A stretch of DNA of 64,000 nucleotides, from positions 4,489,814 to 4,553,813 of the forward strand of contig NZ_CP118164.1 of the NCBI RefSeq assembly GCF_028748185.1, read 5' to 3'. This DNA comes from Bremerella sp. P1 (lineage in GTDB: Bacteria; Planctomycetota; Planctomycetia; Pirellulales; Pirellulaceae). Each line of letters starts with the position of its first letter. Position 1 is the stretch's first letter. The notes below the pieces were generated by a model. The model saw only the letters and a list, made by a program, of their open reading frames with translations, was not told where the DNA came from and did not search any database. A program made the translations under genes and the position numbers. Below are positions 1 to 64,000 of this stretch, in pieces.

Positions 1-248
1 CATCTATTTCGGACGCACAATGTGGCCCTCGAAACTCTGCTCCAAATGATGTAACCACTGTGCTGACCATCAGATCCAGTCATGCCAATACCGGCGTGCA
101 GGATGTGATAGCAGAACCGATAGCATGAATCGTTGACCTTGTTCAAAGTTTTTCCATATCCTCAGCACGAAATAAAAGATACAATATTTGTACGTCAAAA
201 AAGGGGATCTAATAAAAGATCTCGGAAGAAGAGGCACAGGAGAACCCA
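1..248. other. left-edge non-coding stretch
   Basis: No gene is supported here. Reading frame 1 on the plus strand stays open from the window edge to a TAA at 52-54, so the tail of an upstream gene is possible but cannot be shown from 17 codons. The AT-rich stretch just before 249 probably carries the leader of the following gene. Confidence 0.3.
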
Positions 249-791
249 ATGTCGCGTATACGAATCACACGCAATGCATTCTTGGCCGACCGGCAAGGTA
301 ATAAGTTTGCCGATGTCGTGAACGATCAAGAACAACCCTTCGATGCGGTGCTCAAATTCTTTAGCGATGCGGATCGGCAGCGACGAATGGAAGAGTCAGA
401 AACTCATCACGATCGAGCACCACTTGCTGGTGTCGTGCGTGAACTCGAAGCTCAGCCAGAGATTAATCAGTTTCTGGCCGGGGTTCATGTAAAACGTACA
501 ACGCGTTTGCGACAAGCTATTGGGGTCATCGTTCGAATGATTATGGAGCGTCGAGGCTGGCAGAAAACGGGAAAGAAAGGCTCGTTAGGTGTTCGCGCTG
601 CGACCTCTGACGAAACTCCGAAGCATAATAGCGGAGGTCTGGCATTTTGGTTCGTTCGAGCCGAGCGATACGAGCGCACCGATGGAAAACGATTCCTTAC
701 CGTGCAGGAACGCTGCTTGGAGTTTCCGGCGGCAGTCGCCCGCAAACGTTCATCAAAAGGACGCAAACGCGTCACAGAAAGGACGGCCTAG
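249..791 (+). CDS. hypothetical basic protein (180 aa)
   Basis: I do not recognise this protein. It starts at an ATG preceded by a strong ribosome binding site (AGGAGA at 238-243, five bases before the ATG), which is the main evidence that it is real. It has no signal peptide and no clear membrane segment. The N-terminal third is acidic and mixed; the C-terminal third is strongly basic, ending in a lysine/arginine-rich tail that could bind nucleic acid, although this is only inference. Near residues 128-138 a GGLAFWFVRAE segment is the most hydrophobic part. The TAG stop overlaps the GTG of the next gene by one base, so the two are probably translated together. Confidence 0.6.
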   Translation: MSRIRITRNAFLADRQGNKFADVVNDQEQPFDAVLKFFSDADRQRRMEESETHHDRAPLAGVVRELEAQPEINQFLAGVHVKRTTRLRQAIGVIVRMIMERRGWQKTGKKGSLGVRAATSDETPKHNSGGLAFWFVRAERYERTDGKRFLTVQERCLEFPAAVARKRSSKGRKRVTERTA

Positions 792-1126
792 TGACACTAT
801 TGGAATGGATGATCAGTTACTTATCGGACCGCAACAAAGCAAATTCTTTGTACCGAAGAGGTATGAGCAAGGCTAAGAAGCACAATCATCAAGGGGCAAT
901 TGAGGACTATACAATGGCCCTTGGTGTACCGGACACGCCGTCCGAAATGAGGGCCATGATTCTTTATAATCGTGGACTTGTCCATGTCGCTGCAGGAATG
1001 GCCTCCGAGGGGGCCGATGACTTGAACGCGGTATTGGCGATGGACGAAGTTGCGCCAAATGTAAAAACAGCCGCAGAGAGGAAGCTTAGTCGGATTAAAG
1101 CTCGAAAGAGCAAGCGAATTGCTTAA
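791..1126 (+). CDS. small TPR-like protein, translationally coupled
   Basis: The probable start is the GTG at 791, which shares its G with the TAG of the upstream gene (TAGTG); an ATG at 809 is the alternative. The product is about 111 residues. It reads as a pair of tetratricopeptide-like helices: a segment with the pattern LYRRGMSKAKKHNHQGAIEDYTMAL followed by a second ILYNRGLVHVAAG...A..DLNAVL helix pair, the spacing and the G/A/Y positions being typical of TPR units. It ends in a basic tail. A longer frame upstream (from 647) overlaps the previous gene and is unlikely to be used. The partner and function are unknown; co-translation with the basic protein suggests they act together. Confidence 0.6.
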   Translation: MTLLEWMISYLSDRNKANSLYRRGMSKAKKHNHQGAIEDYTMALGVPDTPSEMRAMILYNRGLVHVAAGMASEGADDLNAVLAMDEVAPNVKTAAERKLSRIKARKSKRIA

Positions 1127-1499
1127 TTCCGCAGGCATCCGAAGTCGGCTCATAAGATCGGAAGCATTTGCGTATTTGACTGGGATACGCACGTACAAAT
1201 CACAAAGGTGGTGACTTGGAAATATCGACTTCCGAGAGCTATCGCGTTTGCGTCTGACTTAGCCTCATTGGCGGGTAGGCAGATCTCTAGAAGTACCGAT
1301 CCTGAGTCGTACGCTAGGCTGATTTATCGAGCTTGAAGCACGAGGCCGGTCATTTCTCACGTGGGCAACACTCTCAGTGATGCTGGCCCGCGTGACTCAA
1401 GCTATTCGAGTTTTGCTTCCTTGCACGGATTTCTTGTCTCATCGAAGCGTGCATCGATGCAATTGAATGCACATCAACGATGTGCGAAAGCGAACGAAC
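1127..1499. other. intergenic stretch before floA
   Basis: There is no convincing gene in these 373 bases. An ATG at 1467 is in frame with floA, but it would add eleven polar residues ahead of the membrane hairpin that normally begins the family. No clear terminator or promoter was recognised. Confidence 0.4.
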
Positions 1500-2504
1500 A
1501 TGATCGCATACTTGAGCTTAGTTCTAGCCGGGGGCATCCTGGCCGTCGTAGTCATCCTCTTGATCTGGTACTTCCGACTATGGTTGCAGGCCTATTCAAC
1601 CGGAGCAAGTATTGGCTTTGTCAATCTCATTTTCATGTCCTTGCGAGGAGTCAATCCACACGCCGTGGTTGAATGCAAGATCATGGCGGTTCAGTCAAGA
1701 TTGGCCATAGTGGAGACTCGCGTTATCGAAGCATTATACCTGGCCGGAGGTGATATCCGTCGCGTGACACTAGCTGTGATCGCGGCCGATCGGGCAGGCA
1801 TTCGCTTGGATTGGGATACGGCAGCCGCGATTGATCTTGCCGGACGAGATATTCTGGATGCGGTCAAGACGAGCATCCTTCCCAAGGTCATCCTGATCCC
1901 CGATCCCGACGATGCTCGAAGCGACGTGTTATACGGTGTCGCGAAGGATGGTGTCCAACTTAAAGTCATGGTAAGAGTAACCGTCCGGACAAATCTGCTG
2001 CAGCTTATTGGAGGTGCAACGGAATCGACCGTCGTGGCACGTGTCGGTCAGGGGGTCATCTCGGCAATTGGTTCTTGCGATTGTTACCAGGAAGCACTTC
2101 GGGATCCGATGCTAATTACACGCAAGGTTCTGGATAAGGGATTGGATGCGGATACGGCCTACGCAATTGTCTCCATCGACATTGCAGACATCGATGTAGG
2201 GCGAAACATTGGAGCCAAGTTGCAGATAGACCAGGCCAACGCAGATTTCCGCATTGCCCTGGCATTGGCCGAAAAACGACGTGCTATGGCGATCGCAAAA
2301 CATCAAGAGATGCGAGCAAAGCATGCCAAGAGTCGTGCGAGCGTCGTACACGCCGAAGCCGAGATTCCCGTTTCTTTGGGTCAGGCTTTTCGCGACGGAA
2401 ATATTCAGACACAGAACGTGCCAGTCTCACAGCAGCGATCAAGTCGTCGCTTCCCCTTGATAGCGAATCTGGCCGCTTCGAACACAGCAATGGTGCCCGA
2501 TTGA
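1500..2504 (+). CDS. floA: flotillin-like protein FloA
   Basis: This 334-residue protein matches the bacterial flotillin-like FloA family (UPF0365), which forms oligomers in functional membrane microdomains and scaffolds membrane proteins. It begins with a hydrophobic segment (about residues 2-25, MIAYLSLVLAGGIL...) and a second weaker one around 30-45, the family's membrane hairpin. The band-7-like middle carries the typical V(V)ARVGQG(V)ISAIGS stretch, and the region rich in A, E, R and K after IGAKLQIDQANADFRIA is the usual C-terminal helix. Its length is close to that of the B. subtilis protein (about 331 aa). The start at 1500 is chosen because the hairpin follows directly. No NfeD partner, which often sits beside floA, is present. 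Confidence 0.9.
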   Translation: MIAYLSLVLAGGILAVVVILLIWYFRLWLQAYSTGASIGFVNLIFMSLRGVNPHAVVECKIMAVQSRLAIVETRVIEALYLAGGDIRRVTLAVIAADRAGIRLDWDTAAAIDLAGRDILDAVKTSILPKVILIPDPDDARSDVLYGVAKDGVQLKVMVRVTVRTNLLQLIGGATESTVVARVGQGVISAIGSCDCYQEALRDPMLITRKVLDKGLDADTAYAIVSIDIADIDVGRNIGAKLQIDQANADFRIALALAEKRRAMAIAKHQEMRAKHAKSRASVVHAEAEIPVSLGQAFRDGNIQTQNVPVSQQRSSRRFPLIANLAASNTAMVPD

Positions 2505-2589
2505 GATTGGGTACGTGACATCTCAGCCAAGACTGTTGGAAACGTCACTAACTTTTTGAAGTAAATGAACTAATCGAAGGAGTCGTCTC

Positions 2590-2946
2590 ATGGACAACTC
2601 ATATCTCCTGATTGCTGCTATGGCGCGGCAATGTAAGCAACTAATTCAAGAACGCAAGATCACCGAATCGAGACTGCCGAAAGCGTTACAGCCTACGCAT
2701 CTCGAATGGATGTGCGAACAAATCGAGCAGCATTCCGACGACACACCGGCAACGAAACTGCATCGTTGGATTGGATTCGTTCAATGTGCGCTCCTGGCAC
2801 ACGGCATCCTTGATCTCGACGGGCTCAAAGCAATGTTCAATGAGGCGAAGCGAGATCATGGAGAGGCAGCAGAAGATTTAGAAGATTTGACCGACCACCT
2901 CGATCCTTCCAACTCATTCGAGTTTGAGATTGGTGGAGAAGGCTAG
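2590..2946 (+). CDS. small conserved-looking hypothetical protein (118 aa)
   Basis: I do not recognise a named family. The start is well supported by AAGGAG at 2577-2582, seven bases before the ATG. The protein is soluble and mostly helical with a regular composition, including W54, W80 and two cysteines (C35 and C53 region), and an acidic C-terminal tail ending IGGEG. It sits between floA and the enzyme I gene on the same strand with short gaps, so it is probably in the same transcription unit. No catalytic motif is visible. Confidence 0.6.
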   Translation: MDNSYLLIAAMARQCKQLIQERKITESRLPKALQPTHLEWMCEQIEQHSDDTPATKLHRWIGFVQCALLAHGILDLDGLKAMFNEAKRDHGEAAEDLEDLTDHLDPSNSFEFEIGGEG

Positions 2947-3066
2947 TTCTTCTGGCCGTGACATACTCTCTTTGCGAAGCATTTCTCGTGGAGTGGGAAT
3001 GAGGGTTTGTCGCAATGCCCAAGATCTTGATCGACAAAACATTACAACGGAAGGTGGCTAATTACT

Positions 3067-4782
3067 ATGATCACGTTACAGGGAATTCCCTTGTCACCAG
3101 GTATGGCGGACGGAATTGCTATCGTCTACGACTATGAAGTCGAACGAAGACTCGAACTACCTAATCGGCCAGTTTCTGATACGGACGTTGAAAACCAGGA
3201 AACCAGACTCGATGATGCCCTCGCTCAATCAACACAGGAACTGAAGTCCGCCGAAACGTTTGCCCTAAACGAACCAAGACTCATAGGCACAGCGCAACTC
3301 CTGTCAGTTCATGCGTCGATAGCTCAAGAGATCGCTGCTCTTGTACGTAAGAGAATTACGACGGATCGAATTAATGCTGAAGAGGCCTTGGATGGGGTCG
3401 TTCAAGAGTTTATAGAGCGTTTCGAGAAACTTGAGAACAACTATATCCGCGAACGTGAGCAGGATGTTCGTGACGTTGGACGTCGAATTCTAAAGCATCT
3501 CATCACTCCCATTCCTTGCTCGCGCGAACCATTGCCCGCAGGCTCTGTTGTCATCACCCGTGAGCTAATGCCATCGGAAGCCGTGGAACTGGTCAAGTCC
3601 GGTGTCGTTGCCATCCTTACCGAACGTGGAGGAACTCTTAGCCATACAGCAATCGTTGCCCGATCTCTCGGGATTCCAGCGATTTCCGGAATTCCAGAAC
3701 TTGTATCAAGAGTTCAACCAGGAACTCGAATTCTCGTTGACGGCGAGACCGGACGTGCCGAAATCACGCCGACTAAGGAAGCGGAGTTGCTTTTCTTAGC
3801 CCACGCAAAAGAGCGTGAGTCTCGCAAGTCTAAGATCGCGCGAGAAGAGGAGCTCCCTTGCGTGACTAGTGATGGCGTATCGATCAGGTTGTTTGGCAAT
3901 ATGGGCTTGCCAATGGAAGCCAAGGATGCCGTCGAGCATAACCTTTCTGGTGTTGGACTCTTTCGAACGGAGTTTCTCTTCCTTGAATCACGCGAACGTC
4001 CCAGTCTGGAGGAGCAAGTCGAAATATACAGTAAGATGTCGAGTGGTCTTGGTAATCTTCCCCTGACGATAAGAACATTCGATCTCGGCGGCGACAAATT
4101 GCCACCTTTCCTACTTTCAGAAAAACCACACGCCAATGCCAGTCTCGACTTGCGAGGCTTACGGTTTTCACTTCAGGAAGTGGAACTGTTGGATACTCAA
4201 TTGAAGGCAATCTTACACGTAGCTAGGACTGCCAATGTTCGTATCCTATTTCCTATGGTTATTGGCCCAGAAGATTTCTCACATGCAATCCGAGCCGTTG
4301 AACGAGCGACCGGCTACGTTGGGATCCAGCAAAGACCAAAAATTGGCGCAATGATTGAGACGCCGGCGGCGTTATTTGCCTTAGACGAAATTCTAGAACT
4401 GGCTGATTTCGTGGCGATCGGCACAAACGACTTAACGCAATACATGTTAGCAGTGGACCGGAGCCTCATTGATAGCAACGATGATTGTTCCGCGATGCAC
4501 CCGGCGGTGATCCGAGCAATCAAACTGATTGTCGATGCCTCTGATCAGCACAAGTGTCCCTTATGTGTATGCGGAGAGGAAGCTGGGGATGTTGATTTTG
4601 CACGCTTGCTTGTTGGGCTAGGGGTTCGCGAATTGAGTGTAACTCCTCACCGTGCTGCCGCCGTGCGTCACGCAATTCGTCAAGTTTGTTTTGGCGAACT
4701 AAAGGAGACCGCGAAATTATCGCTAAAGTGCCACACACCGCAAGAAGTGCATGACTTATTCAAACGCTACACCGAAGCCTAA
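3067..4782 (+). CDS. ptsI: phosphoenolpyruvate-protein phosphotransferase (PTS enzyme I)
   Basis: Enzyme I takes phosphate from phosphoenolpyruvate onto a histidine and passes it to HPr in the phosphotransferase system. All expected parts are present in 571 residues, the usual length: an N-terminal helical domain (about 1-145), the phosphohistidine domain with GGTLSHTAIVAR (active H193), and the PEP-binding TIM barrel with GVGLFRTEFLF, a metal-binding ETPAA region and the CGEEAGD active-site cysteine near residue 503. GGAAGGTGG lies upstream of the ATG. Neither HPr nor any EIIA or EIIBC gene is nearby, so this copy may serve a regulatory (nitrogen-type or truncated) phosphorelay rather than sugar import. 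That last point is inference. Confidence 0.93.
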   Translation: MITLQGIPLSPGMADGIAIVYDYEVERRLELPNRPVSDTDVENQETRLDDALAQSTQELKSAETFALNEPRLIGTAQLLSVHASIAQEIAALVRKRITTDRINAEEALDGVVQEFIERFEKLENNYIREREQDVRDVGRRILKHLITPIPCSREPLPAGSVVITRELMPSEAVELVKSGVVAILTERGGTLSHTAIVARSLGIPAISGIPELVSRVQPGTRILVDGETGRAEITPTKEAELLFLAHAKERESRKSKIAREEELPCVTSDGVSIRLFGNMGLPMEAKDAVEHNLSGVGLFRTEFLFLESRERPSLEEQVEIYSKMSSGLGNLPLTIRTFDLGGDKLPPFLLSEKPHANASLDLRGLRFSLQEVELLDTQLKAILHVARTANVRILFPMVIGPEDFSHAIRAVERATGYVGIQQRPKIGAMIETPAALFALDEILELADFVAIGTNDLTQYMLAVDRSLIDSNDDCSAMHPAVIRAIKLIVDASDQHKCPLCVCGEEAGDVDFARLLVGLGVRELSVTPHRAAAVRHAIRQVCFGELKETAKLSLKCHTPQEVHDLFKRYTEA

Positions 4783-4789
4783 GTCCCAA

Positions 4790-4813
4790 GAGTTCTTAGC
4801 TGAGGAAGAACTC
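4790..4813 (+). terminator. hairpin after ptsI
   Basis: An inverted repeat GAGTTCTT / AAGAACTC (8-bp arms, 8-base loop) starts seven bases after the ptsI stop codon. No clear T-run follows, so it is a candidate terminator or RNA-stabilising hairpin rather than a classical intrinsic terminator. Confidence 0.45.
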
Positions 4814-4947
4814 CAGCCGAGACCTATGAAATGTAGAATACTTCAGCAAATGCCAACGATTATTTCATTACTGTGACTCGTCTTTAGAACAGTATGCATG
4901 AAGAGTTGCCCAAGATTGGCCTTGTGGAAATTGAGATGCTTGCAAGA

Positions 4948-5799
4948 TTAAGCCTCCAAGTGGTCATCCAAACCATAGCGTGGTAGCGTGACGACAACGC
5001 TGGTTCCTTGGCTCTCGCCGCTGGACACAGCAACTGAGCCACAGCATTGTTCGACCATATATCTGACGACCGCTAGTCCGCCACCGAGCCCTGCTGCCCT
5101 GGTCGAAGCGGATCGGTAGAACAGTTCATCTTCACCTGACCATTTGGAAGCCGGGGCACCACTGCCATTGTCAGTAAACCGAAGCTCGTAGGCGTTGGCC
5201 AGTGTGGTAAGTTCTATGCCGAGTCGTACTTCCCCTTTTTCGTCATTTCGAAGCCGAAGGGCATGCACGATAAGATTATCGACGATATTTCGAAATCTTG
5301 CAGGGAACCATTCGATGTATTCGTGATCCAGATCAAGACGAAGGACTGCTTTAGGGGCTCCACTGATCCGTTGTTGCCACCGAAAGACTTGCTGAATCAG
5401 CGGACGAATAGCGATTGCGACCACTTGGTCAAATGCAGGGTGATAACCTGGTGGCTCGGTGACATCGTAAAGAATCTCACGGAAGTGGGAACACGCTTTC
5501 TCAATAGATGTCAGTCGTCCTGAAAAATTTGGAGGCTCGGATACATCGCTACAGAGCCCAAGGGTTTGTTCAATGTATTCGCGAGCAATGTGTTGTAGAA
5601 ACTGGTCGCGGCGACGCAGTCGATCGATTTCTAATTCTAGCTCCGCCACATAGCTCAACAAAAATGGAGCTGGCTCTCCATCTTTGAAACTCGTTGTCAG
5701 CATGGGATCACCATTCCTTGAATTGGAAATAGGCATGAATTTTATTTGGACATTGCAGCTCTCGTTTGTTTCCGCTGGATGACGCAGAATAAGGTCCAT
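4948..5799 (-). CDS. histidine-kinase-type ATPase without a clear sensor
   Basis: The C-terminal half is a GHKL (HATPase_c) domain: an N-box-like RFRNIVDNLIVHALR, the G1 box FTDNGSGAP, and a GLGGGLAVVRYMV G2 region followed by the usual SSGESQGTSVVVTLP ending. The N-terminal half (about residues 1-130) has a short coiled coil (AELELEIDRLRRRDQ) and no membrane segment, PAS or GAF domain that I can see. A phospho-accepting histidine is not certain: H in FLQHIAREY is a candidate, but the surrounding residues do not fit a normal H-box. ATG at 5799 is used; a TTG at 5802 is also possible, with GGGGA upstream. It follows the YHS-like gene on the same strand by about 90 bases. Confidence 0.75.
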   Translation of the reverse strand: MDLILRHPAETNESCNVQIKFMPISNSRNGDPMLTTSFKDGEPAPFLLSYVAELELEIDRLRRRDQFLQHIAREYIEQTLGLCSDVSEPPNFSGRLTSIEKACSHFREILYDVTEPPGYHPAFDQVVAIAIRPLIQQVFRWQQRISGAPKAVLRLDLDHEYIEWFPARFRNIVDNLIVHALRLRNDEKGEVRLGIELTTLANAYELRFTDNGSGAPASKWSGEDELFYRSASTRAAGLGGGLAVVRYMVEQCCGSVAVSSGESQGTSVVVTLPRYGLDDHLEA

Positions 5800-5888
5800 C
5801 AATGCAACAATTCCCCTTCATCCGACAATAATGTATGCCTCGGAAACTATTTCTCTGTTTCCCTAAAACGAACCCGTATCTAGCCGAG

Positions 5889-6638
5889 TCATCTGACATA
5901 CAACCCTGGCTGGGCCGCAAACGCATGGTACGACTCGGATGTCAACGAGTAATAAGTCTTTCCGTTGAATTGCTTGGTTCCGTAGGCAAATGCCTTTGGA
6001 AACTCTTTGTTCATGACAGGATCGTGGACCAGCGAATCGATTTGGTAATACTCTGAAAAGTAAATCTCGAAGTAGATTTGAGCAAACTCGACTAGCTTGT
6101 TGTCAATCCACTCGGCAATCAATTGTTGCGAACAACCATCAGCCGAAATGGTCAGCCGATCATGAGCTTTGAATTTGACATAGACCGGAATGACTTCCAG
6201 TTTGAAATCCAAGATCAAATTGTCGAAGTCTTGGTCTGCATCAAGGTTAAATTCGAGCACGACCTTCGCATGGCAGCGTTCCGAATTCGGAACCGTAAGG
6301 GTGACCGTTCTTCTAAATTCACAGGGTCTCGTTTCCTGCTGGCCGCCCCATTTTTCGTTTATCTGGAAATCTTGGAATGCCTCAATGCTCACGAAGGCAT
6401 TCAGTTGTTGGCGAAGAAGATGTTGCAATCTGCCAGCAACATCGCGGAGGTCTTCGCATTTGGCTTGTTGAACGTCGAACGCCTTTCGAGCGGAAGCTCT
6501 TATGGACTCAACGCGGGCATTGGCGCCATCCACTTCCATTTGAAGACGGCCAATCAGGTTGCTACTAACACCCACGGGCCTATCAGGACTCTCGATCCAT
6601 TCGGGGCTGATTTCATGTTCCTGAGAAACTTGGGTCAT
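5889..6638 (-). CDS. coiled-coil protein with a cysteine-less YHS-like C-terminus
   Basis: This 249-residue soluble protein starts at ATG 6638, preceded by AAAGGT six bases upstream; the longer upstream frame lacks such a site. Residues about 25-75 form a likely coiled coil (ANARVESIRASARKAFDVQ...). The middle (about 85-190) is beta-rich and unfamiliar. The last ~45 residues read DPVMNKEF...FNGKTYYSLTSESYHAF...PGLYV, which follows the YHS domain pattern (DPVCGM...YNGKTYYFCSEGCKEKF...PEKYL). The metal-binding cysteines of that pattern are replaced here (M after DPV, and no cysteine in the SES turn). It is followed by the ATPase gene, so the two may form a signalling pair. The function is unknown. 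Confidence 0.65.
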   Translation of the reverse strand: MTQVSQEHEISPEWIESPDRPVGVSSNLIGRLQMEVDGANARVESIRASARKAFDVQQAKCEDLRDVAGRLQHLLRQQLNAFVSIEAFQDFQINEKWGGQQETRPCEFRRTVTLTVPNSERCHAKVVLEFNLDADQDFDNLILDFKLEVIPVYVKFKAHDRLTISADGCSQQLIAEWIDNKLVEFAQIYFEIYFSEYYQIDSLVHDPVMNKEFPKAFAYGTKQFNGKTYYSLTSESYHAFAAQPGLYVR

Positions 6639-7479
6639 GGTTCTACCTTTAATTGCAAAGTATGGCAGAGAATTGCTTGCCAGTCGCACGATTGCGATTT
6701 TCATTGATCGCTGGACGGAAGCACCTTCCTGCAGTGAGTTGTGCTCTGAGAGCATGGCGACTACGCCCCCTAGCAGTGAAGAGAATCCTTTTCGATTCTG
6801 AGCTCACGGGCCTGGGCTTTGGAAACAGAGTTGTGTTCCACCAAGTGGCGTGGACCTTTGCTCTTTACTTTCAGACTCGGCAAAGGTCGCTCATGACACA
6901 ATGGGCGAAGGCCATCGCCAGAAAAGTTGACGCCCAGCATGCGTTAACTACCTTGAAACGCATGAAAACACCGATATGGACAATTGCCCAGAGGTACCCT
7001 ACGTCATCGGCTTACTCTTCATCGGGCCTGTTGGAGAATCTAACTTGCCCGCTATCTAGTCAACAGAAGCAATTTTGGCTGGAAAACATCTCTGATCTCT
7101 CAGCCTCTACCTAATTCTACCACTCGACATAGGAACTTGATATAGACAACGGAAAACAATTCGTAGAACTCCCTAGAACGACGGCGGTTGTAGAAACCAC
7201 GCCTTTGTTTTGTGGGAGCATGGTGAGGGAGATGCATCGCAAGATAACCGTGAGAATAGCAAATAAGATTCCTGTCCCGTGCAAAAAGTCAGATGTCGAT
7301 TTGAATACGTCAAAAAAGCGACGAAGCTTAGTTGATTGAACATCGGTTGAAGGTATGCGAACCGGAATTATCGACTGCGAATCCGTCTTTCTGGCAGATC
7401 TTTCAATCGCGAGCGCAGCACTACAAGTCCGCCGCTTTTGACTTGCTGTTGAACGAGAGAAGGATTTCGGAGAAGCCAA
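6639..7479. other. long spacer before the transposase gene
   Basis: No gene in these 841 bases is convincing. The best short candidate is a plus-strand frame from ATG 6893 to about 7114 (73 codons) with AAAGGT seven bases upstream, but its product resembles nothing and its composition is not clearly coding. A minus-strand frame at 7117-7479 is low-complexity and serine-rich. The stretch may contain the outer part of the mobile element, whose ends I could not find. Confidence 0.35.
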
Positions 7480-8541
7480 TCACGCAGCTTGGCGATGATA
7501 GTGCTTTAGCACGCCACCAAGCCGTTCTCGACAGGTGACCGAACCGATCGATACAACTTCCGACTGTGATTCAGCCGGTGTCAGCAGTTGGTTCTCTTTC
7601 CCCTGATGCGGTCGATCTTCATGATAGAAGTCGACGAATTCGCTCACCAGATAGTCCATGTGTTCCTTCCCAAACACCACAAAGTGATCCAGGCACTCTT
7701 GCTGCAGCGTCTGAATAAAACGCTCTACATAGGCATTGGTGTTCGGCGAACGATAGGCACCCACCTTTACCTCGGTACCGGCTGATTCGAACGCGGCATC
7801 GAACGGAGCCTGGTACTTCGTATCCCGATCTCGCATGAGCGTCTGAACCACCATACCTTCAGCTTCGGTGTGCTTGAGGAACGCTAGGGCCTGCTCGGTA
7901 ACCCACTCTTCATTCGGATGAAACGTCGACGGGCATTTGTATACCTGACGGGATTCAACGTGCAGGAAGATCAACAAGTACAGATCGCGCCAGCCTTTCA
8001 CGGTGAGAACCCGCTTGGCGTAGAAGTCGCATTGCCACAGCGTTGCGGCATGTCTCTTCAAAAAATCGTCCCAGGTTCCTTCACCGCGTTTCGGCCCTGG
8101 CTCGAGCCCGTTCTCCTTCAAGATATTCTTGATCGTGTTCCGCGAGGGAGGTTTAATATTGAGCTTCTTGAGTTCACCCAGGATCCGGGTGTAGCCCCAG
8201 TCGTTCTCGCGTGCCATGCGGATGATTAGGTCGCGGATAGGTTCTTTGGTTCGCGGACGTCCTTTGCGAACGGCCTGAGCGTTGGTTGGCTTCTCGGCAT
8301 CACGAAGCCAGAGCAAGAAGGTTGCTGGTTTGACGATCGTCACTATCTCATGGATGGCGTTTCCCAGCTTTGCCCCAAGCTTTGCAAGACGCGTTCGTTC
8401 TTGCACAGTTGTCACGATTCGTTTGGGAAGCCTGGCCCGGAGCACCTCGTTCTCAGCCTTGAGGTATTGGATCTGTGCGGCCAGCTGTTTCTGGGGCGAA
8501 CCGGCGATCAAGAGCAGCAAATTGTGGTACAGATTCTTCAT
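7480..8541 (-). mobile_element. DDE transposase/integrase gene (single ORF, rve domain)
   Basis: The 353-residue product has an N-terminal helical part with a short coiled coil ([14 protein letters not shown]), a helix-turn-helix-like segment ([27 protein letters not shown]), and an integrase catalytic core. The DDE residues are visible: D172 in [10 protein letters not shown]238 in LMRDRDTKY, and E273 in [11 protein letters not shown]. This matches the IS3/IS481-related integrase-core proteins that occur as single open reading frames in many planctomycetes. The start at ATG 8541 (MKNLYHN) is chosen over an upstream in-frame codon at 8595. No terminal inverted repeats or target duplications were recognised, so the ends of the element are open. 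The gene seems intact. Confidence 0.85.
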
Positions 8542-9051
8542 CGTGCTATGATGCGGAAGTCGTTGGTGACAATGGAGATGTATTCTTTTTTGCACCCCGC
8601 AGTATGCTTGGGCTTATTCAAAATCTTCGCCCAGAACATTTCGTCGAGATTCGATCGACGGTCGTAACAGATAGTCCAGATGTGGCATATGTTCTCGGTT
8701 GCGGAGGGTTGCTTTCGGGGTCCGAGCCGAACCCTCCGCAATTCAGGAAACGGTTCGGTTCGCTCAGGGGTAGATCGAAAGGGACTCGGAATCGCTAACC
8801 CCTTTCCCCGGAATCAGATACCGCGAAATCCCAAACAGAGAACATTCACGAAGAGGGTTCTGCACGGGGAGGAGATGAGATCCACATGATCTGCGAAGTA
8901 ACCGATGCCGGCGCCCCGCCCCTAACCCGGTACCAGCGTGTTGTGATCCGAGTTGATAGCCCGTAAGGATTACCGCCCGCGCATTGATGCAGTCACGTGT
9001 TCGTGTCTTGCTGTTGAGCAATCCTTGAAACGAAATTAGAACGCATCCACC
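8542..9051. other. spacer with strong dyads between transposase and HEAT protease genes
   Basis: No gene is supported in these 510 bases. A minus-strand frame at 8764-9021 exists but looks like non-coding repeat sequence. The notable structure is the pair of competing stems at 8699-8758, listed separately. The rest is GC-rich and may be part of the mobile element or the 3' flank of the protease operon. Confidence 0.4.
8699..8741. repeat. 12-bp perfect inverted repeat with a competing stem
   Basis: TTGCGGAGGGTT (8699-8710) is exactly complementary to AACCCTCCGCAA (8730-8741) across a 19-base loop. Inside it, CCGAACC (8727-8733) can instead pair with GGTTCGG (8752-8758). The two stems use overlapping bases and exclude each other, as in attenuators or element ends. 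Confidence 0.6.
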
Positions 9052-12000
9052 TTAAGGTGAAGATTGCAATTGGGCGATTCTATTGAGCGTATCTTCGACG
9101 ACTCGACGAACGTCACTATTGCTGTCTTGGCGAAGCGAATTCAGTGCGGCCGTTGCTTCCTGGCACAATCTTGAACGATCATTGTCCGGCGTCGTCGCCG
9201 ATTCCAAAACGACGGGAATCGTCTTGATACAGGCCTCGCGGATCTCGGCGTCCGACGCCTTTATTCCGACCAATAGTAAGGGGTAACACGCACCTTGCGC
9301 ACCATCCGAGGCCAGCGTGTTTCGCACATGCTCACGGACGGAACGCTCTGAGTTTGCCAATAGCGTTACCGATACCTTGCCACCTGTTGGCGTTGCCCGG
9401 TGGTGGAGGATGATCGTGACGATCGTCGAATGTACGGCAAAATCATTCTCGTCATTCAGGCGACTCAGTAGCTGAGGCGTGATCGCGGGCTCGCCGAGGT
9501 GCATTAATGCGTTCATCGCCGCATGGTAAGGAAGCGCCTTGGCATATGAGGGTGCAACGGTTGCTGCGAACTTGTCTGCGGATTGAGCGTCGAGTTGTTT
9601 CAAGATAGGGAACAACCCACCGACGCAATCGGGTTGGACGCGGTCCGCCTCCGCGGCAATACGAACTGCCAGCGGCGCTGCGTCGTCGCCCATGAATCCG
9701 AGACAACGAACGGCGGCGTTTTGCATGCCGAGATCGTCATCCGTTATCGCCGTAATTAATGCAGTGTTCAGCTCGGCGATATGATTGCGATTCTCGGCGG
9801 CGCGTTTCAAGGCAGCCTCTTGTTTGAGATAGCTTCCAAATCCCGAAGGATCGGGATACCCACAGATCGATGCTAGGGCAAATAGCGCGGCAACCCGATT
9901 GGGTGAGTGTTCAATTTCAACCATACTCACCAGTGGTGCGACCGCATCGGTTGCTACTCCGCCTAACTGGGACAAGCCATCGCACGCTTGTTTGCCGACT
10001 TGCTGATCAGCTGCCAGCGCGATTAGCAAGTCCACCGCAGGAGGGCCGAACCGAGGTAGCTCAGCTACGATCCCATTCGCTGACCCGTTATCTCCACTAG
10101 CAAGTCGATTTTGAATCAAATGGCGGATTGTGGGCAGCGATTCGGTGGCGGCCGGGCCGATCATGCACAACATTTTTGCCGACTGCACACGCAGCGATAG
10201 CTCTTCGTGATTGGCGACAATCTCGGTGAGCAGCGGTACAGCAGCACGGGCCCGCGGTCCCAATTTATTTAGGAGTGCGAGCGTTCGTTCGGTCCGTTGT
10301 ATTCCTGCATCTTCGATTCCACGGATAATCGCGAGTGTCATCAAGTCGAACGACTCGTTAGCAACGGGTGTCGTCGCCTGTTTAGACAATAGCTGCTGCC
10401 AGCCGTTTTCGACGGCAACTCGGACTCGTGGGTCATGATCTTCCATGGCAGCTACCAGAAAACGAACTGCAATGGCGTGTCGCTTGATAGCCTGTGTAAG
10501 AGAATCGCCATTCAATTGCTTCCGCGCGAACTGGGCCGAGACCTCGCGTTGCAGGGCGTCTACTCCTGCGGCTCGAGTTGTTCCGTCCGTGGCTGAGAGT
10601 GACTTAATCGTCTTATCGGAAAACAAGCCCGTGAGCATGTCCGTGGGAAGTGTTTTTTGCACTCGACCGGGCGCCGCGTGAAATTCGAGGTGCAGCTTGA
10701 CTTCGGAAGTTTCTCGGTTGCTTCGAAAGGTTCCTTCTTGTTGAAATGATTTCCAGCGGCCCAGTTTTCGATCAAAGATTCCCTCGCCTTGGAGCTCCAA
10801 CTCAATGGAAGGTATCCCACCGCCTGATTCCGAACGCAAGCCGTAGGTACGCGATATTTTCACCTGGCTGCCGTTTTCTTCCAGGATCTGATATTCAATC
10901 CGCTCTTCCGCGTTCTTTTTCCCCATATTCGATGCCTCGAAGCGGAAGTCCCTGGTTGTGAGCCCCCAACCGACTTGTACGGCGCGACGGGTTTCCCAAC
11001 GAGATCGGGCGCCCAACGGGAAGGGGTTCAAAACCAGGCGACCGATGGGACCGAGGAGGTACGGAAGCTGTATCGAATCGCTGTCCCGATAGACTCGACC
11101 GAGCTCGTCGACTAACAGTTCACCGTGGTCAATTTGCGAGAGGTTACGTGCATATCCCGAAAGCATTGCCCTAGGGATTTCCATATTCGCTTCGTATTGC
11201 AAGGTGTAGAAGTCCGTTGCCCCCAGTCCGCGCAGCCCGGGAGTGACGCGGAGCAGAAAAGTTGCCGCCATTCCGTGGCTGGCAACTTCGGTGGGAGGCA
11301 TTGGCGACGCGTCTGTGTCGGAGAATGTCAACTCGTTGGCAGCGAGAAGGTCACGAACGTGCGCCACCGAAACCCCCAGGCCGACGTTGGACACGGCACT
11401 ACCGGTCAACTTGGAGGTTGCTACTGCGATCACGGCGCCCCGATCATTTAAAATCGGCCCCCCGCTGTTTCCATGGTTGATGGCCGCATCGGTCTGTAGT
11501 ATTTGGCGAGTGTCTTCTTGAAAAACTCGAGATACGATGCCCCGCGTGAACGTTGCCGATGATTCGCCGAGAACATCCGAAAGTGGAAAACCAATGACAC
11601 TCAAGTCTTCGGCAACCTGAACTTGCTCAGAATGTGCCAACTGTAGCGGTACGGCGTGTGGCGGTTGATCGAATGCCAGCAAGGCAAGATCATGATCCCA
11701 GTCGACATCGACAGGCGTCGCAGCAACAAAGCGATTACCAACGCGTACTTCGATCTTCTCGGCGCCTTCGACAACATGTGCATTGGTGATGAGATGACCT
11801 TCAGTGGTTACAAGGAAGCCGGTACCCGTGCCAATGTGTTCAGCAATCGGAGCTTGCCGGGAGCGGTACTTCTCTAACTGCACCGCAGTAGTTTTCTCGG
11901 CTGTATAGCTGAAATTACCCGTTGCCTTCACTTGTTTGTTGGGAAATTCGACTTGCAATGAGCATGTGTATTCAGGTTCTTCGTCGAGGGGCCAGCGATA

Positions 12001-12285
12001 ACGCAAAGGCGTGCGCGCTATGGTGGGTGACGCGTCAGTCAACGGCGATACCTGAGACTCCTTCTCTGTCGATTGGTCTACGTCGAGATTGCCGATGTGG
12101 TTGCTGTCATTCTGGGGCGATGTCTGTTCGTCCGCGATGCGATTATCTGTTTGGCTTGGCGTCGACGGTGCCAGTAGGAGACGTTGAAAAACCATCCCTA
12201 GGGCGAACACCACACAGATCCCGACCAGACCAGCAATTCCAGCAACAATTAGGTGAAGTGGCGGATGTCGCCTTGGTGAATTCAT
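9052..12285 (-). CDS. membrane-anchored trypsin-like protease with HEAT repeats
   Basis: This 1077-residue protein begins with a basic stretch and one membrane segment (about residues 10-38), followed by a Ser/Thr/Gln-rich linker. Residues about 145-330 form an HtrA-type serine protease domain with all three catalytic residues: H170 (LITNAHVVEG), D199 (DHDLALL) and S274 (NHGNSGGPIL). A beta-rich region with no family I can name (about 345-580) follows, then a long array of HEAT-like helical repeats (about 590-1070). No PDZ domain is visible. The active site would lie outside the cytoplasmic membrane. Its start overlaps the stop of the P450 gene (ATGA), making it the last gene of that operon. 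The substrate is unknown; the HEAT array presumably binds protein. Confidence 0.85.
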   Translation of the reverse strand: MNSPRRHPPLHLIVAGIAGLVGICVVFALGMVFQRLLLAPSTPSQTDNRIADEQTSPQNDSNHIGNLDVDQSTEKESQVSPLTDASPTIARTPLRYRWPLDEEPEYTCSLQVEFPNKQVKATGNFSYTAEKTTAVQLEKYRSRQAPIAEHIGTGTGFLVTTEGHLITNAHVVEGAEKIEVRVGNRFVAATPVDVDWDHDLALLAFDQPPHAVPLQLAHSEQVQVAEDLSVIGFPLSDVLGESSATFTRGIVSRVFQEDTRQILQTDAAINHGNSGGPILNDRGAVIAVATSKLTGSAVSNVGLGVSVAHVRDLLAANELTFSDTDASPMPPTEVASHGMAATFLLRVTPGLRGLGATDFYTLQYEANMEIPRAMLSGYARNLSQIDHGELLVDELGRVYRDSDSIQLPYLLGPIGRLVLNPFPLGARSRWETRRAVQVGWGLTTRDFRFEASNMGKKNAEERIEYQILEENGSQVKISRTYGLRSESGGGIPSIELELQGEGIFDRKLGRWKSFQQEGTFRSNRETSEVKLHLEFHAAPGRVQKTLPTDMLTGLFSDKTIKSLSATDGTTRAAGVDALQREVSAQFARKQLNGDSLTQAIKRHAIAVRFLVAAMEDHDPRVRVAVENGWQQLLSKQATTPVANESFDLMTLAIIRGIEDAGIQRTERTLALLNKLGPRARAAVPLLTEIVANHEELSLRVQSAKMLCMIGPAATESLPTIRHLIQNRLASGDNGSANGIVAELPRFGPPAVDLLIALAADQQVGKQACDGLSQLGGVATDAVAPLVSMVEIEHSPNRVAALFALASICGYPDPSGFGSYLKQEAALKRAAENRNHIAELNTALITAITDDDLGMQNAAVRCLGFMGDDAAPLAVRIAAEADRVQPDCVGGLFPILKQLDAQSADKFAATVAPSYAKALPYHAAMNALMHLGEPAITPQLLSRLNDENDFAVHSTIVTIILHHRATPTGGKVSVTLLANSERSVREHVRNTLASDGAQGACYPLLLVGIKASDAEIREACIKTIPVVLESATTPDNDRSRLCQEATAALNSLRQDSNSDVRRVVEDTLNRIAQLQSSP

Positions 12286-13667
12286 AAGGTCGTCTCCAGT
12301 CGGGCCGGCGAGAATTCTTTACGGAAGGATGTGCGTTCGTGACATATCACTTGTACGCCGGGGCTTGGGCGGATGGTGACCGATGCGTGCGGTTCAATGG
12401 CCTGATTTGAGGGTAAGACGAGATTAAATCGCGAAGCGATGGTCGCAACGATTAAAACCGATTCTAACATCGCGAAGGCTTTTCCAATGCAGATTCTTGG
12501 TCCTGCACCAAAGGGGAACCAGGCGAATTGATCCATTGTCTTCTGGGTCGAGTCTGTCCAGCGATCTGGATCAAAGTCGAGTGGATGGTCCCAGAATCGG
12601 GAATCTCTTTGCATCAGCCAGGGACTGATCACAAGGTTCGTCCCACGCGGAATGTCGTATTCCCCAAGGTGCGTGTCTTCGAGAGCCTGTCTTCCCATGA
12701 CGTAGGCCGAGGGGAAGAGTCTCAGGGTCTCTCGAATGACCTTGTCCGTGTAACGCAGCTTAGGTACGTCCGCAATTGTTGGTCGTTTACCTTGAAGGGT
12801 GTCATCGATTTCATCATGGAGTCGATTGGCTACGTCCGGGAATTTGCCAAGTAACCACCAAACCCATCCGAGGAGGCTTGCCGTCGTTTCGTGGCCAGCA
12901 AACAGGAACGTCAGAACCTGATCTCTTAGCTGCTGATCGGTCATTGCGTGTGCTTGAGAGCGTTGGATCTGAATCAATCGCGAGAGAATATCCGTACCAC
13001 TCTGATGTTCGTTCTTTCGTTTCGCGATCAGGTCATCCACGATCTTCCGGATCGCATGATACGCCGCATTGACTTTCCGATTGTGACGAGTTGGAATCCA
13101 TCTAGGTGTGACCCATAGGTGTTCCATTCGATAGTCGAAATGCCCACGAATGATTTCGTGAGGATCATGGATCGCCGCGACTTCCTCATGCAGCTTGACT
13201 CCCAGTAAAGTTTCCGCTGCGATCGACATGGTCAGCGACTGCATGTCAAGAAGAGCATCTCGGCGATCTCCTTGATTCCAGAGTTCGATGCAATCGGATG
13301 TTCTTCGCACCATGCAGTCGGCAAATTGCTCGATATGCTCTTTGGCAAAGGTTGGCTGAATGATTCTTCGGTCACGAAGCCAGCGTTCTCCTTCGCTAAT
13401 CAGAAGTCCATTGCCGAAAAACTCCGAGAGCATTCTCGTAGAAATAGAACGTCCGTACGATTTGTTGTTGGTCACCAAGATCTCCCGTAAGTGCTGGGGC
13501 TCGCAAACCAACACGACCGGGATCGAGCCGAGGCGGTAAGAGGCGATCGTGCCATATTCAGCCCGAATTCTTTCCAGGAACTGAAGTCTCCCGCGGCGAT
13601 ATTCGGGAAGATTGCCTTGCAGCCAATGTCCTGATGGGCCTGGTGGAAAGTTGTTGGATCGCGTCAT
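12282..13667 (-). CDS. cytochrome P450
   Basis: All P450 hallmarks are present in 461 residues: a proline-rich N-terminus (FPPGPSG), the oxygen-binding I-helix AGHETT (257-262), the ExxR motif ETLR (313-316), the DPDRW meander (366-370) and the haem-binding loop FGAGPRICIG with axial C393. There is no N-terminal membrane anchor, so it is a soluble bacterial enzyme needing separate redox partners; no ferredoxin or reductase gene is close by. It overlaps the desaturase gene upstream by four bases and the protease gene downstream by four bases. Together with a desaturase, a fatty acid or another lipid is a plausible substrate, by inference from context only. Confidence 0.95.
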   Translation of the reverse strand: MTRSNNFPPGPSGHWLQGNLPEYRRGRLQFLERIRAEYGTIASYRLGSIPVVLVCEPQHLREILVTNNKSYGRSISTRMLSEFFGNGLLISEGERWLRDRRIIQPTFAKEHIEQFADCMVRRTSDCIELWNQGDRRDALLDMQSLTMSIAAETLLGVKLHEEVAAIHDPHEIIRGHFDYRMEHLWVTPRWIPTRHNRKVNAAYHAIRKIVDDLIAKRKNEHQSGTDILSRLIQIQRSQAHAMTDQQLRDQVLTFLFAGHETTASLLGWVWWLLGKFPDVANRLHDEIDDTLQGKRPTIADVPKLRYTDKVIRETLRLFPSAYVMGRQALEDTHLGEYDIPRGTNLVISPWLMQRDSRFWDHPLDFDPDRWTDSTQKTMDQFAWFPFGAGPRICIGKAFAMLESVLIVATIASRFNLVLPSNQAIEPHASVTIRPSPGVQVICHERTSFRKEFSPARLETTL

Positions 13668-14680
13668 GGTCTTTCCTCTGAGGTAGAAGAGTAGTTCGGC
13701 TTCGTGCTCACATATTGAGGGTGTTGCTTGTCAAACTCCTCCGATTGCCGAGAGACAAGATATCCAGCACGGTAGTATCCGAAGGGAACGACGTGAGCTT
13801 GTTCTTCGATCAAGTCGTCTCGGATCTGATCGTGTAGATTTGGGAGCTCGCTCCAATGAATAGAGGGATAGGTGTGATGCTCGGCGTGGTAGCCAATGTT
13901 GAACATGATCAGGTTGAAAAATCGCGAGACAAACGTGGTGGAATGACGGTAGCGATGTTCAGCGGAAGGCTTGTCACGCCCAGCATGTTGGACGTACATG
14001 CCAGGCCCCATGACGGCAACATTGGCGAGCCATTGAGGAAAAACCCACAAAAGTAACGCCATCTGCACGTCGAGCCAAAAGGGGGCAGTCCAAATCACCA
14101 GGAAGATCAGAAGTTCGCCTAGTGCCCGCCGGGTGATTGTCCATTTGCAACGATTTGGATGAAACTCCTCGGCAAAGTGAACCACATATCTCCAAGGCCA
14201 ATGCAAAAGGCAGTAGGCGTAGAAGTTTTCCCAATTGCCGTTCTTGTCGCTTCGCGGCAATGTCCAATCATCGCTCTCCAGCAGATGCTTGTGATGAATG
14301 GTGAGGTGAGCGTAGGTCCAAAAGTAGGACGGCCAGGCCCCTGTGATTGTCCACAGACGACCAAACCAACGATTCAACCATCGATGGCGAAACATGGGCC
14401 GATGACAGTGATTGTGAAAGTTGACTCCAACGTCGACTCCGGAAACCCAGCCCAACATGATCGCTGCGCCCAGGACGAAGGCGATCTTGGAAAGAGGACT
14501 TGTGATACCAAAGGAGCCTGGATGTTGATAAATCCAAAACGAGATGCCGTACGCGACAAGCACCAGCATATGGAACACGATGCTATGAATATCGGTGAGG
14601 TGGGAAAGGATGCCGAAATGACCAGCACGAGGGCTGTTCAGGGTTGGGTCAGTATGGGTGTCTTTGGTTTGGGTGAGCAT
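13664..14680 (-). CDS. fatty acid desaturase
   Basis: This 338-residue membrane-bound di-iron desaturase starts at ATG 14680, with AAGGA about ten bases upstream and two bases after the stop of the small membrane protein gene. The three histidine boxes are visible: HNHCH (about 89-93), HLTIHHKH (about 125-132) and HAEHH near residue 265. Four to five hydrophobic stretches surround them, including a long one after the second box. The family introduces double bonds into, or hydroxylates, acyl chains using oxygen and electrons from ferredoxin or cytochrome b5-type donors. An open upstream extension to 15004 is rejected because it runs through another gene and the promoter. The gene is second in a four-gene sigma-54 operon. 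Confidence 0.92.
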   Translation of the reverse strand: MLTQTKDTHTDPTLNSPRAGHFGILSHLTDIHSIVFHMLVLVAYGISFWIYQHPGSFGITSPLSKIAFVLGAAIMLGWVSGVDVGVNFHNHCHRPMFRHRWLNRWFGRLWTITGAWPSYFWTYAHLTIHHKHLLESDDWTLPRSDKNGNWENFYAYCLLHWPWRYVVHFAEEFHPNRCKWTITRRALGELLIFLVIWTAPFWLDVQMALLLWVFPQWLANVAVMGPGMYVQHAGRDKPSAEHRYRHSTTFVSRFFNLIMFNIGYHAEHHTYPSIHWSELPNLHDQIRDDLIEEQAHVVPFGYYRAGYLVSRQSEEFDKQHPQYVSTKPNYSSTSEERP

Positions 14681-14682
14681 TT

Positions 14683-14850
14683 CTAGGCAATCCTTCGCGC
14701 GAGATCCCAACTCAGGTAAGCGACGATCAGCGTTCCCCATGGTCCCCAGACCCAAGTTCCGGCAATGACGAGAATCGCGACTACGGGCAGGAGAGAACGA
14801 ATGGGGATTTGGATCAACTCGCCAAACGCATGGGTTTGTAGGAAGGGCAT
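14683..14850 (-). CDS. 55-aa membrane protein, first gene of the desaturase/P450 operon
   Basis: The ATG at 14850 has GGAG nine bases upstream and lies about 40 bases downstream of the sigma-54 promoter at 14902-14917. The product begins MPFLQTHAFGELIQ, then has one long hydrophobic stretch (about residues 19-48: LLPVVAILVIAGTWVWGPWG...), ending in DLARRIA with a positive tail. Its TAG ends two bases before the desaturase ATG, so the two are almost certainly co-translated. I do not recognise the family. By position it may be a small subunit or membrane adaptor for the desaturase, by inference only. Its strong in-frame hydrophobicity and start signals separate it from a chance frame. Confidence 0.7.
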   Translation of the reverse strand: MPFLQTHAFGELIQIPIRSLLPVVAILVIAGTWVWGPWGTLIVAYLSWDLARRIA

Positions 14851-14901
14851 TCGACTGAACTCCAGAAGGAAGAGGTCGTTTGTGATTCGTCGACTGATAA
14901 A

Positions 14902-14917
14902 AGCAAGTCACGTGCCG
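14902..14917 (-). promoter_or_regulatory. sigma-54 promoter of the desaturase/P450 operon
   Basis: Read on the minus strand the site is CGGCACGTGACTTGCT, which matches the -24/-12 consensus (TGGCACG-N4-TTGCW) at all but the first base, with exact GG-N10-GC spacing. Initiation would fall near 14890, giving a leader of about 40 bases before ATG 14850. The gene facing it (15050) encodes a sigma-54 activator. Confidence 0.8.
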
Positions 14918-14937
14918 AGATGCGGGCAATGTGCTGT

Positions 14938-14961
14938 AAAGTGCTTTTGTTAAGTGACTTA
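14938..14961. promoter_or_regulatory. tandem dyads, candidate activator-binding site
   Basis: Two short palindromes, AAAGTGCTTT and TAAGTGACTTA, lie 3 bases apart, 20-60 bases upstream of the sigma-54 promoter and between the divergent genes. They share an AAGTG core. They are candidates for binding the divergently encoded activator, but no binding consensus is known to me. Confidence 0.4.
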
Positions 14962-15049
14962 CGTCCATGTGTGTGATGCGGTAGCCCAGTGAGTGTCCGT
15001 TCATGTTAGTTTCAGGAATTACATCGTGTGCTATTCGAGATTACACTAA

Positions 15050-16624
15050 ATGTCATCGATGTCAGATCACTCATCTCTTGCGAGTGGATATATGGTTCGC
15101 TGGACAACCCAAGTGCGGAGGTTCGTTGAGGCTGTCTCAGAGATTGGGTTTGCGAACCCTTTTCGGATGCGTCATGCGAAGGATCTTGTTGAAAAGGCGT
15201 CCAAGCTTGCAGATGCGTTACCGTTCGATCAGGAGAATCGGGAATTCGATTCGTTGATGAGTCGCGTGGTCTTCACAGCCGAATCGGTTCTTGATCAAAC
15301 ATGCCAACAGGGAATTGAGGTCGCCGCGAGCGATGAAGAGTTTCGTCTTTATCAGGACCTGGTCCTGTTCGTGTCGTACTATCGCTTTCGAGAAAGATTT
15401 CAGGCAACGATCCAGCACTCTTTGAGTAAGCCAGACGACCTTGCCGTTGGTTACTATCGAGAATTCGAACGTCATTGGACGAAGTGTTGGAACCCGTCGC
15501 ACGTCAAGCGAGAGTCTTCTTATTCGTGCCCCCACACGTTTGCCTGCCTCTTTATGATTCGGCGTGCGTTTCATCACATTCATGAGTTTATCTGGGGACG
15601 CTCACCCGAAATTCAAACACTCCGGGCACAGATCTGGGAATCGATCTTTACGCATGACTTCCGTCGATTCGGCCTCTTGCTGTATGACCGAATGGAGAAC
15701 GTGACGACTTTGGTCTCCGGCCCATCCGGCTCCGGGAAGGAACTAGTAGCGAGAGCCATCGGTATGTCTCGCTATATTTCGTTTGATCCAAAGGCACAAG
15801 CATTTCGAGAACCGTTTGGCGGTTCCTTTCATCCGGTTAACATCTCGGCATTGTCACCGACACTTGTCGAGTCGGAGTTGTTTGGGCATGCCAAGGGAGC
15901 ATTTACAGGAGCTTCGTCGGCCAGGCATGGCTGGTTCTACAAGTGCCGCCCTGGTCACTCGGTATTCCTCGACGAGATCGGAGAGTTATCGCCGGCGATT
16001 CAAGTCAAACTGCTACGCGTGCTCCAAAGCCGGGAGTTTCAGCGAATCGGAGAAACGAAGATTCACTCGTTCCATGGAAAGCTGATTGTGGCTTCCAATC
16101 GCGATCTGGCAAAAGAAATTCAAGAGGGAACCTTTCGCGAGGATTTATACTACCGAATCTGCTCGGATGTCATCACGACTCCTTCTCTTGCACGACAGCT
16201 ACAAAGCGATCCGGGCCAGCTCCTGTTTTTCGGGGAACGTTTTGCGATGAAGCAACTCTCTAATCGAGATGCCGCCCATGAAATTGCCTGCGACACGGCC
16301 GCATGGGTCGATAGCAATCTGGGGCAAGACTACCCCTGGCCAGGCAACTTCCGCGAGTTGGAGCAATGCGTTTGGAACGTCATGATTCGCAAGAGCTATC
16401 GGCCGCTTCGGACGAAGTCGACCGAAGCGGAGTCTCTCGTCAACAAACTGGTAAGGCAGCAAGTGCCGGCGAGCGACATACTCGCTGCCTATTGTTTGGA
16501 AATCTATCAGAAAACGGGAAGCTATGCGGCGACCGCTAAGATCATCAAGCTCGATCAAAGAACGGTGAAACGAAACGTTGAGCGAGCAAGTCATGTAACC
16601 AAAGCCGAAGCACTTGATTCTTAA
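15050..16624 (+). CDS. sigma-54-dependent AAA+ activator with an unfamiliar N-terminal domain
   Basis: The central domain is a bacterial enhancer-binding ATPase: Walker A GPSGSGKE (224-231), the sigma-54-contacting loop GAFTGA (283-288), Walker B VFLDEIGE (305-312) and FREDLYYR (363-370). The last ~60 residues hold a helix-turn-helix-like segment (GSYAATAKIIKLDQRTVKRNVERA). The first ~200 residues are not a receiver, GAF, PAS or V4R domain that I can recognise; they are helical, aromatic-rich and contain several cysteines and histidines. The protein is divergent from the desaturase operon, whose sigma-54 promoter it presumably activates. The exact start is uncertain (ATG 15050, 15059 or 15092; no strong ribosome binding site). 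Its stop overlaps that of the convergent RND gene in TTAA. Confidence 0.85.
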   Translation: MSSMSDHSSLASGYMVRWTTQVRRFVEAVSEIGFANPFRMRHAKDLVEKASKLADALPFDQENREFDSLMSRVVFTAESVLDQTCQQGIEVAASDEEFRLYQDLVLFVSYYRFRERFQATIQHSLSKPDDLAVGYYREFERHWTKCWNPSHVKRESSYSCPHTFACLFMIRRAFHHIHEFIWGRSPEIQTLRAQIWESIFTHDFRRFGLLLYDRMENVTTLVSGPSGSGKELVARAIGMSRYISFDPKAQAFREPFGGSFHPVNISALSPTLVESELFGHAKGAFTGASSARHGWFYKCRPGHSVFLDEIGELSPAIQVKLLRVLQSREFQRIGETKIHSFHGKLIVASNRDLAKEIQEGTFREDLYYRICSDVITTPSLARQLQSDPGQLLFFGERFAMKQLSNRDAAHEIACDTAAWVDSNLGQDYPWPGNFRELEQCVWNVMIRKSYRPLRTKSTEAESLVNKLVRQQVPASDILAAYCLEIYQKTGSYAATAKIIKLDQRTVKRNVERASHVTKAEALDS

Positions 16625-19600
16625 GCTGCATCGAAAGCTGTGTCCGTCAATTCGTCGTCATCTTCCATTACCGGTAGTCCTTTGGCGAGCCACGGGTAAA
16701 TGCACGGTACGACTAACGACGTGAGTAGCGTCGAGGTAATCAGACCACCGATCACCACCGTTGCCAAGGGGCGCTGCATTTCAGCTCCGTCGCTTGTCGA
16801 CATGGCCATCGGTAGGAAGCCCAGGCTTGCGACCAGTGCCGTCATCAGCACGGGACGCAGGCGAGCCAGGGCCGTAGCATGACTAATTTGGTCGAGCGGC
16901 ATGCCGGCCTTTCTTTGATGCTCGGCTGCACTTACCCAAACCAGGCCATTGAGTACGGCAACACCGAACAAGGCAATGAAACCGACGCCAGCCGAAATAC
17001 TGAATGGCATTTCTCGTAGCGAGAGGGCGAAGATCCCACCTGATGCCGCCATGGGCACGGCTAGGAAGATCAGCAGGGCGAGTCTCAGTGAGCCGAGGCT
17101 CGTGTGAAGCAAGAGCAGGATGATCAACAGCACGATGGGGAGGATAAGAGCTAGACGCCGACTAGCCGACTGCAGGTTTTGAAAATCGCCACCCCAAACG
17201 ATTTCATAGCCGGCCGGGAGTGCGATTTCGCTCTCGACGGTTTGTTGAGCTTCGTTAACAAAGGAAGCGACGTCGCGACCTCGCACGTTTGCCGAGACAA
17301 ACGTGCGGCGGCGATTTGCTTCATGTTCGATGCTCGGAGGAGTTTCCTCAAGACGAATTTCCGCGAGTTCCTTCAGCGGGATAGGACTTCCTCCTGCTTC
17401 CGCCACGGGAAGTTGCTCCAGAAGCGAGAGGTTTTCTCGCCACTCGGCCGGTATGCGAACGAGGATCGGGTACCGGGCTCGGCCTTCGAAGATCTGTCCG
17501 ACCGGCATGCCACCCATGGCGGACACGACATCCAACACCGTTTGAGCATCGACCCCATACCGAGCAAGCTGCTCTGGCTGCGTCTGAATCGAGATCGTCG
17601 ACAGGTTGGCCTGGTAATCGGCCTTCACGTCGACCGCTCCCGGGACGTCCCTGAGAACCGCTTCAATCTCTTTGCCTTTTTGCGCCAGGACATTCAGGTC
17701 ATCACCGTACAGTAGAACGGCAACGTCTGCTTTCACACCGGCCACCAGTTCGTCCACTCGCATCTCGATGGGCTGTGTGAAGCCGAAAGCGACACCTGGC
17801 ACATTGTCGTTTAAGACCTGTGACATCTCTTCGATCAACTCATCACGAGTTTTCTCCTCAGGCCAATCGTGCGGGGGTTTTAACAAAACCCAGACGTCCG
17901 TTTGATGGACACCCATCACGTCGTTCGCAATTTCGGGACGCCCTGTCTTCGAGAACACGGTCTTGACTTCTGGGAACTCACAGAGGATCGACTCGATTTG
18001 AGTTGACATGGAAATCGACCCTTCGAGGGTCGCGCTGGGAAGACGCACTGCCTCGACGAGCAAATCCCCTTCATTCAGCCGCGGCATAAACTCGGCCCCA
18101 AGATTCATCGCTACGGGAATACTCGCCAGAAAGACGGCGATAGCGATGCTGACGGTAAATCCTGAGTATCGGATGGCGCGCACAACGATCGGTTCGTAGA
18201 TGTACTTGATCCAACGGACCAGGAAGACGTCCTTCTCGTCCATCTTGCGTGGGAGCATCAGCGAGGCCATCGCCGGCATGAAGGTGAGAGATAGAACCAG
18301 CGAACCTGCCAAGGCAAACAGCACGGTTAAAGCCATCGGGCGGAATAGCTTTCCTTCCGTTCCCTGCAACAGCAAGATGGGGACAAACACGACCGAGATG
18401 ATCAATTCACCAAACATCGTCGGCTTGCGAACTTCGATGGCCGCGTCGCGAATTGTCTGGAGGTGTGACTTGCCATTGCTTCCATGGGATAGTCGGTGGA
18501 TGCAATTCTCGATCATGATCACCGAGCTATCGACAATCAGCCCAAAGTCGATCGCACCCAGGCTCATAAGACTTGCCGTGACGCCGGTCATCGCCATGAC
18601 ATTGGTGGCAAACATCATCGAAAGGGGAATGGCCAAGGCAACCACAATCCCAGCTCGAAGGCTTCCCAGCATGAACAGAAGTACTACGATGACGAGCAAA
18701 CCACCTTCGGTCAGATTCGTCAAAACGGTTTTCAACGTTCTTCCGATCAACGCAGCACGATCGTACGTGACTTCCAGCCATACGCCTTCGGGCAGCGTTG
18801 CCTCAATTTCCCGCAGTCGCTCCTTTGAGGCCTCAACGACTTCCCTTGAGTTCTCACCGATAAGCATCATCACGAGCCCGGTAACCGCTTCGCCACGTCC
18901 GTCCCGTGTGACAGCTCCTTGGCGAGTCATTGGTTCTATCGCGACCGTGGCAACGTCGGAAACTAGAATCGGGGTCCCGTCTTTTTCGCGTCGCAAGACG
19001 ATCTGCTCGATATCTTGCTGGCTGCCCAATAGCGACATGCCGCGGACGAAGCGTTGTTCCCCGTAGTGCACGACATAGCCACCACCGGAGGTGGAGTTGT
19101 TGTTCTTCACGCGATCGAAAAGTGTTTGCAGCGTGATCCCGTAGCTGGTCATGCGATCTGGATCCGGCTGTACCTCGTAGGTTTTGTAATAGCCGCCATG
19201 CGTATTAATTTCGGTCACCCCAGCGACTTCTCGCAGTCTCGGTGCGATGTCCCATTCGAGCATCGTTCGTAAAGCCATAGGGGAATGACGGTCACTACGA
19301 ACCTCGAATTGCAGAATTTCACCAAGTGCCGTCGTCAGCGGCCCCAGCGAAGGCGTCCCGTAGCCCTCGGGGATGTTGTCAGCGGCTTCGGTGAGACGCT
19401 GCGCGACCAAGTTACGAGCCCAGTAAACGTCGGTGCCTTCCTCAAAGACAATGGTGACAACCGAGATGCCAAACTTCGAAACGCTGCGTAGTTCCTCGAC
19501 ATTAGGTAGGCCACCCATCGTGTTCTCGACCGGGTAGGTGACGTAACGTTCCACTTCAACTGGCGAAAGAGAGCCCGCGTCGGTGACGACCTGAACCTGG

Positions 19601-19734
19601 ACGTTGGTCATGTCCGGAACAGCATCAATCGGGAGTTTGACGGCCGAATAGAGTCCGGCCCCTGCCATCAACAAAGTCAGGATGATGACTAGGCCGCGAT
19701 TCTTAAGCGAGAATTCAATTACGTGAGTCAGCAT
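16621..19734 (-). CDS. CzcA/CusA-family RND metal efflux pump
   Basis: This 1037-residue protein is a full-length heavy-metal RND transporter of the inner membrane, which exports metal ions from periplasm or cytoplasm using the proton gradient. It has the usual two halves, each with one membrane helix, a large periplasmic loop and five to six further helices. The TM4 signature reads DFGLIVDSSVIMIEN; in this superfamily DFG...VD is typical of pumps for divalent cations (Zn, Co, Cd, Ni), while the Cu/Ag pumps have a different motif, so a divalent-ion substrate is favoured. The membrane-fusion partner gene lies 52 bases upstream. No outer-membrane TolC-type gene is in the operon. Confidence 0.92.
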   Translation of the reverse strand: MLTHVIEFSLKNRGLVIILTLLMAGAGLYSAVKLPIDAVPDMTNVQVQVVTDAGSLSPVEVERYVTYPVENTMGGLPNVEELRSVSKFGISVVTIVFEEGTDVYWARNLVAQRLTEAADNIPEGYGTPSLGPLTTALGEILQFEVRSDRHSPMALRTMLEWDIAPRLREVAGVTEINTHGGYYKTYEVQPDPDRMTSYGITLQTLFDRVKNNNSTSGGGYVVHYGEQRFVRGMSLLGSQQDIEQIVLRREKDGTPILVSDVATVAIEPMTRQGAVTRDGRGEAVTGLVMMLIGENSREVVEASKERLREIEATLPEGVWLEVTYDRAALIGRTLKTVLTNLTEGGLLVIVVLLFMLGSLRAGIVVALAIPLSMMFATNVMAMTGVTASLMSLGAIDFGLIVDSSVIMIENCIHRLSHGSNGKSHLQTIRDAAIEVRKPTMFGELIISVVFVPILLLQGTEGKLFRPMALTVLFALAGSLVLSLTFMPAMASLMLPRKMDEKDVFLVRWIKYIYEPIVVRAIRYSGFTVSIAIAVFLASIPVAMNLGAEFMPRLNEGDLLVEAVRLPSATLEGSISMSTQIESILCEFPEVKTVFSKTGRPEIANDVMGVHQTDVWVLLKPPHDWPEEKTRDELIEEMSQVLNDNVPGVAFGFTQPIEMRVDELVAGVKADVAVLLYGDDLNVLAQKGKEIEAVLRDVPGAVDVKADYQANLSTISIQTQPEQLARYGVDAQTVLDVVSAMGGMPVGQIFEGRARYPILVRIPAEWRENLSLLEQLPVAEAGGSPIPLKELAEIRLEETPPSIEHEANRRRTFVSANVRGRDVASFVNEAQQTVESEIALPAGYEIVWGGDFQNLQSASRRLALILPIVLLIILLLLHTSLGSLRLALLIFLAVPMAASGGIFALSLREMPFSISAGVGFIALFGVAVLNGLVWVSAAEHQRKAGMPLDQISHATALARLRPVLMTALVASLGFLPMAMSTSDGAEMQRPLATVVIGGLITSTLLTSLVVPCIYPWLAKGLPVMEDDDELTDTAFDAA

Positions 19735-19786
19735 AGGAGGGCATTCAATATGGGGACTTGGTCGACAACGCAGCGATCAGCAGGAG

Positions 19787-21277
19787 CTATTCGGACTCGC
19801 CCTCCAGAAGCCATTCGGATTTGAGTAGAAATGCTCCCTGCTCCACCACTTGTTGGCCAGGTTCAAGGCCTTGCTTGACCTCGATCCAATTCTCGGTCTG
19901 AAGCCCGGTCAGAATGGGCACCCTTTGGAATTCGTAATCACCAACCTGGACGAATACATATTCCTCGTCATCGTGTCGCAGGATCGACTCCGGACGGACA
20001 ACCAGCGACGTCTGTGGTTGCCCGATCGGTAGGATGACGCGGACAAACATGCCGGGACGCAGCAGGCCAGTCGGGTTGTCCAACGACGCTACCACCGGAA
20101 TGGAGTTGGTATCTGGGTCGACTTCTCTTCCGACGTACTGTACCCGGGCTGATAGTCGTTCGTTCTCGGCCGCTGGGACGATCACTCCGATTTCGGTGCC
20201 TTCCTGGATGCCAACAGCAGGCCAGTCTTTTTCTCGGACTTCCGCTGAAACATAGAGAGAAGAGGTGTCGGCGAGGACATAGAGTGAATCCGCGCGATAA
20301 ACGCGTTCGCTGGCAGCAAATCTCCGCGACTCGATCGTCCCTGCCATTGGGGCGCGAATTTGCAGAGTGGATAGCATGGACGCGTCATTCTCCGTGTCGG
20401 CGGACTTTACGTTGCCGATCAAGCTTTGCAGCGACTGCTGGGCAATCTGCGTCTTCCGTTTCGCATCTGCCAGATTGGCCGTCGCTTCGCGTTCACCCTG
20501 AGCAACATCGAAGAGGGCCTGGTCTCGGGCGGCCTCGAATTCGGCACGGGCAATCTCGAATTCGGACTGCCGTTCGCGAATGACTCGCTCGGGCATGGCA
20601 CCTGAACCTATGAGCGGCTTGACGTTGTCCCGCAGCTCTTCGGCTAATTGCATCCGCGTATGGGCGGCTTGGATTACCTTTCGTACTTCGCCCAGTTCGA
20701 GGCCTTGAAGCTTCTCTTCGATCTCAGCAGCGGCCAATTCTTCATCTAGTAGTTCCACCAAGCGGCGGACATTCGACGCCACTTCCTGAGCTCGATTGGC
20801 TTCGATCGCACGCAGTTCTTCGTAGGACTTGCAACGCAGCAGCTCCGAACGGGCACTTCCAATTTCCGGACTGGTGATGGTTGCCAACAACTGCCCGGCC
20901 ACGACACGGTCGCCTGGTTGAACGAGCACTTGTTCGAGAACGCCATCGATGGGCGTGCGGACTTCGACATGACGCGTTTCGTCATAGGTGGTCCGGCCAG
21001 GAACGGAATGCGAGTGTTGAATGGAACGCTTCGTCGCGGCATGCGTGATCAGCTCTGCCGAGTTGACCTTGCCGGGGGGCAGTTTCAAGATGTTGTTCGC
21101 AGGGGTCGCTTCCGCTTCGGAGTGGGTTTCCGGCTCGTGGTCTTCAGGGGCCGTACCCATGTGGTGTACTGCCAACCATGCCGCGCCCAGTGTCCCAAAC
21201 ACAAGGATCGGGGGGACGACTTTAGAAATGATTGCGAGAAGACCTGATGGAGTGGTCTGCGGTGTTTGGTCGGACAT
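19787..21277 (-). CDS. RND efflux periplasmic adaptor (membrane fusion protein)
   Basis: The product has an N-terminal membrane segment (about residues 12-38), a His/Glu-rich stretch (HEPETHSEAEA) that could bind metal, and the lipoyl/barrel-sandwich halves of a membrane fusion protein (GVLEQVLVQPGDRVVAGQLLATI and LQIRAPMAGTIESRRFAASERV). Between them is an unusually long alpha-helical hairpin (about 150-310). A beta-barrel and membrane-proximal domain follow. ATG 21277 is preferred; a GTG at 21286 is in frame. It is the first gene of the pump operon and faces a two-component system. It would connect the pump to an outer-membrane channel encoded elsewhere. Confidence 0.9.
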   Translation of the reverse strand: MSDQTPQTTPSGLLAIISKVVPPILVFGTLGAAWLAVHHMGTAPEDHEPETHSEAEATPANNILKLPPGKVNSAELITHAATKRSIQHSHSVPGRTTYDETRHVEVRTPIDGVLEQVLVQPGDRVVAGQLLATITSPEIGSARSELLRCKSYEELRAIEANRAQEVASNVRRLVELLDEELAAAEIEEKLQGLELGEVRKVIQAAHTRMQLAEELRDNVKPLIGSGAMPERVIRERQSEFEIARAEFEAARDQALFDVAQGEREATANLADAKRKTQIAQQSLQSLIGNVKSADTENDASMLSTLQIRAPMAGTIESRRFAASERVYRADSLYVLADTSSLYVSAEVREKDWPAVGIQEGTEIGVIVPAAENERLSARVQYVGREVDPDTNSIPVVASLDNPTGLLRPGMFVRVILPIGQPQTSLVVRPESILRHDDEEYVFVQVGDYEFQRVPILTGLQTENWIEVKQGLEPGQQVVEQGAFLLKSEWLLEGESE

Positions 21278-21389
21278 GCGAAACACTTAGGCGGGTTAGG
21301 GACTTCTTGCCTTCTCTAAAATGACAACGCTTCATTGTCCGTAAGAACCCGCTCTCGTATCAATTCGGGAAAAACCCTTATCTTGAGCA

Positions 21390-21414
21390 GCTTGTCAGGG
21401 TTTTCCTGACAAGC
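21390..21414. promoter_or_regulatory. perfect 10-bp inverted repeat between pump and two-component genes
   Basis: GCTTGTCAGG (21390-21399) and CCTGACAAGC (21405-21414) are exact inverted copies around GTTTT. The site lies about 110 bases before the adaptor gene and 70-170 bases before the kinase gene, the right place for an operator shared by both. It may alternatively act as a hairpin in one of the leaders. Confidence 0.6.
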
Positions 21415-21485
21415 GGAAAGTGGCCCAGAGAAATACGATGAATATGCCCACAGATACCTGAGGGGAAGAGTTTGGCTGATATGAT

Positions 21486-22457
21486 ATGCTTTCAAGAATG
21501 TCGAAGGCTTATTCCTGGTTACCCCGACAGCGATTGGAAAGCCGCCGTTGCTCTGCGGCAATCTCAGAAACGCTAGAAAGCATGAACAATTCTCCACTCG
21601 AAGCGATTCTTCTCAGCCGACCTGTCCGAGTCTCATTTGCGATTCTACTGGTTGTCTTCGTGGCGGAGTTTACGATTATGTTCGTACTCCCATTTGTCCT
21701 GGTCGAGAGCCAGACGTCCTGGAAAGAGGCGGCTGTAGACTCCACTTTGCTGACAATGATCCTAATTCCCTTCTTGTGGTTTGCGATCATTCGGCCGTTA
21801 CAGGAACTTGCGAATATGCGAGCGAACCTGTTAGAGCAGTTCGCTGCGTTGCAAGACGAGGAGAGGCGACGGATCGCTTTTGATTTGCATGATGAGGTGG
21901 GGCAATCGCTCACATCGGTGATGATGGGCTTGAGAGCTTTGGGCGATCAGCCAGATCCTTCTAGTTACCGGCAACGAATCGATAACCTGCGAGAAGTTGT
22001 CAACGGCGCGGTCCATGAAGTACGACGGATCGCCAATGGGCTGCGACCTGCCGCGTTGGATCATCTTGGTTTGCAAGGTGCACTGGAGCGTATGGCTGAG
22101 GATGCCGAGCAGATCCACGATATCGACATTGAACTGGCGATCGAAATCAACGATTGGGACAAGCTGTCCAATCCTCTGCAAACAACCATCTATCGAATCG
22201 TGCAGGAAGGGCTGACGAACGTTGCTCGGCATTCGGGAGCCAAGCTTGTTTTCATTCGGGTAGCTCAACGACGAAGCGAAGTCGTTGTCGAGATCGAGGA
22301 CGACGGTCGTGGATTCGACAAGGACGCAAGGTCCCGTCAAGGCTTGGGCGTATCTGGGATGATCCAACGGACCACGCTGCTTGCCGGTGAATTTAACGTG
22401 TTGGAACGTCCCCAGGGTGGCACCATCATTCGCGCGAGGATCCCGATCCGCTCATGA
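21486..22457 (+). CDS. NarX/DegS-type sensor histidine kinase
   Basis: The kinase core is of the HisKA_3 type: the phospho-accepting histidine is in RRRIAFDLHDEVGQSL, followed by a HATPase_c domain with N-box (YRIVQEGLTNVARHSGA), G1 box (EDDGRGFD) and GLGVSGM. Two membrane segments lie near the N-terminus, separated by only about a dozen residues, so there is no external sensor domain; sensing would happen in the membrane or through a partner. The start is either 21486 or ATG 21582 (MNNSPLEAIL), the latter giving a cleaner N-terminus. It overlaps the response regulator gene by ATGA. Being divergent from a metal efflux operon, it may sense metal or envelope stress, by inference. Confidence 0.88.
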   Translation: MLSRMSKAYSWLPRQRLESRRCSAAISETLESMNNSPLEAILLSRPVRVSFAILLVVFVAEFTIMFVLPFVLVESQTSWKEAAVDSTLLTMILIPFLWFAIIRPLQELANMRANLLEQFAALQDEERRRIAFDLHDEVGQSLTSVMMGLRALGDQPDPSSYRQRIDNLREVVNGAVHEVRRIANGLRPAALDHLGLQGALERMAEDAEQIHDIDIELAIEINDWDKLSNPLQTTIYRIVQEGLTNVARHSGAKLVFIRVAQRRSEVVVEIEDDGRGFDKDARSRQGLGVSGMIQRTTLLAGEFNVLERPQGGTIIRARIPIRS

Positions 22458-23134
22458 ACGACAAGAACAATATCCGTCTCATGATTGCCGACGACCATGC
22501 TGTCTTTCGTGCGGGGCTCAAATTGCTTCTCCAAACGCATGATGACCTCGAAGTCGTGGGAGAGGTCTCGGATGCCGATGAACTGCTGGACGCGGTAAAG
22601 CAGCTCCGGCCGGATGTGCTCGTGCTCGATCTCACGATGCCAGGCGGAAGTACGCTGCCGTTAATTGAGAAACTTCGCAAAGCGATACCGGAAACACGCA
22701 TCCTGGTTCTCTCCATGCACGACGACCTGACCCTGGTCCGAGCTGCTTTGGCCAGTGGAGCAAGTGGCTACGTCGTCAAGGCGGCAGCGGACACCGAAGT
22801 TGTGGCCGCGATTCGAGCCGTTGCGACGGGAAAGGTGTTCGTCGATCTCGATTTAGATGCCAATCAGGTAGGCAGTCTATTAACCGCAGAGAAAGACTGG
22901 TCCGGCAAAGAAAAGGATGGCCCACTGGGGAGTCTCAGTTCTCGGGAGAAAGAAGTCTTTCTGAGCCTTGCCAAAGGGCATACGAATCAAGAGATAGCTG
23001 ACGATCTGGACCTGAGCATAAAGACGGTGGAAACTTATCGCGGCCGGATTGGTGTGAAACTCGGGCTACGTACGCGTGCCGAGTTCGTGCGTTTTGCGGT
23101 CGAGCTGGGACTGATCGGACCAGGCAGCTATTGA
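22454..23134 (+). CDS. NarL/FixJ-type response regulator
   Basis: The 226-residue protein has a receiver domain (acidic pocket in MIADDHAVFRAG, phospho-accepting D in DVLVLDLTMPGG near residue 57, conserved K in YVVKAAA) and a C-terminal LuxR-type helix-turn-helix (LSSREKEVFLSLAKGHTNQEIADDLDLSIKTVETY split over about residues 158-192). Its start overlaps the kinase stop by four bases, so the two form a standard pair. The output is DNA binding; the perfect inverted repeat at 21390-21414 is a natural candidate site. Confidence 0.93.
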   Translation: MNDKNNIRLMIADDHAVFRAGLKLLLQTHDDLEVVGEVSDADELLDAVKQLRPDVLVLDLTMPGGSTLPLIEKLRKAIPETRILVLSMHDDLTLVRAALASGASGYVVKAAADTEVVAAIRAVATGKVFVDLDLDANQVGSLLTAEKDWSGKEKDGPLGSLSSREKEVFLSLAKGHTNQEIADDLDLSIKTVETYRGRIGVKLGLRTRAEFVRFAVELGLIGPGSY

Positions 23135-23429
23135 AGTCAACAGCTTTCATCGTCCAGCGGAGGTGTGGGCAATTCTTTCGTTGGAAAATCTGCCCGTAAT
23201 TTGCAATGAAGGAGCTTCTCGCCTTATTCTCTAGAATCGGCAGTGCGAGTAATTCCTTATTGAAGTAGAATATTCTTACAACAGTCGAGTCGGTTTGATC
23301 TGATCACCATCCTTCCGGTCATGGTCAAGCTCGAAAAGTATGAATCGCTGGCAAGCTTTTCACCTGCTTTTGCTTCCTACCTAGCAACCACGATTCGTGA
23401 TCCTTCCTACCTCGAACCAGGCCTCCCGA

Positions 23430-25850
23430 ATGCGTTTATTGTTCATCACGCTGGCATTCCTCGCCGGTGCGTCGATCGTTTCCGCCGCAGAACCATTTGA
23501 GGCATTTCTTCAGACGCACTGCATCCGTTGCCACGGTCCAGAAACTGTCGAGCGAGACCTGAGAATTGATAAGTTGTCGCGTGATTTCACATCGGGAAAG
23601 GATACGCATCTGTGGGCGGAGATCGTAGAACGAATTAACGCTGGCGAGATGCCGCCGGAGGATGAACCCCAACCAAGTGAAGACGACATTGCGAAGGTCA
23701 TCGCACAGCTCGACACACGTATCCGGGAAGGGCGAGCGGCACGCATGGCCGCACGTCCGCCTGTGGCTCACTATCGGCTAAGTCGGCAGGAGTATCAGAA
23801 CACGGTGTATGACCTGTTAGGCGTCCGCTACGATCCGGCCCAGCCAGGCGAGTTGAATGCGGATCCACTGTGGCACGGCTTCGAGCGGATCGGTTCGCAG
23901 CTCTCACTGTCTCCTTCCCATGTCGAGCGGTACTATCGCGCTTCTGAAATCGTTTTGAGCCGCGCGTTTCCGGAGAAGCCAGTCGAGTCGCAGACGGTTC
24001 GCAAAACAGCGGCGGAAATTCGATATAACGGTGGCCAGCAACAGCAGGCCTATCTTGATCGCTTCGGGATCAAGCGACCGCTGCGTGCGTTGATCTTTCC
24101 TGGAAGAGAGTTGCAGGCCTTGCGCCCGAATTGGTTTGGTGCAGGTGCATCCCAAAGTGGTCTCTACCGAGCGAGGTTACAGGTCAGCGGTGTTCGTCCT
24201 CCTGGTGGACAAACACCTCACCTGCGTATTGGTAAACGCACCGGGGAAGGGACAAACGAAGGCCTGATCGAGTTGGATGTTCTGGCAACAGAAGACGAAC
24301 CGGAAATTATTGAGTTCGAGGTATTTCTGGAAATGCCTACGAGTCTCGATTTCAACGTCGTTGTCACCGACATCATCTCGCGGGACAAAGGTGGCCATCA
24401 TCGTAATATTCTCGGTGGATCTAACTATGTGTTCACGCATACCAGTGAAACGACTCTGCTGAATCCAACCGGCCCCAAGCTCTTCGACGAAGATGGCAAC
24501 GGTATCTTCTCATTTGTGCTATTGGACTGGATTGAGTGGGAGGGCCCTGTCGAGAGTGAAGCCGAGCGGGCAACTCGTACGGATGTGCAGCCGTCTACAG
24601 ATGCATCGCTGGCGGTTGTCACGCAGCATCTCAATCATTTCGCACAACGTGCCTGGCGGAGGCCAGTAACCGACGATGAGCTTCGTCCCTATTTGCATGC
24701 CTACGAGGCCGAGCTGGCCGCTGGCGAAGATATGACTTCGGCTTACCAGATTGCGCTGTTGGGTGTTCTTAACAGCCGTAATTTTACCTATCTTGTCGAA
24801 GGAGATGCCAAGTCCCGCGATCGACTTAACGATTGGGAACTGGCCTCGCGACTGTCGTATTTCCTCTGGAGCTCGATGCCCGATCAGGCCTTGTTCGATG
24901 CGGCCGCCCAAGGGAAGCTAACCAACGACCAGCTTGCCGACCAGGTCGATCGTATGCTTGCCGATCCGAAGATCGACCGGTTCGTCGAGGATTTCCCTCG
25001 TCAGTGGCTACAGTTGCATCGGTTGGGAATGTTTCCGCCGGATGGCAAGTTATATCCGGATTACGACGTTTGGCTGGAAGCGAGTATGCGGGAAGAGGTA
25101 GTTCAGTACTTTCGCGAAGTCTTCGCGAAAAACCTGAGTATTGATCGCTTTATCACATCGGACTGGACGATGGCCAATTCGCGGCTCTGCGAATTCTATG
25201 GCATCCCTGCACCGCAAAAGTCAGGCGTACAAAAGGTGTCGCTACGACCCGAAGACCATCGTGGTGGGCTGCTAACGATGGGCGCGATATTGGGACTGAC
25301 CTCGGACGGTACGCGGCATCGTCCCGTTCACCGTGGTGTATGGGTCAGCGAAGCAATCTTTGGCAAGACTCCGCCTCCACCACCGGCGAATGTCGATCCT
25401 ATCGAACCCAATCCGCCGGACAGCCCAAAAGCGACCATCCGCCAGAAGATTAAGGCACATACCCAGAACGCGAACTGTGCTGCCTGTCATCGAAATATCG
25501 ATCCGCTGGGATTGGCATTCGATCAGTTCGATGCGATCGGCCAGTGGCGCACCCACGAACGTGTTGAAAAAGGAACCGGTGCGGATCCGCCGGTTGATCC
25601 TAGTGGGGAAATGCCCGACGGTCGCACGTTCGCCGATGCCGATCAGTTCAAACAACTTGTGCTGGAAGATCGCGATCGCTTCCTCAGGGGAATGGTCGAA
25701 CACCTTTGCTCGTACGGGTTACGTCGCGTGCTGACGGTCGATGATCAAGAACATATCGATGCGATCGTCGAAGAAGCAAAGCAGAACAATTATCAACTCA
25801 AAGACATCGTGCGGGCTGTCGCTTTGTCCGAGATCATGAAGAAGCGATAG
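23430..25850 (+). CDS. planctomycete cytochrome protein (DUF1587/1592/1588/1585)
   Basis: This 806-residue secreted protein has a signal peptide ([19 protein letters not shown]) and the domain set typical of planctomycetes: an N-terminal PSCyt-type haem site HCIRCH, a DUF1587 region, the DUF1595/DUF1592 middle ([17 protein letters not shown] and [12 protein letters not shown]), and DUF1588 with a second haem motif [15 protein letters not shown], followed by DUF1585. Both CxxCH sites indicate covalent haem c. The physiological reaction of the family is not established; these proteins always travel with DUF1552 proteins, as here. ATG 23430 is chosen because the signal peptide starts there; a GTG at 23397 is in frame. 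Confidence 0.88.
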
Positions 25851-25902
25851 AACTCCGGCAGGCTATCAAGAGCACCTAACTCAAACCTTAAAGAGCTAAA
25901 CG

Positions 25903-27242
25903 ATGACACCATCCTGGCATATCGACCGACGTCACGTCCTGCGTGGGCTTGGTAGTTTCATCACGCTCCCCGTGTTGAACTGCATGCGTCCCGCGTTTGG
26001 GGAAGAACTGGAATCGCCGCGGCGGAGTGCGTTTATCTACATCCCCAACGGCGTCAACACGCTGGACTATCAGATCACCACGCCTGGAGAAGATTACACC
26101 CTTTCGCGTTCGCTCCAGCCGCTGGAGAAGCATCGCGGCGTCATCACACCGATCAGCGGTCTGCACCATCCAGGCGGTCTCGGTCATCATCACAATTGCC
26201 AAAAAATCTGGCTCACCGGTGGCCAACTCGGTCCAACGGATCGCAACACCATATCTGTCGACCAGAAGATGGCCCAGGTAACTTCACCGCATACTCGTTT
26301 TCATTCGCTTGAGATCGCCAACAAGGGCGAGTCGCTGGCCTGGACTGAAGACGGAATCCGGCTGCCGGGCATGAGCCGATGCAGTGAGATCTTCGCTTAT
26401 CTGTTTGAAGAACCTAAGAACGGTACCGCTGCTCAGCGGCGTGCCTTGCGTCGAAAGAAGAGCGTGTTGGACGCCAACTTGGAAGAAGTTCGCTCCCTCG
26501 AAAGAAAGATGGGGAGTGAAGACAAGGGGCGCATGAACCAATACCTGACGGCCGTACGCGAGACCGAAGTTCGCGCCAGAAGAGCGGATGCCTGGCTCGA
26601 TGTTCCACGTCCGGAAATCCTGGAACAGGATCGCCGTCGTACCGACCGAGAAGTACCGCAAACTCAGGCAGGCGATTACTTCCGCACGATTTACGATCTG
26701 ATCGTGCTCGCGTTCCAGACGGATGCTACTCGGGTTGTTACGTTCAGTAGCGGTATCGAAGGACAAGGCCTGCCGATTCCTGAACTAGGGATTTCGCAGT
26801 CGCGACACGAACTAAGCCATCACAATGGCGATCCCGGGCACATGGAAAAGCTCACCCAGAGCGACACGTTTAGTGTCGAGCAGTTTAGCTACTTCCTAAC
26901 TCGTTTAGCCGAGACGCCTGATCTCAACGGTCGCCCATTACTCGAAACAACCATGTCCTTGTTCGGTAGCGGAATGGCATATGGTCACGGCCATGGTAAC
27001 GCCAATCTTCCGCTTGTCTTGGCAGGGGGAACAGGTTGCGGCCTGAAGCATGGTCGTCACATCGATATGAACCAAGGGCACTTCGATGGCTACGAACTAG
27101 ACACGCCTGGCAAGCACTATCACCTCTGTAGTCGCCCGGTCAACACGAACGCCCACATGAGTAATCTTCTACTGACGATGGCACAAAAGATGGGTGTCGA
27201 GGAAGAACGCTTTGGTGACAGCAATGCGGAATTGGAACTAGG

Positions 27243-27246
<4 letters not shown>
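25903..27246 (+). CDS. DUF1552 secreted protein
   Basis: The 447-residue product has a twin-arginine-like export signal ([13 protein letters not shown]) and the sequence features of DUF1552: a YIPNGVN stretch, a [12 protein letters not shown] histidine-rich segment, a long helical region with RSLERKMG..., and an ending [26 protein letters not shown]1552 proteins resemble the DUF1501/alkaline-phosphatase-like fold in outline, but no activity is known. It lies 52 bases after the cytochrome gene and overlaps the following gene by ATGA, so the three form an operon. Confidence 0.85.
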
Positions 27247-28520
<1,274 letters not shown>

Positions 28521-28531
28521 CGGGAACCTCT

Positions 28532-28563
28532 ACGGGCAGCCTAGTAGAACGCTACTTGCCCGT
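28532..28563 (+). terminator. hairpin downstream of the DUF1592/DUF1552 operon
   Basis: ACGGGCA ... TGCCCGT (7-bp arms) enclose a second pair AGTAG / CTACT, giving a two-part stem starting 12 bases after the stop codon at 28520. No long T-run follows. It probably ends the operon transcript and separates it from the small gene at 28727. Confidence 0.5.
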
Positions 28564-28646
28564 GACTGCTTCAGAAGTCTATTTGCGCAACAAGAGAAGC
28601 GTCTTGCGGCCGATTGGTAAAAGCGACGAAGTTGCTTCGAATTTGT

Positions 28647-28676
28647 TTGATCGCCCTAGTTCTCCTGATGCATAAT
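28647..28676 (+). promoter_or_regulatory. possible promoter of the 32-aa gene
   Basis: A weak -35 (TTGATC, 28647-28652) and -10 (CATAAT, 28671-28676) with 18-base spacing lie about 50 bases before the small gene's ATG. The match is modest, so this is only a candidate. Confidence 0.3.
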
Positions 28677-28726
28677 GCCGTGTTAGTGTTCTTTAGCCAA
28701 CGACCAAAGCAAACAAGGACTCAAAC

Positions 28727-28825
28727 ATGGACATCGGCCATATTATCGCGCGGGCTATCCTGCGTCTTGATCTCGTAGGCAGAGATCTTGTTGACTATAT
28801 CATGAAGATCTTCGCCGAAATGTAG
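28727..28825 (+). CDS. 32-aa protein resembling a conserved segment of eukaryotic actin
   Basis: The ATG is preceded by a textbook ribosome binding site (AAGGA at 28715-28719, seven-base gap), and the frame closes with TAG after 32 codons. From residue 10 the product reads AILRLDLVGRDL then VDYIMKIFAE. Conventional eukaryotic actin at about residues 170-193 reads AILRLDLAGRDL then TDYLMKILTE. Aligned by hand without gaps, 17 of 22 positions are identical and the other five are conservative or small-residue changes. The similarity stops at both ends of the frame; the flanking DNA does not continue the actin sequence. It is far too short to fold as actin. It could be a fragment of a captured gene, a mimic or a chance resemblance; see findings. 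The actin sequence is from memory. Confidence 0.6.
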   Translation: MDIGHIIARAILRLDLVGRDLVDYIMKIFAEM

Positions 28826-28888
28826 TGTTTCGCTCTGTCTGAGCAGGCCATCTGGTCTAGCCGCTCCGCAGCCAAGCTTGATGCTTGC

Positions 28889-29044
28889 CTAGTGTTTCGA
28901 TTTGACTTTGTCGTCTTCCAGAATGCGAACCGCAGGTGTCTGTAGGTCATCGAGTTGTCCCTCTCGGACCGACCACACGAACCCCACAACCGCCAGCGCG
29001 GCCATGAAAAGTGCGATCGGTAGGGCGATGTAGATTACGCTCAT
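28889..29044 (-). CDS. ccoS: cbb3 oxidase maturation protein CcoS
   Basis: The 51-residue product begins [26 protein letters not shown] and continues [19 protein letters not shown], which is the standard CcoS layout: one N-terminal membrane helix, then the conserved (G)Q(L/F)DDL...P..RIL.D(D/E) tail. CcoS is needed to insert copper and haem into the cbb3 catalytic subunit. Its ATG overlaps the stop of ccoI (ATGA), and it is the last gene of the oxidase operon. Confidence 0.93.
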
Positions 29045-31533
29045 GGTTTTGCCTGTAGGTGAATGTTTGTCGTTCTAAATGCCCTGTTCGAGGCAGCCAC
29101 GGCCAGCACCGAAAGTGAACTGATGGGCATCAAGATCGCAGCGAGGATCGGATTGATCATCCCCGACATCGCCAACAACACGGCAAACGCGTTGTAGCAA
29201 AGCGATATGGCAAACGTGGTGTGAATCGTGTTCAGGGTTTGTTTGGATCCGGTGATGGCGTCTAGAATGGACTGGACGCCGTCGCGAGTTAGATAGACGT
29301 TTGCCGCCTTGAGACTGGCCTCGGCTCCCCCTTTGACTGCGATACCGACCGATGCCGCGGCCAGTGCCGCGCTGTCGTTCACGCCGTCGCCGACCATTGC
29401 CACCGTCTGGGATGCCGTGGAATTCTGAATGACGGCAAGCTTCTGCTCAGGCGTCAGGTTGCCGCGGATGTTTTTCTCCGCGATGCCAATCTCTTTTCCC
29501 ACGTGCGAAGCCACATCTTGGTGATCGCCGGAAAGGATGCCAACTTCCCAGCCCAAGCGGGCAAGCTCTGCAATCGTCGCCTTCGCGTCGGATCGAATGT
29601 GATCACCTAAGGCAGCCACTGCGACGACTTCATGATTTCGGACGACAAGGACGGTTGTCAATCCGCGATGGTTGAAGTGCTGAATCGTTGCTAGGAAGTC
29701 GTCGGTGATGTAGGTGGATGTGTCGTCGAGCAGCTTTTCAGAACCTACTTGAATGACTTGGCCCTGAACCATGGCTTGAATTCCGATGCCAGGGATAACG
29801 AGGAAGTCGTTCAACGCCGACTGCGGTAGGCGGTCCGCTTCCGCAACGTTCATATCGCTGATCAAAGCCGACGCGATCGGATGGACCGTTTGTCGCTCCA
29901 GCAGTTCGATCGCAGGTTGTATGTCGTGATCTCCGACGAACTCGACCAGTCGCATGCGACCCTCGGTTAAGGTTCCGGTTTTGTCGAGCCAGATCATGCC
30001 GGGTCGGGCCAGGGACTCGAACACTTCCCCCGACTTGACCAGGATTCCTCGGGCGGCGGCCCTTCCCTGGGCAAACGCGACAGAAAATGGAGTTGCCAGG
30101 CCCAATGCACAGGGGCAGGCAACAATCAGTAAGGCCATCGCGTGGTTGATGGCAACTTCCATGCCTGATGACGCCCAGAGTGCCACCGTCACCGCGGCGA
30201 GGATTAGCACGATGCCGACAAAGTAATTTCCGATTCGATTGGCGAATTGAACAATCGGTGTTCGGCTACGAATTTCTTCATCCACGAGTTCGCAAATCTT
30301 GCCAATCCGTGTATCGGTTCCGACCAGAGCCGTTTCCACTACGATCGAACTGCTGATATTGGTACTACCGCTGTAGACACGGTTTCCCTGCTTGGCCGCA
30401 ATTCCACGTGATTCGCCTGTCAAAATCGAAAGATCAACCAGCGTGGAACCACTGACGAGATTTCCATCCACAGGAATCACGTCCCCAGCCCGAACATGGA
30501 TCCAGTCTCCCGGCTGAATCGCTTCGATGGGAACCGATTCTGTAGTCGCATCCGGTTCAGGACGGATAAAACGCGTTACCGCACGAGGAAGCATTGCGTG
30601 TAGCAGGGAGACCTGTCGAATCGCTTGACGCTGCTTCCCATATTGAATGTGCCGACCGACCAGCAGCAGAAAGACCAAAACGGTGAGCGAGTCAAAGTAG
30701 ATTTCGCCCCGCTGCAAAATAGTATTCGCGAGTCCCATGGCAGCGCCGGCTGATAACCCTAAAGCAACCGGCAAGTCCATATGCGATGTGCGTGTGCGGA
30801 TGGCCTGCCAAGCCCCGCGAAAGAATACGGATCCTGGCCATGCCAGGCTAACGAAGGCCAGTCCAGCACTAGTCCAACGAAACAAGTGTAGGAACTCGCT
30901 GCTCATTCCGGTGAACCAGCCGAAATAAAGAGCCACCGCTACCAGCATCGTATTCCCGGCACAGGCACCAGCAATCGCCAGGCGAATAAGTTGCCGATGC
31001 GACTCATCGCGTTCGAGCTTCTCACGTTTGTCGGCCAAGGGAGGAAACGGCGGGTAGCCGAGCCGATCCAGGGTGTCGGCAATTTGCGAAAGGCGAGTTG
31101 ACGCACCAAGCCATTCGATTGTTACCGTCATCGCGGTCAGGTTCATCCGCGTCGTGATGACAGCGGGAAGAAATTCGGGGAGCTTCTCAATCACAAAGAG
31201 ACAACTGGCACAATGCACACCACCGAGAAGAAACTTCGTGCGAAAGACGCCTGGCGAGATCTCTCGTACGTACTTTTCCTGGTAGGCAGGATGATCGAGG
31301 TGCTCGTAGCTTTGAGCTGCCGATTGCTTTTTGACTGCGTTTCTCGACTGCTCTAAGAACTCTGGATCGAACCCGTCAAACTCTTGCAGAATCCGATACG
31401 CCGTCTCACATCCATGGCAGCAGAATTGCTCTTCACTTTGATCGACAACCAAGTGCGCGGGTACCGGCAGACCGCAGTGCGTGCACTCCGTTTCAATCTG
31501 CGGCGATCGGACTTCTTGAGATTTGACAATCAT
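29041..31533 (-). CDS. ccoI: copper-translocating P-type ATPase CcoI (FixI)
   Basis: This 830-residue P1B-type ATPase delivers copper for cbb3 oxidase assembly. It has an N-terminal cysteine-rich metal-binding module (CTHCGLPVP... FCCHGC), a heavy-metal-associated domain with GGVHCASC, the copper-binding CPC in the membrane ([12 protein letters not shown]), the phosphorylated aspartate in DKTGTLTEG, and the hinge [10 protein letters not shown]. The N-terminal double-cysteine module is typical of CcoI/FixI rather than the detoxifying CopA. ATG 31533 is used because the module begins there. It lies four bases after the SafE-like gene and overlaps ccoS. Confidence 0.95.
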
Positions 31534-31537
31534 GGTG

Positions 31538-32323
31538 CTAATCACACGTCGTTTCGCAGTGGCAGCAGGGCAGGGGAGTCGTGCTGGCCTCGTGGATGGC
31601 ATCGGTGGTCGTCTTCGACTGCGACAGGTTGACTTCCAGCGAGTCGAAAACGGCCTGGGCACGAACCGACAGGGTGAATACGCCACTAACAATCAGCAGC
31701 ACGGCCGTCGCCATGGGTAACCATTTCTTCCACGGCTGCGAAAGCTTCTGAATACCGAAGACGAATACCGAGAGCAGCGGAATCGTTCCCAGCCAGAAGA
31801 TCAGCATGACTGCGAGGCCCGTCCAAGGGCTGGAAGTGCCCAGGGCGATCAGGACAAATGCGTACAGCCAACCGCACGGAAGCCACGCCGTGATACCGCC
31901 GATAGCAAAAGCTCGCGTGCTTCCCGATAAGTGTCCAGTCCAGCGAAAGGCCTTCTGGACCAGACTTCCCACTTTCTCCGGTAGGGAAAAGTGAAGCGAT
32001 CCTAGGCGGGAAAATCTCAAGATCGCAAACAGGCCGTAAGCGATCATGAGCGAGCCCGTGATCCATGCCGCGAGTCGCTGAAGGCCCAAGGCACTACCGC
32101 CAACATCGACCAGCGATCCCGCGCCGCCTGCGATCAGGCCTAGCAGAAGGTAGGTCAGCAGACGTCCTACATGGTAGTTTCCGACGGCGAATGATCGCTT
32201 GACGAAGCTCGACGACTCGGACTGACCGGCAAGAATGGCGAACGGTCCGCACATGCCAACGCAGTGTCCACTGCCGGCGAGGCTCGCGGTAAGAATGATC
32301 AGGCCGATCGAAACTGCTTCCAT
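31538..32323 (-). CDS. SafE/DsbD-like membrane protein of the cbb3 operon
   Basis: The 261-residue protein has six likely membrane helices and a GHCVGMCGPF motif in the first one, which is characteristic of the UreH/SafE (DsbD_2-type) proteins often found between ccoH/ccoG and ccoI. Members are thought to take part in metal or thiol handling during oxidase assembly; the exact role is not settled. Unusually, the C-terminus ends in a short cysteine/histidine cluster (PCCHCETTCD) that could bind copper. It follows the ccoH-like gene by two bases. Confidence 0.85.
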   Translation of the reverse strand: MEAVSIGLIILTASLAGSGHCVGMCGPFAILAGQSESSSFVKRSFAVGNYHVGRLLTYLLLGLIAGGAGSLVDVGGSALGLQRLAAWITGSLMIAYGLFAILRFSRLGSLHFSLPEKVGSLVQKAFRWTGHLSGSTRAFAIGGITAWLPCGWLYAFVLIALGTSSPWTGLAVMLIFWLGTIPLLSVFVFGIQKLSQPWKKWLPMATAVLLIVSGVFTLSVRAQAVFDSLEVNLSQSKTTTDAIHEASTTPLPCCHCETTCD

Positions 32324-32325
32324 GG

Positions 32326-32571
32326 TTACTTTGCGTGGGTTGAGTTCGGTTGAATCGGTGACGCGTTTTCATAGTGCACGGCTTTCTCGTAATAGTCCGG
32401 CAGGACGTTAGTCGCCTCGGATTGGACGGCTAAGATAGCCGCGACAACGCACATCACGATCTGCATCACGAGCAATCCGATGACAACGCCTCCCCACAGC
32501 CACTTCGCGTTTACTTCCGCGATCGCGGTCTCAACCGATTGGGGTGTTTCTAAGGTCCGAAGATTTGACAT
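32326..32571 (-). CDS. short FixH/CcoH-like protein
   Basis: This 81-residue protein contains one membrane segment (about 25-49, LWGGVVIGLLVMQIVMCVVAAILAV) followed by the conserved PDYYEKAVHYE motif of FixH/CcoH. Typical FixH proteins are 150-170 residues with a soluble periplasmic domain after this point. That domain is missing here; the frame ends soon after the motif without obvious damage, so this is either a naturally short form or a shortened gene. It overlaps the end of ccoG by 22 bases and precedes the SafE-like gene. Confidence 0.8.
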   Translation of the reverse strand: MSNLRTLETPQSVETAIAEVNAKWLWGGVVIGLLVMQIVMCVVAAILAVQSEATNVLPDYYEKAVHYENASPIQPNSTHAK

Positions 32572-33941
32572 TCGATACTCCGTACATCGCTGGATTGTGT
32601 ACTTTGAATTTGAATCGTGGCGCGAATCTTGCCTACCTGGAAGTCGGAGCGATTCGCGATCACAACGACAGGAATCGTCTTCGTTGCTTTCGGACCAAGG
32701 ACCACTTCCTCGGCAATATCCAACTGCAACGTTTCCGGCAGAATGGTGACATTCAGCCGATCTTCGGTTTCCAGGCGATTCACAATCTTCAATTGCAACG
32801 CATTTTCGACGTGGCCGTCCTGGGCAATCGAAAAGGGAATGCCCACGCCACGAATTAATGTGACATCAAATGTTTTCTTATTGGCGAACGTGACGACCAT
32901 GATCGAGATCACGATCGCAAGCAGGGCTGGATAGACGATGACGCGGGGGCGAAGAAACTTTTGCTTTCCACCTTCGATCGCATCCTGGCTGGAGTAGCGA
33001 ATCAATCCAGTCGGCTTATTAATCTTGGTCATGATTTCGTCGCACGCATCGATACACTGCGTGCAATGAACGCATTCCATCTGCAGCCCGTCACGGATAT
33101 CGATTCCGGTCGGACAAGTTCGCACACAAAGACCACAGTCGATACAGTCTCCCTTTTGATCCACCGGATCCGAAACAATCGGCAGTTCGTTCTTGCGTTT
33201 TCCGCGTGGTTCACCTCGCAGGGTATCGTAGGCAACGATCAGCGAGTTGCGATCCAGCAGGACCGATTGAAATCGCCCGTAGGGGCAAGCAATTAGGCAC
33301 AGCTGCTCACGGAAGAATACGAAGTCGAACATCATGAGTCCGGTGGTCAGTCCCATTACAAGGAATGGTCCCGGATGCTCGACAGGGGACTGCTGGACCC
33401 ATTGGCTCAGCCTTTCGACGCCCACAAAATACGCCAGGAAAGTATGGGCCAATCCCATCGAGAGAACGAGATAAACCGCATACAACGCGACGCGTCGGTA
33501 TGCCGGGACTTTGCGACTGGGGACGCCACCACGCCCGCTGGTTCCCAGAAAGAGGCGTTCCAGGGGACGATAGACGAATTCAAGATAGACCGTTTGGGGA
33601 CATGCCCAACCACACCAGACTCTCCCGAACAGTGCGGTCAACAGGAAGATGGTCAGGAAGATGCCAATCATCAACAACGCGAGAAGCAGTGTATCGGTCG
33701 GCAAGAAAGTGTAGCCGAAGATCGTGAACTCGCGCTGCGTGATATCGAGCAGGATGCTCGGTTTCCCATTGATGTACAGGTGGGGCAAGCCCACGAAGAT
33801 CGCGATCAACAGGAAACCGACAATGCGACGAAGGTACCAGTAGTGACCGCGCGAAAGACGCGGGAACAGCCAGCGACGTGAACCATCAGATTCCAACGTC
33901 GAAAGCACGTGTTCGTCAGGAGTTAAAAAGTCGTCACTCAT
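32550..33941 (-). CDS. ccoG: cytochrome c oxidase accessory protein CcoG (FixG)
   Basis: The 463-residue protein has several N-terminal membrane helices, a CGWACPQ motif, CLIACPYGRFQ, and two 4Fe-4S cluster binding sequences CIDCGLCVRTCPTGID and CVHCTQCIDACDEIM, followed by another membrane helix and a C-terminal immunoglobulin-like FixG domain. CcoG is a copper reductase that prepares copper for CcoI-mediated delivery to cbb3 oxidase. It overlaps ccoP by eight bases upstream and the ccoH-like gene by 22 bases downstream. Confidence 0.95.
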   Translation of the reverse strand: MSDDFLTPDEHVLSTLESDGSRRWLFPRLSRGHYWYLRRIVGFLLIAIFVGLPHLYINGKPSILLDITQREFTIFGYTFLPTDTLLLALLMIGIFLTIFLLTALFGRVWCGWACPQTVYLEFVYRPLERLFLGTSGRGGVPSRKVPAYRRVALYAVYLVLSMGLAHTFLAYFVGVERLSQWVQQSPVEHPGPFLVMGLTTGLMMFDFVFFREQLCLIACPYGRFQSVLLDRNSLIVAYDTLRGEPRGKRKNELPIVSDPVDQKGDCIDCGLCVRTCPTGIDIRDGLQMECVHCTQCIDACDEIMTKINKPTGLIRYSSQDAIEGGKQKFLRPRVIVYPALLAIVISIMVVTFANKKTFDVTLIRGVGIPFSIAQDGHVENALQLKIVNRLETEDRLNVTILPETLQLDIAEEVVLGPKATKTIPVVVIANRSDFQVGKIRATIQIQSTQSSDVRSIECQIFGP

Positions 33942-34620
33942 TTTCGTCTGCCGGTTTGGCTGCTTCCTCTGCTGGGGCTTCTTCCGGAGCAGGTGCCGAC
34001 GTGAGATCGGAAATCTCGTGAATCTCTCCCGGGATGGCCTTCATTCCGGCACCGGATGGTACCGAGCCCTGAAGCGAAAGCAAATATGACGACAACAAAA
34101 CTACTTCATTAGGATGCAGCTTATTTTGCCAGGCTGGCATCGCATTGCCTGCTGCGCCGTTGTTAATCACCTTGGCGATGTCCTCAACCTTCTTGACGTT
34201 CTTCCATTTTTCGTCAGTCAAGTTAGGACCCACGCGACCTTCGGCCTTCGTGCCGTGGCAGGACGTACAATTGGTTTGAAACACGGCCTGACCGACCTTG
34301 AGCCATTTGGGATCGTCGGAAAATCGCAGAATGGTTTCCCGAGTGGGTTGCAGGTCACCGATCTCGGCAAACTGTTGTCGCAAGTTGGCTGCGAATGCGC
34401 GATCGTAGGCGGCGATGATCGAACGATTGGGCGTTATGCCGTTCTCGTAATAGATCCAGTAGCCAATCGACCACAGGATCGACAGGAAGAACAGCATCTT
34501 CCACCAACCAGGCATTGGGTTGTCAAACTCCTGAATGCCATCGTACGAATGATCGGTGAGAGGATCGTTCGGAATTGCCCCATCGTCACCAGGCGGCTTC
34601 GTTTCCGTGTTCATACTCAT
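33934..34620 (-). CDS. ccoP: cbb3 oxidase subunit CcoP with a single haem c
   Basis: The 228-residue protein starts with the CcoP N-terminal domain (FDNPMPGWWKMLFFLSILWSIGYWIYY, membrane anchor at about residues 38-60), then one cytochrome c domain with CTSCH and MPAWQNKL (axial methionine). The C-terminus is a Pro/Ala/Glu-rich tail (EEAPAEEAAK). Most CcoP proteins carry two haem c domains in about 300 residues; here only one CxxCH is visible. CcoP passes electrons from cytochrome c to CcoO. The start overlaps the ccoQ stop by ATGA. Confidence 0.92.
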   Translation of the reverse strand: MSMNTETKPPGDDGAIPNDPLTDHSYDGIQEFDNPMPGWWKMLFFLSILWSIGYWIYYENGITPNRSIIAAYDRAFAANLRQQFAEIGDLQPTRETILRFSDDPKWLKVGQAVFQTNCTSCHGTKAEGRVGPNLTDEKWKNVKKVEDIAKVINNGAAGNAMPAWQNKLHPNEVVLLSSYLLSLQGSVPSGAGMKAIPGEIHEISDLTSAPAPEEAPAEEAAKPADENE

Positions 34621-34790
34621 GAATTTCTCCGCTTGCCGTCGGTAAGGGGAATGTGTGCTTGAGAATCGATGGTCGATTTATCGGTTAACAAGGTGCGGAT
34701 GGTGACTGCTACGAAGACGCCGAAGAAAAGTACCAACGCCGCCGAAGCAATCCAGCCGTACTCCACACTGTTGAGTAATTCGCGAATCAT
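34617..34790 (-). CDS. ccoQ: cbb3 oxidase small subunit CcoQ
   Basis: This 57-residue membrane protein (MIRELLNSVEYGWIASAALVLFFGVFVAVTI... with one helix at about 12-33) lies exactly where CcoQ is expected, between ccoNO and ccoP, and overlaps the ccoP start by ATGA. The sequence itself is poorly conserved in this family, so the call rests mainly on length, topology and position. CcoQ stabilises the assembled oxidase. Confidence 0.8.
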   Translation of the reverse strand: MIRELLNSVEYGWIASAALVLFFGVFVAVTIRTLLTDKSTIDSQAHIPLTDGKRRNS

Positions 34791-34801
34791 GTTAGGTATC
34801 C

Positions 34802-37129
<2,328 letters not shown>

Positions 37130-37185
37130 CGCGTATCTCGTAAACTATTCCCAGTGGATTTGAATTCCCGTTGCACACCCGCTTT

Positions 37186-37201
37186 GGCAAGCGGTGTGCC
37201 A
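37186..37201 (-). promoter_or_regulatory. sigma-54 promoter of the cbb3 operon
   Basis: On the minus strand the site reads TGGCACACCGCTTGCC. It matches TGGCAC at -24 and TTGC at -12 with the required GG-N10-GC spacing. Initiation would be about 45 bases before the ccoNO ATG. The upstream gene cluster encodes an NtrC-type activator. Confidence 0.8.
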
Positions 37202-37452
37202 GAGACGTGCGACAGAACGTCACAGGGCAGAAATGCCTCACGCGATATTTCGCGAATTAAGTGCCTAAAATGAGCTGGCGTGGTTTGAAAACGCTTATGT
37301 GCCTAGTCAAAGCAGCGGAATGCAACCTAAACGGGGTGTCACAATCCGACCCTCCCAGCGGGAAGCCGCAGCGGGCAAAAGAAAAAGAATTTCTCCGGGC
37401 AGCAATGGAGTTTGCGGTCGAAAGCGTTGCTACCAAAAGAATTGTGACAGAG

Positions 37453-37470
37453 TCGCACGACACAGTGCGA
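37453..37470. promoter_or_regulatory. candidate enhancer dyad for the NtrC-type regulator
   Basis: TCGCAC and GTGCGA are perfect 6-bp inverted copies separated by six bases, directly after the regulator's stop codon and about 260 bases upstream of the sigma-54 promoter. This is within enhancer range, but the match to any known site is untested. Confidence 0.35.
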
Positions 37471-37481
37471 TATGGCGCGCC

Positions 37482-38834
37482 TCAGGAATCGTCGATATCG
37501 TACTTCTCGAGCAGGCGATAGAGAGTGCGTCGACTCACACCGAGAGCTTGGGCGGCCTTAGTTTTGTTGCCCTGATGGTCTTGGTAGACCTGTTCGATAT
37601 GCTGCCGCGTGAGTCGGCCAAGATCGGTGGTTGTGAGGTCGTGAGAAGCCTGTGTGTTGCCAGCGGCAATGACTTCGTCTGGGAAGTTCAACAGCTCAAT
37701 CAGATGATCATCCGCCAAGATCTTGGCGCGTTCTACCGCGTTGCGGAGCTGGCGAATATTGCCGGGCCAGCGATAGCGAGAAAGCGCTTCGATCAAGCCT
37801 TGTTCCAACTCCCAATCGGTACCGGCGAACTTGCGAACCAACAACTGCAGATCGTTGCCACGATCGCGTAGCGAAGGCAGAGTGATGGTGATCACGTTCA
37901 GGCGATAGTAAAGATCCTCGCGGAATTCCCCACGGTCGGAAGCTTCGGCAAGATCGCGATTCGTTGCGGCGATGATGCGAACGTTTGCTCGCCGCTGCTG
38001 GATCGAGCCGACGCGGCGGAACGAACCGTCTTCCAGCACACGCAGCAGTTTCGCCTGCAGAGGTAACGCCAGTTCGCCGATCTCGTCGATGAAAAGCGTT
38101 CCTCCGTCGGCGACTTCAAACAGGCCCTGCTTGGCGTTGGTGGCACCCGTGAATGCACCCTTCTCGTGCCCGAACATTTCGCTTTCCAGAAGTTGCTCCG
38201 GCAACGCCGCACAATTGACGGTGATCAAGGGGAATTCGGCCACATTGCTGGCACGATGAATGGCCTGGGCGACGAGTTCTTTTCCCGTTCCGCTTTCCCC
38301 CTGAATCAATACGCTTCGGTCGGTTGGACCAACGCGTTCGATCAAGCGAAATACACCTTGCATCGGGTCGCATTCCCCGATTATTTCCGACGTTTCTGAC
38401 TGTTGTTTCCGAATCAGGCCTTTGAGCTGTTGGTTCTGTTTTCGCAACAGCTGCGTGTCGCTAGCCCGTCGTACGACCGCTTCCAATTCTTTGAGACGAA
38501 CAGGCTTCGTCAGGTAGTCAATCGTGCCGAGTTTCATCGCCTCGACAGCCGTTTCGATCGAGCCTTCTCCGGTCAGAATAATAATCTCGCAGTCGCTATC
38601 GACCTCGCGAGATTGTTTGACAAGCTCAATCCCGTTCAGGTCGGGCAAATGCATGTCAAAAACGGCCACTTGAAACGCATGATGCTTCATCAGGGCCAGC
38701 GCTTCCGCCGCATTGCCGGCCGACTTAACCTGGTAGTTCAACCGCGTGAAGTAGGCCTGGAGATCTTCAAGAAGAGACGGATCGTCATCGACCAAAAGGA
38801 GGTCGATGGGAGCTTGCGGTTTGGGTGCCTGCAT
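37482..38834 (-). CDS. NtrC-type response regulator, sigma-54 activator
   Basis: The 450-residue protein has a receiver (LLLVDDDPSL, phospho-accepting D60 in VAVFDMHLPD, K in LTKPVRL), a central AAA+ ATPase with Walker A GESGTGKE, GAFTGA, Walker B LFIDEIGEL and FREDLYYRL, and a C-terminal Fis-type helix-turn-helix (GNKTKAAQALGVSRRTLYRLLEKY). It is the third gene of an operon with the globin kinase and the single-domain receiver, and its target is very likely the sigma-54 promoter of the adjacent ccoNO operon. Confidence 0.95.
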   Translation of the reverse strand: MQAPKPQAPIDLLLVDDDPSLLEDLQAYFTRLNYQVKSAGNAAEALALMKHHAFQVAVFDMHLPDLNGIELVKQSREVDSDCEIIILTGEGSIETAVEAMKLGTIDYLTKPVRLKELEAVVRRASDTQLLRKQNQQLKGLIRKQQSETSEIIGECDPMQGVFRLIERVGPTDRSVLIQGESGTGKELVAQAIHRASNVAEFPLITVNCAALPEQLLESEMFGHEKGAFTGATNAKQGLFEVADGGTLFIDEIGELALPLQAKLLRVLEDGSFRRVGSIQQRRANVRIIAATNRDLAEASDRGEFREDLYYRLNVITITLPSLRDRGNDLQLLVRKFAGTDWELEQGLIEALSRYRWPGNIRQLRNAVERAKILADDHLIELLNFPDEVIAAGNTQASHDLTTTDLGRLTRQHIEQVYQDHQGNKTKAAQALGVSRRTLYRLLEKYDIDDS

Positions 38835-38858
38835 GGATGAAGTTTATCGCCGTTTCAA

Positions 38859-39245
38859 TTATTTTTGGGCAGGATGATTTCCAGCGGAATCGCTATCCTC
38901 AAACGTCTTCAGTGCGTCTCGAAGTTGGGTCCGATTGATGGGCTTATTGAGATAGCGAACCACCGGTATACCCGTTTTACTTTCGAGCCATTCAGGACAC
39001 TGATAGGCAGAGATGATAATCGCAGGAACAGCCTGTTGTTGCCAGATTTCCTGCAAAGCGATATCGCCATTCAGTTCCGGCATCATCATATCCGTAATGA
39101 TCAAGTCGGGCGAGGACTTTCGGCACGACTCGACAAGCGATTTTCCGTCACCAGCAACCGCCAAGACCTCGTGCCCGAGGTGAGGCAAGATCTTGGAGAA
39201 GTAGTCTCGCATGTCTTGTTCGTCGTCGGCTACGATAATTTTCAC
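38859..39245 (-). CDS. single-domain response regulator (CheY-like)
   Basis: The 128-residue protein is a receiver domain alone: acidic pair in IIVADDEQDM, phospho-accepting D52 in LIITDMMMPELNG, T/S position in IIISAYQ, and K in YLNKPIN. There is no output domain. It sits nine bases after the globin kinase gene and 24 bases before the NtrC-type gene, suggesting it is either a phosphate sink or an intermediate in the relay. Confidence 0.92.
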   Translation of the reverse strand: MKIIVADDEQDMRDYFSKILPHLGHEVLAVAGDGKSLVESCRKSSPDLIITDMMMPELNGDIALQEIWQQQAVPAIIISAYQCPEWLESKTGIPVVRYLNKPINRTQLRDALKTFEDSDSAGNHPAQK

Positions 39246-39254
39246 TGCGAACCT

Positions 39255-41345
39255 CTAACGCAACGGAATTCCACCTGCCGAGATGGAAACAATAAACTTG
39301 GCCCCAGAACCGGCTTGGCTGACCGGTGTGATGGTGCCTCCATGGGCTTCTACGATTCGCGAAGCAATTGCCATGCCTAAGCCGGATCCTTTCGTTTTGG
39401 TCGTAAAAAATGGGTCCAACATTCTTCGGGCAACCGTTTCGTCAAACCCGGGTCCATTGTCGGTCAGGGTGATCACGATGTGCGAACTATCGCCGGTCTC
39501 AATTTCGGCGCAAATTCTTGCTGGATCTGGGGTTGCCGCCAACGAGTTCTCTAGCAAATTCCGAAATACCTGGATCAGGCGAAACTCATCCGCTTGAAGC
39601 GTGACATCACGCCCGCCTGAGATTTCCAAAGTTGCGTCTCGATTTCTTCGTAAAGGTTCGGTTTGGTCCCAGGCCCGGCGGCAAGTGGCGATCAGGTCGA
39701 CCGGTTTGGTTTCGAGGACGATCGGGGCCGCATAACTGCGGACCTCGTCAAAAAGCCATTGCAGATCGTCTTGGGCCTGCTGAAGCCGACCGATCAGTTT
39801 CATTTCCTCCGATGCCGGTTCGAACTCCAGTTCCAGCATTTCGGTACAGGCCTGAATGCGTTGCAGGGCGTTTCGGCTTTCGTGGGCGATGCCGGTAATC
39901 ATCTGGCCGATTGCCGCAAGCCGTTCTGCCTGAAGTTGTTGACGCCGCTGATCCTCAGAGTCGGTAATGTCATGCAAGAGCCAGATCTCATCGATGGCCG
40001 ACTCGAATTTGAGTTTCGCGATCGTTCGTATTTCTCGGTCGGCCCGCTGAATGCGAACCTCCGACTGCTGAATCTTCCCCGCGTGCGGATCGGCGGGACC
40101 TGGAGACGATTCGTCAACTTCCGGCTCGACGAGCAGTTTCTTCCAGTCATCCAGCGAATTGAGCTCTTCCCGGGTGTAACCGGTCATGTTCTCGACGCCC
40201 TGATTGACCTGCAGCATGTCATTCACCACGTAAACCGCCCCGGCAGGTAGCCGATCGATTAGACGCCGCAGTTGGTGCTCGCTCTGCCGCTGCTGGTTTT
40301 CAATCCCCTTGCGATGGATGGCGTTGGCCAGAATATTGGCAAGGGATACCAGAAAGTCGTGATCGGATGCTTGAAACTGCCGATGCTGTCGAAAATGGAC
40401 CGCTAGGATGCCGTAGATTTCGTTTTCGTTGCGAATGGCGACCTGAATGCTGCTGACGATCCGCTGCTTCTTGAACAGCGCTGGATATTCCAAATCTGTT
40501 TGCAGGTCATGATCGTCAACTTCCATCGAGTCCTTGCTCGAAAGAATTATGTCGAAATACGATCCGACCTCCAAATCGCCGATCGATTGCCCCAGGATTT
40601 CCTTGGGCCAGCCCGAAGCCGAGCGAAAGAAGAACGTATTTTTCTCAGGGACGAACTTCAGTAGTTCGCAGTAGTCTGCCTGGAGGGACTCCGTTAAATA
40701 GGCGATTGCCTGATCGTAGAGCACTTCTAGCGGGGCTCCGGCCAGGGCATCGCGACTCAGCAGCGCGAGACGCTTTTGTTGACCCAGTCGGGCATGATTG
40801 ACGGGGATCTGACGAGACTGGTACTCCTTGTAATACGAGTCCGACATCAAAGCCAACTCGAAGTCCAATCGTTTGTTGAGCGATCGCTGAAGCAGGTCTC
40901 GCTCGTTCGCGGACAATTCTTCGAGATTCTCCAACACGCTACCGAGGTGCCCTCGAATGCGGGCAAACGCCGCATTGACGTAAACCTGATCGAGACCGAT
41001 GTCGACATGTTTTCGCCCAATACGCCATCGCTTCTCTAAGTAGGCGGCATCATGTTGGCCAAGTAAAGCCTCGCCAAGCCACTCGCGAAGGCTTACCTTC
41101 AATCGCTCGATCTGCTGCTCGCCACCGGTGATTACGCGCAAAGCGGCGGGGTGATTGAGGATCTCCTGATAAAAGTCGGAGACCACATGATCAAAGTGGG
41201 GCTGAAGTAGTTCCAGCAATCGCCTGGAACAGTCATCGTCGTCCGGTGTCCAATTGATATACCGTTTGAATTCCTCAAAGCGACGCCCGACATATTGATC
41301 GAAACTTACTTCGCTGGCGGAAGACGAAGGTTGGTCCATTTCCAT
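39255..41345 (-). CDS. globin-coupled histidine kinase (oxygen sensor)
   Basis: The 696-residue protein begins with a protoglobin-type sensor (about 12-170) in which WRIGRKHVDIGLDQVYV matches the proximal haem-ligand helix of globin-coupled sensors, H113 being the ligand. A GAF domain (about 205-345) and a PAS domain (about 360-465) follow, then a HisKA domain with GIAHESRNALQRI (phospho-accepting H) and a HATPase_c domain (NLLENSLAATP, DNGPGFDE, KGSGLGMAIASRI). There are no membrane segments. A small hairpin TCATCT-GCG-AGATGA (41352-41366) lies just before the ATG and could affect translation. Next to the cbb3 oxidase, oxygen or NO sensing that controls respiration is the natural reading. 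Confidence 0.92.
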   Translation of the reverse strand: MEMDQPSSSASEVSFDQYVGRRFEEFKRYINWTPDDDDCSRRLLELLQPHFDHVVSDFYQEILNHPAALRVITGGEQQIERLKVSLREWLGEALLGQHDAAYLEKRWRIGRKHVDIGLDQVYVNAAFARIRGHLGSVLENLEELSANERDLLQRSLNKRLDFELALMSDSYYKEYQSRQIPVNHARLGQQKRLALLSRDALAGAPLEVLYDQAIAYLTESLQADYCELLKFVPEKNTFFFRSASGWPKEILGQSIGDLEVGSYFDIILSSKDSMEVDDHDLQTDLEYPALFKKQRIVSSIQVAIRNENEIYGILAVHFRQHRQFQASDHDFLVSLANILANAIHRKGIENQQRQSEHQLRRLIDRLPAGAVYVVNDMLQVNQGVENMTGYTREELNSLDDWKKLLVEPEVDESSPGPADPHAGKIQQSEVRIQRADREIRTIAKLKFESAIDEIWLLHDITDSEDQRRQQLQAERLAAIGQMITGIAHESRNALQRIQACTEMLELEFEPASEEMKLIGRLQQAQDDLQWLFDEVRSYAAPIVLETKPVDLIATCRRAWDQTEPLRRNRDATLEISGGRDVTLQADEFRLIQVFRNLLENSLAATPDPARICAEIETGDSSHIVITLTDNGPGFDETVARRMLDPFFTTKTKGSGLGMAIASRIVEAHGGTITPVSQAGSGAKFIVSISAGGIPLR

Positions 41346-41539
41346 AGTTGCTCATCTGCGAGATGACGATGTAGTGCTGCTGGGAGCTGATCTCAGAAGC
41401 TCGCTCTATAAACACTTTCTAACAGATTCAGACGCGCGGCGGACATCCATGCCGCGTAAAAATCGAGGCGATCGTCAAGCAATGCGCAAGTGCGTGTTTT
41501 CAAGAAGGCAGCGGGGCAGATGCTTATGGGAGAACGGTG

Positions 41540-41926
41540 TTAGAACATCCCGTTCTCATTGGCCGACTCGTCCGGCACGGTCTGCAGGACATCCCAGTGC
41601 TCGACGACCTTGCCGTTGGCATCAAAGCGAAAGATATCGATGCCAGCCCAGTCCGATTCACCGGGCCAGGTTTGATGGCAGTGGAGCACGACGTAGTCCC
41701 CTTCGGCGATCGCACGAACAACGCGGACACGTTTGCCTGGGTACTCGGCTGCCATTCGCTCGAAGTAGTCGATGAAGGCCTGCTTGCCATCGCCAACCAT
41801 CGGGTTGTGTTGGATGTACGTTTCTCCAACGTAATGCTCGACTGCCTCGGCCGGACGGCAGTCGTTGAACATCATCTCGTAAAACGCCATGGCGTTTTGT
41901 TTGTTTCGCTCTTCGCGCTCGCCCAT
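41540..41926 (-). CDS. SnoaL-like (NTF2-fold) protein
   Basis: The 128-residue protein fits the SnoaL-like polyketide cyclase/ester cyclase family: [35 protein letters not shown], a beta-rich middle with [13 protein letters not shown], and [22 protein letters not shown]. The fold forms a cone-shaped pocket; members range from isomerases to small-ligand binders. It lies 50 bases downstream of a PAS-AraC regulator on the same strand, so the two may be linked functionally. The substrate is unknown. Confidence 0.85.
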
Positions 41927-41976
41927 GATGCGCCTTTGGGAACTGCAGGTGCTTAGTCTCCGGATCAGAGCTGACG

Positions 41977-42864
41977 CTAAAGCTTCGGTTTTCGCAGAAC
42001 CGATTCTTTGCGGAACCGCGCTGGTGTTACCCCGGTCAAGCGCCGAAACGTCTTGGTGAACGCACTTTGATCGCAGAAGCCATGCTGTTTGGCGATCTCA
42101 GCGATGGGCGTCTCGGTCGTTTGCAGAATGTGACAAGCACTCTCGATCCGAGTTTTGAGGATGAATTCGTGAATTCCGGTTCCCATCGCCTCGCGAAACG
42201 CGCGTTGGAGTTGCCGAGGCGATAATTCCGACAGTTCGGCTAGTTCATTGATAGAAATCGTGCGGCGGAAGTGCTGGCGGATGTATTCGATCGCCGTACT
42301 GACCCGCGAAAACGGCAACAGTTCCTGCTTCTTTCCTTCGTAGCTATGGACCGTTCCCATCACGCCGATCGGGTGACCGGTTTTATCGAACACCGGTAGC
42401 TTGTTGGTCACAAACCAGTCGAGGATCCGCTGTTCGCTGTACCAGATCTCGACATGGTTCACGAGGGCCCGCCCGGTTTCCATCACCTTTCGGTCGTCGC
42501 GGACAAAGTTGTCGGCAATCGAGGGAGGGAAAAAGTCGTAGTCGGTGCGACCCACGATTTCCGCTTCCGAGGCGACGCCCAGCCGCTTCTGAATCGCTCG
42601 ACTGGCGCAGATCATCCGGCTCCTTTCGTCCTTCAAAAAGAAGAACGTGCCTGGCATCAATTCAAACAGGTGCCGAAGTTGTTGGTCACCACCCATGCGT
42701 TGGAAGAATTCGGACTGAATTCGCTTCCACTCAGGAACCTTAGAGATGGGACCGTTGTATGCATTTTGAGGAGTCACTTGGATCATGGGGATTGCTGACT
42801 GCGAAGGGAGACTAAGGTTCCGGCTTACGACGGACGACCGATTGGACTGAAGAGCAAATTGCAA
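41977..42864 (-). CDS. AraC-family regulator with an N-terminal PAS domain
   Basis: The C-terminal ~100 residues hold the double helix-turn-helix of AraC proteins ([25 protein letters not shown]... [32 protein letters not shown]). Residues about 55-165 are a PAS-like sensor ([23 protein letters not shown]... [13 protein letters not shown]... [14 protein letters not shown]). An internal ATG at 42786 (MIQVTPQ) is an equally good start. The likely target is its own operon with the SnoaL-like gene. Confidence 0.88.
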
Positions 42865-43272
42865 AGCGTTACTTCAACAAGACACCACAACTGAAATTGG
42901 TTTCCTGTCCTGTTACGGGGGCTGATTTTCAGCTTGGGGACTTCCTCTCGCCGACTACGCGAGATGGGCATGTGCGAATGATCTCCGGCATGGATAAAAA
43001 GTTGATGATGACCTCTGGTCTAATTGCGACAGCGCAAGCCCCAGAAGAGGCAATTGCATCGTGTCTATCGAACGTTGGAAAAGTCCATCTCTGATTGGTG
43101 TTTTTGAGACAGGGGCTAAAGTGTCGTCGATCCAGGGATGAAGTGGCTAACAAACTAAGGTAATCGTATCGGTCCGTGAAAATAGGATATAAGACAAAAG
43201 CGACATGCTGGTGGAAATTGTCGAAGCTCGTCAGGGTTTGGTTAGAATGCGACACAAAAAATTCGGTTGCGG
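42865..43272. other. spacer without recognised features
   Basis: No gene is convincing in these 408 bases; short frames exist on both strands but lack ribosome binding sites and familiar sequence. It separates the AraC gene from the end of the DUF1501 gene and should contain the AraC promoter. Confidence 0.4.
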
Positions 43273-44679
43273 TCACGCGATCAAGTCCGAAATGACCTCT
43301 CCACCGAATTGGCTTAGTTGTTTAAAACGGCCTCCGTGGAAGTAGGTGAGCTTGTTGTCGTCCAAGCCAAGTAAGTGGAGCAGCGTTACATGTAGATCGC
43401 GAATCGGATGGACACATTCGATGGCCGAGCGACCGAGTTCATCGGTGGCACCAACGACGCCTGGGCGGACGCCGCCACCGGCCATCAACATGGTCATCGC
43501 CTGATTGTTGTGCCCGCGCCCCAGCGAGTAGACGCCACCTCGCCTATTGTTGTCAGGCGTGCGTCCAAATTCACCTGTCCAGATGACGAGCGTATCTTCC
43601 AAGAGACCACGTTGCTTGAGATCACGAATCAATGCCGCGATCGGTTTGTCAACACTTTTGATACGGGACGTATGTCCTCGCTCGAGATAGTCGTGACTAT
43701 CCCAACCACCACTGAAGATCTGCACGAAGCGAACGCCGTTCTCGACCAGCCTGCGAGCCATCAGACATTGTCTTCCGAAGGCCTTGGTTTCCGGTTGATC
43801 CAGTCCGTACATCTCGTGCGTGGCTTCGGTTTCCTGTTGAAGATCGATCACGTCTGGCACTTCGGCCTGCATACGGAACGCGAGTTCGTAACTTTCCATC
43901 CGTGCGAGCAGACGCTTGTCTTCGATACCGAGAGACTCCTGGTAACTCGAATTGAGTGCCGCCAACTCGTCCAATGCACGACGCTGGTGCTCGCGAGTTT
44001 TGTAGGCGGGCGGCGCCAGGTCGAGGATCGGAGAGCCTTCGGGGCGGAGCCGCGTGCCTTGGTAGTAAGGAGGCAGGAAGCCGTTGCTCCAGTTGCCTGG
44101 ACCACCTTGCGGCAATGCCAACTCGGTCATCACCACGTAGCCAGGCAGGTTCTGGTTGACGGTTCCCAGGCCATAGGTGGCCCATGCTCCGATCGCCGGA
44201 TCGCCACCCAAGCGGCTTCCGGTGTTCATGTGGTAGAGTGCTTCGGGATGGTTGAGCGATTCGGCCTGGCAGCCTCGGTAATTGCAAAGTTCGTTAGCAA
44301 CGTAGGGATCAGCCAGGTGCTTCCATTGGTCGCACATCGAAATCCCGTTGTCACCGACCTGGCGGAACTTGAACGGACTACCGACAAAGAACTTGAACCC
44401 TTTCTCGAGCCCGCCGGTCAGCTTCGACTCTTGCTTATGCCGCTTGGTCAATTCTGGCTTGGGATCGAAGGTGTCCATATGGCCGGGACCACCTTCCATG
44501 AACAGCATGATCACGTTCTTCGCCCGGGCCGGAAGCATCGGCTTCTTCGGCGAAAGGGGCGAATCCGCACTGGGTGCGGCTTCGGCCTTGCCACTCAAGA
44601 GAGACGAAAAGGCGACACTTCCAAGCGAAGCCCCTAGGCCATAAAGAGCCTGACGACGGGTAAGTTGATGGGGAGTCAT
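43273..44679 (-). CDS. DUF1501 secreted protein
   Basis: The 468-residue protein has a twin-arginine export signal (LTRRQALYGLGASLG) and the DUF1501 layout, which is distantly related to the alkaline phosphatase/sulfatase fold: LFMEGGPGHMDTFDPKP near the N-terminus, an HPEALYHMNTG stretch, and the GEFGRTP...GRGHNN motif near residue 370. It is last in an operon headed by an ECF sigma factor and follows its PSD1 cytochrome partner by 31 bases. Its activity is unknown. Confidence 0.92.
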   Translation of the reverse strand: MTPHQLTRRQALYGLGASLGSVAFSSLLSGKAEAAPSADSPLSPKKPMLPARAKNVIMLFMEGGPGHMDTFDPKPELTKRHKQESKLTGGLEKGFKFFVGSPFKFRQVGDNGISMCDQWKHLADPYVANELCNYRGCQAESLNHPEALYHMNTGSRLGGDPAIGAWATYGLGTVNQNLPGYVVMTELALPQGGPGNWSNGFLPPYYQGTRLRPEGSPILDLAPPAYKTREHQRRALDELAALNSSYQESLGIEDKRLLARMESYELAFRMQAEVPDVIDLQQETEATHEMYGLDQPETKAFGRQCLMARRLVENGVRFVQIFSGGWDSHDYLERGHTSRIKSVDKPIAALIRDLKQRGLLEDTLVIWTGEFGRTPDNNRRGGVYSLGRGHNNQAMTMLMAGGGVRPGVVGATDELGRSAIECVHPIRDLHVTLLHLLGLDDNKLTYFHGGRFKQLSQFGGEVISDLIA

Positions 44680-44710
44680 AGGATTGCCTTCGGCATGGTT
44701 TCAGGGGCGT

Positions 44711-47608
44711 TTAGTCGATGTACATGAATTCGTTTGAGTTCAACAGCAGCAAACAAAGGTCTGCCAAAGCTCGTGTCTCAGCTGATACGTCTGCTGGCTT
44801 GGTGTCCTGCTCGTAGTTCTCAAACACCGGGAGGATTTCGGTGTACTCAAAGACATCGCCGGAAAACTCTTCTACCAGCGAACGCGTAATTTCCGTGGGA
44901 TAGGTTGCCGGTCGAGGAGCTTTATCGGCATGGTACACCTGCATTTGGGCTACGTATTTCGAGAGCCGATCGCTCTCCCGCTCTGTGGCATGACGCCCCA
45001 AGGCCAACCGGAAGGCCAGATCGATCTGATCCGGCAAGGTCTCCGCGGATGCTTCCAGACGTAGAGCAAAGGCTAGCGAGCGGTCGATCATCGTGTCGCT
45101 ATTCAGGAGCGTGAACACTTGAGGGGTGACTGCGGCCGCTTCACGCAGTTCGCATGAGTCATTCGGATTCGGTTGGTTGAACAGTTCGGTAAAAGGATCA
45201 GCCTGACCGCGAACGTGATAGGCATAAATGGTCCGACGGTTCCGTTCCTCTGAGGTGCGCGAAGGCTGGTAGGCCGGTGCCAGCGAGAACTGGATCATGC
45301 GTGGTTGCAGGGCCACTTCCATGGTGATCTCCGGCATAACAGGCAAGCCGCCTTGGCAGTGCACCAGTTCGCCAGTGATCGATAAAATGCCATCCCGGAT
45401 TTCTTCCGCACTCAGCCTTCGGCGGGGGAAATGCGAAAGTAATTGATTATTGGGATCGATCTCCGCAATCTCCTTTGGGGCGACCGGAATCGAGGAGCGG
45501 CGATACGCCTCAGACAGCATGATCTCGCGATGCAGTCGCTTGATCGTCCAGCCGTTATCGACGAAGTCAGCGGCCAGGTAATCGAGTAGTTCGGGATGCG
45601 ATGGCTTACCGCCTTTGGCACCCAGGTTGTTTGGGTTGGCCGCGACCGCCTGACCAAAGTGGTACTGCCAGACGCGGTTTACGATCGCTCGTGACGTAAG
45701 CCCGTTCTCGGGATGAGCAATCCAGCGAGCCAGTTCCAGACGCCGTCCATCGACATCGGAGGTGACCAGGTAAGGCGACTCACTCGAAGAATTCGCGGGA
45801 AGACCCACAGCACTCAGCACGCCAGGTTGCACGGCATCGCCCAGCGCCGTTAGTGCACCACCGATCAGGATATGTTGAACAACGTCGGTCTCTGGTGGCT
45901 TGGGCCGCTTGATGCGAAGCTTCCGAGCAAACGTGCCACCAATTTGCGATGCCGGCGCGTTGTAGACGCTTTGTGCCATCGGCTCGAAGCGTTCCAAGCG
46001 ACGCGTCCAGATCCATTCGTCCTGCTCGCGGACTTTCAGCTGTCCTTGTTCGACATGATCCAGGCCACAATGTCGCGGCGGCTTCTCATCGTCAGGCAGA
46101 TTGCGACGCTCGGATTCGTTCTTATAGGGAAGGTCATGCTCATCGAACCACTGCTTCGCGGCCGCTTCCCGTTTGTCGACCAGTTTGTTCTTCTCGTCGA
46201 CGGCAAACTTCAGCATCCGCTCGACTTGCTTCTTCTGGTCATCGAATCGCGCGAGATTCTCTTCTGGCAGGAACGGTACGTTACGTTCGGCCATGTGCGT
46301 CGTCGCAAACGCCGAGTACATCCGGTAGTAGTCGCGAGTCGGCAGAGGATCGAACTTGTGATCGTGACACTTGCAACAACGCATTGTTTGTCCGAGGAAC
46401 GTTTGCCCGGTGATGTTTACCAGGTCGTCCAGATAGATTTGGCGAGCCTCTTCGGTTTCGACCATCGCGTTGTCCCAGGGCCCCATCCGTAAGAAGCCAG
46501 TCGCCACGATCCATTCCGACTCTTGTTCGTTATAGGCACCGCTTTGCTGGACCTGGTAAACGTCCTTTTGCTTGCCGCCGGTTCGCTCTCGTACGGATTC
46601 GTCGGCAAGTTCATCACCAGCCAACTGTTCAACCACGAACTCGTTATACGGTTTGTCTTCGTTGAACGAACGAATCACGTAGTCGCGGTAACGCCACATG
46701 TTGGAACGTTCGTAGTCATTGGCCATGCCACCGGTGTCGGCATAACGTGTGACATCAAGCCAATGTCGTCCCCAACGTTCTCCGTAGCGGGGATTCTCCA
46801 GCAGCCGATCGATCAGATCGGTCCAAGCACGACTGGCATCTACGGACCATGCAGTTTCAAAGGCGTCGATTTCCTCAGGCGTCGGCGGTAGGCCTAAGAG
46901 GTCCCAGGTAGCACGAAGGATCAGTTGTCGTGGCTGGGCCTGTTCTGCGGCAGGAAGATTGGCGCCTGCCAGCTTACTGCTGACGAACCGATCGATCGCT
47001 TGGTGAAGCGCTACGTCATCGTCCAGCAATTCTTTCTTCTTGCTCAGCTTCTGAAACGCCCACAAGTCGTGTGGATCGTAGCGACGATTGGTCCACTCGT
47101 CGGAGGTGCCCCCACTGGTCCTGACCAACTGCCCCTGGTCGCTGGTCAGGTTCTCCCACTCGGCATCGCGGATCTCGGTTTGTCGCTCGGCCGAAGGCCA
47201 AGGAGCCCCGGCCGCGATCCAAATCCGCAGGTCCTTAATCTGCGTTTCGCTTAAGCGGTCGTTTTCCTTGGGTGGCATTTCATAGCCGTTCCAGAGAACT
47301 GCCTGGTAGAGTGAACTTTCTTCCGGCTTGCCAGGCACCAACGAAGGTTCGCCTGACTCGCCGCCGGTTAACATGCCATCGCGGGTCAGCAGATTGTAGT
47401 CGCCGCGCACGTCTTCTTTATCACTGCCGTGGCAGCCAAAGCACTTGGCCTGCAAGACAGGCAGAACCTTCAAAGTGAAGAGCGTTTCCGCTTCGTGCGT
47501 GCTTGTCTCGGTGGGCTCATTCGCGTTGGCGACTCGGGACTGTCCCCAGAAGCCGAGCACGGCGATCGCCAGTGCGAGACGAATCAAAAACGTCTTAGGG
47601 CTTACCAT
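44711..47608 (-). CDS. PSD1 planctomycete cytochrome protein (DUF1549/DUF1553)
   Basis: This ~965-residue secreted protein has a signal peptide ending SRVANA, the PSCyt1 haem motif CFGCHGSD, the DUF1549 (PSCyt2) domain with a second haem motif CCKCHDHKFDP, and a C-terminal DUF1553 (PSD1) domain (WIAHPENGLTSRAIVNRVWQYHFG...). These proteins occur in large families in planctomycetes and pair with DUF1501 proteins, as here. MVSPKTF (47608) is the preferred start because the export signal begins there; upstream in-frame ATGs at 47614 and 47632 overlap the preceding gene. The natural substrate is unknown; links to polysaccharide breakdown have been suggested for the family. Confidence 0.92.
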   Translation of the reverse strand: MVSPKTFLIRLALAIAVLGFWGQSRVANANEPTETSTHEAETLFTLKVLPVLQAKCFGCHGSDKEDVRGDYNLLTRDGMLTGGESGEPSLVPGKPEESSLYQAVLWNGYEMPPKENDRLSETQIKDLRIWIAAGAPWPSAERQTEIRDAEWENLTSDQGQLVRTSGGTSDEWTNRRYDPHDLWAFQKLSKKKELLDDDVALHQAIDRFVSSKLAGANLPAAEQAQPRQLILRATWDLLGLPPTPEEIDAFETAWSVDASRAWTDLIDRLLENPRYGERWGRHWLDVTRYADTGGMANDYERSNMWRYRDYVIRSFNEDKPYNEFVVEQLAGDELADESVRERTGGKQKDVYQVQQSGAYNEQESEWIVATGFLRMGPWDNAMVETEEARQIYLDDLVNITGQTFLGQTMRCCKCHDHKFDPLPTRDYYRMYSAFATTHMAERNVPFLPEENLARFDDQKKQVERMLKFAVDEKNKLVDKREAAAKQWFDEHDLPYKNESERRNLPDDEKPPRHCGLDHVEQGQLKVREQDEWIWTRRLERFEPMAQSVYNAPASQIGGTFARKLRIKRPKPPETDVVQHILIGGALTALGDAVQPGVLSAVGLPANSSSESPYLVTSDVDGRRLELARWIAHPENGLTSRAIVNRVWQYHFGQAVAANPNNLGAKGGKPSHPELLDYLAADFVDNGWTIKRLHREIMLSEAYRRSSIPVAPKEIAEIDPNNQLLSHFPRRRLSAEEIRDGILSITGELVHCQGGLPVMPEITMEVALQPRMIQFSLAPAYQPSRTSEERNRRTIYAYHVRGQADPFTELFNQPNPNDSCELREAAAVTPQVFTLLNSDTMIDRSLAFALRLEASAETLPDQIDLAFRLALGRHATERESDRLSKYVAQMQVYHADKAPRPATYPTEITRSLVEEFSGDVFEYTEILPVFENYEQDTKPADVSAETRALADLCLLLLNSNEFMYID

Positions 47609-49232
47609 GGTCATAAATATCTTGAATTTCATCGGAAGTCAGGGCAGAAGAGAAAATCATGAACTCGTCGATCCGACCGTTCAGATTCCGAACGGCAAAT
47701 TCGGCGTCAGGCAGCGTGGGAAGTTCCCAGTTGCCAATCGATGCCGTTCCGATTTGAGCGGAGGCTGGCATCTGCTCTACGGGAACGATGTGCCGACTAA
47801 GTTCTTTGCCGTTGAGATAGTGAATGATGGTGCGTGAATCCCAATCGCACGTAACGGCCAGGTGAATCCACTTCCCTTGCAGGGTAGGATTCCAGAACGA
47901 TGGGGAAAGCGCTTTGAAGTCTCTGGGGCCATCTTTGTTCACGCGATCGACCGGTCGCACCGAGAAGTACAACTGGCCCGAATCGAGGATCTGCCAATGT
48001 GGTTCTCCCTTGTCGTACGAGTCGGTCAAAAAGAGCGAGTTGTACATCCGGTCCAGGCTGTCGATCCGTGTCCAGCACGAAAACGTCAGCGACTTGAACT
48101 GGCCAGGGATATTCACGCGAACGCGATCGGCCGGCTGCTTGAACTCAAGCGAGCTCTTCTCGGGCCAGCGCCCTTCGACGACCTTTGCCCCGATGATCGC
48201 ACCGTCGAGGTCGCGATTGGTCGGCATGACTTCACATGTCAGGCGGCGCTGCCAGTCGGTCAGTTGGTCGAATGCATAGTAAGTCACCAGACGCGGGTCG
48301 CTGCGAATCGAATCGGACCAGTTCTTCCACTGGGCATACCGCTGCTTGTTTTGCTGCAGGCTCAGCGACTCCAGTTCCGGAATCCCAATAAACGCTTCCG
48401 GCTGGGTGGCCGAGTCGGTCAAATCGCCTGTCTTGCCGACGCTTACGCCTTGGCCGGTGGTGATTCGGCGGACGTCTTTCGATAGCGGTTGTAGTTCGAC
48501 CTCGCCGTCAAAGACTTGTACTTCAACTGCGTCGGTTGAAACGGCCATGCCGAACTCCGTACCCAGGTCCACGACTTTCATCTTGTCGGTGTCGAGCGAG
48601 AAACCACGAGCCGCTGGCGGGACGATCGCGCGGATCTTCCCTTGGCGAACGAGGGCCTGGGTCGACGACTCCAACTCGATATCGGCGGGGCCTTCCAGGA
48701 CGATCGTTGCACCGCAGAAGAACTCGATCTGAGCGAGACCTTCATCCAGTTGAAACCTACCGGAGGTTAGGGCCTCGCCGACCTGCCGTGACGGCTGCCC
48801 TTCAGGCCACGCTGGCTCGACGAGACGAGTCAGGATGGCAATCCCTTGCGAGGTGTTCTCTTTGACCTCAGTCCCGCCGTTGGATGCAATTGGAGTTGAT
48901 CCGTTTCCGCCAGCCAAGAAGGACCACAGCAATCCGACTGAAAGCAACACGCAAGCGGCCAGGGCAAACGCGGCGATCGACGCCCAGCTAAAGGAACTCG
49001 GCTTGGCTTGTTGGAGCAATGGACGCGACGGCAAGTTGTCGGGCAAGCTTGGCTGGGCCGCGTGGGGCTGCAGATCGAGTGCAGTCGTCAGCATCTGCCA
49101 CTGGACATAGAACTTGCGTGCTTCAGGATCTTCTTTCAGCAGCGTCTGAAGTCGGACCAGATCGGCATCGCTGATCGTGCCAGCTTCCCAGTCGAATAAC
49201 AGCGACTCGATTTCAGAGTATTTCTCGTTCAT
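47595..49232 (-). CDS. FecR/LamG membrane protein, probable sigma-factor regulator
   Basis: The 545-residue protein starts with a short cytoplasmic segment of anti-sigma type (MNEKYSEIESLLFDWEAGTISDADLVRLQTLLKEDPEA), one membrane helix (about 83-106), a FecR-like beta domain (VDLGTEFGMAVSTDAVEVQVFDGEVEL) and a C-terminal LamG/concanavalin-like domain (FSCWTRIDSLDRMYNSLFLTD and GRIDEFMIFSSALTSDEI). It follows the ECF sigma gene by two bases. In this family the inner part holds the sigma factor and the outer LamG domain may bind a glycan signal. It overlaps the PSD1 gene by up to 38 bases. Confidence 0.9.
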   Translation of the reverse strand: MNEKYSEIESLLFDWEAGTISDADLVRLQTLLKEDPEARKFYVQWQMLTTALDLQPHAAQPSLPDNLPSRPLLQQAKPSSFSWASIAAFALAACVLLSVGLLWSFLAGGNGSTPIASNGGTEVKENTSQGIAILTRLVEPAWPEGQPSRQVGEALTSGRFQLDEGLAQIEFFCGATIVLEGPADIELESSTQALVRQGKIRAIVPPAARGFSLDTDKMKVVDLGTEFGMAVSTDAVEVQVFDGEVELQPLSKDVRRITTGQGVSVGKTGDLTDSATQPEAFIGIPELESLSLQQNKQRYAQWKNWSDSIRSDPRLVTYYAFDQLTDWQRRLTCEVMPTNRDLDGAIIGAKVVEGRWPEKSSLEFKQPADRVRVNIPGQFKSLTFSCWTRIDSLDRMYNSLFLTDSYDKGEPHWQILDSGQLYFSVRPVDRVNKDGPRDFKALSPSFWNPTLQGKWIHLAVTCDWDSRTIIHYLNGKELSRHIVPVEQMPASAQIGTASIGNWELPTLPDAEFAVRNLNGRIDEFMIFSSALTSDEIQDIYDHGKP

Positions 49233-49234
49233 GG

Positions 49235-49756
49235 TTAACTCTCAGCGGCAAGTCGATGTTGGATACATTCGCCCAGCCGCTTGCGGATGCGAAGCAGGGC
49301 CACCTTGATCGCTCCCATACTGCGGCTGGAATCCTGGGCGATCTCATCCAGGGGCTTGGCGTCGAAGTAGCGACTCTCAATCAACTCGCGGTTCGATGGA
49401 TTCAACCGTTCGATACATCGGCTGAGTGCGTCGCGGACCGAGTCAAGCTGTTCGGCCATCGATTCGGCTTCGCTTGAAATCGTTTCGACAAGTTCCGAGT
49501 CGAGCAGAACGCGGTCCCGTTTCCGGTCGCGGAGGTTGGCCAGCACCTGGTAGCGCGCGATCGTGAATGCCCAGGGGAGAAATGGCTTACGGTGATCGAA
49601 CTCTTCGATCTTCCGCCACAAAACGACATTCGTTTCCTGAAGCACGTCTGCCGCATGGCTCCGCTCACAAATAAGGGAGAAGATGTAGCCATAAAGCCGG
49701 TTTTGATTCTCGGTAAGCAATTGGATGAACTGCTCGGTGGGGCTTAACTCCGCCAT
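49235..49756 (-). CDS. ECF RNA polymerase sigma factor
   Basis: The 173-residue protein has region 2 (LYGYIFSLICERSHAADVLQETNVVLWRKIEEFD) and region 4 (IERLNPSNRELIESRYFDAKPLDEIAQDSSRSMGAIKVALLRIRKRL), and belongs to the sigma factors typical of Rhodopirellula and Verrucomicrobium. A good ribosome binding site (AAAGGA) lies six bases before the ATG. It heads the operon with its FecR/LamG partner, the PSD1 cytochrome and the DUF1501 protein, and probably controls this same operon. Confidence 0.93.
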   Translation of the reverse strand: MAELSPTEQFIQLLTENQNRLYGYIFSLICERSHAADVLQETNVVLWRKIEEFDHRKPFLPWAFTIARYQVLANLRDRKRDRVLLDSELVETISSEAESMAEQLDSVRDALSRCIERLNPSNRELIESRYFDAKPLDEIAQDSSRSMGAIKVALLRIRKRLGECIQHRLAAES

Positions 49757-49857
49757 GGATTTTCCTTTCCACCGGTATTTACCAAAGAAAGAGGCCCGGT
49801 TACAGAAAAAAAGATTTTTCTGGCGATGAGTGCTTAGCCAGTTTCTCGCAGCTTGCG

Positions 49858-50616
49858 TTAGCCTTTTCTACCTGAAAGGTAGGCATTCACGATCTCACTC
49901 GAAGGGCAAGCGAACAGCTGTTCGGTCTCACCCTGCTCGATGATCTCACCGACCCCATCGCGTACCCAGAAGACGGCCAACTGGTCGGCCAGCCGGCGGG
50001 CCTGGGCCAGGTTGTGGGTCACGATGATGACCGTGTAGTCGCCCCGTAGCGACTGAATCAACTGCTCGACTCGTTCGGCGGAAATCGGATCGAGCGCGCT
50101 GCACGGTTCATCCATCAGCATCACTTTGGGCTTAAGGGCCAAGGCTCGGGCAATGCACAGCCGCTGCTGTTGGCCGCCGGAAAGCTCCAGCGCCGAATGA
50201 TCCATCCGATCGTGCACTTCCTCCCATAAGCCTACCTCTTTGAGGACCGTCTCGGTGATCTGCTGTAGGGCGACTCGATTGCGCTGGCCGTGCTCCCTGA
50301 GTGCTAACTCGATATTCCGTCGGATCGACATCGGAAACGGGTTGGGCTTCTGGAAGATCATCCCTACGTTCTGGCGTAGTTGAACCGAAGAAGCAAACGC
50401 CTGGTCGATCGGCTGGCCGTCGAAGCGGATCTGCCCTTCGACGTTCGCTCCTGGGGTGATCTCGGTCATGCGGTTCAGCGCGGCCAGGAAGCTGCTCTTG
50501 CCGCAGCCGGAAGGTCCGACCAACGCCAGGACCTTTCCTGGTTGCGCTTCGATGGTCACGTTGCGTAGGACGGTGCGACCGTGATACGAGATCGAGAGGT
50601 TCTCGGTCGAGATCAT
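49858..50616 (-). CDS. pstB: phosphate ABC transporter ATP-binding protein PstB
   Basis: The 252-residue ATPase has Walker A GPSGCGKS, the signature LSGGQQQRLCIARAL, Walker B VMLMDEPCSALDP, and the switch histidine in IIVTHNLAQA. The IRRNIELALREHG and MIFQKPNPFPMSI segments are typical of PstB. It powers uptake of inorganic phosphate by PstSCAB. It is the last gene of the operon and overlaps pstA by ATGA. No phoU follows. Confidence 0.95.
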   Translation of the reverse strand: MISTENLSISYHGRTVLRNVTIEAQPGKVLALVGPSGCGKSSFLAALNRMTEITPGANVEGQIRFDGQPIDQAFASSVQLRQNVGMIFQKPNPFPMSIRRNIELALREHGQRNRVALQQITETVLKEVGLWEEVHDRMDHSALELSGGQQQRLCIARALALKPKVMLMDEPCSALDPISAERVEQLIQSLRGDYTVIIVTHNLAQARRLADQLAVFWVRDGVGEIIEQGETEQLFACPSSEIVNAYLSGRKG

Positions 50617-51509
50617 TGGCCGCCTCCCGATTTCGTCTGGCTCGATAGACCGGTCATGCGCAGCAGCCAGGCAATACTGACGTTGATGGCCAGCAGTAGG
50701 ATGACCAAAACGCAGGCCGTGGCGTAGGCCCGCGATCCGCCACCGGGAACGTTCATTGCCATGTCGTAAATGTGCACGCTCATCGTGCGACCAGAATCGA
50801 GCAACGACTCAGGCGTTCTCGCGACATAGCCAGCCGTAAAGATCAACGCAGCCGTCTCTGCTAGCGCTCGCCCGACACTCAGCACGATGCCGGCCACCAG
50901 CGCCGGGGCGGCTGCCGGCAAGACCACCTGTGCCAGGGTAGCCGTGCGTCCAAGGCCCAGTGCCGCTGCGGCCTGGCGGTATTCGTGAGGGACCGCGGAA
51001 ATGGCTTGCTCGAACGTGCGAATCATCAGCGGCAGAATCATGCAGGCCAGCGTCAAACTGCCCGAGAGAATCGAATAACCGAGCCCCAGCGTAACAACGA
51101 ACAGGGCATTGCCGAACAAGCCAAACACAATCGAGGGAACGCCGGCCAGGATGTCGAGGCAGCGGCGGACGTTCCGCGCTAGCCAACGATCTTCTACCAC
51201 GCCTTCGGTCAATTCGAGAGCGGTGGCCAGGGAAAGGGGAATCGCAATCAACATAGTCACCGCGAGAAGTAGCGTCGTCGAGAGAAGGATCGGGGCAATC
51301 CCGCCGGCCAGTCCGGCATCCTGCACGTCTTGGGTCAGGAAGCTAAGATCGACTTGGGAGATTCCGCGGATGGCAATATCGGCCAGGATCCACACCAGAA
51401 TCGCCATTGCCAGCCCGGCGGCCAGCCAGACGACGACGGTCACCGCGATTTCACGCCAGTGATGATGAAGCTCGTTTCTGGCAGACGCGGAGGAGTCACC
51501 CTTTTGCAT
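50613..51509 (-). CDS. pstA: phosphate ABC transporter permease PstA
   Basis: This ~298-residue inner-membrane permease has six predicted helices and the binding-protein-dependent transport motif (EYRQAAAALGLGRTATLAQVVLPAAAPALVAG) that contacts PstB. The usual ATG is 51509 (MQKGDSS), overlapping pstC by 14 bases; an upstream in-frame start at 51539 is also possible. It forms the membrane pore with PstC. Confidence 0.95.
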   Translation of the reverse strand: MQKGDSSASARNELHHHWREIAVTVVVWLAAGLAMAILVWILADIAIRGISQVDLSFLTQDVQDAGLAGGIAPILLSTTLLLAVTMLIAIPLSLATALELTEGVVEDRWLARNVRRCLDILAGVPSIVFGLFGNALFVVTLGLGYSILSGSLTLACMILPLMIRTFEQAISAVPHEYRQAAAALGLGRTATLAQVVLPAAAPALVAGIVLSVGRALAETAALIFTAGYVARTPESLLDSGRTMSVHIYDMAMNVPGGGSRAYATACVLVILLLAINVSIAWLLRMTGLSSQTKSGGGQ

Positions 51510-52347
51510 GGGACGATCCTCCGCTGCGAGAAGCGGCAATCACCAGGACGCTGACGATCAGCATCAACATCAAGCCACTGACAAACAGCACCGACCGATG
51601 ATCGGCCGTCGCATACCCGAGTTCCAAGGCAATGTTCGCATTGAGTGTTCGTCCTGGCGACAGCAGCGAAGTCGGCATTGTGGCGACATTGCCTGCCACC
51701 ATCAGGACCGCCATCGTCTCGCCCAAAGCGCGGGTTATTGCCAAGACTAACGCCGCCCCGATACCACGGCCGGCAGCCGGTAAGACGACCTTGCCCACGA
51801 CGGCCGATCGCTGCAGGCCCAGTGCGGCTGCGCCTTGAATCCATGTTCGCGGCACGGAACCGATCGCACTATCGGTCAGCAGAGCGATGGTGGGCAAGAT
51901 CATCAGCCCGAGAATGATCGAGGCGGTCAACAGGTTCTGTCCGCTTCCGCCCAGCGAGGCCACTAGTGGAGCCAGAACGACCAATCCCCACAACCCAAAG
52001 ACGACTGAAGGGATGCCGGCCAGAAGCTCCACCAGTCGCCGATGCCAAGTGGCCAGCGCCGGGGGAGCATAGAACTGAACGAACACCGCCGAGGCAATCC
52101 CCAGCGGTGCTGCCAGAATGATCGCTCCCAGGCTCGTGATAACCGTCGCCACGATCATCGGTGTGAGATTGAACTGGCCTGACTGGGCATGCCAACTTTC
52201 GTCAGTAAAGAAACGAACGACCCCCAGCGATGCGATCGCCGGCCACGACTCACGCAGGAGGAAGCAGAATATCAGGAGCACGACCGCGGCCGAGCCGATC
52301 GCCAGCGTGCGGCAAACGATCTTGAGCAGCTGGTCACTTCTGGGCAT
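51496..52347 (-). CDS. pstC: phosphate ABC transporter permease PstC
   Basis: This ~283-residue permease has six membrane helices and the cytoplasmic coupling loop GSVPRTWIQGAAALGLQRSAVVGKVVLPAAGRGI. The start is ATG 52347 (MPRSDQLLK), overlapping pstS by 14 bases; a frame start at 52371 would overlap more. Loop and sequence features place it with PstC rather than PstA. It pairs with PstA in the transporter. Confidence 0.94.
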   Translation of the reverse strand: MPRSDQLLKIVCRTLAIGSAAVVLLIFCFLLRESWPAIASLGVVRFFTDESWHAQSGQFNLTPMIVATVITSLGAIILAAPLGIASAVFVQFYAPPALATWHRRLVELLAGIPSVVFGLWGLVVLAPLVASLGGSGQNLLTASIILGLMILPTIALLTDSAIGSVPRTWIQGAAALGLQRSAVVGKVVLPAAGRGIGAALVLAITRALGETMAVLMVAGNVATMPTSLLSPGRTLNANIALELGYATADHRSVLFVSGLMLMLIVSVLVIAASRSGGSSHAKG

Positions 52348-53203
52348 CCGTCTCACTTGCTGTCGGCACAAAGTACTGCGACTTCACCAGGTCGTGGACG
52401 TCGGGCGACTGGCAGTATTGAATAAACTGCGTCGCCAGGGGAGTGGGGGAGGTGGTCGTAACCACGTTCAAGGGACGGCTCATGGGAAAGGCACCGCTGG
52501 CCACATTTGAAGTGCTTGCCGCCACACCACCCAGCGGCAGCAATCGAATCGGTATCCCGGCTTCGATATCGGCTTCCGCCGTACCAATCGATACGTATCC
52601 GATGGCCCCAGGCGAACCGGCAACTGTCTTGATGGCGTGCTGGTTCTCGCCCACGATCACGTCCGGGGTCACCGCCGGGTTGTCCACGCCAAAGTGCTGC
52701 AGAAAGACTTCGAGCGTCGCCCGGCCTTCCGCTTTATGAACGACGATGATCTCTTGGTCTTCACCGCCCACTTCTTTCCAGTTGTTAATCTTGTTGGTGT
52801 AGATACCCAGGATCTGCTCCGTGGTCAGTTCACCAACCGGATTGTCGGCGTGAACAATCAACCCCACGCCATCGGCAGCGATTTGGTGGGCGATTAGATC
52901 CGCTTCGTCAGGCTTGAGTCCACGACTTGCCATACCCACATCGGCCGTGCCAAGTCGCGCGTCGGCGATCCCCTTGCTGGAGCCGCCCGTCTGTACGTCG
53001 ATGCGAACCTGTGGATGCAGCTGCTCGTAGCGCTTGGCAATCTCGGTGACCAGGGGAGCCACCGTGCTCGAGCCTGTTAGCAAAAGCTTGCCGCGCAGGA
53101 CGCCACCCTCTTCGAAGCTTGGCTCGGCGCGGGTTGCGCCGCTGCATCCGGCCAGGGGCAGCGCAACAAGCAGGGAAACGATCAATACGGTGACGCGCGT
53201 CAT
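52334..53203 (-). CDS. pstS: phosphate-binding lipoprotein PstS
   Basis: The 289-residue binding protein carries a lipoprotein signal with lipobox LAGC (mature C20). The ligand-binding segments of PstS are visible: GSSTVAP, TGGSSKGIA, GTADVGMASR (with the Asp that in other PstS proteins distinguishes phosphate from arsenate nearby), and EGRAT. It delivers phosphate to PstCAB from the periplasmic side. Ten bases separate it from the arsR gene, so the transporter genes are co-transcribed with that regulator. Confidence 0.94.
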   Translation of the reverse strand: MTRVTVLIVSLLVALPLAGCSGATRAEPSFEEGGVLRGKLLLTGSSTVAPLVTEIAKRYEQLHPQVRIDVQTGGSSKGIADARLGTADVGMASRGLKPDEADLIAHQIAADGVGLIVHADNPVGELTTEQILGIYTNKINNWKEVGGEDQEIIVVHKAEGRATLEVFLQHFGVDNPAVTPDVIVGENQHAIKTVAGSPGAIGYVSIGTAEADIEAGIPIRLLPLGGVAASTSNVASGAFPMSRPLNVVTTTSPTPLATQFIQYCQSPDVHDLVKSQYFVPTASETDAQK

Positions 53204-53213
53204 GAAGCAAAAC

Positions 53214-53537
53214 CTACGAAAAGGAAATCGTGCAGCAGCCCAGGTCGATCGCGCGTCCTTTGCGACGGTTGAGCAGTGCTTGGGCGAGCGAATAGGAAAC
53301 GTAGCGTCCCTCCCGCTTGCCGATCACCAGCTGAGCATCCCGCAGGGCTTTCAGGTGATGCGACAACAATGTTGGCTCGACATGAAGCTGCTCGTTGATT
53401 TCCGAAACGGTCTTCGGACCGCCCAGCAGTTGCTCGACCACTGCCAGTCGCGTTTCGTCCGCCAGGACTTTCAGCACGCTGGCACACGAGATCTCCTCGC
53501 CATCGTGCTGGTCCAGAATGTTGAGTGCAGGTTTCAT
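53214..53537 (-). CDS. ArsR/SmtB-family repressor heading the pst operon
   Basis: The 107-residue winged-helix protein fits the ArsR family (VLKVLADETRLAVVEQLLGGPKTVSEINEQLHVEPTLLSHHLKALRDAQLV, recognition helix about 52-66). It has cysteines C18, C101 and C102. The CC pair near the C-terminus resembles the arsenite site of some ArsR proteins, in which C-terminal cysteines close the metal site; this parallel is from memory. It is the first gene of arsR-pstSCAB, and an inverted repeat ATTGAAT-ATCC-ATTCAAT lies 30 bases before its ATG. Confidence 0.9.
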   Translation of the reverse strand: MKPALNILDQHDGEEISCASVLKVLADETRLAVVEQLLGGPKTVSEINEQLHVEPTLLSHHLKALRDAQLVIGKREGRYVSYSLAQALLNRRKGRAIDLGCCTISFS

Positions 53538-53566
53538 CGCATTTCACCCAAGTGAGTCTTCTTTCA

Positions 53567-53584
53567 ATTGAATATCCATTCAAT
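53567..53584. promoter_or_regulatory. ArsR operator-like dyad
   Basis: ATTGAATATCCATTCAAT is a perfect 7-bp inverted repeat around four bases, AT-rich like known ArsR/SmtB operators, and lies about 30 bases upstream of the arsR ATG. Autoregulation of the arsR-pst operon through this site is likely. Confidence 0.7.
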
Positions 53585-53773
53585 CATCGCCCAGAAGCCA
53601 AGTCAATCCTTGGGCTCGAACGAAATGCCCGGATCGAGGCTTCTAAAATGGCTCCAAAAATAAATCCGCGCGCACTATCTTGCTGTAGCGCTTACCCCAT
53701 ATATTGCTCGTACGGTCCTCGGAATCATCTCGCTCCGGGGTGCATCCGATTCCCAATTTTAACGAGCATCACC

Positions 53774-54439
53774 ATGTCATCATCCCACGAACAACCCGAA
53801 CACAGCGGCAAGCTCTCGACCGAGCGCAAGCCGCAGGTTGTCGTGCGCGCTGACAAGTACTTCGTGTGCTCGGCCTGCGGGGTGCTGGTGGAAGTGCCAG
53901 CCGATGTCGTCGGCCAGCTGGTGATTGCGGTCGATCCATCACCACAGGAGTCGCAGGTCAACCAGTCGCCGGCCCAGGAAGAACCTTCCCTGCTAGAGCC
54001 GGCCGAGGAGGCGCGAGCTTCTCTTACCAAGCCAACCCAAGCGGTTACGGTCGAACCGTCGCCGTCACCATCCCTCCCGCAGTCGCATCGACCGCTAAGG
54101 CCGAAGCGTCCCAAGAGGCCCAAGGGGGAATGTTTCACCGGCGAGTTGATCGACGGGCTGCGCGTGCCGACTGCCAACGAGTTGGATCGCGCGCTGGCGT
54201 GGGTCTCGTTTCACCTCAAGGTCCTCGACCGGCAAGGGAGCGAGATCAATCGCCTGAAGAAGCTGCTAAAGAAACGCTTAAGCCAATCGGGGCCGTGCGT
54301 TGGTCCTGGTCAAACTGCCGAGACGGCAACCGCACAGGAAGTGTTTCGGACCGGTGATCATCAGACCGGAAGCCACGCCTATGACAACGTGACGATGGCA
54401 CCTGTGACCAAGATCGCGAAAGGACGCGAGCCTCCATAA
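53774..54439 (+). CDS. proline-rich protein with one CxxC pair
   Basis: The 221-residue product is not in a family I can name. It has a CSACG motif near residue 34 (FVCSACGVLVEVPADVVGQL), a long Pro/Ser/Glu-rich unstructured stretch (about 55-130), a basic run (RPKRPKRPKGE), and a C-terminal helical segment (ELDRALAWVSFHLKVLDRQGSEINRLKKLLKKRL) that could be a coiled coil. ATG 53774 is used because the upstream open frame (from 53525) runs across the arsR leader. One CxxC is not enough for a zinc site unless the protein dimerises. Confidence 0.6.
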   Translation: MSSSHEQPEHSGKLSTERKPQVVVRADKYFVCSACGVLVEVPADVVGQLVIAVDPSPQESQVNQSPAQEEPSLLEPAEEARASLTKPTQAVTVEPSPSPSLPQSHRPLRPKRPKRPKGECFTGELIDGLRVPTANELDRALAWVSFHLKVLDRQGSEINRLKKLLKKRLSQSGPCVGPGQTAETATAQEVFRTGDHQTGSHAYDNVTMAPVTKIAKGREPP

Positions 54440-54764
54440 TAGTCCGGTCCCCTCTCCCTCGCAGGAAGAGGGCTAGGGTGAGGGTTTCTAGAGCGACCCT
54501 TACCCTGCATCGGCAGAAGATGTTCCGCACGGAACGGAACCCCGTTCGCGCATGCGCCGTTAACAGGCGAGATACCACCTCACGCAAATTCTCTTCCCCG
54601 CAAACGGTGGAGAGGGAACGGAAGGTGGTTGCTCGTGAATGCGCTATGGGAAACCAGTTTGCCCTTCGCACCAAAATCATGTGTCATTCGCTTGCGCTCT
54701 CAGTTAAATTAGTAAGGCTCCTTCACCATCCCTCGCTCCGACCTACCCCGACTATCTACTTGCT
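54440..54764. repeat. intergenic repeat-like region rich in small palindromes
   Basis: No gene is present. The left part carries a CCCTCTCCCTC...GAGGGCTAGGGTGAGGG arrangement, a motif seen in the spacers of many bacterial genomes. GTTCCG-CA-CGGAAC (54522-54535) is a perfect palindrome, and CTCTTCCCC... GGAGAGGG forms another dyad near 54591-54617. The whole resembles a dispersed REP-type element. The copy number cannot be seen from one window. Confidence 0.45.
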
Positions 54765-56072
54765 ATGAATACCAGCCGCATGATCTGTTTCCCTTCGTTG
54801 CGATGCAATCGTTCGCTCTTGATGCTGATATTGGTACTACTGGGCAGTTCGCAGCTTGCCGGTCAGGCCACCGCACAGTCCAACTGGTTTCAGTTCCGTG
54901 GTCCAACAGGGCAGGGGATTGCTGCTACCGCAACCCTTCCCAAAGAGTGGGGACCGGAGAAGAACATCGCTTGGCGGCAGGAAGTGCCCGGGCTGGGTTG
55001 GTCGTCGCCGGTCGTGGCTGGCAACCGAATCTTCCTGACAACCGCCGTCCCGCAGAGTGAAGAGAAGAAGGCGGACCAGTCGCTTCGCACGTTGTGCCTG
55101 GATGCCGACACGGGAAAGATCCTCTGGGATGTCGAAGTCTTCCTGCAGGATGGCGAAACGGCTCCGCGGATCCATGGTAAGAACAGCCATGCCAGCCCCA
55201 CGCCCTACCTGGAAGGGGAACTGGTTTACGTTCACTTCGGTCATATGGGCACCGCTTGTTTGCGCCAGAAGGATGGCTCAATCGTGTGGAGCACCCAGGA
55301 GCTGAGCTACCGGCCCACGCATGGCAATGGTGGTTCGCCCGTTATCTGGGGAGATCACCTGATCTTCAGTATTGACGGCGCCGACATGCAGGCGGTCATT
55401 GCCCTCGATAAAGCGACCGGTGAGCTTGCCTGGAAGACCGAACGCAACGTGGAGGACATCCCCAAGTACTTTTCTTTTAGCACGCCGCTATTGATCGAGG
55501 TCGACGGTAAGACACAGCTCATCTCAGCAGGCAGCGGCGTGGTGATGGCGGTTGATCCGAGCGATGGGAAAGAGATCTGGCGGGCAGGGTACGGCAAAGG
55601 GTACTCGGTCGTGCCGCGGCCTATTTTTGCTAACGGCTTGGTCTACGTGTGTACCGGTTACGACCGCGCGACGCTGATCGCCGTTCGCCCGGATGGCGAG
55701 GGAGATGTTACCGATTCGCATATCGCGTTCACTATCGACCGCAACGTACCGCTGAATCCTTCGCTGCTTTCGGTGGGCACGTCGATCTACATGATCTCGG
55801 ACAATGGAATTCTGACCTGCCTGGATGGATTGACAGGCGAGGTCGTTTGGCGAGAACGCGTCGGTGGGAACTTCTCGTCGTCGCTGCTTTATGCCGACGG
55901 TGTGATCTACCTGCTGGACGAAGCCGGCAAGTCGACCGTGGTGAAGCCAGGCAACGAATATGAAGCGGTCGCGGAAAACGACTTGGCTGAACGTGCGTTG
56001 TCCAGCCTGGGCGTCATCGATAACGACATCCTGCTGCGAACCGAAAAAGCGTTGTACCGGATCGCGGACTAG
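54765..56072 (+). CDS. secreted PQQ-type beta-propeller protein
   Basis: The 435-residue protein has a signal peptide (about 1-38, LLMLILVLLGSSQLAGQATAQ) and repeated beta-propeller blades of the PQQ-like type (WFQFRGPTGQGIA..., LWDVEVFLQDG, SIVWSTQELS, LAWKTERNV, KEIWRAGYG, EVVWRERVG). Such proteins occur by the hundred in planctomycetes; no residues for PQQ or metal binding were confirmed. Its TAG overlaps the stop of the convergent DUF1552 gene in the palindrome CTAG (56069-56072). Confidence 0.9.
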   Translation: MNTSRMICFPSLRCNRSLLMLILVLLGSSQLAGQATAQSNWFQFRGPTGQGIAATATLPKEWGPEKNIAWRQEVPGLGWSSPVVAGNRIFLTTAVPQSEEKKADQSLRTLCLDADTGKILWDVEVFLQDGETAPRIHGKNSHASPTPYLEGELVYVHFGHMGTACLRQKDGSIVWSTQELSYRPTHGNGGSPVIWGDHLIFSIDGADMQAVIALDKATGELAWKTERNVEDIPKYFSFSTPLLIEVDGKTQLISAGSGVVMAVDPSDGKEIWRAGYGKGYSVVPRPIFANGLVYVCTGYDRATLIAVRPDGEGDVTDSHIAFTIDRNVPLNPSLLSVGTSIYMISDNGILTCLDGLTGEVVWRERVGGNFSSSLLYADGVIYLLDEAGKSTVVKPGNEYEAVAENDLAERALSSLGVIDNDILLRTEKALYRIAD

Positions 56073-57472
56073 ATGTTCGCGATCGTGCCGGTGCTATCGG
56101 CAAACGACTCGGCACCAGTGCCCAGTCGCTGGAGCATGGTGGCGAACAAGTTGGAAAGCGGAATATCCTCTCCCTTGGCCTTGTCTTGCCATGGCTCGCC
56201 TTTACCCAGCCAAGGACCACCTTGGAAGTTCATCCCAGCGTGGTTGATGTACTGGCCGTGCTTGAAGCCCATCTGCTTACCGCCCGCGAGGATCAGTGGG
56301 TAGTTGCGAGACAGGTGGAAAGCACTCGAGGCCGAGCCCATCAGCAGCAGGGTATTGTCGAGCATACTTCCGGTGCCGGCCGGTTCCGGTGTGTCTTTCA
56401 GCTTCGTGAGGAAGCGTCCGAACTCTTCGTTGAGGAACTGGCAGTAGATGCCGAAGTTCTTCCAGCCATCAGGGTTCTTCGTTTCATGTGATAGCTGATG
56501 GGCCAGGTTGAAGCCCACGGCTCGGGCTAGGTGATCACTGCGGCCGACGCCGTTTTCACGACCGATTTGATACGTGGCTACCCGCGTCGAGTCGGTCTTG
56601 AACGCGAGATAGATCAGATCGAACATCGTCTGCAAATACTCACGCGGCTGATCGGTGGTCAGCTCTAAATTCAGCTGGTCGCCATCGACGGTCGGAAGGG
56701 GCACGTTGAGCCACTGCTTCGCTTTTTCGACTTTGACTTCGGCCTGGCGGACGGAGTCGAGGTATTCCTCTAGGCGGTGTCGATCGTGCGTCGAGAGGGA
56801 CTTTTTCAGCGAGTTGGCATCGGCCAGCATCTCGTCGAGGGCACTCTGGCTGAGAGCCAACCGACGTGCCGAGTCGCCGTTTCGCTTCACGAACAGCATG
56901 TCGAAGATTTGCTTAGGGCGGTGTTCCGCAGGGATCGGGCGTCCGTTGCGGTCGAACGAAATCGTATGCGTACCGCGAGCGGTGCCTGTCCCGCCATCGG
57001 TCGACATGACCAGCGACGCGATCCGAGTGTGGTCGCCGACATACTTCACGTATTCCTGGTCGAGCGAGATGGTGTTGGCGTATTCGCGATCGCCGCCCCC
57101 GGTCGGCGCCGCAGTCAGAAACTGATCGGCGTTGTTGTGTCCGTGAGTGTCACGCGAAAGAGGGTGCGAAAAGCCAGAGAGGACGGTCAGCTCCGACTTG
57201 AGCGACTCGAGCGGCTTCATGCAATTGGTGAAGGTGAACTCATTGCCATCGCCGTGCGGAAACCAAGCCCATTCCTGGTACGACGGATCTTCCGGCAGCG
57301 GCATGGGAACGCCATCGGGGAAGTAGAAGCAGCCCAGGCGTTTGGGATTGGCTGGCTTCGCTTCGCCAAACGCCGAGGAGGGAAGCAGCGAACCAAACAG
57401 CGGCAACGCCAGCGCGACGCCGCTTCCGCGTAAGAATCGTCTTCGATCAAGGCTACGAAAATTCAATCCCAT
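56069..57472 (-). CDS. DUF1552 secreted protein
   Basis: The 467-residue protein has a twin-arginine signal (LDRRRFLRGSGVALALPLFGS) and DUF1552 features: YFPDGVPMPLPEDPSYQEW, LSGFSHPLSRDTHGHNNAD, and SLDQEYVKYVG. It is a paralogue of the 25903 protein, with the same pairing to a DUF1592 cytochrome gene upstream (57546-60260). The function is unknown. The stop is shared with the convergent beta-propeller gene. Confidence 0.9.
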   Translation of the reverse strand: MGLNFRSLDRRRFLRGSGVALALPLFGSLLPSSAFGEAKPANPKRLGCFYFPDGVPMPLPEDPSYQEWAWFPHGDGNEFTFTNCMKPLESLKSELTVLSGFSHPLSRDTHGHNNADQFLTAAPTGGGDREYANTISLDQEYVKYVGDHTRIASLVMSTDGGTGTARGTHTISFDRNGRPIPAEHRPKQIFDMLFVKRNGDSARRLALSQSALDEMLADANSLKKSLSTHDRHRLEEYLDSVRQAEVKVEKAKQWLNVPLPTVDGDQLNLELTTDQPREYLQTMFDLIYLAFKTDSTRVATYQIGRENGVGRSDHLARAVGFNLAHQLSHETKNPDGWKNFGIYCQFLNEEFGRFLTKLKDTPEPAGTGSMLDNTLLLMGSASSAFHLSRNYPLILAGGKQMGFKHGQYINHAGMNFQGGPWLGKGEPWQDKAKGEDIPLSNLFATMLQRLGTGAESFADSTGTIANI

Positions 57473-57545
57473 GTTTCGTTACTTTCAGCATCGGTTTGGG
57501 CAAGCGGCCAGCCGCCTGCGAGGCTTGCTTACGGTGTTTGCGTGA

Positions 57546-60260
57546 CTACTGTGTCTTGAACAAATCACTTTGGACGATGGCGTGGATCGTGGTGCGAAGT
57601 CCATCCCCATCCTGGCGAACCTGGGCGGTGATGGCTTCGACTTCGGCTCGGTCCTCGAAGCGAAGCGGACGCCCCAGGGCGAACGTGGCCAGCTTCTGGA
57701 CCGTGGCTTGCATGAATTGATCTTGGCGGTTTTCCAGCAGGAAGCGTTTCAGGCCATCCATGCCGTCCAGCGTTTCCCCGTTGAACAATTGACTGGAAGC
57801 ATCGACCGGTTTGCCGCGGATGTTGTCACGCCACTTGCCCAACGCGTCGTAGTTCTCGAAGGCGATCCCCCATGGGTCGATCTTCACATGGCACGACTTG
57901 CACGCGGCGTGGTTGCGATGATCCTCGATGCGTTCCTTGAGGGTCATCTTCGCGATCTCAGGATCGGCTAGGTCAATCTGCGGCACGGCCGGTGGTGGCG
58001 GTGGCGGCGGATCGGCCAGCAGGCATTCCAATAGCCAGATGGCCCGCTTCAACGGATGCGAGTCGGGGTAGTCCGAGTTCATCGCCAAGACCCCGGCCTG
58101 CGTGAGCAAGCCCCCTTGGCGGAAGTCATCCTTCAGCTCAACGCGGCGGAAGTGATTGCCATACACATCCGGCAGTCGGTAGTGCTGAGCAAGACGCTGG
58201 TTGACCATCGTGTAATCGGAATGCAGGAAGTCGAGGACGCTGGAATTCTGATCGAGGATTTCATCGAACAAGGCAATCGGCTCGTGCTGCATCGCCTCTT
58301 TGAGCAGCGGATCGAGCTGCTTGAAGTTGACGAATCCTAGCAGTTCGAGGTTCAACCACTGATGCACGAAGTGCTCGGAAAGTCGGCTGCTGCGGGGATC
58401 GTTAAGCATGCGATCGACCTGGGCGGCCAGCACCTTATCGTCGGCCAGTTGGCCACTTTCGGCCAAGGCTAGTAGCTCGTCATCAGGCAGGCTGCACCAC
58501 AGGAATAGGGCCAGACGCGATGCCAGGCCGTAGTTGTCAATCTTCGATGGCTGGGCATCGTCGGCCGGCGAAGACTTGGCCACGTATAAAAACTGAGGTG
58601 AGGCGAGTATGGTGGCCAACACCTCGAGCACGGCGTCCTCGAAGCGATCGCACTGGGGCCGCATCACTTGGAAGAGTTTGAGCTTGCGATCGACTTCTTC
58701 CTGCGAAGGGATGCGTCGCCAGGCACGCGACATGAAACGCTGCAAGATCTCGCGGGCATAGGCGACTTCATCGCCGGAGTGCTCGCTGGCGAAGAAGATG
58801 TTGGTATGCGAAGCCGGTGGCCATTGAGTGTAGACAGGAGCCTCGACGACGACGTAGTCGATTTGGACATCGCCGGACGAAGCGGCACTGTTGGCGATGC
58901 GGATGTATTCAGACGGACTTGGGATCGCTCCCATTTTGGATGTCTTGCGGACGGAGTTTCGTGGGTAGATTTCACCCAGGGGAACTTCCCACTGAATCAA
59001 CTGGGGCTCGTCGGACGTCGCGGTGACGGGAATGTCTTCGTCGCTAACGCGGAGCAGCGCTCGTCCTTCATTGCTTGCCTGCCAGCCGAATAGTAGCTGC
59101 AAGCTCGGATGACCAGGGCTATCCGTACTAACACGAGAAGCCCTGACGGTCACGCGCATCGTGCCTTCGTCCGGCAAGCGATTGCCCAGTTCGACAATCA
59201 GATTCTGTCGTCGAGACTGCGGCAGGATCGCGACGCAGTCGAAGCTTTCCGGAAACTCCGGCTTCGTGTCGGTCGGAGCAAACGCGTAGGATGCTCCGCG
59301 GTAGTTCCACGTGGCGGGTGCCGTGCGTCCTGTCGAGAGCTGTTTGTAGTAGGCGTTACCGTGTGGTTTGCGAAAGTTCTCTTCGAGTTTTGCCAGTTCG
59401 GCTTCTAGCTTCTCTGGTTGTTCGGCGAGTTCCTTTTTCTTCTTAGCGAGCTGCGAGTCTTGCTGCTTCCATTCACGCTGGGCAGCGGACTCCATTGCGA
59501 TACCCCAGTACAGTGGCTTAGGACGATCGCCGGATACCGTTGCGCGATCAAGGGCTTCGCGGGCCAGGCGATGGTAGGTCTCGAACTGGGACACGGATAG
59601 ATGGAGCAGCTCCGAGCTGTTCTCGAAGCCTTCTTCAGAATGGGGTTCGGGCGGAAGGTCTTTGGCAAAGTCCCAGGGCAAGCCAAGCAAGTCCTGCAGA
59701 GCATAGTTGTATTCATATCGCGTCAGGCGGCGGAAGGCCGAGTGCGAGCCTGATTGGCGACGCAGGGCGGAAGCCGCTTCCAACTGGCCGGACAGCCAAT
59801 TGACGATCTGGCGGCGCTCAGCGTCTCCCATTTCATAGTCATCCGGCGGTGGCATCTCGCCCTTGGTGACGGCCGCGAAAACTTCGGTCCACCAGTCGGT
59901 ATCGCTGCCTCTCAGCAGGTCCGGGTTGAGTGCCGAGACCTGCACATTCCCTTCCATCGTGTCTGGGCCGTGGCAATCGTAGCAGTACTGCTTGAGCAGT
60001 GGTTGGATCTTTGATTGGAATGTTTCCAAATCGGCCTGGGGAGGCTGGTCATCGCTCGCCGACGGCTTTTCACCCGCGAGGTGGGCGTGAAAGCGTGATC
60101 GCTCGAGTCCTGTGCTTTTGAGCTCGGTCAGAGTGAGAGGTTCGCCACCGGCGTCGGTGGTCGTAGGTTCTGCGCTGGCAATACCCATGAGGGGAACCAA
60201 CAAAGCGGCCGCGCACAGCGCTAAAAGCAGCGAACAGATTCGATTCGAAATCTTCGGCAT
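57546..60260 (-). CDS. planctomycete cytochrome protein (DUF1592 family), large
   Basis: This ~904-residue secreted protein has a signal peptide (MPKISNRICSLLLALCAAALLVPLMGIASA), a first haem site YCYDCHGPD, a charged helical insertion (KKKELAEQPEKLEAELAKLEE), and the DUF1587/1595/1592/1588/1585 order, with a second haem motif CKSCHVKIDPWGIAF near residue 780. ATG 60260 starts the export signal; a TTG at 60275 is in frame but less likely. It precedes its DUF1552 partner on the same strand by about 70 bases. Compared with the 23430 paralogue it has about 100 extra residues, mostly the coiled insertion. Confidence 0.88.
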   Translation of the reverse strand: MPKISNRICSLLLALCAAALLVPLMGIASAEPTTTDAGGEPLTLTELKSTGLERSRFHAHLAGEKPSASDDQPPQADLETFQSKIQPLLKQYCYDCHGPDTMEGNVQVSALNPDLLRGSDTDWWTEVFAAVTKGEMPPPDDYEMGDAERRQIVNWLSGQLEAASALRRQSGSHSAFRRLTRYEYNYALQDLLGLPWDFAKDLPPEPHSEEGFENSSELLHLSVSQFETYHRLAREALDRATVSGDRPKPLYWGIAMESAAQREWKQQDSQLAKKKKELAEQPEKLEAELAKLEENFRKPHGNAYYKQLSTGRTAPATWNYRGASYAFAPTDTKPEFPESFDCVAILPQSRRQNLIVELGNRLPDEGTMRVTVRASRVSTDSPGHPSLQLLFGWQASNEGRALLRVSDEDIPVTATSDEPQLIQWEVPLGEIYPRNSVRKTSKMGAIPSPSEYIRIANSAASSGDVQIDYVVVEAPVYTQWPPASHTNIFFASEHSGDEVAYAREILQRFMSRAWRRIPSQEEVDRKLKLFQVMRPQCDRFEDAVLEVLATILASPQFLYVAKSSPADDAQPSKIDNYGLASRLALFLWCSLPDDELLALAESGQLADDKVLAAQVDRMLNDPRSSRLSEHFVHQWLNLELLGFVNFKQLDPLLKEAMQHEPIALFDEILDQNSSVLDFLHSDYTMVNQRLAQHYRLPDVYGNHFRRVELKDDFRQGGLLTQAGVLAMNSDYPDSHPLKRAIWLLECLLADPPPPPPPAVPQIDLADPEIAKMTLKERIEDHRNHAACKSCHVKIDPWGIAFENYDALGKWRDNIRGKPVDASSQLFNGETLDGMDGLKRFLLENRQDQFMQATVQKLATFALGRPLRFEDRAEVEAITAQVRQDGDGLRTTIHAIVQSDLFKTQ

Positions 60261-60275
60261 CAGGCACCAAGCCAA

Positions 60276-60741
60276 GGGTAAAGGCGGGCACTGCCGGCAT
60301 ATGCACCAGCAGCGGAGGCAAGGGGAGGGGGGAATTGCGGTGGGGGGTGGGAATGCTGATATTCCGAAATATCATTCTTACCACTTTACTACCCGCATTT
60401 CTATGGGAATCTGCCGCGCAAAAACGGCATATTTTGCATCGTAAATTGCTTGACTATTTCGTACACTCGCTTGGGCATGAGTTGCAAAATGAAGTGTCCC
60501 AAGGACATACCGATTTTCCTTGGAAGGTGAACCCGTTTCAACTTTCCTGAATCATGTACTCTATGCGGTGGTCCTCTCACAAAGACGAGGTGGCAAAAAC
60601 GCCGCCGCGACACGGACGAAAACGGGGCAACAACCAAAAAACCGATACCACCAGGGCGAATACCACTCCATCTAGGGAGTAAAATGCCCTGAGCGTGATC
60701 AGCGTGGTTGGCGAAGTGGACAGATCTCGGAAGGCAGCAAG
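60276..60741. other. divergent spacer with a perfect dyad
   Basis: No gene is recognised. The dyad TGATATT-CCGA-AATATCA (60357-60374) lies near the DUF1592 end, followed by an AT-rich stretch with TTTTGC and GCAAAA copies. The spacer separates two divergent genes and must hold both promoters. Confidence 0.5.
60357..60374. promoter_or_regulatory. 7-bp perfect inverted repeat, candidate operator
   Basis: TGATATT and AATATCA are exact inverted copies around CCGA. The site is about 100 bases upstream of the DUF1592 gene. An operator for an unidentified regulator, possibly the HTH-SnoaL protein encoded next door, is possible. Confidence 0.4.
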
Positions 60742-61386
60742 ATGGTGAGTTCACGCGGGGTTCGTGTACACGGCGATAAGTTTCGCCAGTTGCGACAAGC
60801 CTGTGGTTTGACGCAGGAGGAAGCGTCGAGCAAGTCAGGCTACTCCGACCGCTTGATTCGAAAACTGGAACGAGGTGGTCCGGTCGACTTTCGCACGGCC
60901 AGTGATGTCTTCCAAACCTACGACATGCTAGTCGAGTCCCAGTTCACCTTGTCGGACGTCCTGCGTCAGGAATCGAACAAGAATGAACTCGAGGCATTGA
61001 TGCGGCGTTGGTTTGAAGAGGTCTACAACCAGCGCGATATGAACGTGATCGATGAACTGATGCACGAGAACGTCGAGCTCTTGGCCGAGGGGAATACGGC
61101 CCAAGGTCGCGAAGCAATTCATCAGCGTGTCGGTTCGGTGCTGCAAGCGTTCAACCCACTGACCATCGTGGTTGACTATGTCGTATGCGACGGAAATCAG
61201 GCGGTGACCTATTGGAGCGTGACCAAAAAGCACGTCGGCCCGTTCGCCGGAATCGACGCAACGGGGCGATGGGTGAAGGTCAACGGGAGTTCATTCGCCG
61301 TCGTTGAACAAGGGCAGATTATCCAGGTACGCGACCACTGGGATGTTCAAGATCTCATTGATCAGCTGGTCGCGCCAGAAGAATAA
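60742..61386 (+). CDS. HTH-SnoaL fusion protein
   Basis: The 214-residue protein begins with an XRE/Cro-type helix-turn-helix (about 12-66: FRQLRQACGLTQEEASSKSGYSDRLIRKLERGG) and ends with a SnoaL-like domain (about 85-205: LEALMRRWFEEVYNQRDMNVIDELMHENVELLA... FAVVEQGQIIQVRDHWDV). GGAAGG lies about eight bases before the ATG. The SnoaL domain is normally a small-ligand or catalytic pocket, so this is probably a transcription regulator with a ligand-binding cone domain. It is the second SnoaL-type protein in the window with a regulator. Confidence 0.85.
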   Translation: MVSSRGVRVHGDKFRQLRQACGLTQEEASSKSGYSDRLIRKLERGGPVDFRTASDVFQTYDMLVESQFTLSDVLRQESNKNELEALMRRWFEEVYNQRDMNVIDELMHENVELLAEGNTAQGREAIHQRVGSVLQAFNPLTIVVDYVVCDGNQAVTYWSVTKKHVGPFAGIDATGRWVKVNGSSFAVVEQGQIIQVRDHWDVQDLIDQLVAPEE

Positions 61387-61426
61387 CGAGCTTACTATTG
61401 CCATATGATGGATTTCGTACCGGATG

Positions 61427-61483
61427 TTAACAAAGTTGTCCGATGCGGCATGGCGCACTCTTGGTTCATGTCAACTTTGTTAA
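61427..61483. repeat. 12-bp perfect inverted repeat, 33-base spacer
   Basis: TTAACAAAGTTG (61427-61438) is an exact inverted copy of CAACTTTGTTAA (61472-61483). It lies 40-100 bases after the HTH-SnoaL stop. The size fits a regulator-binding pair, small element ends or a long hairpin. Confidence 0.6.
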
Positions 61484-61657
61484 GACTGAGTTTTTAAAGA
61501 CCTGCCTATTGCGAAGACAGGCGGCGTTGCATCTCCTGATGGGCATGCGCGGAAGGTGAAGCTGGCTCGGCGATCGCCTGCATCGCAAACCGATTGTGTA
61601 TCGATTAGTGCTATTTATGCCGTACTAAATGGAATTAGTAGAACTCTTATGTGATAT

Positions 61658-61674
61658 GCCATGTTTAGCATGGC
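61658..61674. repeat. short hairpin GCCATG/CATGGC
   Basis: GCCATG and CATGGC are exact inverted copies with loop TTTAG, about 150 bases upstream of the kinase start. Only weak Ts follow, so it is not a classical terminator. Confidence 0.35.
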
Positions 61675-61814
61675 TCTTCACTGGAATTGATTTGTAAGCG
61701 AAGAAAAATCAGCCGGATCAACATGAGGTTTTCTTTTCAATACGTTCGTGACATCTGTTAAGATGACCTGCGAATCTCTTTGGATGAGAAGTTCAACGAA
61801 GTTACCAGGCAGGT

Positions 61815-64000
61815 ATGCTTGGTTTCGCAAACGCGAGGAGCACGTCGTTGATACCCCCACACGATCCCGCTGACGACTACTCCGACGAAGACGAGTTTCG
61901 CAAGCAGATCTCTGAATGCGATCAGGACTCTGCGACAAGGACCTACGTCGGAAAGTTAGAAGAACCCACTGCCAGCGAGGTGCACGTCCCACTGCTTGAA
62001 CCAGGCGACCCCGAGATGATCGGCAAGTTCCGCATCTTGGAACGCCTTGGTAAGGGTGGCATGGGAGTGGTCTATAAAGCCTATGACGAATCGTTGCAGC
62101 GATTCGTTGCCATCAAGTCGGTCAGCCGAGAACTGGCTTCGTCCGAGATTGCGCGGCGGAGATTCATTCGAGAAGCCCGAGCTGTGGCCGCGATTCGCCA
62201 TACTAACGTCATCACCATTCATGCTGTCGAGTCGAACGGAGAAATTCCTTACCTGGTGATGGAGTTGATCGACGGATGCACGCTCAGGGCCTTCCGCAAA
62301 CGCGAAGAACAACTGACGCCCTTGCGGATACTTTCGATCGCGGCACAGATTGCCTCCGGCTTGACGGCGGCTCATGTGCGTGGTGTGGTGCATCGAGACG
62401 TAAAGCTTACCAACATCATGATCGATGCCAGTGACCGAGTGGTGATCACCGACTTTGGTCTGGCTCGGGCCGTGATCGACAACGCCAATCTGACGTCGGG
62501 AGCAATGCCACTGGGAACGCCTGCGTATATGTCGCCTGAGCAAGTACGTGGCGAGTCGGTCGATGCTCGTTCCGATCTGTTTTCCTTCGGCTGCGTTCTC
62601 TATGCGATGTATACCGGCTATTCGCCGTTTCAAGGATTGAACCCGCTAGAGATGGCCCGCAAGGTGACCGAGTTCAAACCGCCATCGCTGAAGGACCTCA
62701 ACACCCAGGCTCCCGAGTTCTTCTCCGATATCGTCGATCGACTGCTCCAGAAAGATCCCGATAAGCGTTATCAATCGTCGCTGGAAGTACGTGACCTGCT
62801 GCTGCGTCATCTGCGAGAGTTAAACCAGACATCGACCGACGAGATCGACGCGATGTTGTTCGGCGCGAACCAGAAGAAGAAACAGTCGCCGCACTGGACC
62901 TGGATCTCGGGGATCACGATTCCGCTGATGCTGTTGGTTGCTTTTGGCGGGTGGGCGGCCGGTTGGTTCGATTCCGATCCGAATGGGCCGACGAAGAATT
63001 CGATCATGGGGGTGATGCAGCCTGGCAATGCAAACCCTGCAATGCTTCTGGCAAACCGGCTGCAAAGTGCTAAGCCCGGCGACACGGTCGAGATACCCGC
63101 AGGAACGTATGTCGATCCGATCGTGTTGGAAAACGTGAAAGACCTAATCCTTCAACCAGCGGCCGATGGCCCGGTGAGCTTCCAGCCCAAGAGTCCTGAT
63201 CAGCCGATCTTTCGAGTGGTCGACGGCTCGAACATCATCTTCCGTAGTATTGAAGCCACGGTGGAAGACGCGCCGTTTCTTAGTCTGGATGGGAAGTGCC
63301 AGAATGTGATGCTCGAGGGCCTGGCCCTTGCTCAGACGGCGGAGGGGGCAGCGATCGGCCTCGTTCAGATTGAAGAGGATGCCGAGGTCGAAAGTTTCTC
63401 GGTCTTGGATTGTACCTTCGATATCCAGGGGCAAGGGCAAGCGATCTGGATTGAATCAGGGCCGGTCACCAAATCGATTGCGATTCACGACAACCACTTT
63501 CAGTCGATCAACACGCACATTGGCATCCTGCGACCGGTCGACGGATGTCAGATCACGCACAATCAATTCGCAGGTGGCGCGAATGCGATTAACCTGAGCC
63601 TGGCCGACGAACCGAGCGACGAAGTCTTTGAGAGACAACTAGAAATCACCAACAATACGATGGTTGGCGTACGTTTCTGGTTAGGGCTACACGGCGCAAT
63701 TCCCACGCACGAGCGTTTCGCCGTGGTGGCGAACAATCTGTTGGTCGATTGTGGACGGATGCAGGGAGACGAAGCGAGTCTCACGCAGGCCAAAGATTTG
63801 TGGAATTGGCAAGCCAACTACTGGCAGCCTGTGTTTACGCATCCCGAGGATGATAACCCCGATCGCATCGAGCAGATCGACAATCAAGTCACCACGCAAC
63901 TGGCACCTGGCGCGATTGATGCCAGTCAATGGAATGATCCATCCGCCGGTGGGAATGCCGAGATACAAGAGCTCATCCGTAGCGGGGCAGGTGGAGAGCT
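61815..64000 (+). CDS. membrane Ser/Thr protein kinase with a beta-helix outer domain (partial)
   Basis: The frame is open from ATG 61815 to the window edge, so the C-terminus is cut off. A TTG at 61848 with GAGGAG seven bases upstream is a good alternative start. The kinase domain (about 70-330) has LGKGGMGVVY, the lysine in VAIK, HRDVKLTN (with L in place of the usual P), the DFG in ITDFGLA, and GTPAYMSPEQV. A single membrane segment (about 360-383, WTWISGITIPLMLLVAFGGWAAGW) follows. The outer part is a right-handed beta-helix-like repeat domain (AGTYVDPIVLENVKDLILQP..., FSVLDCTFDIQG, HDNHFQSIN, ITHNQFAGG). Such kinases are numerous in planctomycetes. The ligand is unknown. Confidence 0.9.
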   Translation, partial: MLGFANARSTSLIPPHDPADDYSDEDEFRKQISECDQDSATRTYVGKLEEPTASEVHVPLLEPGDPEMIGKFRILERLGKGGMGVVYKAYDESLQRFVAIKSVSRELASSEIARRRFIREARAVAAIRHTNVITIHAVESNGEIPYLVMELIDGCTLRAFRKREEQLTPLRILSIAAQIASGLTAAHVRGVVHRDVKLTNIMIDASDRVVITDFGLARAVIDNANLTSGAMPLGTPAYMSPEQVRGESVDARSDLFSFGCVLYAMYTGYSPFQGLNPLEMARKVTEFKPPSLKDLNTQAPEFFSDIVDRLLQKDPDKRYQSSLEVRDLLLRHLRELNQTSTDEIDAMLFGANQKKKQSPHWTWISGITIPLMLLVAFGGWAAGWFDSDPNGPTKNSIMGVMQPGNANPAMLLANRLQSAKPGDTVEIPAGTYVDPIVLENVKDLILQPAADGPVSFQPKSPDQPIFRVVDGSNIIFRSIEATVEDAPFLSLDGKCQNVMLEGLALAQTAEGAAIGLVQIEEDAEVESFSVLDCTFDIQGQGQAIWIESGPVTKSIAIHDNHFQSINTHIGILRPVDGCQITHNQFAGGANAINLSLADEPSDEVFERQLEITNNTMVGVRFWLGLHGAIPTHERFAVVANNLLVDCGRMQGDEASLTQAKDLWNWQANYWQPVFTHPEDDNPDRIEQIDNQVTTQLAPGAIDASQWNDPSAGGNAEIQELIRSGAGGE

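What the first reader, a model, noticed from the sequence alone, without database searches (positions are those of the whole stretch)
28727..28825. 32-aa bacterial gene whose product matches a conserved segment of eukaryotic actin
The frame has its own strong ribosome binding site (AAGGA, seven-base gap) and a clean ATG and stop. Residues 10-31 align without gaps to the actin segment around residues 170-193: AILRLDLxGRDLxDYxMKI is shared, 17 of 22 positions are identical by hand count, and the rest are conservative or small-residue changes. This is much closer than MreB, ParM or FtsA to actin in this part. The match spans the open reading frame and stops at its ends, so it does not look like a decayed actin pseudogene with recognisable flanks. 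Options are capture of a eukaryotic fragment, selected mimicry (for example a protein made to interfere with host or prey actin), or convergence. The actin sequence is from memory.
Basis: partly seen in the sequence, partly recalled or inferred. Interest (0 to 1): 0.85.

Follow-up and report, generated by a model that had tools for sequence, protein, structure and literature searches.

The report
Real 32-residue helix gene, actin-lookalike
This bacterium carries what looks like a real, selectively conserved tiny gene for a 32-residue charged amphipathic helix, perhaps a membrane-acting peptide, whose strong resemblance to a piece of actin is most likely coincidence but cannot be ruled out as meaningful.

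Summary
The frame at 28727-28825 is as described, with AAGGA seven bases before ATG. The actin match holds when scored: phmmer against PDB puts actins first, best E = 6.5e-6; 17 of 22 identities at residues 10-31. The gene looks real: one of eight other genomes of the genus has a second copy, also exactly 32 codons, 21 of 32 residues identical, at another place. Of 23 changed codons 12 are synonymous; 0 of 24,964 neutral simulations keep that much protein. A profile of both copies finds actin at E = 4e-9. Both copies sit where gene order differs between relatives, so it seems accessory. No other convincing homologue appeared in 396 order, 397 class and 392 phylum genomes (overlapping samples), or in phage, plasmid and viral collections. 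Best reading: one amphipathic helix with an alternating charge ladder D15-R19-D23-K27-E31, perhaps acting on membranes like TisB (passages). Actin's segment has the same ladder, so the likeness is probably coincidence on shared helix chemistry, picked out of many frames. Descent from actin or mimicry stays possible (about 0.12).

The parts
28727..28825 (+). 32-codon gene for an amphipathic helix peptide (MDIGHIIARAILRLDLVGRDLVDYIMKIFAEM), TAG stop
28715..28719 (+). Shine-Dalgarno-like AAGGA, seven-base gap to ATG; in the second copy (L002) AAGGA lies nine bases before the ATG
   Evidence: sequence
28647..28676 (+). promoter-like TTGATC-18-CATAAT. The second copy also has CATAAT upstream (L002:1450), but the scan reports no plus-strand promoter-like site there and upstream similarity does not beat shuffles
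28521..28884 (.). 364-base junction carrying the gene; the blocks on its two sides lie apart in G007, G004 and G005 (in G003 only the right block was found)
27243..28520 (+). flanking 425-aa gene, no Pfam family at E 0.01; end of the left syntenic block
28889..29044 (-). flanking FixS/CcoS-type cbb3 oxidase maturation gene (PF03597), convergent with the peptide gene; start of the right syntenic block

Best explanation
A real accessory small gene encodes a 32-residue peptide that folds as one amphipathic helix. One face is hydrophobic. The other carries nine charged residues, net -1 here and -3 in the relative, with an alternating i,i+4 ladder D15-R19-D23-K27-E31 present in both copies. The most likely mode of action is binding to or inserting into the cell's own membrane, with self-association through the charged strip, as has been modelled for the 29-residue TisB peptide ('charge zipper'). 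Shown: the coding constraint (from one pair of sequences), the amphipathic pattern, the ladder, the differing sites. Inferred: that the helix forms, that it associates, that it acts on membranes, that the gene moves. The actin resemblance is then convergence or coincidence, since actin's segment carries the same ladder and similar hydrophobic spacing.
For: Second copy of exactly 32 codons in G004, 21 of 32 identical. Of 23 changed codons 12 are synonymous; differences by codon position 12/7/17. 0 of 24,964 stop-free neutral simulations reach 21 identities. Hydrophobic moment 0.52, rank 1 of 474 short frames in the window; 24 of 20,000 shuffles reach it here and 82 of 20,000 for the relative. 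AlphaFold2 from a single sequence: one helix 3-31, best model mean pLDDT 96.3, five models 83.0-96.3. Five-charge ladder in both copies, reached by a share of 0.0007 and 0.0006 of 50,000 shuffles each; the test was made after the ladder was seen. Holding the charges in place and shuffling the hydrophobics raises the mean score to the actin segment from 18.8 to 45.3. G004's copy lies in 4,954 bases where G000 has about 430 and G003 about 980 between the same flanks; GC 0.497 against 0.553 and 0.588. TisB: passages of PMC11449926 and PMC8309996.
Against: No experiment shows expression, membrane binding or toxicity. TisB has five charged residues and net +1; with nine charges this helix may stay on the surface or be soluble. 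The charge-zipper model is contested: PMC11449926 reports a charge swap that contradicts it for TisB (passage), and the title of PMC5601993 says in vivo experiments do not support it for Tat (listing). Charge pattern does not explain the whole actin score: 0 of 6000 charge-keeping shuffles reach 94 (maximum 75). Of the 19 positions in 4-31 identical in both copies 14 equal actin, against 4 of the 9 variable ones for the window copy (counted), the direction that an actin link would predict. Upstream similarity is no better than shuffles (308 and 521 of 1000). No antitoxin RNA or unusual RNA fold was found.
Confidence: 0.5

Rival explanations
1. Soluble small regulator: the helix docks on a partner protein (coiled coil or groove binding) and does not act on the membrane.
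For: Nine charged residues, net -1 and -3, and a salt-bridge ladder that would suit a stable soluble helix.
Against: A whole hydrophobic face of Ile/Leu/Val/Met/Phe and the top moment in the window. No shared neighbour that could be the partner: DNA of the G004 region has no match to the window at E 0.001 (nucleotide level only).
Confidence: 0.25
2. Actin-derived or actin-mimicking peptide: the gene descends from an actin fragment, or was selected to copy actin residues about 168-195 so as to act on actin of eukaryotic neighbours or on a bacterial actin-like filament.
For: Actins are the top hits: best E = 6.5e-6 for the window peptide, 0.0026 for the relative alone, 4e-9 for the two-row profile. 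The relative has 14 of 22 identities, 13 at the same positions. No shuffle of 6000 in any of three schemes reaches the score. Of 19 positions kept in both copies 14 equal actin (counted). An actin-like gene distant from MreB is described in another planctomycete, 'Ca. Uab amorphum' (abstract and passages of PMC6906331).
Against: No PF00022 match at E 0.001 in G000 or G004; 9 of 100 family genomes match, all rows lying in frames of 359-802 aa. V17, V22 and I25, where actin differs, are kept in both copies, while A10, I11, Y24 and I28, where the window copy equals actin, are not. One continuous helix is predicted. The match was picked from many frames, and the two copies are related, so the profile is not independent evidence. 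Secretion signals were not tested with a tool; no delivery gene was seen among the four neighbouring frames of G004 and the neighbours in the window given to Pfam.
Confidence: 0.12
3. Not a gene: the two frames are related non-coding DNA or a chance pair.
For: Only two copies known; upstream regions not conserved above shuffles.
Against: Same start, stop and length in both, many synonymous changes, and failure of all 24,964 neutral simulations; E = 7.1e-7 for the second copy in its genome.
Confidence: 0.06

Closest known systems
Type I toxin TisB of Escherichia coli (works-like comparison)
   Same: Very short peptide (29 against 32 residues), amphipathic helix, alternating positive and negative charges along a narrow strip (passages of PMC8309996 and PMC11449926).
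   Different: Nine charges and net acidic here; no antisense RNA found; toxicity unknown. TisB's own sequence was not compared; no match in Pfam, NCBIfam or PHROGs.
Eukaryotic actin, residues about 168-195
   Same: 18 of 28 identities, including the ladder D-R-D-K-E.
   Different: An isolated 32-residue peptide and not a 375-residue ATPase; predicted as one helix; N-terminus largely without match to actin but partly kept in the relative.
Actin-like protein of 'Candidatus Uab amorphum'
   Same: A planctomycete gene related to actin and distant from MreB (abstract and passages of PMC6906331).
   Different: An actin-like protein gene in another organism; this genome has no PF00022 match at E 0.001. 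Not compared by sequence.

Membership tests
Actin family (PF00022) | Match to the Pfam actin profile | tested here: not met
   No Pfam family for the peptide even at E 10; no PF00022 match in G000 or G004
Actin family (PF00022) | Nucleotide-binding actin fold with its phosphate and adenosine motifs (recalled) | tested here: not met
   Only 32 residues, predicted as one helix
Actin family (PF00022) | Sequence similarity to actin above chance | tested here: met
   E = 6.5e-6 single, 4e-9 profile against PDB; weakened by selection of this frame from many
Type I toxin peptides (TisB-like) | Short amphipathic or transmembrane helix | tested here: met
   Moment rank 1 of 474, predicted helix 3-31; membrane insertion itself not tested
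Type I toxin peptides (TisB-like) | Antisense RNA antitoxin | tested here: inconclusive
   No Rfam match above gathering (one at E 0.97); no minus-strand promoter-like site in window 28400-29200, one in L002 1300-1800 where 0.5 sites are expected over both strands. A trans-encoded RNA was not sought
Type I toxin peptides (TisB-like) | Structured, translation-repressed mRNA | tested here: inconclusive
   Folding z-scores -0.82 and 0.05 over leader plus frame; AAGGA fully paired in the window fold, at most partly in the relative; transcript starts are assumed
Type I toxin peptides (TisB-like) | Growth arrest on overexpression | not testable with these tools
   needs an experiment

The most novel reading that the evidence does not exclude
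A mobile bacterial gene encodes a stand-alone 32-residue copy of actin residues about 168-195, by descent or by selection, that acts on actin or an actin-like filament of a neighbour.
Probability: 0.1. Interest if true: 0.85.

Novelty: new member of a known kind. Interest (0 to 1): 0.4.

Why it matters
It points to a selectively constrained gene far below usual annotation length, and shows how a startling similarity to a famous eukaryotic protein can arise from helix chemistry plus a large search. If the actin link were functional, it would be a stand-alone bacterial actin mimic of about 30 residues in an environmental lineage, of a kind I do not know of (recall, plus the one listing).

Tried and rejected
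Chance open frame: rejected because of the second copy and the codon pattern.

Decayed actin pseudogene: no support; PF00022 finds nothing in the six frames of G000 at E 0.001.

Sphingomonas hits of the core pattern (2 stretches over genome contigs): in L038 the core lies in a 263-aa frame antisense to an 896-aa frame that I recognise as translation initiation factor IF-2 (name recalled). Taken as chance; L039 was not examined.

G958 hit (E = 0.0015): it lies among long overlapping frames, one of which I recognise as an RND transporter (name recalled). Taken as chance among 392 genomes.

Weak order-wide hits (159 of 396 genomes at E up to 1): E-values are per genome, so many near 1 are expected; after G000 and G004 the best is 0.0094. 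Their loci were not examined one by one.

Conserved promoter: CATAAT stands upstream of both copies, but the upstream alignment does not beat shuffles and the scan reports no plus-strand site for L002.

Leader peptide of a downstream gene: possible in G004, where a 134-aa frame starts 16 bases after the stop, but in the window the next gene is convergent.

Known small-protein family: none in Pfam, NCBIfam or PHROGs for either copy. The padloc library was not searched.

Full report
What is there. The frame at 28727-28825 on the plus strand reads MDIGHIIARAILRLDLVGRDLVDYIMKIFAEM and ends in TAG. AAGGA stands at 28715-28719, seven bases from the ATG. It lies between a 425-aa gene without a Pfam family and a FixS/CcoS-type cbb3 oxidase maturation gene on the other strand. 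The tools did not name the organism.

Is it a gene? A search of the 9 held genus genomes finds it in this genome and in one other, G004 (2 of 9; one of the misses, G005, is 68% complete). The G004 copy reads MGIGDIIMDFVLRLDLVGRDLVDVIMKLLSES, again exactly 32 codons and TAG, with 21 of 32 residues identical. Counting the stop, 10 codons are identical, 12 changed synonymously and 11 changed the residue, with 12, 7 and 17 differences at codon positions 1, 2 and 3. With 36 changes placed at random at the observed share of transitions, 0 of 12,656 and 0 of 12,308 stop-free simulations reach 21 identities; the means are 11.5 and 12.0. Synonymous distance is saturated, so I give no dN/dS ratio. This is strong evidence for selection on the protein, though from a single pair.

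How widespread? The two-row profile finds only G000 and G004 convincingly. In 397 class genomes it gives 2 at E up to 0.005; in 392 phylum genomes 3, the third a weak hit among long frames. In 396 order genomes 159 have some match at E up to 1, but after the two copies the best is 0.0094. These samples overlap. The G004 peptide finds 2 of 241 family genomes at E up to 0.2; the window peptide finds 17 of 241 at E up to 1, of which 15 are 0.16 or worse. The phage and plasmid collections gave no match, nor did three patterns over viral contigs. One pattern over the species genomes gave two Sphingomonas stretches; in the one examined the core is antisense to a long frame. Pattern scans need the exact core and would miss diverged relatives, and 32 residues is a hard length for any search.

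Where does it sit? The window is collinear with G007 from 17896 to 28520 and again from 28885 to 37233, but these stretches lie about 1.5 Mb apart in G007. In G004 they lie on different contigs; in G005 about 0.6 Mb apart on one contig; in G003 only the right block was found. The block that follows the 425-aa gene in G007 also follows it in G004, but was not seen in the G005 stretch; beyond the FixS/CcoS gene the relatives share only short pieces. So the window's order is perhaps derived, and this is a place where gene order varies. The gene lies inside the 364-base junction. In G004 the copy lies in 4,954 bases between flanks that are about 430 bases apart in G000 and about 980 in G003. For four other genus genomes the left flank was matched, but the right flank did not appear within the stretch held. 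Whether G004 gained DNA or the others lost it is not settled. GC is 0.497 in that stretch against 0.553 and 0.588 in its flanks; the window junction is 0.503 against 0.547 for the window, but 12% of stretches of that size are as low. I read this as an accessory gene that moves. I did not search systematically for mobility genes (four frames of the G004 stretch went to Pfam), and repeats were sought within each edge but not between the two edges.

The actin match. phmmer against PDB gives actins as best hits at E = 6.5e-6. The G004 peptide alone gives actins at 0.0026, the two-row profile at 4e-9. Identities over residues 10-31 are 17 of 22 for the window copy and 14 of 22 for G004, 13 of them shared. 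The ungapped score is 94; with recalled Karlin-Altschul constants this is E = 1.7e-10 for one 375-aa target. Against the actin segment, 6000 full shuffles reach at most 45, 6000 shuffles within residue classes at most 68, and 6000 that keep the charged residues in place at most 75. Gumbel extrapolations are 1e-11 for the first and 1e-6 for the second; they are rough and use a segment chosen after the fact. A PDB search with 25 of 60 class shuffles joined into one 800-residue query has 0.037 as its best E, to a chain named SG135. So the resemblance is unusual for a peptide of this make-up. But it was picked by a reader scanning many frames: 474 complete frames of 24-48 aa exist in this window alone. 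At several in a million per frame, a survey of thousands of windows could be expected to meet some such match; the number of windows is unknown to me. The profile value of 4e-9, taken at face value, would not be explained that way; I discount it because its two rows are related to each other.

What the identities are made of. The peptide has the highest helical hydrophobic moment of the 474 short frames, 0.52, and is first of the 46 with a ribosome-site-like motif. AlphaFold2 from the single sequence gives one helix over residues 3-31, mean pLDDT 96.3 for the best model and 83.0 for the weakest, pTM 0.50. D15, R19, D23, K27 and E31 form an alternating ladder at i,i+4 spacing, complete in both copies and in the actin segment; shuffles reach it at 0.0007 and 0.0006, in a test made after seeing it. 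Keeping the charges in place raises the mean shuffle score to actin from 18.8 to 45.3, about half of 94. Against this reading, 14 of the 19 positions in 4-31 that are identical in both copies equal actin, and 4 of the 9 that vary do so in the window copy; for it, I6, I7, V17, V22 and I25 are kept in both copies where actin differs (counted). Two sequences are too few to decide. In actin this stretch is a strand followed by a helix (recalled).

Likely function. I commit to a membrane-associated amphipathic peptide at about 0.5. The closest mechanistic model is TisB of E. coli, a 29-residue inner-membrane peptide with alternating charges on a narrow strip, modelled to assemble through salt bridges (passages of PMC8309996 and PMC11449926). 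The second paper reports a charge swap against that model, and another paper argues by its title against charge zippers in Tat (PMC5601993, listing and start of abstract). I do not file it as a type I toxin: no antisense RNA, no unusual RNA fold and no toxicity are shown. A soluble helix that docks on a partner is the main rival.

Literature. Searches for actin with short open reading frame, bacteria and mimicry (40 papers, 10 listed, none of the 10 titles on this), planctomycetes with small proteins, amphipathic and toxin-antitoxin (0 papers) and Pirellula with small protein and ribosome profiling (0 papers) gave nothing on this gene; I saw listings only. In the planctomycete 'Ca. Uab amorphum' an actin-like protein is described that groups with eukaryotic and Asgard actins (abstract and passages of PMC6906331).

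Noticed in passing
window 28521-28884: A chromosomal junction: the 425-aa gene block and the cbb3 maturation block are about 1.5 Mb apart in G007, on different contigs in G004 and about 0.6 Mb apart in G005.
   Followed up: partly
L018:9491-14444: 4,954 bases in G004 where G000 has about 430: a cysteine-rich 110-aa frame, the peptide gene, a 134-aa frame, a PAS/AraC regulator, a 366-aa prepilin-like frame (label recalled) and a protein with a sub-threshold Peptidase_Mx1 match.
   Followed up: partly
window 28823-28840 and 28890-28907: Two similar 18-base stretches (83% identical), one at the stop of the peptide gene and one at the 3' end of the FixS/CcoS gene; possibly a trace of how the junction formed, possibly chance.
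   Followed up: no
window 28614-28778 (+): Overlapping 54-aa frame from a TTG start that reads like a membrane or signal segment in another frame; coding status not tested.
   Followed up: no
L066 about 1501-1566: A 389-aa frame antisense to a transporter-like frame contains LRLDLVGDNLAD, a near copy of the core motif, apparently by chance.
   Followed up: partly
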